A DNA stretch of 46,555 nt from Xenorhabdus griffiniae (GTDB lineage: Bacteria > Pseudomonadota > Gammaproteobacteria > Enterobacterales > Enterobacteriaceae), in assembly GCF_015163655.1 (NCBI RefSeq), contig NZ_JADEUF010000019.1, positions 1-46,555 on the forward strand. The letters are read 5' to 3'. Under the pieces are notes generated by a model. It searched no databases. It saw nothing but the letters and a program-made list of their open reading frames with translations, and was not told the origin of the DNA. Positions within the stretch are counted from its first letter, which is position 1. Each line of letters begins with the position of its first letter. The translations under genes and the position numbers were made by a program. Shown here in pieces: positions 1-46,555 of this stretch.

Positions 1-110
1 ACATTAACCAATAATAAAAAGAAAATATCCATAAAAAATACAATCACTTGACTCATGGATTTCAACCAAAATTTGAATTTATCAGCTGAGTATAAATTAT
101 TTTATAATAT

Positions 111-134
111 GCTCACTTTTGAGCGTTTTTATTT
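111..134 (+). terminator. Possible intrinsic terminator or leader hairpin upstream of the PKS operon
   Basis: A short stem (gctca at 111-115 pairs with tgagc at 120-124, loop cttt) is followed by a T-rich run at 126-134. This looks like a weak rho-independent terminator, either of a gene left of the window or an attenuator before the first PKS gene. A TATAAT hexamer lies just upstream at 103-108, so a transcript starting there would begin inside the hairpin. The rest of 1-215 is AT-rich and shows no convincing gene. Confidence 0.4.
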
Positions 135-215
135 TAAATAGAACTTATAGTCTCTTATGGATAGATGGTTCTTTATATTTGAGAGAGAAAAAGTTAAAGA
201 AAGAGGGATACGTGC

Positions 216-3200
216 ATGCATGACAGAGAAAAAATTGCTATTGTGGGGATATCTTGCCGTTTCCCTGGGTGTTATAACCAAGAGGAATTTTGGAAATTAT
301 ATCAAGAAAAAAAATCAGCGATTGTTGAAATACCTGAATCCAGATGGTCGGTTAGTCAATATTACTCGCCCCATTTTGAAAAAAATAAATCTGCAAGCCG
401 TTGGGCTGGCTTGGTAGAAAATTTTGACCGTTTTGACGCACCTTATTTTAATATCACGCCTCGTGAAGCGGAGTTAATGGACCCTCAGCAGCGCATTTCT
501 TTGGAATTAGCGGTTGAATGTTTAGAAGACGCAGGATATGGCGTTTCTGATGTGAAATCCGCTGATATTGGTGTTTTTCTGGGGGTGTGTAATTTTGATT
601 ATAAAGAACGCCTGGAAAAATCCATTACGAATATTCAAGGGCATCTTTCAACCGGAACGTATACTACGCTCATTCCCAATAGAATCTCCTTCTATTTGGA
701 TCTAAAAGGTCCCAGTGTTCCTATTGATACCGCATGTTCAAGTTCTTTGGTGGCACTTTCTTACGCCGTGCAATCTATTCAGATGGGTGATTGTGAAGCG
801 GCTTTTGTCGGGGGCGTGAGTTACCTATTTAGTCACACTTACTTTGTCGCCTTTTCCCAAGCCGGGATGTTGTCCAGAACCGGAAGTTTAAAAACGTTTG
901 ATAAACAAGCGAATGGTTATGTTCGCGGAGAAGGCGCAGGTATGCTCCTGATAAAACCGCTCGAAAAGGCGTTAGCGGATAACGATCGGATCTATGGTGT
1001 GATTGATGCAGTGGCCGTCAATCACGGTGGGAGTGTTGCGACGATCACTTCCCCCAATGCTTATGCTCAGGCGAATGTCATAAAAAAAGCACTTCAGAAA
1101 GCCAATATTTCTGCCAATTCAATTTCCTACATTGAATCTCATGGTACGGGAACACCAAAAGGCGATCCTATTGAGGTTAACGGATTAAAACGTGCATTCC
1201 GTGCCCATGCCAAAGAATGTGGAGAAACATTAGGTACAGCTTATTGTGTTTTGTCGGGTTCTAAGGCGAATGTTGGACATCTTGAGTCGGCTTCGGGCAT
1301 GGTAGGTTTGATTAAGGGCTTGCTTTCTATTCAGAAGAAACGCTTGTTACCGATACTTAATTTCAGTGAATTAAACCCAAAAATCGCTTTGGAGGAAAGT
1401 CCCTTCCGTATCCTTACGGAAGAGTGTGATTGGCAACCAGCAGAAGGAGGAGTACGGCGCTTTGGTGTCAGTAGTTTTGGGTTTGGTGGTGTCAACGCTC
1501 ATGCCATTGTTTCTGAATATCAGGATCAGAGAGTCTTTAAGCCTGAACCGACTACACATGTGTTTGCATTTTCAGCAGCCTCAGATAAGGCATTAAGAGC
1601 CTATGCTTTGTTAATTTCAACGTTTCTTCAAAACACACCTACCGCTTCAGTGAGTGATTGTGCTTACACCTTAGCCAGAAGAACAAATCTGCCATACCGT
1701 GTCGCTTTTATCTATCACACCCGGCAAGAGCTATTGGGGAAAATTATCTCTTTTGCCAATGGATTAGCGGCTGAAACACGCTCTGTCAGAGAAGATCCGG
1801 AATATGGAAAAGTGACTGCTTGGCTGAACGGAGAACAGGATAGCCTGAGAGATGTATTTTCAGCAGGTAATGACCGCATGACTTATGTTCCACCTTATCC
1901 TTTTCAGCACAACACGTATTTTCCTGCTGAGCTTGCAATGAAACAAAATGAAATAGTTGAAAATAAAATCATCAAGGATGAAAAACAGAATAACGTCAAT
2001 CAGTTGTACCAGATTGAACCGTTATTTTCTTCCATGACATTATCTTATGATGCGCTAAATCATGAGAAAAACAGGGCGCCGATTATTTTTTCCATGCTGG
2101 ATGAAAAACAATCTTCAGTATTGAGAAAACATGTTTCACCTGAACGATATTTTGAACTCCCCAAATTATCCAATGATGCGTCAGGAAGAGATTGGGTTAA
2201 CTGGTATTTACATTTTCTGGGGCAACTGATCAGAGCCATCGAATTAACCAGACCTGGCTCATGGATACTATTATCTGACCAAGAAAACATCTGGACAAAT
2301 ACACTCTATGCACACGCCCTATCATTGGAAAAAGAATTCGGTTTGCCTTGTGGCTGGTATCAATTACACAATGTCACTGTTTCACAACATATAGAACAAT
2401 GTTTAAAACTGTTACAAATGCCGGTATCGAGGTCTTTCTGCCGACGTTTGAACCGTGATGAAAAGGGATCATCGGCTCTTCGATTAGAAACTTTACACTA
2501 TCACGTCAGTGCATTTCCGGCAGAATCAGCACAACACCGTGAAACGCTATTGGGTTTTAAACCGACTGTATTAATCAGCGGAGGCGCTGGCGGTCTCGGG
2601 CAAGTATTTGCCAAATATTTAGCCAATACGTTTGATGCAAATGTTGTGATCATGGGGCGGCGAAAGTGTGCTGAACTGCCTGCGGATTATAAGACATCAG
2701 AAAAAGGCACGATTGAATATATTCAGGCGGATTGTTGTGATCGTCAGGCACTCACCGCAGCCATTGAGCATATCGTCACACAATATAAAAACATCGATCT
2801 CATCATACACAGTGCAGGAAGTATTGATGATCGCAGTATGTTTTTAAAGACGGAACAACATGTCAGAAGCATTGTTGAAAGTAAGGTCATTGGGTGTCAA
2901 TTGTTGGATGAACTTACCGCTTCACTTCCTGTTAAACAATTTATTGTGTTTTCCTCAATAACGGCGCTGTTCGGAAACCCCGGGCAAACGGATTATGCTG
3001 CTGCAAATCATTACCTTACTGCGTTTGCACATAACCGTAATAAGAAACAATCGGTAGGACTGCGAGCCGGACGAACGACGGTGATTTACTGGCCTTACTG
3101 GTTGGATGGCGGCATGAGAATCAATCAATCAGCCTTGTCCATGTTACAGGAAACAACGGGTACAGATCCTTTGTTAACCAATGATGGCATCCGAATTTTT

Positions 3201-5342
3201 AATCACGCGCTGATTCATCAGCCCGCAGAACTCTGCGTTGTGGCGGGAACGGGGAAGAAAATCGATGAAGTGCTTAATCGTCGACCTGTACATCAATCAA
3301 AATTAAAAGACAGGCAAGAGCGGGTTCCCGCTATTTTGTCGGTTATTACGGAGATAACCGGTTTACAGCCAGAAGATAAGGATTTCAAAACGCGTTTTTC
3401 TGATATGGGGATTGATTCTATTGCGATGCAGGGGATTTCGCGGGAACTCAGTCAGTTAACGGGGTTGACGATAAACAGCGTAGTTTTAGCGCAAAACCCT
3501 AGCATACATGCTTTGGCAGAATATCTGAGTCAATACGCTGAAAAACCGCATAATGACGACAATCTTCTAAAGAAGAAGCCTGAACTTCATACATCGTCAC
3601 AAATAGATGTTGATAAAAAGGATGTGGGCGTCATTGGCATTGATTTACGTCTGTGTGGCGCTGAACACTGGCGTGATGTGTGGCCATTGTTCAGTCAGAA
3701 AATCCTGATGCCTGAAATTTACCCTGAATCACGCTGGCAGATGTTACCGGATGAATTAACCAGAAACATCGAAAGAGAAAAGATACAAGGGTATTTCATG
3801 AAGGACAGCCTGGCCTTCGACTATAAATTTTTTGGCCTATCCCGCCGGGAAGCCATGTTGATGGATCCTCAGCATAGAACACTGATAGAAAGTGTCTGGT
3901 CTGCCATCACTGATGCGGGTTATTCACCTGAACAATTTAACCAACGAAAGACGGCTGTTTTTGTTTGTATTGATGCGAATGATTACGCAGTAATCGCTGA
4001 ATTTGATTCATCAATCGATGAGTTCTCAGTCGGCGCATCAACACCTTATTTGTCTGCCAATCGGTTATCCCATTTGTTTGATTTCAAAGGGCCAAGTGAA
4101 ACGCTGAACGTTGCTTGTGCGAGTGTTTATTCCGCTGTCGAAAAGGCGAAAGCATTAATCAATTCAGGTGTCGTGGATCAAGCGGTTGTTGCTGCTGCGC
4201 AAATCAACTTATTACCTTCTCGTTTTACCGCATTGCAGAAAAGAAACCTGCTGAGTGTGGACGGTATGGTTAAGCCTTTTGATGAAGATGCACACGGGTT
4301 TGTTCGTAGTGAAGGGGTTGGCTGTATCTTGCTAAAAAATCTGAAATTAGCGGTGACGGATGGCGACGAGGTTTTAGTCAACGTAAAAAGTGCAGCAAGC
4401 TGGCACGGAGGGCAGGGAGATTCTTTTACTGCACCAAACGCCGCTACCCATATGAATGTCATGGAAAGCGCGTTTAGAACGGCACAGGCGGATATCGAAA
4501 AACTGCAATATATTGAAGCTCATGGTATTGCATCTTATGTCGGTGATCTCAGTGAAGCCGATGCCATTGCCGCATTTTTATCACAGTCAGCACGTGCATC
4601 CTGTGTGGTCAGTTCAATGAAGTCGAACGTGGGGCATCTTGAGGTCTGTTCCGGTATTGCAGGATTTGTACGGACAATACTAGCGATGAAACATCAACAA
4701 ATACCGGGTATTTCTGAATTACATGAGTTGAGTGAAGATATTGATAGCAACCGGCTACACATCAAAAATACCAGTCAGCCTTTTAATCAGCCTGAAGGAT
4801 TAGTGGGTTTACTCTCCTATGGATTAGGTGGCGTTTCAGCATTTGTCCTTTTAGAACCGGTTACCGCTCACGCTGAAAATCGAATGATTGAAGATAAAGA
4901 ACAAGAGTATTGGTTCTGTCTGTCGGCCAATAATATTGAGTCATTAAAACGGTATGTGAATTCAGTCATAGAACAGATCCACCGGTATCGTCATATCACA
5001 CCATTACCTCAGCTCATATCGACATTACGGTTTTATCGTAAACATTTAGATGTGCGATTGGTGGTGAAAGTCGGCAGTTATGAGGAACTGCTTGATAAAT
5101 TGGCGGCATTTTTGGCGGGGCAGAGAGTGGATGAATTACAGACCTCTGTGAACGGTCAGGCTGATGTCATGCAGACAGCGTTGCCTGAAACATTACATAG
5201 GTGGTTAGCGAAAAAAAGCGGTGATGAAGCGATCACCCCCCCCATGAATAAACGGAGTTTCTGGCCGAAATATCCGTTTGATCACTCATCACCGCTTTAT
5301 ATTGTGTCAACGAGGGAAAATGCCGGACTGAATGAAAAATAA
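216..5342 (+). CDS. Trans-AT polyketide synthase A: KS1-KR-ACP-KS2
   Basis: A 1708-residue modular PKS in the cytosol that extends and reduces a polyketide chain. KS1 spans about 5-430 with catalytic Cys174 (DTACSSS), His309 (HGTGT) and His355 (NVGHLE). A KR structural half covers about 650-780. The catalytic KR covers about 785-965, with GGAGGLG at 789-795 and Tyr927 in DYAAAN; an IDD after HSAG suggests a B-type KR. ACP serine is Ser1068 (GIDSI). KS2 spans about 1140-1560 with Cys1301 (NVACAS), His1436 and His1474. There is no acyltransferase after either KS, so malonyl loading must come from the AT at 7543. The protein stops after KS2, so the partner ACP must be on another protein, most simply the free ACP at 5661. 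The start at 216 has an AAAGAGG site just upstream and gives a full KS N-terminus. The starter unit cannot be read from the sequence. Confidence 0.95.
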   Translation: MHDREKIAIVGISCRFPGCYNQEEFWKLYQEKKSAIVEIPESRWSVSQYYSPHFEKNKSASRWAGLVENFDRFDAPYFNITPREAELMDPQQRISLELAVECLEDAGYGVSDVKSADIGVFLGVCNFDYKERLEKSITNIQGHLSTGTYTTLIPNRISFYLDLKGPSVPIDTACSSSLVALSYAVQSIQMGDCEAAFVGGVSYLFSHTYFVAFSQAGMLSRTGSLKTFDKQANGYVRGEGAGMLLIKPLEKALADNDRIYGVIDAVAVNHGGSVATITSPNAYAQANVIKKALQKANISANSISYIESHGTGTPKGDPIEVNGLKRAFRAHAKECGETLGTAYCVLSGSKANVGHLESASGMVGLIKGLLSIQKKRLLPILNFSELNPKIALEESPFRILTEECDWQPAEGGVRRFGVSSFGFGGVNAHAIVSEYQDQRVFKPEPTTHVFAFSAASDKALRAYALLISTFLQNTPTASVSDCAYTLARRTNLPYRVAFIYHTRQELLGKIISFANGLAAETRSVREDPEYGKVTAWLNGEQDSLRDVFSAGNDRMTYVPPYPFQHNTYFPAELAMKQNEIVENKIIKDEKQNNVNQLYQIEPLFSSMTLSYDALNHEKNRAPIIFSMLDEKQSSVLRKHVSPERYFELPKLSNDASGRDWVNWYLHFLGQLIRAIELTRPGSWILLSDQENIWTNTLYAHALSLEKEFGLPCGWYQLHNVTVSQHIEQCLKLLQMPVSRSFCRRLNRDEKGSSALRLETLHYHVSAFPAESAQHRETLLGFKPTVLISGGAGGLGQVFAKYLANTFDANVVIMGRRKCAELPADYKTSEKGTIEYIQADCCDRQALTAAIEHIVTQYKNIDLIIHSAGSIDDRSMFLKTEQHVRSIVESKVIGCQLLDELTASLPVKQFIVFSSITALFGNPGQTDYAAANHYLTAFAHNRNKKQSVGLRAGRTTVIYWPYWLDGGMRINQSALSMLQETTGTDPLLTNDGIRIFNHALIHQPAELCVVAGTGKKIDEVLNRRPVHQSKLKDRQERVPAILSVITEITGLQPEDKDFKTRFSDMGIDSIAMQGISRELSQLTGLTINSVVLAQNPSIHALAEYLSQYAEKPHNDDNLLKKKPELHTSSQIDVDKKDVGVIGIDLRLCGAEHWRDVWPLFSQKILMPEIYPESRWQMLPDELTRNIEREKIQGYFMKDSLAFDYKFFGLSRREAMLMDPQHRTLIESVWSAITDAGYSPEQFNQRKTAVFVCIDANDYAVIAEFDSSIDEFSVGASTPYLSANRLSHLFDFKGPSETLNVACASVYSAVEKAKALINSGVVDQAVVAAAQINLLPSRFTALQKRNLLSVDGMVKPFDEDAHGFVRSEGVGCILLKNLKLAVTDGDEVLVNVKSAASWHGGQGDSFTAPNAATHMNVMESAFRTAQADIEKLQYIEAHGIASYVGDLSEADAIAAFLSQSARASCVVSSMKSNVGHLEVCSGIAGFVRTILAMKHQQIPGISELHELSEDIDSNRLHIKNTSQPFNQPEGLVGLLSYGLGGVSAFVLLEPVTAHAENRMIEDKEQEYWFCLSANNIESLKRYVNSVIEQIHRYRHITPLPQLISTLRFYRKHLDVRLVVKVGSYEELLDKLAAFLAGQRVDELQTSVNGQADVMQTALPETLHRWLAKKSGDEAITPPMNKRSFWPKYPFDHSSPLYIVSTRENAGLNEK

Positions 5343-5398
5343 AATGATTCAGAAGAGCATATTATTAGCAATAAATAACTGTGTGGAGAACGTAAGTT

Positions 5399-5659
5399 AT
5401 GGATAAAGTCGAAGACTCAGTCATAAATGCACTAAAAGAGATGATGGCAAAAGCTGTGATGTTCGGTTTGTCATGCTCTGAAAATAAAATGCAGATCAGC
5501 ATCTTGGATGATCAGAATGTCGATATTGTATCGAAATTAATGTCGTTATATGAATCGACAAATTACTTTCTGGCCGTCTCGGGAATAGATAAATCAGTCG
5601 ATGAAATACTCCCGTTGTATAAAGAAATCATATCTCAACTTCCGGAAGCGAGACTCTGA
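5399..5659 (+). CDS. Unknown 86-residue protein between a terminal KS and a free ACP
   Basis: I do not recognise this family. It is a small, probably soluble, mostly helical and mildly acidic protein with no signal peptide, membrane segment or cofactor motif. It lies 56 bases after PKS A, with a GGAG ribosome site before the ATG, and ends one base before the free ACP, so it is very likely in the same operon and translationally coupled. It lacks the GxDSL loop, so it is not an ACP. A docking or adaptor role for the split KS2/ACP module is possible but is only a guess from position. Confidence 0.7.
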   Translation: MDKVEDSVINALKEMMAKAVMFGLSCSENKMQISILDDQNVDIVSKLMSLYESTNYFLAVSGIDKSVDEILPLYKEIISQLPEARL

Positions 5660-5660
5660 T

Positions 5661-5915
5661 ATGACGAAGTTAGAAGAAATTAAAGATTTTCTCAGCAGTG
5701 AAGTGATGACTGCAATGTATATGGCAGCCGATGAGTTAGATCAGGATGCTTTATTTTCAAGCTATGGTTTGGAGTCAATTACGTTGGCAAAAATAGTGGT
5801 GAATATAAATAAACAATTTCTGACCCACCTCGCTGTACAGGATATTTTACCTTATCAGAGCGTTAATAAGGCAGCTAACTTTATTTACTCCATACTTGAG
5901 GAGAAAGTATCATGA
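5661..5915 (+). CDS. Discrete acyl carrier protein
   Basis: An 84-residue carrier protein that holds acyl chains on a phosphopantetheine arm. The modification loop reads YGLESITLAKI, with Ser39 as the attachment site, and the length and helix pattern fit a complete ACP. An upstream in-frame ATG at 5601 would overlap the preceding gene by 59 bases. I chose 5661 because a GGAAGCGA ribosome site sits before it and it starts just after the previous stop. The gene overlaps the next one by four bases (ATGA). Between PKS A, which ends in a KS without an ACP, and PKS B, which begins with a KS, it is the best candidate for the missing ACP of the KS2 module. It may also be the carrier on which the cupin-like enzyme acts. 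A starter-unit ACP is the alternative. Confidence 0.88.
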   Translation: MTKLEEIKDFLSSEVMTAMYMAADELDQDALFSSYGLESITLAKIVVNINKQFLTHLAVQDILPYQSVNKAANFIYSILEEKVS

Positions 5916-6979
5916 CAACATCATATTCAAATTATGATTATGTGGATCTGCCTGAAAAAGAACGTCTGGAATATGAACGCATCTTTTTCTTAAGAAACTT
6001 TTTTTTACAGCCGGATTTGTTTCAGAACGAGTTGAAGCAAGCTGAACAAAATATGGTATTTGCATTACCGGTTTTAGAATCCGGCTATTCAGAAATAGAA
6101 ACCTATGAACCAGGAGAACTGACCTGGCAGAAACTGGCGCAGATCTATGCGGAAGATATTCGTCCTGTAGTCATTAAAGGGTTTGCCTCCTCTTTCCCTT
6201 GCGGTCAGCTTTGGACACCAGAGTATTTCCGGGATAACTTCGGCGATTTTCAACTGTGGTATTCGACAACAGAAAAACTGTTTGAAGAAGATGGAACCTC
6301 GCTACGTGATTATATCAATGGTGTATTAAAGGGAGACATCAGCCGAGCCTATCTTGAAAACTTAAGTGATATCTTTAATAAATACCCGATCCTGCATCAA
6401 CAAATTGGTATTGACCGTATTGGTAACTTCTTAGGTGATTTTGCCTCATATCACAAAATTGCCCAGCTTTTTATCGGTGGTCCGGGTACTGGTGCGGTTT
6501 ACCATTGTGCTAATGAGCTGAATTGCTTCCTGAATATTTATGGCCGTAAAGAATGGATATTTGTTCACCCTAAATATTCTGCGGCTATGTATAGCTCCAT
6601 GTTTAATAAAGGGATTTTTGTGGGTTCATTTGTCAAACACAATGCACCAGTAAGATATTTAGAAGAACATCAGCCGCTTTATAATCGAATTCCTAAACTG
6701 AGAATTACGTTAGAGCCGGGGGATATGTTAATTAATCCGCCGTGGTGGTGGCATGCAATTAATAATCAACCGCCTGTATCCATTGCTATTGCTTCCCGCT
6801 GGAAGATTGAAATGCCTTACCAACATCAGAATCCGCTCTATGAATTTGTTCAATCTCAAAGAATGGAAAGACTGACGCTGGAAGGAAAAAAAATGGCTGA
6901 TAGTGATGTTGTTGTCCCTGACAGTGAATTACGTAAAAAATATGTCTCTTATAAAGAGATGGGATGGGTTGGTAATTGA
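5912..6979 (+). CDS. Cupin/JmjC-like Fe(II)/2-oxoglutarate enzyme with HxA metal site (possible halogenase)
   Basis: A 355-residue protein of the cupin_8/JmjC-like (FIH-related) family, which normally hydroxylates its substrate using iron and 2-oxoglutarate. A PVVIKGF segment opens the domain. The core reads YHCANELN then GRKEW, and the distal PPWWWHAI supplies the second histidine. Aligned by eye to the usual HxD...GRK pattern, His198 and distal His281 are the metal histidines. Lys213 (His+15) and Asn204 (His+6) match the 2-oxoglutarate-binding positions of FIH. The acidic ligand at His+2 is Ala200. Loss of that carboxylate is the hallmark of Fe/2OG halogenases such as SyrB2, where halide takes the vacant site. 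The family is clear; halogenation is inference, and a hydroxylase using another ligand or a dead enzyme are alternatives. The start overlaps the ACP stop (ATGA) behind a GAGGAG site. The ACP is the likely substrate carrier. Confidence 0.85.
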   Translation: MTTSYSNYDYVDLPEKERLEYERIFFLRNFFLQPDLFQNELKQAEQNMVFALPVLESGYSEIETYEPGELTWQKLAQIYAEDIRPVVIKGFASSFPCGQLWTPEYFRDNFGDFQLWYSTTEKLFEEDGTSLRDYINGVLKGDISRAYLENLSDIFNKYPILHQQIGIDRIGNFLGDFASYHKIAQLFIGGPGTGAVYHCANELNCFLNIYGRKEWIFVHPKYSAAMYSSMFNKGIFVGSFVKHNAPVRYLEEHQPLYNRIPKLRITLEPGDMLINPPWWWHAINNQPPVSIAIASRWKIEMPYQHQNPLYEFVQSQRMERLTLEGKKMADSDVVVPDSELRKKYVSYKEMGWVGN

Positions 6980-7108
6980 TTGCTAAAATTGATCTGTCTT
7001 TTGGATAAAATTCATAAATCGTAATACCATAAGGTTTATTTTTAATCTAAAGACCGTGTTGTGTGAGATAGCCACAACGTACAAATTAACGAATAAGGTA
7101 GCAATCTT

Positions 7109-7525
7109 ATGAAAGAATTTCAGAATCAAGACGTTCACTCAGTATTTGATAATTATCCTGAACGATATCAAAAATTATTATTGACGATAAGAGAATTAAT
7201 ATTTGATGTCGCAGCAAAAACGGAAGGCGTTGGTTCAATTACTGAGACTCTGAAATGGGGGCAACCCAGCTACCTGACTCTTGAAACGGGATCGGGAACC
7301 ACCGTCCGGTTAGATCGTTTCGGTCATTCGCATGTGGCTATCTTTTTTCACTGCCAAACCACACTGGTTGATACATTCAGAACCCTTTTTCCTGAACTGA
7401 CTTATTCAAAGAATCGGGCCATTGTTTTAGACCCGGAAGACGATTTACCAACAAATGAGTTGAGGATATGCATTGAAATGTCACTTACTTATAAGTTGAG
7501 GAAAAAAAATAACCACTGCATTTAG
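7109..7525 (+). CDS. DUF1801-family protein
   Basis: A 138-residue soluble protein resembling the DUF1801 (YdhG-like) fold. The supporting features are ETLKWGQPSY near residue 47 and a C-terminal NRAIVLD segment. The biochemical role of this family is not established. It lies 129 bases after the cupin-like gene and 17 bases before the AT gene on the same strand, so it is probably co-transcribed with the AT. An AAGGTAG ribosome site precedes the start. It has no obvious PKS role and could be a passenger or an accessory function. Confidence 0.75.
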   Translation: MKEFQNQDVHSVFDNYPERYQKLLLTIRELIFDVAAKTEGVGSITETLKWGQPSYLTLETGSGTTVRLDRFGHSHVAIFFHCQTTLVDTFRTLFPELTYSKNRAIVLDPEDDLPTNELRICIEMSLTYKLRKKNNHCI

Positions 7526-7542
7526 AAAACAGGATGTGAACG

Positions 7543-8433
7543 ATGAAAACATATACTGTCGCAATGTTTCCCGGACAGGGAGCCCAGTTTCAAGGCATGG
7601 GACGCAACCTGTTTGATAAATATGAATATCACATGAGGCTTGCACAACAGGTATTGGGATATTCACTCGTCCAGGTATGTGAAGGTGAACCCCACGTGCT
7701 TAACAGAACTGAATTCACTCAGCCTGCTCTGTTTGTCATTAACATTCTGCATTACTTAGACAACCTAGAAAAACACGGGACAGACGCTGAAATCTTTGTG
7801 GGCCATAGTTTGGGTGAATATTGTGCTTTGTTTGCCGCAGGGGCGTTTAGTTTTGAAACGGCGTTATCGATTGTTCAGGAACGAGGCCGGTGTATGGCCC
7901 TGTGCTCTGAGGGAGCGATGGCTGCCGTTATTGGCCTTAAATTGGCGCAGGTAGAATCTTTATTAGCGGATTCTGAATTGCATGATTTAACCATAGCCAA
8001 TTTTAATTCACCCACTCAATTTATTATTTCAGGTGATCAATCCGAATTATCTCAATTTCAAGAAAAGGTATTAAAAGCGAAAGGTATTTTTCATCCTTTG
8101 CCGGTTAATGGTGCATTTCATTCGAAAAGAATGGCAAGTATTGCCAGAAAATTTAAAGATTTTCTTGAACGTGTTGAAATTTATTCACTGAAAGCTCCGG
8201 TGTTATCGAATGTGACAGCGGATTATTATCCAGTGAATAATCGGGAGCAACTCATCGATTTATTAGTTAAACAATTATCGTACCCTGTGCGTTGGCAACA
8301 ATGTATGGAAAAGCTCTATTCCGATAAACCTATTTCCGATGAACCTATTATTGGTTTTGAATATGGCCCAAAACCGGTGGTAGGGCCATTAGCCAAGAAA
8401 ACATTAGGTGAACATATTACATTGATGAATTAA
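7543..8433 (+). CDS. Discrete malonyl-CoA:ACP acyltransferase (trans-AT)
   Basis: A 296-residue FabD-like acyltransferase that moves malonyl from CoA onto ACP domains. It begins with the family signature GQGAQF, has the nucleophile Ser89 in GHSLGE, the downstream QERGR motif, and GAFHS, a form typical of malonyl rather than methylmalonyl specificity. The length is normal for a free AT without an attached enoyl reductase. Because no KS in the locus is followed by an AT domain, this protein most likely loads every extender module in trans, which defines the pathway as trans-AT. The start has an AGGATGTG site upstream. A 205-base gap with two strong inverted repeats separates it from PKS B. Confidence 0.95.
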   Translation: MKTYTVAMFPGQGAQFQGMGRNLFDKYEYHMRLAQQVLGYSLVQVCEGEPHVLNRTEFTQPALFVINILHYLDNLEKHGTDAEIFVGHSLGEYCALFAAGAFSFETALSIVQERGRCMALCSEGAMAAVIGLKLAQVESLLADSELHDLTIANFNSPTQFIISGDQSELSQFQEKVLKAKGIFHPLPVNGAFHSKRMASIARKFKDFLERVEIYSLKAPVLSNVTADYYPVNNREQLIDLLVKQLSYPVRWQQCMEKLYSDKPISDEPIIGFEYGPKPVVGPLAKKTLGEHITLMN

Positions 8434-8480
8434 TGCATTGTTTTTTAATTAAATAAAATTAACTTAATTTAATTTTATCT

Positions 8481-8506
8481 GTGATAACGAATTAATTTGT
8501 TATCAC
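8481..8506. promoter_or_regulatory. 26-bp near-perfect palindrome in the leader of PKS B
   Basis: GTGATAAC at 8481-8488 and GTTATCAC at 8499-8506 form a perfect 8-bp inverted repeat. The AT-rich centre continues the symmetry with a single mismatched (G-T) pair. No U-run follows, so it is not a standard intrinsic terminator. It could be a regulator-binding dyad or an RNA hairpin ending the AT transcript. It lies in the AT-rich gap 8434-8638, which holds no convincing gene. Confidence 0.45.
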
Positions 8507-8532
8507 GGTAACCGCTATTCTTAAATCTCTTA

Positions 8533-8567
8533 TTTGCACGGAGAATTATATTTTTACTCTGTGCAAA
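8533..8567 (+). promoter_or_regulatory. Second inverted repeat in the PKS B leader
   Basis: TTTGCACGGAG at 8533-8543 pairs with CTCTGTGCAAA at 8557-8567 (11 pairs including one G-U) across a 13-base AT-rich loop. It lies about 70 bases before the chosen PKS B start and could affect leader structure or bind a protein. It argues that 8534-8638 is leader rather than coding sequence. Confidence 0.4.
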
Positions 8568-8638
8568 TGGGTTGGCTTTGTTCATTTAAAAGAAATTATT
8601 TTTTATTGTTTGCCAGAATACAAATAGGAGAGTTATTG

Positions 8639-11600
8639 ATGGAATATTCTATCATCGGCGTAGCTGCACAATTCTGTGGAGGTTTGTCATTGTCTCATTA
8701 TTGGCAGACGTTGGTTGAAGGCGGCTCTTTGATGAGGGTTATAAACGAAGAACGCTATCAACTTAATAATCGCCAAACGTCGGTTAAATGGGGGGGTAGG
8801 GAAAAGATACGCGGTATGTTTCTTGAAGATATTGATAGCTTCGACAGGCATATTTTTCCTCTCTCGGGTTCTGCCATTATGTTTGCAGACCCACGGCAGA
8901 GATTGTTTCTACAAACCTGCTGGCAACTTCTTGAAGATGCAGGGCTAGCCGCATCAACGCTATCAGGCAAGAAAGTCGGGGTATTTGTTGCTCAGGATGG
9001 CTGGTATTTAAATTCTTATGTCGACAGAATTCCAGATGAGCATAAGGAAAGTCAGGAGTTTATTGTGCCGGGAAACGATCCCTGTTTTCTGGCAAATCGG
9101 GTATCTTTCTTTTTTAACTTCAATGGCCCATCCATTGTTGTTGATACAACCTGTTCAAGTGCTTTTGTTGCTTTGGATATGGCCTGTCAGGCACTGGAAT
9201 GCGGCGATTGTGACTACGCTATCGTGGGGGGTGTTTCGCTGTTTTTAAATCCCTGGAAAGCGGGAGAAACCACGGCGACACCGTTTGAAACTGGCGGAGA
9301 GGATATACACAGTTTTTCTGAAAAGGCTTCAGGATACAGAACCTCAGAAGGGTGCGCAGCTTTATTTTTGCAAAGAAACAGCGATGAAGTCAATCAACGC
9401 CACTATGTTTATGGTGTGGTGCAGGCCAGCGGCCATAATTCTGGCGGTAAAACTAATTCATTTGCCCAGCCCAATAAAGAACAACAAATCAACCTGTTTC
9501 AGACCGTATTAAAACGGGCGAACCTTTTACCTGAGCAGATTCACTATGTGGAAGCCCACGGCGTTGCTTCTCAAATGGGAGATGCGATTGAAGCGAATGC
9601 GTTGGTGGATGTTTTCGCCCGCTCACAGAATACTTCACCCTGCTATGTGAGTACGGTCAAACCCAATATTGGCCATAACCATGCCAGCTCAGGGTTTTAC
9701 GCCATCATCAAGGGGCTTATGGCGTTCAGGTATAACCAGATCCCTCTGATTCGTGGGCTGAATAACGCGGAATTGAATGCCGACATTCCAGCCAATACTC
9801 AGGGAATTCAGTTCCTGACAGAAACAGTTGATTGGCCGCAATCTCAAGAAGGGGCACCCCGGCATATATTTTTCAGCAGTTATGGATTCAGTAACGTCAA
9901 TGCGGCCATCGTCTTGCGGGAACCCGATAACCCTCCTGCCGCCAAAATAAGCCCTCTGGCGGAAACGGTAACAGAAAAGCCGGTACTTGTTTGTCTATCT
10001 GCAAGAAGTGATGAGCAGCTTTACCAACAGGCAGTCAACCTGTGTAAAACGGTCAGTGAGCCGGATTTTGCCGAGAATTTCAATCTGCATGAACTTGCCT
10101 GGACACTCAGTACAGGGCGAGAAGCGTTTACGCATCGTTGGGCAACGTTGGTTTCATCAATAGAACAGCTCAGATGCGCATTAGAAGTGTTTGTTGAATC
10201 CCCGGAAAAACAAAAAGCAACAATCTATCTGGGACAAAATGTACGGGAAACGGCACTAACGGCTCAACACGCTGAACTTGACGTGGCTGCAAACAATGGG
10301 TTCCCGACAGAGTCATTAGAAACCGTTGCGAAATGTTGGGTTGCCGGTGTTGATATTGATTGGATGCAGTATTGGGGCGGTGCGGAATGGCGGCGTATTC
10401 CTTTACCTGCCTATCCGCTTGCCAAAGCGCGTTATTGGGTGCCTGAAGGTGAAGTCAGTAGGCTATCGTCACAGGAAGTATCATCTCAGGAAGGGAGCAG
10501 CCAATTTATCCATCCGTTTGTTCACCAAAATACCTCTGATTTTGCAGAACAACGTTTTAGTACCACATTTTCCGGTGAGGAATTTTGTCTTAAGGGGCAT
10601 GTAATTCATGGTATTCGCGTGCTGCCGGGAGTCGGGCATTTAGAACTGGCCCGTGTGGCTGCACATCACTCTTTCGGCACAACACCGAATTCCTCGTTAG
10701 CAGAGCAGGAAAAAACCGGGCTGACGCTGAAAAATGTCGTCTGGGCGCAGATTATCGGTGTTATTGATGAACCTCAGCGGATACATATTCGTTTTATCAA
10801 TCATGGCAATGGCGAAGCAGGCTATCAGCTATACAGTCGTGCAGAAAAAGAGACGATCCATAACTCCGGCGTCGCGACACGAAAAGCACTCACACCGGCA
10901 CCGGTCTATGATATCGACAGCCTGAAATCGCGCTATCTGCAAAACGCGTACTCTCCTAAGCAATACTATGACATGTATTACGTACTGGGCTTATACATGG
11001 CACCAGACTATCAGGGCATTGAAGAGCTTTATGTGGGAATGGACCACGTCCTGGCTAAACTGTCGCTGCCTGAATCTCTGGCGCCAACCAGAGAGCAGTT
11101 TGTTTTGCATCCTTGTTTAATGGATGGCGCGCTTCTTTCATCCGTCGGGCTTTTAATGCGTTTTGGTGATCTTAATCGTCCCATTCCACCTAAATGCTTA
11201 ATCCCTTTTGCGCTTGATGAAATCGAATTTCATGATGAAGAATCCCAATTACACTGGGCGTGGATCAGTTATAGCGTGGACAGCAGCGCCTCAGATCCTT
11301 TCCCGAAAGTGGATGTCGATTGTTGTGATATTAACGGAAAGGTGTGTATCCGGTTTAAAGGTTTCAGTTGTCGGGGATTGGGGGCGCAGTCTGCGCCACC
11401 GGCAGAGACTGAACCTTATTTATTACAGCCTCAGTGGAAAAGTCAGGCATTGCCTTCGGATACTGTGTTACGTGTTTTCACAAAACGTATCGTGTTCCTG
11501 TGTGAATTAGAGCGTCTTCAATCTGAGTCGTTTATGTCAGATACCGACACATGTGAATATATTGTGTTACCAAAACTGAGCCGTGATGAAGTGCCGTTAA

Positions 11601-14600
11601 AAAGGCACCAGAACGTCATCACACTCTGCAAAAAAATTGATGAGATTATTAACCATTCTCCTGCAGAACCCATGTTTATTCAGTTGGTCTTGCCGGAAGC
11701 CCTTCCTGAATATGCCATCGTGACCGCGCGATTAAAAACAGCCTATCAGGATAATGCCAATCTGCTTAGCCAGACGATTTATTGTGATGATAAAGAGAGA
11801 CTGGCTGAGAAATTGTCAGCGGAAACTTCACAGATAAAATATGACACAGTCCGGTGGCAATCGGAGGAACGTTGGGTTCCTCATTGGACTGTCTGGACGC
11901 CTGAAAACGGTTCTGCTGAAAATTTAACACCGCCGTGGAAAGAAAAGTCTGTTTACTTAATTATTGATGAAGACGGCAGTATGGGGCGCGTGATTGCCAG
12001 AGATATTACAACGCATACTGATTCAGCCATTGCTATTGTTTTGAATGAAACAGGTTTAAATGAAAGTGAAAAGAACCAATACCAAATCACAATAGCCTCA
12101 AAGACGACCACGATTAATGACGGCGTTATTTGTCTTGATGCCGCCACATTAGCGGCGCTTGTTAGCCGAATTGAGCAAAATTTTGGCGCACTGCGGGGGG
12201 GATTTTTCTGTGTGGGTAAACGTTCGCAACACGTGGAGAACGAAACCCTAAGTTCAATACTTGAACGTTATCAGGGACTGTCGCTGCTGGAGAAAGCAAC
12301 TCAGGGTACGTTGCTTGATTTCTTTACAGTACTGACTTACCGGGATGGCGTATTAGGTTGTGCTGAGCATCCCCTGTTTTCTGCCTATTGCGCCGCGGCT
12401 AACAACTTTGTTCGTCACCATCAACAGCGTTCCCAAAGACAAACACTGTCATTGATACTGCCTCAATCTAGCGGAGCAAATGAGGAAGAATTTATTCGCC
12501 ATAGGGCGCTTCAATCTTTGTATCAGGCACTGCATGAGAAATTTAGTGGTGAATTGATGCTAATGGAAGGAGGCGCGATAGAGCGTTTCAGAGCAGAAAT
12601 GTTGGGTGTTCGTCCCTATTATGAACCCACCTTTCCGTCGAATTCAGAAAATAACGTCAACTCATTCGTCACTCAGGTCAGTCAGTCTCAGGCATCTTCC
12701 GACCTCAGATCCACCGCGGTAGATTTGATTAAGCGGGTTGTGAGCAAGGCGGTAAGCCTTCCCTTAGCCGAAATTGATGAAGATGCTGGTATGGAGAAAT
12801 ATGGAATAGATTCCATTTTATCCATCAAGATGACGGAAGCACTGGAGCAGAATTTCGGTGTCCTGCCAAAGACCCTGTTTTTTGAATATCTCACCATTCG
12901 GCAACTGGCGGCTTATTTTGTTAAGCATCATCATCTTGTTTTACTGGGACAGTCGCAAAATAATCCACAAAACATTCAGCCAACATCAACGATGGCTAGC
13001 TCTCGCCTGCCAGTACAACCGATTTCCGGCAGAACAGAAAGCCTTGCTGTTTCTCAGACAGGCAAGGCGAAGTATACCACAACCGAGTTAGATGACATCG
13101 CCATTGTAGGTTTGGCCGGACGTTTTCCTCAGGCAAGAAACATGCGTGATTTCTGGCAGCTCCTGAGAGAAGGGCAGGATTGCATTACCGAGATCCCTTC
13201 TCAACGCTGGGATAATTCACGCTATTTCGACATGGATAAAACCAAACGCGGCAAAACCTACGGCAAATGGGGCGGTTTTATTGAGGGTGTTGATGAATTT
13301 GATCCGCTATTTTTTAACCTATCACCCCGCGATGCGCGTGTGATGAGCCCGCAGGAACGGCTCTTTTTACAATGCGCCTACGAAACCATTGAGGATGCGG
13401 GATACAGCCACAGAACATTAGGCTCCCGTGACTGGACACGGCTACCGAAAAAGATGGGCGTGTATGTGGGGGTCATGTATGGAGAATATGAGTTTTATAG
13501 CATAGAGGAATTGGCAAAAGGGAATGTGCTTGAGCAGTCTATCGTGACCGGCAGTTTTGGCTCAATCGCCAATCGGGTATCGCATTTCTTTAATATCAAT
13601 GGTCCCAGCCTTGCGGTCGATACCATGTGTTCTTCCTCACTGACGTCAATCTACCTTGCCTGTCAGGCACTCAGACAGGGGGACATTGAGATGGCTCTGG
13701 CGGGGGGCGTCAATGTTTCTATTCACCCGAATAAATACTTAATTCTGGGGCAGTCTAAATTTTTGTCTGACGAAGGACGATGCCAGAGTTTTGGCGAGGG
13801 AGGAACCGGGTATGTTCCGTCAGAAGGGGTGGGTGCGGTTTTACTGAAACCGTTGACGAAGGCGATTGAAGATGGTGACCACATTTATGGCGTTATCAAG
13901 GGCATCGCTGTTAATCACGGAGGGAAAACCAACGGTTACACTGTTCCGAATCCTATCGCGCAAGCCGACGTGATTGTTCAGGCCATCCAGTCTTCTGGGG
14001 TGAATCCGCGGGCCATTAGCTATATTGAAGCGCATGGAACAGGAACTTCACTGGGCGATCCTATTGAAATAGCCGGTCTCAATCGGGCATTCCAACAATG
14101 TTTACAAGGGAACGATATACAGGAGAGTGCATTCTGCGCCATCGGCTCAGTAAAATCCAATATTGGTCATTGTGAAAGTGCGGCGGGTATTGCGGGCGTC
14201 GCCAAAGTACTCATGCAAATCAAGCACCGTCAGTTAGTGCCTTCTTTACACAGCCGTGAATTAAACCCCAATATCGATTTTGACGCCTCACCGTTTTATG
14301 TGCAGCGTGAACTTGCAGATTGGAAAAGGCCGCTGTTGGGTGACAAACAAGAGCCATCGGAGCATCCCAGAACGGCAGGGATTTCATCATTCGGTGCCGG
14401 AGGAACCAATGCTCACTTGGTTGTGCAGGAATACATTCCGGCTAACGACTTACATTCCATCAAGAATACCGATTGGCCAAAATGGGCTGTTATCCCTCTA
14501 TCGGCAAAAAACCACGAACAGCATCGTGAATTAGCGCAAACCTTATCACAGTATCTTAGAGAGCAGGCGAAATGGTGCTCAGAAACGTCCAAAGCAGAAT

Positions 14601-17600
14601 ACCTGCATAGCCTTGCCTATACCTTGCAGACAGGGCGGGAAGAAATGGAAGAGAGAGCCACCTTTATGGTCGATTCCCTTTCTACCCTGATTGATAGTTT
14701 AAAGGCATTTTCTCTGTCCTGTTTACCCTCAACGCATTTTTGGATGGGACGAGTAGAAAAATCTAAATCCACAAAACAGTTAATGACGTCTGTTTATGTC
14801 GGGAAAGATCAGCATGAAGAAGAATATGAGCAGTTAAAACAGATCGCCAGCGCCTGGACTCAAGGGCATGACATTGATTGGCAGGGGTATTACCAATCCC
14901 TTTCCGTACAGCCAACCCGCTTAAGCTTACCGACTTATCCGTTTGCCCGGGAAAGATACTGGATACCGGAATCGGAAGCGCAGACAGCCGTTTTGCCTGC
15001 CGCAGTTGTGGAAGACATTATCTCAACGGAAGAGACTAGCTCGACGGTGTTTTATACATCGGGTTGGGAACGATGCGATATCCGTCAGAATACGGCGTAT
15101 GCAATGAAGCCCAAGCGCACCGACTCATTTGTGATTGGGAACGTCAATGAAACCTCACTGACAGAGCTGACTTCGTTGGCGGGTGTGGAAAATATCCATT
15201 ATCTTCGCGCTGAGCCTGATCTGCATCCCAATAGCCAGTATTCAGTCTCTTTATCTGACCTTGTTTTACGATTAGTGGATTATTGCCAGCAGCGCATTCG
15301 CACTGGTCAGGCATTACCGGAATGCATCGCGGTTTTCGCACCGTGGAAAGAGAATGGATTACCTTATCGCGCTTTATTGGGGGCACTCAGAACCCTTAGC
15401 ATGGAATTTCCGGCGGTACAGACGAAACTTATTTTAGATGCTGCACTGGATAATGCAGACGGTGAAACCTTCTGCCGACATGCGGAAAAAGAACTTCTTT
15501 CGTCAAATCAACTTTCTTCAGCGGTGTGCTATCAGGAAACAGGGCAGCGCTTTGTCTGGCGTCAAAAAGCGGTAGAACCGACCGCCTTAATGCATCTCCC
15601 GTCTTTGTTTAATCATGCATGCCGGACGATTTGGATTACGGGTGGTCTGGGTGGATTGGGATACCAGATTGCGCAATATATCGGCACAAAAACGGGCGCC
15701 CAGCTGGTGTTATCGGGGCGTTCTGTTCTCGATGCCGATAAAGCAGCGCAACTGAATGCGCTAAGAAAACGCGGAATAAAAGCCGAATATGAGCCATGCG
15801 ATGTGAATAATCGTCAGGCACTGGAAAAAACCCTGCTACTTATTCGCCAGCGCTTTGGTGCTCTGCATGGTGTTATCCATTGTGCCGGCGTTATCCATGA
15901 TGCGCTGACGGTCAATAAAACAGAGGAAGAGATTTACCGAGTGATCGCCACCAAAGCCTCGGCGGTCTGTTTGCTGGATGAAGTGACCCAACACGAACCG
16001 CTGGCATTTTTTGTTATGTTCTCTTCACTTGCCTCTTTGGGGAATATCGGACAGATAGACTATGCGGCGGCAAACGCCTTTCTGGATACATTTGCTGAGT
16101 ATCGTGAAAATTTAGTTCAGCAGAAACAAAGAAGCGGGAAAAGTTTGTCAATTAACTGGCCTCTTTGGCAGGAAGGCGGCATGAACGTAACGCCGAGGGT
16201 AGAAAAACACATGTTTGATACCTTTGGTATTGTTCCTCTGGAGACAAAAACCGCGCTGGAAACACTGGAAATCGCGCTTCGTTCACCGTTCCCTCAGTTT
16301 GGCGTGATGAAAGGAGATGCGCAAAAGATTGGGGATTACCTGAGACTCTCTGACGCTCCTTCACCGGTTACACCGCTGTCCGCATCAGATAACGAAGACT
16401 TGGATTTTGTCAGCCCGAATGAATCAGATAACTCGGCAGACACTGTTGCGGATATTGTTGCGGATATTACTGCCGGCAAATTATCCGAATTATTGGGTAT
16501 GCGTAGCGAGGCCATCGATATTCACCGACAGTTTGGCGATTATGGCATGGACTCTGTCGGGCTGATTGAGCTGGCTGAGTATATTAATTCCCGCTTTGAG
16601 GTAACGCTGTCACAGGCGAATTTTTTAGAATTCAACACATTACACCGTGTGGCAGAACACCTGATCAAACTGTTGCCAGAGCCGACCCTTTCAGCCCCTT
16701 CTGACACGTCATCTTCCGATATGTCATCACCGGTAATGCCTGCCTCTGTCAGCGAGCCCTCTTTTGCCATTGTGGGCTATGACTGTATGTTTCCGGGGGC
16801 TAAAAATGCGCAAGCGTACTGGCAGAACATGATCCAAAAAACCGTTTCTATTCAGGGGATCACGCAGGAAGCGTGGCAACAACGCCACATTCTCATCCCT
16901 TCCGATAAGGAAGATGCGGTAAAACGCATGCAATCATCCGGTTTTTTACAGGATATCGATCAATTTGATGCTGAATTCTGGGGGATTGATGCCGAAACGG
17001 CAAAACAGATAGATCCGCAGCAACGTCTGCTTATGCAGTGTATCTGGCGATGTGTTGAACACGCGGGTTATGATTTGGAAGACCTCACACAGCATAAAGT
17101 CGGGTTATTTGTTGCTGTTGATTCCACTGACTACAAGTCACTGATTAAAGACCATGCTCTGATCAACAACACCGGAAAAAGTGGCGGATTACAGGCGGGT
17201 CTGAGTCTGGGCATGATGGTGAATCAGATCTCCTATTTCTTCAATTTTACCGGCCCGAGTGAAGTGGTGGATAACGCCTGTGCCAGTGTGTTTGTCGCGC
17301 TGCAAAAAGCCCGACAGGCGATGCTACAGGGTGATTGCGACGTGGCGATTGTCGCAGGCGTTAAAGTCATCCTTGATTTTATGGAGTTTTATATCCGGGA
17401 TCAGGGCGGCATTCTCAGCCAGTCAGGAAAAATGGCGCCTTTTGACTACACGGCAGATGGTTATATCCGGGGGGAAGGCGTAGGCGCCGTCATGATTAAG
17501 CCGCTGGAACAAGCGTGTCTGGAACATGATCCTGTCCGCGCCATCATCCGGGGTGTCGGGGTTTCTCATAATGGCCGGAGCGCTTTCTCGTCGATGGCAC

Positions 17601-18577
17601 CGAGTGTTGAGAAACAGGAAGAAAATATCAGAAAGGCCTACCAATCCGCGGGGATCGATCCTTGCTCTGTTGACTACATTGAAGCTCACGGATCTGCGAC
17701 GCAATTTAATGATGTCAGTGAAGTTGCAGCTTTTAAAAAGGTTTTTTCAGAAAATCAGGCCGTTTCACATCGTTGTGTCGTCAGTGCAGTGAAAGGCAAC
17801 ATTGGTCATCTGGAAGCCGCTTCTGGCATAGCCTCCCTGATTAAAGTGATTCTGGCCATGAAGCATGAGGTCATTCCACCGATTGCTTCTTTTTCTCAAT
17901 TACCCCCCTCAATTTTTATTGAGAACACCCCCTTGTTCTTCCCGTGTGAGCCAGTTCTGTGGCAACAGGCTAGTTCAGACAAAACACAGCCAAGACGAGC
18001 TGGCTTGAACTCGATTGGGATCACGGGAGTCAATGCGCATGTCATTTTGGAAGCCCCTGATCAGCTTGCGATGCCGGTGCTTTCCCAAAGGAGAGAACAC
18101 GCCCAAAGGAAAGAGCACGTTCTTATTCCCATCTCGGCGAAATCCGAGAAAACCTTAAAAGCTTATCTGAGTCAGTGGCTGGATTTTGTGCGTCAGGAAA
18201 AGTCAGTCGGCCATGATAACGCCATGACGTTAAGGAATCTGGCGTACAGCGCCCAGACGGGGCGCGCGGATATGCCATTCCGCACGGCGATCATTGTCAA
18301 CGATTTAGAAAAACTTATCGCGACGCTGGAGTGGATGATTGCAGGGGAAAACGGAACACCGCCAGCGGGTGCGGTTGAGATGGGCGTCGTCCCGCCAAAA
18401 AGCCGCTCTGCCAAAAAACAGGTTGCATTTTCCACCACATTACCTGTGTTGAAACAACTGGCGGACGATTGGGTTGCAGGCGCCTGTATAGACTGGCGGG
18501 CTTTTGCTCAGGGGCACGGAGTCTACGTTGATATTCCCAGTTACCCGTTTGATGAACAGCGATATTGGTTCCTTTGA
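8639..18577 (+). CDS. Trans-AT polyketide synthase B: KS3-DH-degenerate KR-ACP-KS4-KR-ACP-KS5
   Basis: A 3312-residue PKS. KS3 (about 1-430) has Cys172 and intact EAHGVAS and NIGH histidines. DH (about 620-915) has His654 (HVIHG....P) and Asp829, but the usual Gln four residues later is Leu. The next region (about 920-1330) is KR-like but its cofactor loop reads DEDGSMG and its active Ser is lost, though SAYCAAAN keeps a Tyr. ACP serine is Ser1392 (GIDSI). KS4 (about 1480-1910) has Cys1664 and full HGTGT. The KR near 2140-2560 is intact, with GGLGGLG from 2335 and Tyr2475. ACP serine is Ser2639 (GMDSV). KS5 (about 2700-3130) has Cys2881 (NACAS) and EAHGSAT. No AT is present. The protein ends after KS5, so its ACP must be in trans, most likely the one fused to the flavoenzyme downstream. 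Start 8639 was chosen over 8534 because AGGAG precedes it and the KS N-terminus begins there. Confidence 0.95.
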   Translation: MEYSIIGVAAQFCGGLSLSHYWQTLVEGGSLMRVINEERYQLNNRQTSVKWGGREKIRGMFLEDIDSFDRHIFPLSGSAIMFADPRQRLFLQTCWQLLEDAGLAASTLSGKKVGVFVAQDGWYLNSYVDRIPDEHKESQEFIVPGNDPCFLANRVSFFFNFNGPSIVVDTTCSSAFVALDMACQALECGDCDYAIVGGVSLFLNPWKAGETTATPFETGGEDIHSFSEKASGYRTSEGCAALFLQRNSDEVNQRHYVYGVVQASGHNSGGKTNSFAQPNKEQQINLFQTVLKRANLLPEQIHYVEAHGVASQMGDAIEANALVDVFARSQNTSPCYVSTVKPNIGHNHASSGFYAIIKGLMAFRYNQIPLIRGLNNAELNADIPANTQGIQFLTETVDWPQSQEGAPRHIFFSSYGFSNVNAAIVLREPDNPPAAKISPLAETVTEKPVLVCLSARSDEQLYQQAVNLCKTVSEPDFAENFNLHELAWTLSTGREAFTHRWATLVSSIEQLRCALEVFVESPEKQKATIYLGQNVRETALTAQHAELDVAANNGFPTESLETVAKCWVAGVDIDWMQYWGGAEWRRIPLPAYPLAKARYWVPEGEVSRLSSQEVSSQEGSSQFIHPFVHQNTSDFAEQRFSTTFSGEEFCLKGHVIHGIRVLPGVGHLELARVAAHHSFGTTPNSSLAEQEKTGLTLKNVVWAQIIGVIDEPQRIHIRFINHGNGEAGYQLYSRAEKETIHNSGVATRKALTPAPVYDIDSLKSRYLQNAYSPKQYYDMYYVLGLYMAPDYQGIEELYVGMDHVLAKLSLPESLAPTREQFVLHPCLMDGALLSSVGLLMRFGDLNRPIPPKCLIPFALDEIEFHDEESQLHWAWISYSVDSSASDPFPKVDVDCCDINGKVCIRFKGFSCRGLGAQSAPPAETEPYLLQPQWKSQALPSDTVLRVFTKRIVFLCELERLQSESFMSDTDTCEYIVLPKLSRDEVPLKRHQNVITLCKKIDEIINHSPAEPMFIQLVLPEALPEYAIVTARLKTAYQDNANLLSQTIYCDDKERLAEKLSAETSQIKYDTVRWQSEERWVPHWTVWTPENGSAENLTPPWKEKSVYLIIDEDGSMGRVIARDITTHTDSAIAIVLNETGLNESEKNQYQITIASKTTTINDGVICLDAATLAALVSRIEQNFGALRGGFFCVGKRSQHVENETLSSILERYQGLSLLEKATQGTLLDFFTVLTYRDGVLGCAEHPLFSAYCAAANNFVRHHQQRSQRQTLSLILPQSSGANEEEFIRHRALQSLYQALHEKFSGELMLMEGGAIERFRAEMLGVRPYYEPTFPSNSENNVNSFVTQVSQSQASSDLRSTAVDLIKRVVSKAVSLPLAEIDEDAGMEKYGIDSILSIKMTEALEQNFGVLPKTLFFEYLTIRQLAAYFVKHHHLVLLGQSQNNPQNIQPTSTMASSRLPVQPISGRTESLAVSQTGKAKYTTTELDDIAIVGLAGRFPQARNMRDFWQLLREGQDCITEIPSQRWDNSRYFDMDKTKRGKTYGKWGGFIEGVDEFDPLFFNLSPRDARVMSPQERLFLQCAYETIEDAGYSHRTLGSRDWTRLPKKMGVYVGVMYGEYEFYSIEELAKGNVLEQSIVTGSFGSIANRVSHFFNINGPSLAVDTMCSSSLTSIYLACQALRQGDIEMALAGGVNVSIHPNKYLILGQSKFLSDEGRCQSFGEGGTGYVPSEGVGAVLLKPLTKAIEDGDHIYGVIKGIAVNHGGKTNGYTVPNPIAQADVIVQAIQSSGVNPRAISYIEAHGTGTSLGDPIEIAGLNRAFQQCLQGNDIQESAFCAIGSVKSNIGHCESAAGIAGVAKVLMQIKHRQLVPSLHSRELNPNIDFDASPFYVQRELADWKRPLLGDKQEPSEHPRTAGISSFGAGGTNAHLVVQEYIPANDLHSIKNTDWPKWAVIPLSAKNHEQHRELAQTLSQYLREQAKWCSETSKAEYLHSLAYTLQTGREEMEERATFMVDSLSTLIDSLKAFSLSCLPSTHFWMGRVEKSKSTKQLMTSVYVGKDQHEEEYEQLKQIASAWTQGHDIDWQGYYQSLSVQPTRLSLPTYPFARERYWIPESEAQTAVLPAAVVEDIISTEETSSTVFYTSGWERCDIRQNTAYAMKPKRTDSFVIGNVNETSLTELTSLAGVENIHYLRAEPDLHPNSQYSVSLSDLVLRLVDYCQQRIRTGQALPECIAVFAPWKENGLPYRALLGALRTLSMEFPAVQTKLILDAALDNADGETFCRHAEKELLSSNQLSSAVCYQETGQRFVWRQKAVEPTALMHLPSLFNHACRTIWITGGLGGLGYQIAQYIGTKTGAQLVLSGRSVLDADKAAQLNALRKRGIKAEYEPCDVNNRQALEKTLLLIRQRFGALHGVIHCAGVIHDALTVNKTEEEIYRVIATKASAVCLLDEVTQHEPLAFFVMFSSLASLGNIGQIDYAAANAFLDTFAEYRENLVQQKQRSGKSLSINWPLWQEGGMNVTPRVEKHMFDTFGIVPLETKTALETLEIALRSPFPQFGVMKGDAQKIGDYLRLSDAPSPVTPLSASDNEDLDFVSPNESDNSADTVADIVADITAGKLSELLGMRSEAIDIHRQFGDYGMDSVGLIELAEYINSRFEVTLSQANFLEFNTLHRVAEHLIKLLPEPTLSAPSDTSSSDMSSPVMPASVSEPSFAIVGYDCMFPGAKNAQAYWQNMIQKTVSIQGITQEAWQQRHILIPSDKEDAVKRMQSSGFLQDIDQFDAEFWGIDAETAKQIDPQQRLLMQCIWRCVEHAGYDLEDLTQHKVGLFVAVDSTDYKSLIKDHALINNTGKSGGLQAGLSLGMMVNQISYFFNFTGPSEVVDNACASVFVALQKARQAMLQGDCDVAIVAGVKVILDFMEFYIRDQGGILSQSGKMAPFDYTADGYIRGEGVGAVMIKPLEQACLEHDPVRAIIRGVGVSHNGRSAFSSMAPSVEKQEENIRKAYQSAGIDPCSVDYIEAHGSATQFNDVSEVAAFKKVFSENQAVSHRCVVSAVKGNIGHLEAASGIASLIKVILAMKHEVIPPIASFSQLPPSIFIENTPLFFPCEPVLWQQASSDKTQPRRAGLNSIGITGVNAHVILEAPDQLAMPVLSQRREHAQRKEHVLIPISAKSEKTLKAYLSQWLDFVRQEKSVGHDNAMTLRNLAYSAQTGRADMPFRTAIIVNDLEKLIATLEWMIAGENGTPPAGAVEMGVVPPKSRSAKKQVAFSTTLPVLKQLADDWVAGACIDWRAFAQGHGVYVDIPSYPFDEQRYWFL

Positions 18578-18615
18578 TGAACCCGTTTTTTACAACCATA
18601 AACACGCAAATTGAC

Positions 18616-18636
18616 GCCGTTATCTTGGATAACGGC
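18616..18636 (+). promoter_or_regulatory. Perfect intercistronic hairpin between PKS B and the flavoenzyme gene
   Basis: GCCGTTATC at 18616-18624 and GATAACGGC at 18628-18636 form a perfect 9-bp stem with a 3-base loop. No T-run follows, so termination is unlikely. It lies 20-30 bases before the AAGGAAG ribosome site of the next gene and may limit coupling or mark an RNA-processing point. It supports 18670 as the next start. Confidence 0.45.
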
Positions 18637-18669
18637 ACAACGTACGGCATTGAAAAAGGAAGTAAAAAG

Positions 18670-20505
18670 ATGAATGAAGTCAATGAAAAAAATAAGTTAT
18701 TGGAATCACTGAAAACCATAGCGAAAGAAATAGCGCAGCAGAGCGGTGATATTAACACTGAGGCACATATTCAGGATCTGGGATTTGATTCTAAATCGCT
18801 GGTTATGTTTACGGATAAGATTTCCGGTGTTTTGGATGAAGAGATACATCCCGGTGTGTTATTTGAATTCACCACGCTGGATAAATTTGCTGATTATCTC
18901 ATGACCTATCAGGCATCAGCAGTGAAGCGGTTTCTGACCGCTTTATCCTCACCCACATTGACAGAGGAAGTATTAACCGCGACGGGAAAGACGTGTGTTT
19001 CTCAAGGGAATGAGAGCACCGGTCAGAAAAACTGTTGTACCAAAAACACAGCCGATCCCGCCTATATGGCGGGAATGATCCAGGGCATAGAACAAAACCT
19101 CCCGGTAATTATGGGGGGTGGCATTGCCGGTATGCTCATCAGCTATCAACTTACTCAGGAGAAGATCCCGCATATCATCGTCGGTAAGCCGGAAATCGGT
19201 GATATGCCAAAACTGGGTGAATCGATGACGGAAGTCGTGAGCATTGAATTTGCCCGCCGTTTTAAAAATCTGTCCCGCCATTTTTACCCCAAAGAGTTCA
19301 CGCCATTTTTTATGGGGGAATTAGTTGCCGGGCTGCGGTTCCATTTTTTCGAATCGCTGGCTTCGCTTTTCATGGAAGAAGATATTCCTGAGCATTTTAT
19401 TCATATCGACAGGCTCGGATTTGATAAGGCGCTATATGAGGAAATTATTGCGGCCCCTGAATGTACCTGGGTTGAAGCTTTAGTCGAACATGTTGAATAT
19501 TCTGAGGATAGTGACAAAGTGTCATTACTTCATCTGTCCAATGGACAGATTATTCAACCGTCTTATGTGTGGGATTGTACCAACCACATCCGTTTATTAG
19601 GACGCAAAATCGGGCTTCCCTATACCGAGCTAGATAGCCGTCGGCAAGTGATTTTTACCCACTATTACCAAAAAGCGGGTAGCAAGCTTTGTGACTCCAA
19701 TGAACTTCCCTGGATGCACGCAACCTCATTGCTGAGTGCAGATGAAGAGTTTGATCAACTAAAAGGCGTTTCCTGGCTGATACCGCTGGGCGATTATGTT
19801 TCCGTTGGTATCAGTATGCTGCCGGAAGATGTGAGAGATCGTACGGCAGAAGAAATTATTGCTTTGCTGACAAAAGCCTACCAGAGACGGGGATTAGATT
19901 ACTCAACCCATTTCACCTGCCGCCGAGAAATCGTTAGCCTCCCGACTCAACATTTCATGTATGAACGATTTACCGGTAAGAACTGGGCGCTGGTTGGTGG
20001 AAGTGGAATCAGTACGTGGTTTACCTCCGGCTCAAATTTAAGTATCGCGACCCTGATGTCCTCTATTGCGTCAAAAATCATTCAATCACCAGAACTCTAT
20101 GGTGACTATTACACCACGCATGTCCGTGGCTTTACGAAAACACAGACGATTTATGACACGTTCATGGAGTCGAATATTGGCGCCGTAGATGCGCTTAAGT
20201 TTTTAAGCGGTGTGGTTGAACAGGCAAGAAGTCGCATCACGTCTTTCTTCCTGCTTGATGAGATAGAAGGAAAAACCAGCGGAACAGTGGCACGTGAGCT
20301 TTGGCAGGAGAATACCGCTATTGATAAGGAATACTTTGATTTTCTGAGACAGATAGCCACTCATGCCCGTCCCGAAGATCGCCAGCAACAAACGGATTTG
20401 ATATTCCAGAAGCTCATGCAGTTGAAGTCAATGGAACATCAGGTACGGCTGCCTTACTTAAAAGACAGCAAAGTAAGACAGGAAAAACCTGAATTATTCA
20501 TATGA
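18670..20505 (+). CDS. ACP fused to a FAD-dependent halogenase/monooxygenase-like enzyme
   Basis: A 611-residue fusion. Residues about 5-80 are an ACP with Ser41 in GFDSKSL. After a Cys-containing linker, residues about 140-600 form a flavoprotein of the tryptophan-halogenase/monooxygenase superfamily: GGGIAG dinucleotide motif at 149-154, KLGESM at 181-186, and a late segment, VSWLIPL, where halogenases carry WxWxIP. The first Trp of that motif is replaced and I see no clear equivalent of the PrnA catalytic Lys, so hydroxylation, epoxidation or dehydrogenation is as likely as halogenation. The substrate is presumably the chain on the fused ACP, received from KS5 at the end of PKS B. The start at 18670 has an AAGGAAG site. 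An ATG at 18577 overlapping the PKS B stop (ATGA) would add 31 residues and remains possible. The next gene follows after 22 bases. Confidence 0.85.
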   Translation: MNEVNEKNKLLESLKTIAKEIAQQSGDINTEAHIQDLGFDSKSLVMFTDKISGVLDEEIHPGVLFEFTTLDKFADYLMTYQASAVKRFLTALSSPTLTEEVLTATGKTCVSQGNESTGQKNCCTKNTADPAYMAGMIQGIEQNLPVIMGGGIAGMLISYQLTQEKIPHIIVGKPEIGDMPKLGESMTEVVSIEFARRFKNLSRHFYPKEFTPFFMGELVAGLRFHFFESLASLFMEEDIPEHFIHIDRLGFDKALYEEIIAAPECTWVEALVEHVEYSEDSDKVSLLHLSNGQIIQPSYVWDCTNHIRLLGRKIGLPYTELDSRRQVIFTHYYQKAGSKLCDSNELPWMHATSLLSADEEFDQLKGVSWLIPLGDYVSVGISMLPEDVRDRTAEEIIALLTKAYQRRGLDYSTHFTCRREIVSLPTQHFMYERFTGKNWALVGGSGISTWFTSGSNLSIATLMSSIASKIIQSPELYGDYYTTHVRGFTKTQTIYDTFMESNIGAVDALKFLSGVVEQARSRITSFFLLDEIEGKTSGTVARELWQENTAIDKEYFDFLRQIATHARPEDRQQQTDLIFQKLMQLKSMEHQVRLPYLKDSKVRQEKPELFI

Positions 20506-20527
20506 TTATGTAATGGAAGGCATTTCT

Positions 20528-23500
20528 ATGACCGATAAAACGACTTGGCTATTGCAACATCCGTACGCGGAGTTTGTTCTGGGATTGAAAGCAGCATGGG
20601 AGGATGATTGGTCTTCTGATGAATCGTCTTTTGACGCTTTCAATAATCTGTTTGCTCAAACCTGTGTGTGCCATATGCAGGGTAATGAGTTAAATAGTGC
20701 TCAGGCGTTTCAGGCATTTATTCAGTCTGTCAGGCTGAATACTGCCAATTTAAAACTGATCCCAGAAAGCGTGATTGTTCAGGATGATATTCTGCATCTT
20801 TTTCACCGTTGGAAAGCGGATCGCTGGCATGATGAGGTGATTTCCGGTGGCGAATATTCGAACTTTTGTCAGATCGCAATACGCATCAGTGACGGCAAAA
20901 TCGTTGAATTATGGCAACAGTCACAGGACTTTCTTTTTCTGCTTGGTACGCCGCTTTCTGAAGAATGTCTGTCTTACCCGGCCTGGCAACAACGTGTGCT
21001 GATTAACGAAAATGGGAGGCTGCATACCGCCTGTGATGAACAGTCTGTACGAATGGGTGAACGGGCTAAACAGCTTGTTGATTGTGTCTTTAGTCAGGAT
21101 CCGTTACGCCAAATTAACAGCCTGCTGCACCCGGAGCTGGTATTTCATAATGGCGATATCACTGGTCATGGAATTGCTGAATGGAAAAGTTTTATTTACG
21201 CATTACGGACGGCGATAGGAAAGGAGGGAGTCACGCTATTTGATGAGTTATTTATTCGCGACAAAAATACCTTAACGTTATTTGTCCGAATGGAATTAAC
21301 TCAAGCGTCTCCCTTTGTTTTATCCCGCCTGAATGGCATGTTTTGTGTATTAAAGCTGGAGATGGATGAACACCGCATTACGAAAATTCAAACGTATCCT
21401 GAAAATTATCTGTTTTTCTTAGGCATTGATTTTCCTCAGCATGAAACGCGTCTTAAGCAGCTTTTTCGTGGAAATCGGCTGCCATTAGAGACAAAACCTC
21501 AGCTGAAACACGACGCAGAGATAAAAATTCCGTCGTCCCCCAAATCTGTTCAGGATGAGCAAGTGGTTATTGTTGGGATTGCAGGGCGTTTTCCGCAGGC
21601 AGATTCTGTGGGGCAATTCTGGAAAAACCTGCTGGAAGGAAAATCGGGTTTTTCCGCTTTTCCGGAGGATCGCCCGTGGTTATCGGCGGGAACTCTCATT
21701 CGTTCCGCCGGATTTATTAATGATATTTTCCGGTTTGATGAACAGTACTTCCAAATCCCGCCCGCCGTCGCTCAGTACATGGACCCTCAGCATCGTTTGC
21801 TGCTGGAAGTCATTATTCAAAGTATTGAAGACAGCGGTCATGCGAATCAGGACATGAGCGGCGATCGTACCGCGCTGTTTGTTTCGGCCTTAGCGAATGA
21901 TTATGAAAAGCTGTTGAGAGACAAGGATGTAGAAACAAACTTCTATTATTGGGCCGGTAATGAACCGGCCATGTCATCGGGCAGGATAGCCCGATTTCTT
22001 GATATTCAAGGCCCGACCCAATTTATTAATACCGAATGCACGGGAGGCGCAACGGCATTGCTTGGCGCCTGTGATTTGATTCGCTCAGGGCAGGTGGATC
22101 AGGCCATTGTCAGTGCAAGCAGTCTTTTCCTGCATCCTTACGGCTTTATTGCGCGTGAGGATGGCATTCTGTCGCCAGCGGCGGCACCTGAATTGTTTAG
22201 CAAGCGAAGCAAGGGGCAACTCAGGGGAGAAGCGGTTGTCTCGGTGGTCGTTAAATCGTTGTCGAAAGCGCAACAAGATGGGGATGATATCTATGCCATT
22301 ATTGCCGGCGGCGCGGCAAATAATAGCGGAAGGACATTTTCCCTCATCTCAGCCAATGTTGAACAACAGGCTAAAACCATCAGCAAAGCCTGGAAAAATG
22401 CGGGAGTATCGGCAGATGATTTCTCCGTTGTTGAATGTAACGCATCAGGTGTCAGAGCAGGCGATTTCACAGAAATCACTGCCCTGAAAAAAGTTTTCCT
22501 GCCCGATCAGCATATTCATTTATCCACGGTAAAAGGCGCTATCGGACATACCGAGGCGGTTTCCGGCCTGGTGGCACTGGTGAAGGTTCTGCTGCAATTG
22601 CGTTATCAGACCATTATCGGCACTCAGGGACTCAGCGAGATTGATGACAGTTTAGGCATCGATGGGTCGGGGCTTTATTTCAATCATCACCATAAAAAAT
22701 GGGAATCCACCACGCGGGAAGGGGACACGTTACCCAAAATTGCCGGCATTAATTCATTTGCCGGCGGTGGGTATAACACTCATATTGTGGTTAAGGAGTT
22801 TCTCGGGCAAAAGAACACCGATATGAATCAAACAATAATGCCAAAAACAGAAATATCGGTGTTAATCCCGCTGTCATCGCACTCGGAAGCCTCATTACGT
22901 GACCATATCGTGCAGATAAAATGTTATTTACAGGAACAGGATTTACAGAAACAACCTGTTGATTTAGCGCGTTTGGCATTCACGTTGCAGTCCCGTGAGG
23001 CACGGCAATATCGAGTCATCTTGGGGGCTTCCCATTTATCTGAGCTGATATCACAGCTGGACAGCATACTTAATGGCGATATTGGTATTCAGAATGTCGA
23101 GGAACCTCAGCAGGTGGAGACATTAAGATCGGCATTACCTTCCTCACCCTCCTTCCTGATGGATGGAATGACGACGGAATTGATGCTGCGTTGGTTAAGG
23201 GGTGAGGAACCCGACTGGTCATGTTTATGGGAAAATAAATATCCGGTTCGCCTATCCGGTTTGCCGGTTCGTGCATTTTTAGGCGCTATCCATCACCCAC
23301 CATTTTCCATTGATAAATCGGCTCCGCTATCAAATGACGCACTGAAATCCTATCAATTCCGGGTTAGTGCGGCTGAGCCTTATTTGCGTGAACATGTGGT
23401 CAATGGGCAAATGATGCTTCCGGGGGTGGTTCATCTTGAGTTTGTACGGCATGCCGCCATGTTATTGCTGTCAGACCGCGCCGCAACAAAACCGTTGAGT

Positions 23501-26500
23501 TTACGTAACGTAGGTTGGGCGAAGCCGGCTATCAAGGTAGAAGCAGAAAGCGCATTAACGTTGATGGTGAATATTCAACCCGAGACGTCACCGGCAGAAG
23601 AAAACGCTTTTCGTTTTGATATTGCTTTTGATAGCGCTTTAGGAACAGAAACGCATGAAGAAGCCGATAACAGTTATCTGGATTCATTGACCGTTGGCAG
23701 TATCGGTTTTTCGTCATTGCAACAAAGCCCTTCTCTGGATATAGAACAGTGTCAGCGATCCTGTCAGGAACGTCGGTTAACCGCCGAACAATGCTACAGC
23801 GTGCTTGAGCTGCTTGGCATTCAGATCGGCAAGAAACATCGGGCTATTCAGGAAATCGCAATAGGGAAAAACAGTCACGGAAACACTGTTGCACTCGCGA
23901 AGCTGGCATTTATAGCCGATAACACCCCGGTTTACGAGTTCGCCCATCAATCGATACCGTTCAAACCAACACCGTTCACGCTCTGTCCTGCCATGATGGA
24001 TGGCGCGCTACAGGCGGCTTATTTGGGGTTACTAACACCAGAAGATCTCAAACAGAGGGCTGTCACACCAATTCCTTTTGCCATTGATGAAATCCGGGTT
24101 ATTCGGCCGGTTAAAGGTGAAGCCTGGGCATGGGTAACAGGCGCTGCTTCGTCTATCAGGAAGAGAGATATCGTCATCTGTGACAACAAGGGGGATGTTT
24201 GTGTTGAGATTAAAGGATTTTCAACCCGGGAACAGCAGGCATCTGTAACACCTCCTGCCGTGGTACAGGCTGACGTTTTGCAAATAGAGCATGCGCAAAA
24301 TCAGCCAGTACTCGAAACCCTAATCGGACAGATAAAAGCGATAATAGGTAAAGAATTAGGCATAGCCCCCACACAGTTGCGGGCTACTGAACCTTTGGAT
24401 AAATATGGCATTGATTCAGCGATTGCCATACAACTGGTTGCGGTATTGGAAAAAACATTTGGTTCGCTGCCTAAGACCTTATTTTATGAGTACAAATGTA
24501 TTGCCGATCTCGCTCGGTATCTGGCTCAAACGGTCACACATTATGCAGATCAATCCCTTCTTTCTTTAGATCAGAAAAAAGAATCTCACGCTGCCAATCA
24601 AGGGCAGAATACCTCTGATCATCGGCTGAACATTGCTATCATCGGGATAAGTGCAAAATACCCGCAATCAGAGAATATCGCCCAAATTTGGGACAACCTG
24701 AAACAGGGTAAGCGCTGTATTAGCGAGGTTCCTCAGAATCGCTGGGATTGGCAGCGTTATTATCATGGAGACAGTCAACATACGCACCTCAGCAAATGGG
24801 GCGGTTTTCTGGACGGCGTTGATGAATTTGATTTTGCGTTTTTCGATATCTCTGAAAGTGAAGCCGCGACAATGGATCCACAGGAACGATTATTCTTGCA
24901 GGAAGCGTGGAAAGCGATTGAAGATGCCGGCTACACTCCTGAGACACTGGCTGATGACAGGAAGAGCGAAAAAAATGGCATAAACGCGGTCGGGGTTTAT
25001 GCCGGTTCAATGTACAGCGAGTATCAACTACATGACGTGACATCCGATGAACTGAAACAACCGGTTGGATTAGTCGGCAGTCAGGCCAGTATTGCTAATT
25101 GGCTTTCTTACTTCATGAATTTTCACGGACCCAGCATGACGCTAGATGCCATGTGTACCTCTTCTATGGTTGCGATGCAACTTGCGTGTCAAGATCTGAA
25201 ACAAAGGCGTACCCACGCCGCTATCGTCGGCGGCGTTAATCTGACGCTTCATCCCAATAAATATTTAACCCTTAGCCGCCGAAAAATGCTGTCTTCATCG
25301 CCTGAACTTAACAGTTTTGGTGAAGGCAGTAGTGGTTATATCCCGGGAGAAGGGATTGGTGTTCTGGTACTAAAACGGTTAGAGGATGCTTTGAATGAAG
25401 GTGCGCACATTTATGGTGTGATTCAGGGCTGCGTGGTGAATCAAAATGGCCGATCAAATGGATTTGGTGCTCCAGACCCGAAAGCCCAGCAGAGGGTGAT
25501 TGAGCAGGCCATGACTGAAGCAAAGGTTAATGCAGATGAAATCAGTTACGTCGAAGCACACAGTACAGGCACGCGATATGGCGATCTGATTGAAGTTGGC
25601 GCATTAACAAAAGTCTTTCAAAAACGCGCAGATAATCATCACTCTGTATGTCTGATGGGTTCGGGAAAGCCGAATTTCGGTCATTGTGAAGCGGCGGCAG
25701 GGGTGGGCAGTGTGATTAAAGTTCTGCTCCAAATGCAACATAAGGCGATTGCTCCAACACTTTATGGTGAAAGGCTTAATTCCGATATTATTTTCGAACA
25801 GACACCTTTCTGCGTAAATTCAACGTTAATGGAATGGAAACAGCCCCACAGGGAAGGGGTGAACATGCCAAGAATCGCCGGCATTTCTTGTTTTGGCGCT
25901 GGCGGAACCAATGCACATCTTATTCTGGAAGAGAGCAAACAGTCTAAGCGGCCAGAAATCGAGATAAATCTCCCCTGCGCTATTCTTCTTTCGGCGAAAA
26001 CCGTTAGTGCATTGCAAGAACGCGTGAAACAGCTGTATGACTTTTTATCGCGCTATCAATCTGAGAACAGCGGTAACGAAACTGAGCTTGTACTGGCGCG
26101 TTTGGCGTTTACCTTACAGGTTGGTAGGGAAAATATGCCAGTACGTGCAGGCTTTCTGGTTCAAAGTCTGGAAGATTTATGCCAGCAGCTTAAACAGTGT
26201 GAGTGCAATAATGAAAACATCATCACGCTCAGCAATACCGATCAGTTTGAAGAAAGCGTGTGGCAAGAGAAGATTAATGGCTGGTTGGCGGAAAATAACC
26301 ATCGCGAGTTACTCAATATCTGGCACAAAGGCGCAAATGTCAAATGGCATCGACTGTATCGGAATCGACTGCCTGAACGTATAAGCCTGCCAACTTACCC
26401 ATTTGAACGTCATAAAATCGAATTAAAGGCGATTGAAACCGTACCGTTATTGTCGACTATGCCGACCAGCGTACAGGCAGCCGCCCATTTATCCGGTGAG

Positions 26501-29500
26501 GATGGATTTGCTTTTCTTTCCAATCGGACGATGGCGTTTCAGGAAAAAGCTGAGAGATTTGTTATCAGGACACTGGAAAATATTATCGGTCATGAAGTCC
26601 CGTCGGCGAATACGCCCTTTTCAGCCCTGCATCTGACATCACTGCATATCGTCCGTTTTCTGGATTTTTGGCAGGTTGTTTTCGGGGTATCTCTCCCATT
26701 TACGATTTTTTATGAACAACGAAATGTAAGAGCACTGGTTGGTGATTTGATGACCTGTGAGCGACTGACAGAAGAACAACTGTTCGCCGCGGCAGCGCTT
26801 TTGCTCCCTTCAGCAAAAGAAAGTGCAGCGCAAACCTTCCCACTTTCTGAACTGCAAGAGTCATTTGTGATTGGACGGGCACTCTCTACGTACGGTCAAC
26901 GTGTGGGCAGCACACTCTATTTTGAACTGCATATCGCACAAGCCATCCCCCTTCAACACATCGAATCAGCCTGGAATCATTTAGTTGATCACCATGAGGC
27001 ACTGCATACGGTTGTTAACAATGATTTTCAGCAACAGGTGCTGGAAGATTATGCCTATTATTCCTTCTCAGTCACTGAGTTATCGGAATATTCAGATTCA
27101 GAAAAAGCCGATTATCTGACAAACAGCCGGGCAACGTTGAATTGTAAGGTGTTTGACTTAGCGTGTTGGCCGTATTTCGACATCAACGCATTGATATTGG
27201 ATGCGGAACATATCGTTGTGCAAATTGCACTGGATGAAGTGATCGCCGATGCCGCCAGTGTCTTTTTGTTGGTCGAACAGTTACGTCATCTGTCAGAAGA
27301 TCCTGATTATCCATTGCCGGCAACCTATTCTTTGAAGAAATACCTCACCTTAGTTGAGCAGATCCGCACCGGTGAGTATTTTCAACAGAGCATGCAGTAT
27401 TGGGTTGATAAATTAGGGAATATCCCGCCCGGACCGGATCTGAAACATCTTCCGGCGCAATACCCTGTACCACAGACGGTGCATTGTTTAAGTGCGGAAC
27501 TGGCTCCCGAATGGTGGTCAGCCATAAAAACTCAGGCCAATATGTTGTCCTGTTCAACCGGCGCGGTGTTGCTGACTATTTTTTGTGAAGTGCTTCATCA
27601 GGTGACGGAACAGGCACGTTTTAGTCTCAATCTGACAAACTTCAATCGGTTAGCCATCAATCCGCAGATCAGCGGGCTGGTGGGATTGCTCGCCAATAGC
27701 AATATTTTTGTTTCGGAATGGGAATCGGAAAACACGTTTCAGTCCCGGGTCATTGCCTGTCAGCAACAGCTGGATAGGGATGCCAGTCATAGCTTTGTCG
27801 GGGCGGTTAATGTACTCAGAAAGTTGCGACAGAATCCGGCTAAACGTGCAGACATACGCTTGCCGGTGGTTTTTACGAATTTAATCTCTGCTGCATTTCA
27901 ACAACCCAATCCTGAGGGGGGGTGGTCTGTTCAACACATGATGAATACAACGCCTCAAGTGGCGCTGGATCATCATGTCTTCGAAGTTAACGGACGGTTG
28001 GTCTACCGTTGGTATGTCGCCCATGCGGTACTGGAACAAGGTTCGGTCGTTGCTTTGTTTGATGCTTATCGTCAAAAACTGATTGCCCGGGCGCAGTCTA
28101 TTTCAGAACAAGCGAGTTCAGAACCCGCTGTTTCAGACGGGCAGCAAGGGCACAGTTTAGAGAGAGAAAAAGAGAAAGCGCAGAACGCCTCTTTTCCCCT
28201 GCTTGGTATTCAAAAAGCTTTATATGCGGGGCAAATGATGCCCGTAAAACTGGGCGGGAAAACCTGTTGCTGCCATCTTGAGTTTGATATTGATGTGCTC
28301 GATATCTCTCGGTTAACCCGCTCCTGGCATGAGATTGTTGCTTATCATCCGGTGCTGAGAACGCGTTATCTGGCTTCATTGCATCAGGACGTGCGGGATA
28401 ACGTACCGGATTATCCTATCCTGACCGACAATGTAATCGGGACAGAAGAAGCATTTCATCAGCGATGTCATGCAATACGTAATGAAATGTTGCTGACGCG
28501 TTATCCTGCGGGGGAATATCCCGGATATCGCATTCGGGTGTGTACGCTTGAAGGGCAGAAAAATCGCCTGTTTGTCAATTTTGATTTTGTTCTGATTGAT
28601 GGAAAAAGTATTTTTCTGATACTTAATCAATGGTTTAATGCCTATAAATCAGAAACCTATCGATTGCCGACACAGAACATCACCTTTCAGGATGTCGTCC
28701 TGCATTATAAGCATCAGCAGAAGATCTCAGGCTGCGTAACGGCGAGGGATTACTGGCATGATAAATTCTCCCGGATGCAGCAGGGGCTTAATGGATTAAC
28801 GCCATTCGCTCATCAGGCATCACTTCCCGCACCACTGACGCAGGTCTTGCCTTATTACCGCAGGATACAGGCGTTGGCTGAAAAGCTGGGTGTTTCTGTT
28901 GACAGTATCCTGCTGGCGGCTTTCGGTTTAACGCTTTTAAACTGGAACCGATTAAAAACCGGTAAGCATGAACCTATTACCATCGCGGTGGTTTCCTGGG
29001 ACAGATATGCTGGCGTGCCTGAAACCACCACCGGAGTATTTACCCGTCTTAGCTGGGTCAGTTTTTCTGAGACCGATCCAACCCCAGAACCGCTTATTTA
29101 CCGGGTTCAGGCGCAACTGGATAGTGATCGGCATCATGATTCTGTCGATGAGTTGGAAATGGCCGCGCATTATCCTGATTTACATTTCCCGATTGTTTAC
29201 ACCTGCCTGCTGGCTTACGGCAAGGATTTCCCTGAACCCGCATACAGCGTTTCCCAAACACCGGGGGTTGTCCTGGACAATATTCCCACCGTACTCAATA
29301 CTTCCTCCCTCCGCCTCCAGTGGGACATACTGGAATGTGGCCGGAATGAATTTTCCGCTGTCTTTCAACAATATTGTTCCTGTCTCAAAAAATGGTTTTT
29401 TACGGATGAAATGCTCAATTTTGGGCATCAGGGGAAAGACCTTGCTGACTATGATGTGCAGAACTCTGTAACCGTGGACGAATGCCATCATGATGAGGAG

Positions 29501-29533
29501 AAACAGGGGAACTTCTATGGGCGGAAAATGTAA
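20528..29533 (+). CDS. PKS/NRPS hybrid C: NTF2-like x2-KS6-DH-ACP-KS7-ACP-Cy-Cy
   Basis: A 3001-residue megasynthase. Residues about 10-140 and 170-320 look like two SnoaL/NTF2-like folds, the first with IRISDGKIVELW, ending in similar FLFLLG and YLFFLG segments. KS6 (about 342-765) has Cys504 (NTECTGG) but Asn638 (ECNASG) where HGTGT His belongs; His674 remains. DH has His956 (HVVNG....P) and Asp1158 in DGALQ. ACP serine is Ser1297. KS7 (about 1370-1800) is intact (Cys1543, His1678, His1719). A second ACP-like domain has Ser2038 in LTSL. Two heterocyclization domains follow, with the DxxxxDxxS signature at Asp2236/Asp2241/Ser2244 and Asp2686/Asp2691/Ser2694; the first also has typical Cy motifs such as FPLSELQ. 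There is no A domain, and the carriers for Cy-Cy open the next protein. Start 20528 was chosen for its GGAAGG site; 20513 adds five residues. Confidence 0.94.
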   Translation: MTDKTTWLLQHPYAEFVLGLKAAWEDDWSSDESSFDAFNNLFAQTCVCHMQGNELNSAQAFQAFIQSVRLNTANLKLIPESVIVQDDILHLFHRWKADRWHDEVISGGEYSNFCQIAIRISDGKIVELWQQSQDFLFLLGTPLSEECLSYPAWQQRVLINENGRLHTACDEQSVRMGERAKQLVDCVFSQDPLRQINSLLHPELVFHNGDITGHGIAEWKSFIYALRTAIGKEGVTLFDELFIRDKNTLTLFVRMELTQASPFVLSRLNGMFCVLKLEMDEHRITKIQTYPENYLFFLGIDFPQHETRLKQLFRGNRLPLETKPQLKHDAEIKIPSSPKSVQDEQVVIVGIAGRFPQADSVGQFWKNLLEGKSGFSAFPEDRPWLSAGTLIRSAGFINDIFRFDEQYFQIPPAVAQYMDPQHRLLLEVIIQSIEDSGHANQDMSGDRTALFVSALANDYEKLLRDKDVETNFYYWAGNEPAMSSGRIARFLDIQGPTQFINTECTGGATALLGACDLIRSGQVDQAIVSASSLFLHPYGFIAREDGILSPAAAPELFSKRSKGQLRGEAVVSVVVKSLSKAQQDGDDIYAIIAGGAANNSGRTFSLISANVEQQAKTISKAWKNAGVSADDFSVVECNASGVRAGDFTEITALKKVFLPDQHIHLSTVKGAIGHTEAVSGLVALVKVLLQLRYQTIIGTQGLSEIDDSLGIDGSGLYFNHHHKKWESTTREGDTLPKIAGINSFAGGGYNTHIVVKEFLGQKNTDMNQTIMPKTEISVLIPLSSHSEASLRDHIVQIKCYLQEQDLQKQPVDLARLAFTLQSREARQYRVILGASHLSELISQLDSILNGDIGIQNVEEPQQVETLRSALPSSPSFLMDGMTTELMLRWLRGEEPDWSCLWENKYPVRLSGLPVRAFLGAIHHPPFSIDKSAPLSNDALKSYQFRVSAAEPYLREHVVNGQMMLPGVVHLEFVRHAAMLLLSDRAATKPLSLRNVGWAKPAIKVEAESALTLMVNIQPETSPAEENAFRFDIAFDSALGTETHEEADNSYLDSLTVGSIGFSSLQQSPSLDIEQCQRSCQERRLTAEQCYSVLELLGIQIGKKHRAIQEIAIGKNSHGNTVALAKLAFIADNTPVYEFAHQSIPFKPTPFTLCPAMMDGALQAAYLGLLTPEDLKQRAVTPIPFAIDEIRVIRPVKGEAWAWVTGAASSIRKRDIVICDNKGDVCVEIKGFSTREQQASVTPPAVVQADVLQIEHAQNQPVLETLIGQIKAIIGKELGIAPTQLRATEPLDKYGIDSAIAIQLVAVLEKTFGSLPKTLFYEYKCIADLARYLAQTVTHYADQSLLSLDQKKESHAANQGQNTSDHRLNIAIIGISAKYPQSENIAQIWDNLKQGKRCISEVPQNRWDWQRYYHGDSQHTHLSKWGGFLDGVDEFDFAFFDISESEAATMDPQERLFLQEAWKAIEDAGYTPETLADDRKSEKNGINAVGVYAGSMYSEYQLHDVTSDELKQPVGLVGSQASIANWLSYFMNFHGPSMTLDAMCTSSMVAMQLACQDLKQRRTHAAIVGGVNLTLHPNKYLTLSRRKMLSSSPELNSFGEGSSGYIPGEGIGVLVLKRLEDALNEGAHIYGVIQGCVVNQNGRSNGFGAPDPKAQQRVIEQAMTEAKVNADEISYVEAHSTGTRYGDLIEVGALTKVFQKRADNHHSVCLMGSGKPNFGHCEAAAGVGSVIKVLLQMQHKAIAPTLYGERLNSDIIFEQTPFCVNSTLMEWKQPHREGVNMPRIAGISCFGAGGTNAHLILEESKQSKRPEIEINLPCAILLSAKTVSALQERVKQLYDFLSRYQSENSGNETELVLARLAFTLQVGRENMPVRAGFLVQSLEDLCQQLKQCECNNENIITLSNTDQFEESVWQEKINGWLAENNHRELLNIWHKGANVKWHRLYRNRLPERISLPTYPFERHKIELKAIETVPLLSTMPTSVQAAAHLSGEDGFAFLSNRTMAFQEKAERFVIRTLENIIGHEVPSANTPFSALHLTSLHIVRFLDFWQVVFGVSLPFTIFYEQRNVRALVGDLMTCERLTEEQLFAAAALLLPSAKESAAQTFPLSELQESFVIGRALSTYGQRVGSTLYFELHIAQAIPLQHIESAWNHLVDHHEALHTVVNNDFQQQVLEDYAYYSFSVTELSEYSDSEKADYLTNSRATLNCKVFDLACWPYFDINALILDAEHIVVQIALDEVIADAASVFLLVEQLRHLSEDPDYPLPATYSLKKYLTLVEQIRTGEYFQQSMQYWVDKLGNIPPGPDLKHLPAQYPVPQTVHCLSAELAPEWWSAIKTQANMLSCSTGAVLLTIFCEVLHQVTEQARFSLNLTNFNRLAINPQISGLVGLLANSNIFVSEWESENTFQSRVIACQQQLDRDASHSFVGAVNVLRKLRQNPAKRADIRLPVVFTNLISAAFQQPNPEGGWSVQHMMNTTPQVALDHHVFEVNGRLVYRWYVAHAVLEQGSVVALFDAYRQKLIARAQSISEQASSEPAVSDGQQGHSLEREKEKAQNASFPLLGIQKALYAGQMMPVKLGGKTCCCHLEFDIDVLDISRLTRSWHEIVAYHPVLRTRYLASLHQDVRDNVPDYPILTDNVIGTEEAFHQRCHAIRNEMLLTRYPAGEYPGYRIRVCTLEGQKNRLFVNFDFVLIDGKSIFLILNQWFNAYKSETYRLPTQNITFQDVVLHYKHQQKISGCVTARDYWHDKFSRMQQGLNGLTPFAHQASLPAPLTQVLPYYRRIQALAEKLGVSVDSILLAAFGLTLLNWNRLKTGKHEPITIAVVSWDRYAGVPETTTGVFTRLSWVSFSETDPTPEPLIYRVQAQLDSDRHHDSVDELEMAAHYPDLHFPIVYTCLLAYGKDFPEPAYSVSQTPGVVLDNIPTVLNTSSLRLQWDILECGRNEFSAVFQQYCSCLKKWFFTDEMLNFGHQGKDLADYDVQNSVTVDECHHDEEKQGNFYGRKM

Positions 29534-32500
29534 TGTTAGCGATCTCAATGAATTCATTGAGATATTAATGGTTGAGCATTCGGTTGATTTCAGTCATGAC
29601 CTGTTTGATCAAGGAATGACATCGAAATCAATCATGCAGGTGCTGATTCGTATTCGGGAACGTTTTGACGTTGATCTTAACCTTGATGAGTTTTTACGTA
29701 CCCCCACAATGGCGCGCCTGCGCCATTTAATTAGCAGGCAGATTGAAAACAAGCAGCAGGATATCGGGGAGCCTGTCAGAGCAGGCGGCACTCTACAGCG
29801 GCTTGAGCAACTGATGAAAGGCAAGGCGTTCAAACCAAATCAGGATTTGTTTGAACATGGCTTTAATTCGCTGAATGTCATGGAGCTGGTTTTGGCCGTG
29901 AAGAAACAGTTTGATGTTGATATTGAACTGGAGACGTTACTGTCAAAGCCCACGTTAGAGACGCTGGCAGTGTTGATTGATCAACAGTGCGATCAACAAC
30001 CTGTTTTGCCGGTGGCGGCTGAAGAAAAAGAACTGTCTGTACTGTCATCGTTATCAGAAAAACAGGCATTCAAAGAAAAACAATTCAACATCCGTCACTT
30101 GGACAGCAATTTTGACACGGTTCGTGCCAAAACACTCTCACCTGAGCAGTTCCAGCAGCACTATAACGCTCGCCGCACTTTCAGAGTATTTGATGATGCG
30201 CCCATGCCAAAAGACAGTGTCTTGGGCTGGTTGAGCGCACTCAACGCCATGCTGATTGATGGCAGAGATCGATATCTCTATCCATCGGCAGGCGGAACCT
30301 ACAGTGTTCAGATTTATGTCGAGATAAAACCCGGCAGAGTCGGTGGATTTTCAACCGGCTTTTATTACTATAATCCGGTTGAACACAAGTTGGATAAAAT
30401 TTCATCGGATGAATTGCCTCATAACAGCCATTTTTACTATAACCGCCCCTATTACGACAATGCGCATTGTTGCTTATATTTTGTGGTGGAGTACGACGGG
30501 ATTCGCCCTCTGTATAAAGAGAAAAGTGACTTTTTTGCAGCGATTGAAATCGGTGCCATTATCCAGCTGCTTGCACAAAAGCAGGCGTACTACCCGATTG
30601 GTTCCTGCCCGTTATCCGGCGTTGATGAAACCGCGTTAGCCGGCGTACTGAAGCTCAAGGCGAGCCAGCGAACACTGCTAGGTATGGCTTTCGGGCTGGT
30701 GGAGAAAACGCAGTTTCAGGAACCTGAGATCAACAGTTCTGAGGCGCAGGGGCAGGATATTGCCATTATTGGTGTACAGGGGAAATACCCTGATGCGCCG
30801 GATATCGAAACATTCTGGCAAAACCTCAACGATCAGAAAAATTGTTTCTCCCGAGTACCTGATGACCGTTGGGGAACACAGGAACGTTTTGAACATTGGG
30901 GAGGATTCGCGCATTCGATTACGAATTTTGATGCTGATTTTTTTGGCATTTCAGCGACAGAACGGGAACGGATCTCAGCTCAGGAAGCCTGTTTTTTAAC
31001 GAGTGTTTACGAGCTGTTGGACAGTGCCGGATACAACGGCGAAAATTTGCAGCATCTGGGGCCGCGTGTAGGCGTCTTCACCGGCGTGATGTGGAATGAA
31101 CCTGCCGGTTCAGCCGAGGAAACTGGGATACTTGCGGAGTCAGTCAGTCGCTCTACCTTCTCATCCATCGTGAACCGGGTATCCTGGTTTTTCAATTGGA
31201 CAGGGCCAAGTTTGGCCGTAGATACGAGTTGTTCGTCTTCATTAACGTCGATCTATCTTGCCTGTCAGGCGATTGCGCAGGGTGACTGCGATGTGGCGGT
31301 GGCAGGTGGTATCAATCTTTTTGCCCACGCTACCCATTTTACGGATCTCAAACGATTTAACATGATTTCCGAACGTTGCGATGCTCAGGTATTTGGCGAG
31401 GATGCGGCTGGAATTATTCCGGGAGAGGGGGTTGGCGTTGTGCTGTTAAAACCGCTTTCTCAGGCGGAAGCCGACAACGATCATATTTGGGGAGTAATCA
31501 AAGGCGGCGGCATTGCCCATAGCGGCAGAGTATCGGGCTATGGTGTTCCTTCAACAAAACAGCAGAGTGAACTGCTCAAAAGTACACTACAGAAAACAGG
31601 CTATGATGCAGACGCTGTCGATTATATCGAAGCCGCGGCGGCCGGCACAGTATTCGGTGATGCTTCAGAAATTCGCGCGATACAGACCGCCTTTGCAGAG
31701 CGCCATTCTCCGCTGTTTGTCGGCACGCTAAAGCCGAATATCGGGCATCTTGAATCCGCCTCTGGAATATCACAAGTAACAAAAGTACTGCTGCAAATGA
31801 AGCACGGGTATTTATTGCCCGTTATGCCTTATAACACCCTGAGTCCGTTGATAAAATTGGATGACAGCCCAGTAAGTATTGTGGCTGAACCACGTCAATG
31901 GCAGGGAACCCGACAACAGCCCAAACTGGCGATGGTGAATAGCTTTGGCAGTACTGGCTCATATGCCAATCTGCTGCTGCAAAGCTATCATCCGTCAGCG
32001 CAATGTTTGCAGAAGAGCGCGAATATCAGCCTGCCAGAATTGTTTGTTCTGTCAGCGAAATCACCGGATGGACTGCAACGCTATGCGGAACGCTGGGTGC
32101 ATTTTTTTGAATCGGCATTGAAAGATAACAGGGAAATACCACTGCAACACTTATTTGCTGTGGTCCAGTCAGGACGGGAACACTTTAATCAGCGTTTAGC
32201 CATTCCCGCCAGCTCAGTATCCGCTCTGCTCACAAAGCTGAAACAATGGCTTGCAGATGGTGCCGGAGCCGGTATTTATCAGGGGCGCGTTGCGGGTTCT
32301 GACACCGCAGGGCAAGAGAGTTTGGTCTTCAATGCCGAGCAGAATCACGAGATTGCGGAAGTCTGGGTAAAAGGCCAATGGCAGAACTGGCAGCATTTTC
32401 ACAGGGATGAACCGCTTCCCAAAATGCCACTACCTGTTTATCCGCTTTATCAATCGCAGCAGGATTTATCCCCTATGAATACGCAACCGCGTGAGTCTGC

Positions 32501-35500
32501 GATTAGCCATCGCCTGCCAGTGGACAGTCTTTCACCCGCACAGGCCGCCGATGAACGTTCGCTCAGTATAAAAGAACTTTTGCTTTCTCTGATTGCTCGC
32601 ATCCTGCAACAGCCTTTAGAGCAAATTGATAGCAGCATGAGCCTGTTTGCATTGGGAATGTCATCATCTCAGGCGGTCAAATTCGTGCGGATGGTGGAAT
32701 CACATACGGGCATGAATCTTCCGATTGCGATCCTGCTGGAGAAAAATTCAGTGATTGAACTATCGGATTATCTGACAGAACAATATGGTGAAAAACAGCA
32801 TGCCAAAATAAAGGGGAATGACAGCGCGACATCCGAACTTCAAAAAATTATTCAGACCGTACAGGCTCAGGCGATAAATACTTTTACTTCTGCCAAGCAG
32901 GCAAGAAAACCGGAAACCTATCCGCTATCCGAAGGTCAGAAAGGATTATGGGTTCTCCATAAACACGCGCCTCAAAATAGTGCCTACAACTGTCCGGTCT
33001 GTTTTCGGGTCAATGGCCGGATAGATCCGCAATTATTTCAACAGGCGTTGAATTTACTGGTTAAACGCTATCCCATACTGGCAACCACTGTGTTCGAAGA
33101 GGAAGGGCTTCCCTATTTATTCAATAACCCCCAAAGTGCATTAAGGGTGAATGTTGAAACAGCACTGTCATTGACGGAGAAGGAACTTGAAGCCTATCTG
33201 TTGGAAAAGATAAACCAGCCTTTTGATTTTGATAACGATGCCTTATTACGGGTCAATTTGCTGTATCTGTCTGAAAAAGAAACCATCATTTTATTGTGTG
33301 CACACCATATTGTTGTGGATGCCATGTCTGTTAATCCAATGGTTTCTGCATTATTCAGCTTTTATCACCAATTATCAATGAATCAGCCACCTGTTGTGGA
33401 AGCAGGAAAAGACAATTGGTATGACTTTGTGATGCACGAGCAGGTGCTTTTGCAAAGTGACGAAGGAAAACGTCGGTTAGATTATTGGAAGAAGACACTG
33501 GCGGGCGCGCCTGTTTCCACCAAATTACTGGCGGACAGCTCATACCTGAATGTTGAGAAATATAAAGGTGAAACACTGACACGGACGTTATCCACCCATT
33601 TCTCCACAAAATTAAAAGCCTTCGCCGACACGCATTCTGTTTACTTGTCATCCGTTTTTTTAAGCCTGTTTCAGTTAGTGATCCATCGTTTTACCCGACA
33701 GGACGATATCGTCATTGGTATGCCGACGGATGCCAGAACGGAAGAACATCAGCGGGAAAAGGTGGGTTACTATGTTTATCCTATCCCTGTTCGCAGCCAG
33801 CTCTCGCAGGATATCGGCTATCTGGAATATCTGAGAACGTTACAACAGACCGTATTGGATGGTTTAGCCCATGCCTTACCTTTTCCTGTCGTGGTAAGAA
33901 CCTTAAATCTGTCTCAGAGCATGGATGATTCCCCTCTGTTTCAGATGGCTTTTGTCTATCAACAGGCCATGCCGCAAAAGGAATCTCAGGCTTTAGGCAA
34001 GCTGATATTGGCAGAATATTTAACCCAATATTCTCAGACCGGGGAATATGAGTTTATGTTGGAAGTCGTTGAAGCGGCAGAAACCTTCACATTAAACATC
34101 AAATACAACCCTTCTTTATATCACCAATCCACCGCACTGAGTGTGATTGAACACTTAACACGGTTATTGCAGGAAGTCGTTGAACAGCCTGAACGGAAAC
34201 TGATTGATTTTCCACTGGTGGATCAAAAAGAGTCTGTTCAAATCCTTAAGGAATGGAACCGTACCGCCGTCAATTTGGGGGAGGCGTGCTGCGTTCATGA
34301 ACTGTTTGAACAACAGGCAGCAAAAACGCCGGAAGCCGTGGCCGTGGTATTTGAAGATCTCACCCTAACCTATCAGGCACTTAATGCGAAAGCAAACCAA
34401 CTGGCGTACTGCTTGCAGAAACTTGGCGTTCAAGCGGGAACACGGGTCGGTATCTGCCTGGAGCGTTCCGTGGAAATGATTGTGGGTTTATTGGGCATCT
34501 TAAAAGCCGGTGGGGCTTATGTGCCGCTTGAACCTAGCTATCCTGCCCAGCGGCTGGCTTATATCCTGAAAGATTCGGGGGTTCCCGTTGTATTAACGCA
34601 GAAGCATCACCAATCGATTTTTACCCATTTCGACGGGAAGCTGTTGTTTTTAAATGCCCAGCGCACCGAGTTGCATTCTCACCATGTTTTGCCGAATCCT
34701 GTGGGGAACACGCCGGATAACCTTTGTTATGTCTTGTATACATCAGGTTCGACAGGCACGCCTAAAGGATGCATGTTACCGCATTCCGCTATCGTCAATC
34801 GGCTTCGCTGGATGCAGGATAAATATCGGCTGAATGTCACGGATAACGTCCTGCAAAAAACACCCTATAGCTTTGATGTCTCGGTATGGGAGTTTTTCTG
34901 GCCATTGATGGCAGGAGCAACATTAGTCTTTGCCATTCCGGAAGGCCATAAAGATCCTGATTATCTTATCCGGTTGATTGGTGAACAGCAGATCACCACC
35001 TGCCATTTTGTTCCTTCCATGCTGAATGTTTTCATCAACACGCGTGGCAGCGAGAAATGTGTTTCATTAGCGCGTATTTTTACCAGCGGAGAAGCGTTGC
35101 CGTATAGCGTCCTGGAGCGCGTCAACCAAAAATTGCAGGTCAAACTCCATAATCTCTATGGACCAACTGAAGCCGCCATTGATGTCAGTTATTGGGAAGC
35201 CGAAAAACGGGAAGATAAAAAAACGCTGATAGGCAAACCCATTGCCAATACGCAACTTTATATCGTCGATGATCGCATGAATCTTTTACCGGTTGGCGCG
35301 CCGGGAGAGTTATTAATTGGCGGTGCTGGTCTGGCAAAAGGGTATTTAAATTTACCGGAACTGACGGAGAAGTGTTTCATTCCTCACCCGTTCTCCTGTG
35401 ATCCGACAGAGAAAGTCTACCGCACAGGCGACCTTGCCAGATGGTCAGTGGATGGCAATATTGAATTTTTGGGCAGGATTGACACTCAGGTCAAGGTCAG

Positions 35501-36839
35501 AGGATTCCGTATTGAATTAGGTGAGATTGAAGAATGCCTGAAAAGCTGTGATGGCGTTAAAGCTTGCGCCGTTCTTTTAAAGGAAGATGCGTACGTCGGT
35601 AATTTCATTAGCGCTTATGTGGTGTTGCACCAAAACATGACGCTCTCTATCAAGGAACTGAATGCTTTTCTGAAACAGCGCGTACCTGATTTTATGGTTC
35701 CCGCGCAAATGAATATATTGGATGAATTGCCAGTCACAAGTAATGGAAAACTCGACAGAAAAGCACTGTCTGCATTAGAGACAACTCCACTATCCGATAA
35801 AGCGTTTGTGGAACCCTCTTCTGCCATTGAGCAACAACTGGCGGATATCTGGAAAGAGGTACTCAATCGGAAGCAAATTGGTATTAACGATAATTTCTTT
35901 GAAATAGGAGGGCACTCGTTAACCGCAATCACACTTTTGTCCCGCATTCAGGATCTCTTTCCTGAAAATAAACTGTCTTTAATCCCGTTTTATCAGGCAC
36001 CCACGATCACAGGCATGATCCCCTATTTATCCGGTACGGGAAGCGCAGAAGCTGAAAACGCTGAAAAGGGGTTTTTGTCGTTGCTGCATCGCAGTCAGGA
36101 AGAGAATCAGATAACGCTGGTTTGTGTGCCTTATGCGGGCGCGGCGGCTACGGTCTATCAGCCATTGGCGCAGGCATTAGCGAAAAAGAACGCCGGCTAT
36201 TCAGTCTATGGCGTCACTGTCCCCGGTAATGCATTTGGCAGCAGGTATGAAGAAACTGGCATGGACTACAACATGCTCGCTGAATTATGTGCCAGAGAGA
36301 TAGTGGAACACGTTCCAGGGAAAGTCGCCATTTATGGTCATTGCGTTGGCAGTTATCTGGCACTGGAAATTACCCGAAGACTGGAATTAAAGGGAAAACC
36401 TGCAGAATTTTTAGTGACGGCGGCGGCATTCCCGTTACCCCGAATTGTTCGCTATCTGCCTTTCAATGACCGATGGAAACATAAAAGCGATGGTTCCTTA
36501 TTACAGCTACTCAAAAAATGGGGCATTCCCGCTGATGGGAAGTTGGAGGATTCTGTTGCCCGCTTTTTAGTTTTTCGTTTCAGGAAAGATGCAAAGTTGG
36601 CCTATCAATACGAGAAACAACGGGGCAATTGGCGGATAACAACGCCGTTGGTGAATTTAGTGAGTAAACAAGATCCTTTAACCAAAAAATACGCCTCTCA
36701 GTATCTGAAATGGAAACAGTGTGCTCATGACGTCAGTTTGATCACATTAGACGAGGGTCATCACTATTTCATTACTACCTATCCAGAACGGGTAGCCGAT
36801 GTGATTGAGCAGCTCACACTCAACGCCAACGTCCTGTAG
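29517..36839 (+). CDS. NRPS/PKS hybrid D: CP-CP-Ox-KS8-CP-C-A(Ser)-PCP-TE
   Basis: A 2440-residue terminal megasynthase. Two carrier domains (Ser36 in GMTSKS, Ser118 in GFNSL) are followed by a SagB-like FMN oxidase domain (about 190-400, YPSAGGTYS near 255), which in NRPSs oxidises azolines to azoles. KS8 (about 412-830) has Cys572 (DTSCSSS) and His744, but HGTGT is AAAGT, with Ala707 for His, so it is probably non-elongating. A carrier (Ser1050) and a C domain with HHIVVDA at 1263-1269 follow. The A domain (about 1590-2080) has code DVWHFSLIDK, from FDVSVW at 1786-1791, CHFVPS, FTSGE and LYGPTEAAID, matching serine. PCP serine is Ser2134 (GGHSL). The TE (about 2185-2440) has GHCVG with Cys2276, Asp2386 and His2415. 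The start at 29517 has AGGGGAA upstream and overlaps hybrid C by 17 bases; 29490 is an alternative. Confidence 0.95.
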   Translation: MGGKCNVSDLNEFIEILMVEHSVDFSHDLFDQGMTSKSIMQVLIRIRERFDVDLNLDEFLRTPTMARLRHLISRQIENKQQDIGEPVRAGGTLQRLEQLMKGKAFKPNQDLFEHGFNSLNVMELVLAVKKQFDVDIELETLLSKPTLETLAVLIDQQCDQQPVLPVAAEEKELSVLSSLSEKQAFKEKQFNIRHLDSNFDTVRAKTLSPEQFQQHYNARRTFRVFDDAPMPKDSVLGWLSALNAMLIDGRDRYLYPSAGGTYSVQIYVEIKPGRVGGFSTGFYYYNPVEHKLDKISSDELPHNSHFYYNRPYYDNAHCCLYFVVEYDGIRPLYKEKSDFFAAIEIGAIIQLLAQKQAYYPIGSCPLSGVDETALAGVLKLKASQRTLLGMAFGLVEKTQFQEPEINSSEAQGQDIAIIGVQGKYPDAPDIETFWQNLNDQKNCFSRVPDDRWGTQERFEHWGGFAHSITNFDADFFGISATERERISAQEACFLTSVYELLDSAGYNGENLQHLGPRVGVFTGVMWNEPAGSAEETGILAESVSRSTFSSIVNRVSWFFNWTGPSLAVDTSCSSSLTSIYLACQAIAQGDCDVAVAGGINLFAHATHFTDLKRFNMISERCDAQVFGEDAAGIIPGEGVGVVLLKPLSQAEADNDHIWGVIKGGGIAHSGRVSGYGVPSTKQQSELLKSTLQKTGYDADAVDYIEAAAAGTVFGDASEIRAIQTAFAERHSPLFVGTLKPNIGHLESASGISQVTKVLLQMKHGYLLPVMPYNTLSPLIKLDDSPVSIVAEPRQWQGTRQQPKLAMVNSFGSTGSYANLLLQSYHPSAQCLQKSANISLPELFVLSAKSPDGLQRYAERWVHFFESALKDNREIPLQHLFAVVQSGREHFNQRLAIPASSVSALLTKLKQWLADGAGAGIYQGRVAGSDTAGQESLVFNAEQNHEIAEVWVKGQWQNWQHFHRDEPLPKMPLPVYPLYQSQQDLSPMNTQPRESAISHRLPVDSLSPAQAADERSLSIKELLLSLIARILQQPLEQIDSSMSLFALGMSSSQAVKFVRMVESHTGMNLPIAILLEKNSVIELSDYLTEQYGEKQHAKIKGNDSATSELQKIIQTVQAQAINTFTSAKQARKPETYPLSEGQKGLWVLHKHAPQNSAYNCPVCFRVNGRIDPQLFQQALNLLVKRYPILATTVFEEEGLPYLFNNPQSALRVNVETALSLTEKELEAYLLEKINQPFDFDNDALLRVNLLYLSEKETIILLCAHHIVVDAMSVNPMVSALFSFYHQLSMNQPPVVEAGKDNWYDFVMHEQVLLQSDEGKRRLDYWKKTLAGAPVSTKLLADSSYLNVEKYKGETLTRTLSTHFSTKLKAFADTHSVYLSSVFLSLFQLVIHRFTRQDDIVIGMPTDARTEEHQREKVGYYVYPIPVRSQLSQDIGYLEYLRTLQQTVLDGLAHALPFPVVVRTLNLSQSMDDSPLFQMAFVYQQAMPQKESQALGKLILAEYLTQYSQTGEYEFMLEVVEAAETFTLNIKYNPSLYHQSTALSVIEHLTRLLQEVVEQPERKLIDFPLVDQKESVQILKEWNRTAVNLGEACCVHELFEQQAAKTPEAVAVVFEDLTLTYQALNAKANQLAYCLQKLGVQAGTRVGICLERSVEMIVGLLGILKAGGAYVPLEPSYPAQRLAYILKDSGVPVVLTQKHHQSIFTHFDGKLLFLNAQRTELHSHHVLPNPVGNTPDNLCYVLYTSGSTGTPKGCMLPHSAIVNRLRWMQDKYRLNVTDNVLQKTPYSFDVSVWEFFWPLMAGATLVFAIPEGHKDPDYLIRLIGEQQITTCHFVPSMLNVFINTRGSEKCVSLARIFTSGEALPYSVLERVNQKLQVKLHNLYGPTEAAIDVSYWEAEKREDKKTLIGKPIANTQLYIVDDRMNLLPVGAPGELLIGGAGLAKGYLNLPELTEKCFIPHPFSCDPTEKVYRTGDLARWSVDGNIEFLGRIDTQVKVRGFRIELGEIEECLKSCDGVKACAVLLKEDAYVGNFISAYVVLHQNMTLSIKELNAFLKQRVPDFMVPAQMNILDELPVTSNGKLDRKALSALETTPLSDKAFVEPSSAIEQQLADIWKEVLNRKQIGINDNFFEIGGHSLTAITLLSRIQDLFPENKLSLIPFYQAPTITGMIPYLSGTGSAEAENAEKGFLSLLHRSQEENQITLVCVPYAGAAATVYQPLAQALAKKNAGYSVYGVTVPGNAFGSRYEETGMDYNMLAELCAREIVEHVPGKVAIYGHCVGSYLALEITRRLELKGKPAEFLVTAAAFPLPRIVRYLPFNDRWKHKSDGSLLQLLKKWGIPADGKLEDSVARFLVFRFRKDAKLAYQYEKQRGNWRITTPLVNLVSKQDPLTKKYASQYLKWKQCAHDVSLITLDEGHHYFITTYPERVADVIEQLTLNANVL

Positions 36840-36875
36840 CTGCGGATCATTGGCAAAACGTAAGAAGGAATCGAT

Positions 36876-37619
36876 ATGAAATTACAGAACAAGATACTGG
36901 TTCGATTTTGCTGGTCATGGATCGCGCTGGTGTGTGTGGGAACGATCATCCACGGCATCTATCGAACCTGGTGGATTGCAGAAGGGGTAAGCGGCAATCT
37001 ACAGCCTAACCTGTTAAACCCGAATCAGGTGAATGATATGGGGTATATAAAACATCACCTTATGTCCTATATGCATCTGGTTACCGGTATTGTGCTCTAT
37101 ATCTTAGGGCCTCTTCAGTTTGTTGATCGCATCAGACGAAAATGGCCAAAAGTCCATAAATGGTCAGGATATTGCTTCTTCACCACCATTATGGTGGTGG
37201 GAATAACCGGGATTTTAATGGGAATTCTGTTTCCCGTCGGTGGGACATCAGAAACGTCTTCATCGATTTTATTTTCTCTGGTCATGATCTTCTGTGTCTT
37301 AAGATCTATCGCAATGATTTTAAAGAGGAGGGTCGAGCTTCATCGCCAGTGGATGATCCGCAGTTATATGATTTCACTGGGCCCCGCCACAATGCATGCC
37401 CTTATTCCGCTGTTTATACAGATCGGTGGAAAAGACATTGGTGAAGCGCTGTCGTTGTCGCTGTGGATTGGATTCACGATCCATCTCATTTTGGCTGAGG
37501 TTTGGATCCACAACTCACGGCCGCCAGAAAAGGGACAATCTGCCGAATCGAAAAAACAGAAGGCTGCGGTTGCCATTCTGACCCCGACATCTCAGGAAAG
37601 ATACGAAATTACACTTTAG
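36876..37619 (+). CDS. DUF2306-type integral membrane protein
   Basis: A 247-residue inner-membrane protein with about six or seven hydrophobic segments, the first at about 9-30. It carries VHKWSGY and LHRQWMIRSY motifs typical of DUF2306 proteins, whose conserved histidines may bind haem; the function is not established. A GAAGGAA site precedes the ATG, 36 bases after the TE domain, so it probably shares the operon with the synthase genes. It could help export, provide self-protection or perform membrane redox chemistry. None of these is shown by the sequence. Confidence 0.8.
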   Translation: MKLQNKILVRFCWSWIALVCVGTIIHGIYRTWWIAEGVSGNLQPNLLNPNQVNDMGYIKHHLMSYMHLVTGIVLYILGPLQFVDRIRRKWPKVHKWSGYCFFTTIMVVGITGILMGILFPVGGTSETSSSILFSLVMIFCVLRSIAMILKRRVELHRQWMIRSYMISLGPATMHALIPLFIQIGGKDIGEALSLSLWIGFTIHLILAEVWIHNSRPPEKGQSAESKKQKAAVAILTPTSQERYEITL

Positions 37620-37633
37620 GTCGTTGTTATTAG

Positions 37634-37647
37634 GTGATTGTTATCAC
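37634..37647. promoter_or_regulatory. Possible CRP-like site before the exporter genes
   Basis: GTGA-N6-TCAC (37634-37637 and 37644-37647) matches the core of the CRP/cAMP consensus TGTGA-N6-TCACA except for its outermost bases. It lies 82 bases before the exporter start in a 109-base gap. The match is short and could be chance. Confidence 0.3.
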
Positions 37648-37728
37648 TGTGGGCAGATTGCTTACAGGGAAAGCAAGATGTTTTTGTGTGGCGATTTATT
37701 AACCTTTGCGTTTATATAAGGACAGCGC

Positions 37729-40080
37729 ATGAAATCTTCTAACTGGGTAGATAACGTTGCATCAGGTTATGCACGTTGGGTGGTAAGAAGGCGTTATCTC
37801 AATCTTATTTTGGTCTGTATTGCTGTGTTTTTTACCTTCAAGGGCATGGAAAACTTGGCATTTACCAGTAGTTATAAAGTTTTTTTTAGCCGGGAAAACC
37901 CATTTTTGAATGCGTATGAGTCAATGCAGAAGACTTATAGTAATGGTGATAGTGCGTTGATTGTACTGGCACCAAAGGATGGCAATGTTTTCAGTAAACA
38001 GTTTCTTTCTATAGTTGAAAAGTTAACAGAAGATGCCTGGCAAGTTCCAAATGCGTATCGTGTTGACTCTATAACTAATTTTCAGGTCACTAAAGCAGAT
38101 GATGACAATCTGGAAATCAGGAAACTGGTTCCTGATGCGGCAAAGTTAACAAAACATGACTTGGTGGAGATCAAAAAGACAGCGTTGGATGAGCCTTTGT
38201 TAGTCAAACGCATCATTTCTGACAATGGTGATGTGACCGCAGTAAATGTGTCAGTACGCTTGCCCGATGGAGACGACAAAATTGTTGCTGAAGTCGCAGA
38301 GTACGTGCGTCAACTGAAAAACCAGTACACACAAATGTATCCGGATATTGATATCCACCTAACGGGTGTGGCAATGATGTCAAATGCCTTTCCTGAAATC
38401 AGCATTAAGGAAATGTCAACAACAATACCTATTGTATTTCTGATTGTACTTATTCTGACTTTTATGGTGCTGAGATCGTTTAGTGCAACTTTTGCTGTAT
38501 GTTTGGTGATTATTTTTTCCATCATTGCGGCATTGGGTGCAGCCGGATACATAGGCATAAAACTGACTCAGGTTTCCGCCAATGTGCCGATCATTGTCAT
38601 GACGCTGGCGGTTGTTGACAGTATTCACATTTTAGTGACTGTGATTCACCGTATGAAGCAGGGGGATAGCAAACATGACGCAATCAGGGAAAGTTTGCGG
38701 GTTAATCTCTCTCCGGTTGTGATTACCAGTGTGACCACTGCTGTTGGATTTTTAGGTCTGAACTTGAGTGATGCGCCACCTTTTCATGATTTGGGTAATA
38801 TGACGGCAATAGGTATGGGAGCCGCACTGTTTTATGCCTTATTTTTACTGCCTTCACTGATTGCTGTTTTACCTGTCAGAGTGAAACCTGGTATCCAGAA
38901 AACGCAGTTCTCCATTGCATTTCTGGCGAATTGGATTATCGATAACAGGCGAAAACTACAGTTTGGTACAGTGGCGTTCGGGCTTGTCATGCTGGCCTTT
39001 ATACCTAGACTGACGGTTGATGAAAACTTTGTTAAAAACTTTGCCAAAGGACTTGAAATCAGGGATGACTCTGACTTTACCCAAGATCATTTAACGGGAC
39101 TTTTCAATATGGAGTTTTCGTTAGGAGCAGGGAAAGAAGGTGGAATCAATGAGCCTGAATATATGGCAAAAGTGGATGAGTTTGCGAATTGGTCACGTGC
39201 TCAACCGGGTGTTATGAATGTCAATGTGATCACTGACACCGTGAAACGCATCAACCGAAGTATGAATGGGGATAATGCCGCTTACTATAAGTTACCGACA
39301 GACAGAGAGGCCATTGCTCAGTACCTCTTGCTTTATGAAATGTCTCTTCCTTTGGGGCTGGATCTTAACGACCAGATTGATGTCAGACGTTCCGCAACCA
39401 AAATGACGGTAACTTTCTCTGATTTAAGTACCTTTGAAATGCAAAGGACAAAAGAGGCTCATGAAAAATGGCTGATCAATAATGCGCCTTCATCCATGCA
39501 TACTCATGCTGCCAGCGCATCTTTAATGTACACCTACCTGATGAACACCAATATTAAAGGGCTATTAGTGGGTACCGTGATCTCGTTTCTGATTATTACG
39601 CTCTGTTTAGGCATTGTTTTTCGTAGTGCGAAATATGCATTGATTAGCATGCTGCCGAATATATTGCCCATTTTTATGGCCTTCGGCTTATGGAGCATTA
39701 TTGACGGGGTGGTGGGGCTTGCAGCGGCAACCATCGCAACCATGACGTTAGGTATTGTTGTCGATGACACGGTTTACTTTGTTTACAAATACCTTCGCGC
39801 ACGTCGTGAACACAATATGTCGCCAGAGGACGCCGTACGCTATGCCTTCTCAACGGTGGGTACTGCTCTGCTATCAACCAGCATCATTTTTATCTGTGGT
39901 TTCGGCTCGATGGTGCACTCAGATTTCTTAATGAATGCCCAAATGGGGATTTTTACCGTGATGACGGTGATTTTTGCCCTCTTGCTTGATTTCTTTTTAT
40001 TGCCAACGTTGTTAATAGCAATAGACAGTAAGAAAAATAGACCTTCCGTTCCTGATGAACCCCTGATGATAAAAATATAA
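37729..40080 (+). CDS. RND/MMPL-family exporter permease
   Basis: A 783-residue inner-membrane transporter of the RND superfamily (MMPL/COG1033 type), expected to use the proton gradient to move hydrophobic molecules. It shows the usual two-fold architecture: a first transmembrane helix at about 25-43, a large periplasmic domain, a helix bundle containing LAVVDSIHIL, then a second repeat with the matching GIVVDDTVYF. Those acidic residues in the membrane are typical proton-relay positions. The length is normal for the family. It is followed by a LolA-like protein and an outer-membrane barrel, which suggests a three-part envelope exporter for the metabolite or a lipid. AAGGAC precedes the ATG. 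The PKS product as cargo is inferred from position only. Confidence 0.9.
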   Translation: MKSSNWVDNVASGYARWVVRRRYLNLILVCIAVFFTFKGMENLAFTSSYKVFFSRENPFLNAYESMQKTYSNGDSALIVLAPKDGNVFSKQFLSIVEKLTEDAWQVPNAYRVDSITNFQVTKADDDNLEIRKLVPDAAKLTKHDLVEIKKTALDEPLLVKRIISDNGDVTAVNVSVRLPDGDDKIVAEVAEYVRQLKNQYTQMYPDIDIHLTGVAMMSNAFPEISIKEMSTTIPIVFLIVLILTFMVLRSFSATFAVCLVIIFSIIAALGAAGYIGIKLTQVSANVPIIVMTLAVVDSIHILVTVIHRMKQGDSKHDAIRESLRVNLSPVVITSVTTAVGFLGLNLSDAPPFHDLGNMTAIGMGAALFYALFLLPSLIAVLPVRVKPGIQKTQFSIAFLANWIIDNRRKLQFGTVAFGLVMLAFIPRLTVDENFVKNFAKGLEIRDDSDFTQDHLTGLFNMEFSLGAGKEGGINEPEYMAKVDEFANWSRAQPGVMNVNVITDTVKRINRSMNGDNAAYYKLPTDREAIAQYLLLYEMSLPLGLDLNDQIDVRRSATKMTVTFSDLSTFEMQRTKEAHEKWLINNAPSSMHTHAASASLMYTYLMNTNIKGLLVGTVISFLIITLCLGIVFRSAKYALISMLPNILPIFMAFGLWSIIDGVVGLAAATIATMTLGIVVDDTVYFVYKYLRARREHNMSPEDAVRYAFSTVGTALLSTSIIFICGFGSMVHSDFLMNAQMGIFTVMTVIFALLLDFFLLPTLLIAIDSKKNRPSVPDEPLMIKI

Positions 40081-40137
40081 CGATATGGCGTTGTTGGTAT
40101 TAAACGAATAATTAGAATGTTTTTAGGAGAACATATA

Positions 40138-40941
40138 ATGAAAAAATGCGTTGTCGGAATAAAAGGATTATCGTTGGTCTCTCTATTTATTTTAGGTTTA
40201 TTCAGTTTCCCTACATTAGCTTCGGAAGAACGGGGGGAAAAAATTCTTCAAGAGGCTATCGCCAGAGATAACGGTTTCGGTGATACGATCACTGATCTTA
40301 AAATGACGCTACTGAATGCAGAAGGTCAGGAAAGTTATCGTTATTTAAAGATTAATACGCTGGAAGTGACAGGGGATGGAGACAAATTATTAACTTTTTT
40401 TGAGCAGCCCAGAGATATAAAAGGAACCGCTTTATTGGCCTTTACACATTTAGATCGGGATGATGAGCAATGGATATATTTGCCGGCGTCACGACGGGTA
40501 AAACGTATTTCTTCCAGCAATAAATCAGGATCTTTTATGGGAAGTGAGTTTGCCTATGAAGATTTGGCTTCTGAAGAGATAGAGAAATACAAAATGTACA
40601 ATTATCTGGGGGAAAAACCGTGTGGACAACAATCCTGCTTTATTGTTGAGAGAAAACCCGTTGATAAAGAATCAGGCTATGTCCGGCAAATCGTGTGGAT
40701 AGACAAAGAGTTCTACCGGTTTATCAGAATTGATTATTACGACCGCCGTAATGCGCTATTGAAAACAAGAACATTCGACGACTATCAACTTTATATGGAT
40801 AAGTATTGGCGTTCTTTAAACATTACGATGAAGAATCATCAATCGAACAAAATAACGAAATTATCTGTGAGAAATATCCAATTTCAGGCTGGCTTAACCG
40901 ATCGGGATTTTGATATTGCTGCCTTGAAGAGAACGAGATAG
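40138..40941 (+). CDS. LolA-like periplasmic protein (outer-membrane lipoprotein-sorting family)
   Basis: A 267-residue secreted protein. A signal peptide (MKKC, hydrophobic core to about residue 25, likely cleavage after TLA) sends it to the periplasm. The mature part resembles the outer-membrane lipoprotein-sorting (COG2834/LolA-like) family, with QWIYLPASRRVKRI and a late IVWIDKEFY segment. Members often sit beside MMPL/RND transporters and are thought to carry hydrophobic cargo across the periplasm. The start at 40138 was chosen over 40117 because AGGAG lies eight bases before it and the signal peptide begins there. It lies 57 bases after the RND gene and 19 bases before the barrel gene, so the three are probably one operon. 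Confidence 0.85.
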   Translation: MKKCVVGIKGLSLVSLFILGLFSFPTLASEERGEKILQEAIARDNGFGDTITDLKMTLLNAEGQESYRYLKINTLEVTGDGDKLLTFFEQPRDIKGTALLAFTHLDRDDEQWIYLPASRRVKRISSSNKSGSFMGSEFAYEDLASEEIEKYKMYNYLGEKPCGQQSCFIVERKPVDKESGYVRQIVWIDKEFYRFIRIDYYDRRNALLKTRTFDDYQLYMDKYWRSLNITMKNHQSNKITKLSVRNIQFQAGLTDRDFDIAALKRTR

Positions 40942-40960
40942 TGCCCGGAGGTATATTTTG

Positions 40961-42190
40961 ATGCAGTCAATAATAAGGACAAAGGGGCGCGTTATTTCAC
41001 AGCTGATCAGTGCGTTGGCCGTGTTCATTTGTTGGAATGTATCCGCCGGAAAACTCGATGTCTCTGTCGGATGGGAACAGCGGGTTTTCTTTGAGAAGGG
41101 CTTATCAGATAAGCAGGAAAGGGAAAGCCATTCCTTTCAGGTCGGAGGCAAATACTTTACAGAATGGGATGACGGTAAACAGCACGTCGTTATGGATGCA
41201 CTGTATCGAAAAGACTCCAGCAGCAATAACCGAGAACCTTTTGAGCCACGAGATTTATATTGGGGGTATATCCATAATTCGTGGGAACTTTATGCGGGTT
41301 TCAGAAAAGTATTTTGGGGCGTGACAGAATTTAGTCACCCGGTAGATATCATTAATCAGTCAGATTTGGTCGATGATCCTTTTGGAAATGAAAAACTTGG
41401 TCAGCCAATGATTAATTTAACCAAAGTAAATGACTGGGGTATTTTTGATCTGTTTCTGCTTACCGGATTCAGAGAGAGAACGTTTCCCGGTCACAAAGCA
41501 AGGTTACGTGCCGAATTAGATGTTGACACGCGCAATACCGTTTATCAGTATGCGAATAAAAAATCAAAGCTGGACTTTGCTGTACGCAGCCATCATACAT
41601 TCGGTAATGTTGATTTAGGATTATCCTACTTTAATGGCACTGAACGTACACCGGAGTTTGTTTTAAATAACCATCATCAATTGGTTCCCTATTATGGGCA
41701 AATTCAGCAGATTGGATTGGAATACCAATGGAACATTAATAATTTGATTGTTAAATGGGAAGGGGCTTATCGGCAAAAAGATCCTCATTTTTCGAGAAGC
41801 CCTAAAACATCATTTTTAGTTTATTCGGGTGGTTTGGAATATACCCATTATGGAGTTTTGGGAAGCAGTGCTAATTTGACTTTTTTTCTGGAGTATATGA
41901 AAGACACCCGTAATAAATTTTCAGATACGCCTTTTGAAAATGATATTTTTGCCGGTGTTCAATTTTCTGCCAATGATGAACAGGACTCAGTTTTGTTTTT
42001 AGGTGTAACTCAGGATATGCGTTACGGTTCCAGGGCATGGATATTTAATGGTAGTCGCCGATTGGGAGATAATTTCAAATTGTCATTGAATGGCGCTATT
42101 TTTGAAAATTTAGATTCTGAAGAGCTGTTATATGGCTTCCGTAATGAAAGTTATATTGGAATGAAATTCATCTATTTCTTTGGTATCTAA
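40961..42190 (+). CDS. Outer-membrane beta-barrel protein of the exporter cassette
   Basis: A 409-residue protein with a signal peptide (hydrophobic core about 15-30, likely cleavage after VSA). The body has alternating, aromatic-rich strands such as LYWGYIHNSWELYAGF and ends in a FIYFFGI strand, as expected for an outer-membrane barrel. It may relate to the DUF1302-like proteins found with RND/LolA-like pairs, but I cannot assign the family firmly. CGGAGGT precedes the ATG. Its place directly after the RND and LolA-like genes suggests an outer-membrane exit channel or cargo acceptor. An in-frame TTG one codon earlier is an unlikely start. Confidence 0.75.
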   Translation: MQSIIRTKGRVISQLISALAVFICWNVSAGKLDVSVGWEQRVFFEKGLSDKQERESHSFQVGGKYFTEWDDGKQHVVMDALYRKDSSSNNREPFEPRDLYWGYIHNSWELYAGFRKVFWGVTEFSHPVDIINQSDLVDDPFGNEKLGQPMINLTKVNDWGIFDLFLLTGFRERTFPGHKARLRAELDVDTRNTVYQYANKKSKLDFAVRSHHTFGNVDLGLSYFNGTERTPEFVLNNHHQLVPYYGQIQQIGLEYQWNINNLIVKWEGAYRQKDPHFSRSPKTSFLVYSGGLEYTHYGVLGSSANLTFFLEYMKDTRNKFSDTPFENDIFAGVQFSANDEQDSVLFLGVTQDMRYGSRAWIFNGSRRLGDNFKLSLNGAIFENLDSEELLYGFRNESYIGMKFIYFFGI

Positions 42191-42215
42191 ATAGCGTTTC
42201 AAAATGATAGGAGTA

Positions 42216-42241
42216 TTCCTTACTCCGCGCGGGGTAAGGAA
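42216..42241 (+). terminator. Strong hairpin after the exporter operon
   Basis: TTCCTTACTCC at 42216-42226 pairs with GGGGTAAGGAA at 42231-42241 (11 pairs, one G-U) around a GCGC loop, 25 bases after the barrel gene. No clear U-run follows, so it may be an inefficient terminator, an RNA 3' end or a repeat element. It separates the exporter genes from the free A-domain gene. Confidence 0.5.
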
Positions 42242-42303
42242 CGCCAATATCTGATACTCTCAGTATTATGAAAACCTATTTAGCATTCATTAAAAGGTTA
42301 AAA

Positions 42304-43983
42304 ATGGATAAAGAAAATTTTCTGAATATGTCTGAAAGACATCAACAGAAAGTATTATCACAATTACTTGGTTTAAGTTCTTCCCAGAATGATTCTGAGG
42401 ATCTGGATGAGCGATTAACCCAGCATGATTTGGATAATATTTCACTGATTTCATGGTTTGAATCAATCGTTGAACACCATGATGAAAAAACAGCATTGGT
42501 ATTAAATCAGGAGAGAATGAGTTACGGTGAGCTGAATAGGAGAGCAAATCAAGTTGCCCATTATTTAATTAAAAAAGCACCGGAAAGCAAATGTATAGGT
42601 ATCTTTTTAGAACCCTCCTTTGATATGGTGATCAGTATTATAGGGATATTAAAAGCGGGTTACGCCTATTTGCCAGTGGATATTAATAATGCCGGTGAGA
42701 GAATAAAATCCATTCTTAATGATGCAAAACCGGATATTGTCATCACAAAATGTTTATATCTGAAAATGTTATCCGGCTTTTCAGTTGAGACTTTTTGTTT
42801 TGATCGTGATTATCCGGCACTTTTACCTTCATGGGCAGTAAATCCAAAGAAAGAAGTTAAAAGTACACAATGGGCTTATGTTATTTATACCTCAGGTTCA
42901 ACGGGAGAACCCAAAGGCGTACCAATCGCACATTACAATGTAATTCATCTATTTCGTGCGGCAGAAGAACGGTTTGATTTTTCTGATAAAGATGTCTGGA
43001 GCTGTTTTCACTCGATAGCATTTGATTTCTCCGTTTGGGAAATTTGGGGTGCACTTTTGAAAGGAGGAACGCTGGTATTGGTGCCTTATAATATCAGTCG
43101 GAATCCGCCAAAATTTTATGAGTTATTGGTACGTGAAAAAGTCACGGTATTAAATCAAACACCAACGGCATTTAGGTTACTGATTCAAACTGATGATTAT
43201 ATGTCAAACAGAACAGAACCTCTTAGCCTGCGATACGTTATCTTTGGTGGAGAAATGTTGAATGTATCGAGCCTCCGTCAATGGACAGATAAGTATGGTT
43301 ATGAACAACCTGCATTAATTAATATGTATGGTATTACCGAAACTACAGTGCATGTGACTTTTCATCAGATTAAACCCGATGATTTGGTCAGTAATATCAG
43401 TCCGATTGGTTTGCCTTTACCAGGTGTGATCATCCATTTATTAAATGAAGCCGGTCAACCAGTACAAGAAAATCAAGCTGGAGAAATGTATATTGCAGGT
43501 TTAGGTGTTGCCAATGGCTATTTAAATCGGCCAAAGTTAAGTCGCCAGAGATTCATTCCTAATACCTTTGATAAATCATCTTTAAATTTATATCGCACTG
43601 GTGACCTTGCTCGATATAAGGGAAATGGGGAGTTATATTATCTGGGGCGTATCGATAATCAGATTCAAATTAGAGGTTTTCGGGTTGAATTGGGTGAAAT
43701 TGAGTCCGCAATGCGAAAATTAAGTTTTGTAAAAGATGCTATTGCCACAACCTATCGACAGGACTCTAATGACTTAAAAATTGTTGTGTTATATCAATCT
43801 AACACCGCTGATAATATTCAGCATAAAGAGATCAGACAGTTATTAAAAAAATACCTTCCTGATTATATGCTGCCTGATTTTACAGCAAACGTTGTGGAAT
43901 TTCCGATGAATAAAAACGGAAAATTGGACTTAAATCAGATTGGATGGGGTAAAGATGACATAAATGACAATAGTGTAATTTAA
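42304..43983 (+). CDS. Stand-alone NRPS adenylation domain, predicted threonine-specific
   Basis: A 559-residue free A domain that activates an amino acid as its adenylate and loads it onto a carrier protein elsewhere. About 50 N-terminal residues precede the A domain. Core motifs are present: YTSGSTGEPKG, GITETT, YRTGD, a GRIDNQIQIRG block, and the terminal NGKLD lysine. There is no carrier domain. Reading the specificity positions gives DFWNIGMVHK, from FDFSVW at 240-245, LNQTPT, IFGGE and MYGITETTVH, the classic threonine code. The tandem Cy domains of hybrid C and the two carriers of hybrid D lack an A domain, so this enzyme probably supplies Thr to them. It looks more AT-rich than the megasynthase genes. 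The start at 42304 has an AAAAGG site; 42268 is possible but lacks one. Confidence 0.92.
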   Translation: MDKENFLNMSERHQQKVLSQLLGLSSSQNDSEDLDERLTQHDLDNISLISWFESIVEHHDEKTALVLNQERMSYGELNRRANQVAHYLIKKAPESKCIGIFLEPSFDMVISIIGILKAGYAYLPVDINNAGERIKSILNDAKPDIVITKCLYLKMLSGFSVETFCFDRDYPALLPSWAVNPKKEVKSTQWAYVIYTSGSTGEPKGVPIAHYNVIHLFRAAEERFDFSDKDVWSCFHSIAFDFSVWEIWGALLKGGTLVLVPYNISRNPPKFYELLVREKVTVLNQTPTAFRLLIQTDDYMSNRTEPLSLRYVIFGGEMLNVSSLRQWTDKYGYEQPALINMYGITETTVHVTFHQIKPDDLVSNISPIGLPLPGVIIHLLNEAGQPVQENQAGEMYIAGLGVANGYLNRPKLSRQRFIPNTFDKSSLNLYRTGDLARYKGNGELYYLGRIDNQIQIRGFRVELGEIESAMRKLSFVKDAIATTYRQDSNDLKIVVLYQSNTADNIQHKEIRQLLKKYLPDYMLPDFTANVVEFPMNKNGKLDLNQIGWGKDDINDNSVI

Positions 43984-44139
43984 ACTTATAGTGATTATAT
44001 CAATCAGATATTACATTAAGATTATCCCTGTTCTATTTTCATCATCAATTTATAGAGTGGAGTAATTAATTGCGGTTTTTGCTGGCCTCTAATAAAATAA
44101 ATTTTGATATCTGTAAAAATAGAACATGGGGGAGTAAAA

Positions 44140-44517
44140 ATGATTGGTTATATCACATTGGGTACGAATGATTTTTCCCGTGCAGCCGCATTCTACGATG
44201 AGCTGCTTGCCGAATTCGGTGCCCAGCGTGTCATGGAAACACCGGCTTTTATCGCCTGGGGCCCGAATTTTAACATGACGAATTTGTGCATTATTAAGCC
44301 CTTTGATGGCAATCCGGCAACGGTGAGTAATGGGGGAATGATCGCGCTCAATATTGATAGTCAGGAGAAGGTTGATAAAGTGTATAACAAAGCAATTGCT
44401 CTTGGAGCAACGGATGCAGGAAAACCGGGACCTCGTGGCGAGCATGGTTTTTATGCCGCCTATTTTAGAGATCTCGACGGTAATAAATTGAATGTCTTCT
44501 GTATGTTACAGGGATAA
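44140..44517 (+). CDS. VOC-family (glyoxalase/bleomycin-resistance-like) protein
   Basis: A 125-residue protein with the paired beta-alpha-beta-beta-beta pattern of the vicinal oxygen chelate family. It opens with IGYITLGTNDFSRAAAFYDE and ends in FRDLDGNKLNVFC, a typical metal-side strand. The family includes glyoxalase I, dioxygenases and antibiotic-binding resistance proteins, and sequence alone does not choose between them. A self-protection role is conceivable because it lies next to a biosynthetic locus, but similar genes are common in chromosomes. The start at 44140 has a strong GGGGGAG site. The 156 bases before it hold no other gene. Confidence 0.85.
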   Translation: MIGYITLGTNDFSRAAAFYDELLAEFGAQRVMETPAFIAWGPNFNMTNLCIIKPFDGNPATVSNGGMIALNIDSQEKVDKVYNKAIALGATDAGKPGPRGEHGFYAAYFRDLDGNKLNVFCMLQG

Positions 44518-44538
44518 TCTCTCTTACTAAGATGCACA

Positions 44539-44563
44539 CAGGCAACTATAATAAAGTTGCCTG
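44539..44563 (+). terminator. Hairpin after the VOC gene
   Basis: CAGGCAACT at 44539-44547 and AGTTGCCTG at 44555-44563 form a perfect 9-bp stem with a 7-base loop, 21 bases after the stop codon. The following sequence is AT-rich without a clean T-run. It is probably the transcript end of the VOC gene. Confidence 0.55.
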
Positions 44564-44713
44564 AGATAATTAACTTAAAAATAATCAATTATTATTTATC
44601 CTTAGTCATCATAATTGAAATATATTAAGGTACTCCCCAATATACTGTTTTAATGGCTAAGTTAAGTTTATTAGGAAGAAAGAAATCTTTAATAAATATC
44701 AGAGATAATTGTA

Positions 44714-44818
44714 TATACCAATCTAACTTCAAGATGCGTGTGATTTCTCCCCGCAAAGCGGGGAGAAATCAGGTTTCATAGCGTGTTGTAAATTGCAACT
44801 TGAAGTTTAATGCGTATA
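44714..44818. repeat. MITE/ERIC-like palindromic repeat element
   Basis: An about 105-bp element has imperfect 24-bp terminal inverted repeats (TATACCAATCTAACTTCAAG at 44714 and its partner at 44795-44818). Inside is a perfect 14-bp stem at 44741-44754/44758-44771 with an AAA loop. It resembles the non-coding palindromic repeats that are frequent between genes in enterobacteria. The surrounding gap 44518-45040 is AT-rich and otherwise holds only the VOC hairpin and presumably the antiporter promoter; I see no gene in it. Confidence 0.7.
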
Positions 44819-45040
44819 GATAAATAGTGATAACGATATAAATAATCTAAATGTGGCGTGCATTTTAAATGCCAAATTAATTTTATTTATTGGGTGTGGC
44901 TCTGTTTATTAAAAAAGAGAGGCGAATAATTACAGTTACAAGCGCTGGCTGGGTTTCTATATGTTTTCAATAATGGTTTATTTATGAATGAATGGCCTTG
45001 GGTCTTTCATTCCATTTAACATTAAATGGAATTTATTGAT

Positions 45041-46357
45041 ATGAATGAAAAAAATAATACGCTCATTGACACATTGGTCAATGAGGGGGCGTCGGTTGTT
45101 CCTTCTTCAGCTGAAGATATTTTATTTAGATTGCTCTATCAGTTAATTATTATTTTTATTGTTACACGACTCTTTGTTTGGATTAGCCGCTCTTTTTTAG
45201 GGCAAACCGCCGTTGCAGGAGAAATATTAGCAGGTCTGGTTTTAGGACCAAGTGTGGCGGGCGCATTCTTTCCGGAACTGATGGGAAGTATTTTTCCAAA
45301 AGAAAGTTCAACGATTTTTATCGGTATTGCCCAGATTGGACTCATTTTATTGATGTTTGAAATAGGGCTTGAATTTGAATTCGGAGAGAAACTAAAGAAG
45401 AGTCGATTTTCGGTCGCTGTAATAAGCATTGCGGGTATTATTTTGCCTTTTACGGTGGGTTTCTTTTCTGCTGAATGGATATGGAACTCGATTGCAGCGT
45501 CTCGTCCCGATAAAACAGCTTTCCAATTATTTTTTGCTTTAGCACTATCGATTACGGCTATTCCCGTGCTGGGAAGGATTTTTATGGAGTTGGGATTGGC
45601 CCACACGCGAACAGCCGCTTTAATCATCGGAGCCGCCGCAATTGATGATATCATCGGCTGGATATTGTTGGGCGCTATACTGACGCTCTTTGTCTCCAAT
45701 TATCAGTTTGATCAATTTATGTTTAACATGTTTGGCATAGTTATTTATATCATACTGATATTTTTGATTGTCAGACCACTTCTGCGTCGTTGGCTTTCTT
45801 CGAGGTTAAAAAAAGAAAAGCGGCTCAGTCATCCCGTTATGGCTTACATGATCATTGTTCTGTTTTTATCTGCTTCTGTAACAAGTTACCTTGGGATCTT
45901 TGCTCTAATCGGTAGCTTTGTTATTGGTATCATATTACATGACAATAGAGAGTTTGTTGTACGTTGGAAAGAAAGCATTGGTAGCTTGGTACATGTATTT
46001 TTTCTCCCTATATTTTTTACGTACACAGGACTTCGTACAGACATTGGTAGCCTGAACGGTTCCGATGAATGGATGATATGTCTATTGGTCTGTTTAGTGG
46101 CATTTGCGACAAAGTTTGGCGGAACCTATATTGCCAGTAGATTATTAGGTGAAAATCGTCGTATTGCAGCAACTATTGGTGTTTCAATGAACACAAGAGC
46201 GCTTATGGAACTTATTGTTCTCAATATTGGTTATGATTTGGGAATTTTACCGCCTAATATTTTTACCATGCTCGTTATTATGGCTATTTTGAGTACGTTT
46301 ATTACAACGCCTCTGATCCGTTGGTTTATGGGGGAGACAAAAAGTATAAGGAATTAA
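45041..46357 (+). CDS. Cation:proton antiporter, Kef/CPA2 family
   Basis: A 438-residue inner-membrane protein with about 12 hydrophobic segments that should exchange Na+ or K+ for protons. Family hallmarks include GQTAVAGEILAGLVLGPS after the first helix, LSITAIPVLGRIFMELG in the middle and AAIDDIIGW, whose acidic pair is the ion-binding site. A late NTRALMELIVLNIGYDLGIL segment is also typical. It lacks the C-terminal TrkA-N domain of full Kef channels, so it is the short form. It is separated from the biosynthetic genes by a repeat-containing gap and is probably independent. The start is uncertain between 45041 and 45026; neither has a strong ribosome site. Confidence 0.9.
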   Translation: MNEKNNTLIDTLVNEGASVVPSSAEDILFRLLYQLIIIFIVTRLFVWISRSFLGQTAVAGEILAGLVLGPSVAGAFFPELMGSIFPKESSTIFIGIAQIGLILLMFEIGLEFEFGEKLKKSRFSVAVISIAGIILPFTVGFFSAEWIWNSIAASRPDKTAFQLFFALALSITAIPVLGRIFMELGLAHTRTAALIIGAAAIDDIIGWILLGAILTLFVSNYQFDQFMFNMFGIVIYIILIFLIVRPLLRRWLSSRLKKEKRLSHPVMAYMIIVLFLSASVTSYLGIFALIGSFVIGIILHDNREFVVRWKESIGSLVHVFFLPIFFTYTGLRTDIGSLNGSDEWMICLLVCLVAFATKFGGTYIASRLLGENRRIAATIGVSMNTRALMELIVLNIGYDLGILPPNIFTMLVIMAILSTFITTPLIRWFMGETKSIRN

Positions 46358-46402
46358 GCTGTGATTATTTAATTTCAGGTCTAAATAGTTTTTAAAAATG
46401 GT

Positions 46403-46437
46403 AGGGGAATCAAAGAATCTATGGTTCCCCTCCTCTT
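46403..46437 (+). terminator. Intrinsic terminator after the antiporter
   Basis: AGGGGAATC at 46403-46411 pairs with GGTTCCCCT at 46423-46431 (nine pairs, one G-U), followed by a pyrimidine-rich CCTCTTT. It lies 46 bases after the antiporter stop and fits a rho-independent terminator. Confidence 0.6.
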
Positions 46438-46469
46438 TGCAATATTTATTCTTCCATATGAAAGGTTAA

Positions 46470-46555
46470 AACCACCGACTTTAGTCGGTCAGCTTTAGCT
46501 GCAATACTGTGTTGTACTGGAGGTGCAACATGGATTACAGATACGGCAGTCACAC
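46470..46555 (+). mobile_element. Left end of an IS200/IS605-family element (truncated by the window)
   Basis: Two adjacent hairpins with identical TTTA loops (ACCGAC/GTCGGT at 46474-46489; CAGC/GCTG at 46490-46501) precede a transposase-like start. IS200/IS605 elements use subterminal hairpins instead of inverted-repeat ends, and their transposase recognises them as single-stranded DNA. The exact left boundary and the right end are not visible. Confidence 0.7.
46530..46555 (+). CDS. tnpA: IS200/IS605 TnpA transposase, N-terminal fragment only
   Basis: Only the first codons are in the window (MDYRYGSH). They resemble the usual start of IS200-type Y1 (HUH) transposases, where a GSHTVY-like segment comes first. 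A strong TGGAGGT ribosome site precedes the ATG. Whether the gene is intact cannot be judged. The call rests on the short match plus the upstream hairpins. Confidence 0.6.

Follow-up and report, generated by a model that had tools for sequence, protein, structure and literature searches.

A likely OocP-type halogenase of the Cupin_8 family in a trans-AT polyketide synthase locus of Xenorhabdus griffiniae

The cupin gene and its polyketide synthase surroundings

The window, that is, the whole stretch of DNA analysed (46,555 bases), is an entire contig of the 4.22-Mb genome of Xenorhabdus griffiniae. Its gene at 5912–6979 (+) encodes a 355-aa protein of the Cupin_8/JmjC fold, likely an Fe(II)/2-oxoglutarate (2OG) halogenase; the open reading frame opens with ATG, and an AGGAG-like sequence lies just 5' of it. 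A Pfam search at E 0.01 matched this protein only to Cupin_8 (E 1.4e-18), JmjC (7.4e-6) and JmjC_2. Translation confirmed both the coordinates and the residues that an earlier note on this DNA had singled out, namely His198, Ala200, Asn204, Lys213 (H+15, counted from His198) and His281; Glu202 lies among them. The metal-site codons at 6503–6511 (+) encode residues 198–200, HCA, in which Ala (codon GCT) replaces the iron-binding Asp, as that note had also claimed for a protein of this family. The HxD...H facial triad of JmjC/FIH hydroxylases is therefore absent. Structure prediction of the cupin from three sequences gave a pLDDT of 33.5, too low for a fold search.

The cupin gene belongs to a small cassette set between polyketide synthase (PKS) genes. 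Immediately before the cassette comes a PKS (216–5342, +; KS-KR-ACP-KS) whose last domain is a KS; both of its KS domains have Cys-His-His. It is followed by the gene for an 86-aa protein of no known family (5399–5659, +), which is kept in the cassette and for which a weak model of three helices was obtained (pLDDT 56.4), and by that for a free-standing acyl carrier protein (ACP) with a GLES serine (5661–5915, +; PP-binding E 6.6e-8). The ACP gene overlaps the cupin start by four bases (ATGA), as noted earlier, but it most likely begins at the ATG at 5661 and not, as previously given, at 5601. This ACP is the probable presenter of the substrate. Downstream of the cupin gene, the cassette also keeps a DUF1801 protein (7109–7525, +); since this family includes a Bacillus frataxin-like iron protein, iron supply for the adjoining iron enzyme is conceivable by analogy. 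A discrete acyltransferase follows (7543–8433, +; Acyl_transf_1 E 6.4e-34, and fabD model E 2.9e-74, which is under that model's cut-off) and marks the locus as a trans-AT PKS. The first KS of the next PKS (8534–18577, +) again has Cys-His-His.

Farther along, 18565–20505 encodes a protein of 646 aa in which an ACP at the N-terminus is followed by a C-terminal FAD-type domain (GGGIAG, LGES, WLIP) showing weak matches to Trp_halogenase (E 0.011) and to a geranylgeranyl reductase family (3e-5), both under cut-off. The protein is possibly a flavin oxygenase fused to its carrier, or else another halogenase; its flavin part found no solved relative in the PDB at E 0.01 and no match among plasmids. 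The PKS proteins at 20513–29533 and 29490–36839 contain KS domains with Asn or Ala instead of the first catalytic His, which are probably non-elongating, and SnoaL-like and nitroreductase domains are built into these proteins. In the literature searched, from which subscription papers were mostly absent, no publication was evidently on this Xenorhabdus cluster.

Conservation in Xenorhabdus and Photorhabdus

A single-protein contig scan, which finds close relatives only, yielded the cupins of X. budapestensis DSM 16342 and Photorhabdus luminescens DSM 3368, which are 95% and 89% identical to the window cupin, respectively. In all three species, the ACP and cupin genes are kept together, the stretch HCANELN is identical, and both His as well as the 2OG Lys are invariant. 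Because the same HCANELN occurs in X. budapestensis and P. luminescens, a sequencing error behind Ala200 is unlikely. Three pairwise dN/dS values per gene, from simple Nei-Gojobori counts among the three species, were 0.038–0.067 for the cupin gene, compared with 0.141–0.224 for the 86-aa protein, 0.148–0.182 for the ACP, 0.154–0.159 for the DUF1801 protein and 0.116–0.161 for the acyltransferase. These data indicate that the cupin is under strong purifying selection, with the strongest constraint of the five cassette genes measured; with dN/dS at 0.04–0.07, below the four other small genes, it does not have the look of a decaying gene.

Among 28 other genomes of the same genus, an intact cupin gene was found in one (G007); it is identical to that of X. 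budapestensis and was not counted as an extra case. A further genome of the genus (G002) carries a different protein with HxE at the site, and another (G008) retains a remnant of the cassette only (L056:5814–8159). Since window stretches 5234–5546, 5685–6904 and 7828–8014 have no blastn match in this remnant, most of its ACP and cupin genes are gone. In P. luminescens DSM 3368, the frame of the upstream PKS (L002:305–5418) is split into open reading frames 305–4801 and 4714–5418, either because the gene has decayed or through an error in sequencing.

Kinship to OocP and the iron-Asp position

When all PDB sequences were searched, the best match of the cupin was 8a82 chain A (E 9e-25), followed by JMJD5/KDM8, listed as lysine-specific demethylase 8 (E 1.1e-11). 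The PDB names 8a82 chain A just as a Cupin_8 protein. We infer that it is OocP, of the oocydin/haterumalide trans-AT PKS of Serratia, because chain B is named OocQ and relatives of the two chains are encoded side by side in the genome G041, where the chain A relative is full-length (E 1.3e-247). Among the solved structures matched, OocP is the sole halogenase, the others bearing hydroxylase, demethylase or unrelated names. In one paper, OocP is described as the Fe(II)/alpha-KG halogenase of the oocydin pathway (PMC11260071), and another states that deletion of oocP left no bioactivity and deletion of oocQ very low bioactivity (PMC4552970).

Like the window cupin, OocP is a Cupin_8 protein with a small residue at H+2, and the alignment showed that it keeps the 2OG Lys and the distal His; however, the identity between the two is 24–25%, and the metal site reads HQG in OocP where the window has HCA. 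Both carry an acid at H+4 (Glu202 in the window, Asp in OocP). The two proteins further have in common Y65, Y158, C205, V218 and H253, which are absent from all HxD rows with a residue aligned at those positions (34 to 38 of the 38), and N201, G194, P261, K262 and A282, present in one to three HxD rows, although these positions were chosen after the fact and with no shuffle control. JMJD5 resembles the window cupin in its fold family, distal His, H+15 Lys and Asn at H+6, but keeps HxD in the alignment; FIH shares the same set of features, including the HxD. JMJD5, FIH and JMJD7 are hydroxylases of proteins. In Fe/2OG halogenases, loss of the carboxylate frees the iron site for halide, and those of the SyrB2 type (PhyH-like) have HxA/G for HxD and act on a carrier-bound substrate. 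The window cupin resembles them in this site and, as proposed, in acting on a carrier-bound chain, but differs in Pfam family, with no PhyH match at E 0.01.

We then compared the H+2 position among 46 distinct Cupin_8 rows, of which 24 came from 37 candidates; the 13 omitted comprised 12 HxD rows (seven 76–96% identical to L025, the other five being distant or weak) and L036, which lacks the site His. Asp was found in 38 of the 46 rows and is the rule at this position. The eight exceptions have Ala (the window, X. budapestensis, P. luminescens and a Planktothrix plasmid), Gly (OocP), Phe (an Acinetobacter plasmid, L012), Glu (Xenorhabdus L031) or His (L070). With the exception of L070, they are set apart by a branch supported at 99/97, which was retained at 98/99 with the three site columns removed, and N285 is present in all seven, compared with 3 of the 38 HxD rows. 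The window cupin and OocP thus belong to the same clade, separate from the HxD cupins. Within this clade the order is weak (86/47), the branches are long and the place of OocP is not fixed; the window and its two close relatives join the HxF row L012, not OocP, at 94/85. The earlier note had proposed checking whether HxA proteins form their own clade in PKS/NRPS loci. A carboxylate-less clade does exist, but it mixes Ala, Gly, Phe and Glu, and because Phe and Glu also occupy the position, HxA by itself is no proof of a halogenase.

Profile searches of genomes, which covered Pseudomonadota, found relatives of the cupin in few of them: 4 of 398 in the phylum-wide sample and 16 of 369 in the class-wide sample (own genome included in both), 5 of 289 in the class of G560, and the own genome only among 394 in the order-wide sample. 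All five matches in the class of G560, one of them already counted, have Asp at H+2, and the same holds for the aligned non-window matches of the phylum-wide and class-wide searches except the HxH row L070. No cupin relative was found among phages or in two scans of viral contigs. Among plasmids, the query P0001 and the Planktothrix protein each retrieved 6 records, and the Acinetobacter protein retrieved 2. The Planktothrix protein (WP_227398348.1, plasmid p2 of P. agardhii, L009:8463–9566) shares with the window cupin the HCA site, a PPWWWH stretch and the clade, but is 25–28% identical to it and lies in a terpenoid-like cluster. Its neighbours include a phytoene/squalene synthase, a prenyltransferase/squalene oxidase repeat protein, P450s and Rieske proteins; the 20 features listed, in an incomplete gene table, include neither a PKS nor a carrier protein.

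The gene order of the window is also like that of ooc. In G041, the ooc-type cluster has a KS-terminated PKS followed by a free ACP (PP-binding 2.6e-12), OocP and OocQ; as the order matches up to the cupin gene, the pairing of free ACP and cupin after a terminal KS is common to both loci. BLASTP gave no alignment between the two ACPs, and the KS domains flanking the cassette grouped with their ooc counterparts at a support of just 67/62. In the upstream KS of ooc, Glu stands in the place of the first catalytic His, whereas the upstream KS of the window keeps Cys-His-His; on these residues, the window KS may condense and the ooc KS may only transfer. A further difference is that OocP works as a heterodimer with OocQ, while none was detected for the window cupin. 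OocQ had no match at E 10 in the own genome (positive control G041, 4.2e-78), none in the plasmid collection, chance-level matches alone in G007 and G008 (E 0.35 to 0.69) and a best E of 2.3 against the window ORFs. A very diverged OocQ-like partner in the own genome is possible. The 86-aa protein was considered as a stand-in and rejected, giving no BLASTP alignment with OocQ.

Proposed reaction and competing explanations

Since the window cupin has both His, the 2OG Lys and the vacancy at the Asp position, as well as kinship to OocP and a carrier context, we consider it to be an OocP-type Fe(II)/2OG halogenase with a probability of roughly 0.72. The earlier suggestion of a halogenase built on the JmjC/cupin_8 fold thus stands as likely, given the best PDB match and the common clade, but not as something new, since OocP precedes it. 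The main doubts about halogenation are that no OocQ was found, that identity is low and that the clade has HxF and HxE members. In the proposed reaction, the terminal KS of the PKS at 216–5342 would build or hand the chain onto the free ACP. The cupin would hold iron via His198 and His281 and 2OG via Lys213, and chloride (or bromide) would fill the iron site vacated by Ala200. O2 and 2OG would then give a halo-Fe(IV)=O species that abstracts hydrogen from the acyl chain, leaving a radical to which the halogen would be transferred. The first KS of the PKS at 8534–18577 would extend the halogenated chain, and the halogen would be either retained in the product or lost at a later step. We infer the binding of iron and 2OG, the use of halide, the ACP partner and the carbon attacked.

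The same protein might instead hydroxylate or desaturate a carrier-bound chain as a 2OG oxygenase, with only two His on iron and the Asp replaced by water or by a second-shell residue. The named hydroxylases among its relatives (FIH, JMJD5 and JMJD7), the acid at H+4 in the window as well as in OocP and the failure to find OocQ in the own genome at E 10 all favour this. Nevertheless, a residue at H+4 on a strand should, by general geometry, be too far away to share iron with His198. Glu202 is therefore unlikely as a substitute iron ligand, the more so because OocP, reported as the halogenase (PMC11260071), has the same vacancy and an H+4 acid too. We regard an oxygenase as unlikely overall. 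The HxF and HxE relatives, which show that the position does not always suit halide, could also point to a catalytically dead cupin that serves the assembly line as a structural or docking component, but such a role is quite improbable in view of the invariant His, 2OG Lys and HCANELN in three species and of selection stronger than on any of the other four genes measured. As for the substrate, the HxA relative in the Planktothrix cluster fits an enzyme that would halogenate a free small molecule, or a chain bound to another carrier, such as the ACP fused to the flavoprotein at 18565–20505. The four-base overlap of the ACP and cupin genes, their joint retention in three species and the same pairing in the ooc-type locus make this very improbable.

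Returning to the halogenase, a cupin-fold PKS halogenase is already known in OocP, and in our judgement the window adds an HxA form, with no detectable OocQ, in nematode symbionts. If true, such a distant second branch lacking OocQ would reveal which features cannot be dispensed with, help to trace halogenated products of Xenorhabdus and Photorhabdus, and supply a simpler catalyst for putting chlorine into the interior of polyketide chains. From the carboxylate-less branch in the tree and the Planktothrix locus, one may further speculate, tentatively and with considerable doubt, that carboxylate-less Cupin_8 proteins are a separate halogenase lineage, in which Asp was lost once, which has no OocQ in Xenorhabdus and Photorhabdus and which spread to non-carrier substrates, the Planktothrix HxA protein halogenating a terpenoid. 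The Cupin_8-like HxF protein of the Acinetobacter indicus plasmid (L012:7953–8972), for which the PDB held no solved relative at E 0.01, is encoded near a thioesterase and an acetoacetyl-CoA reductase.
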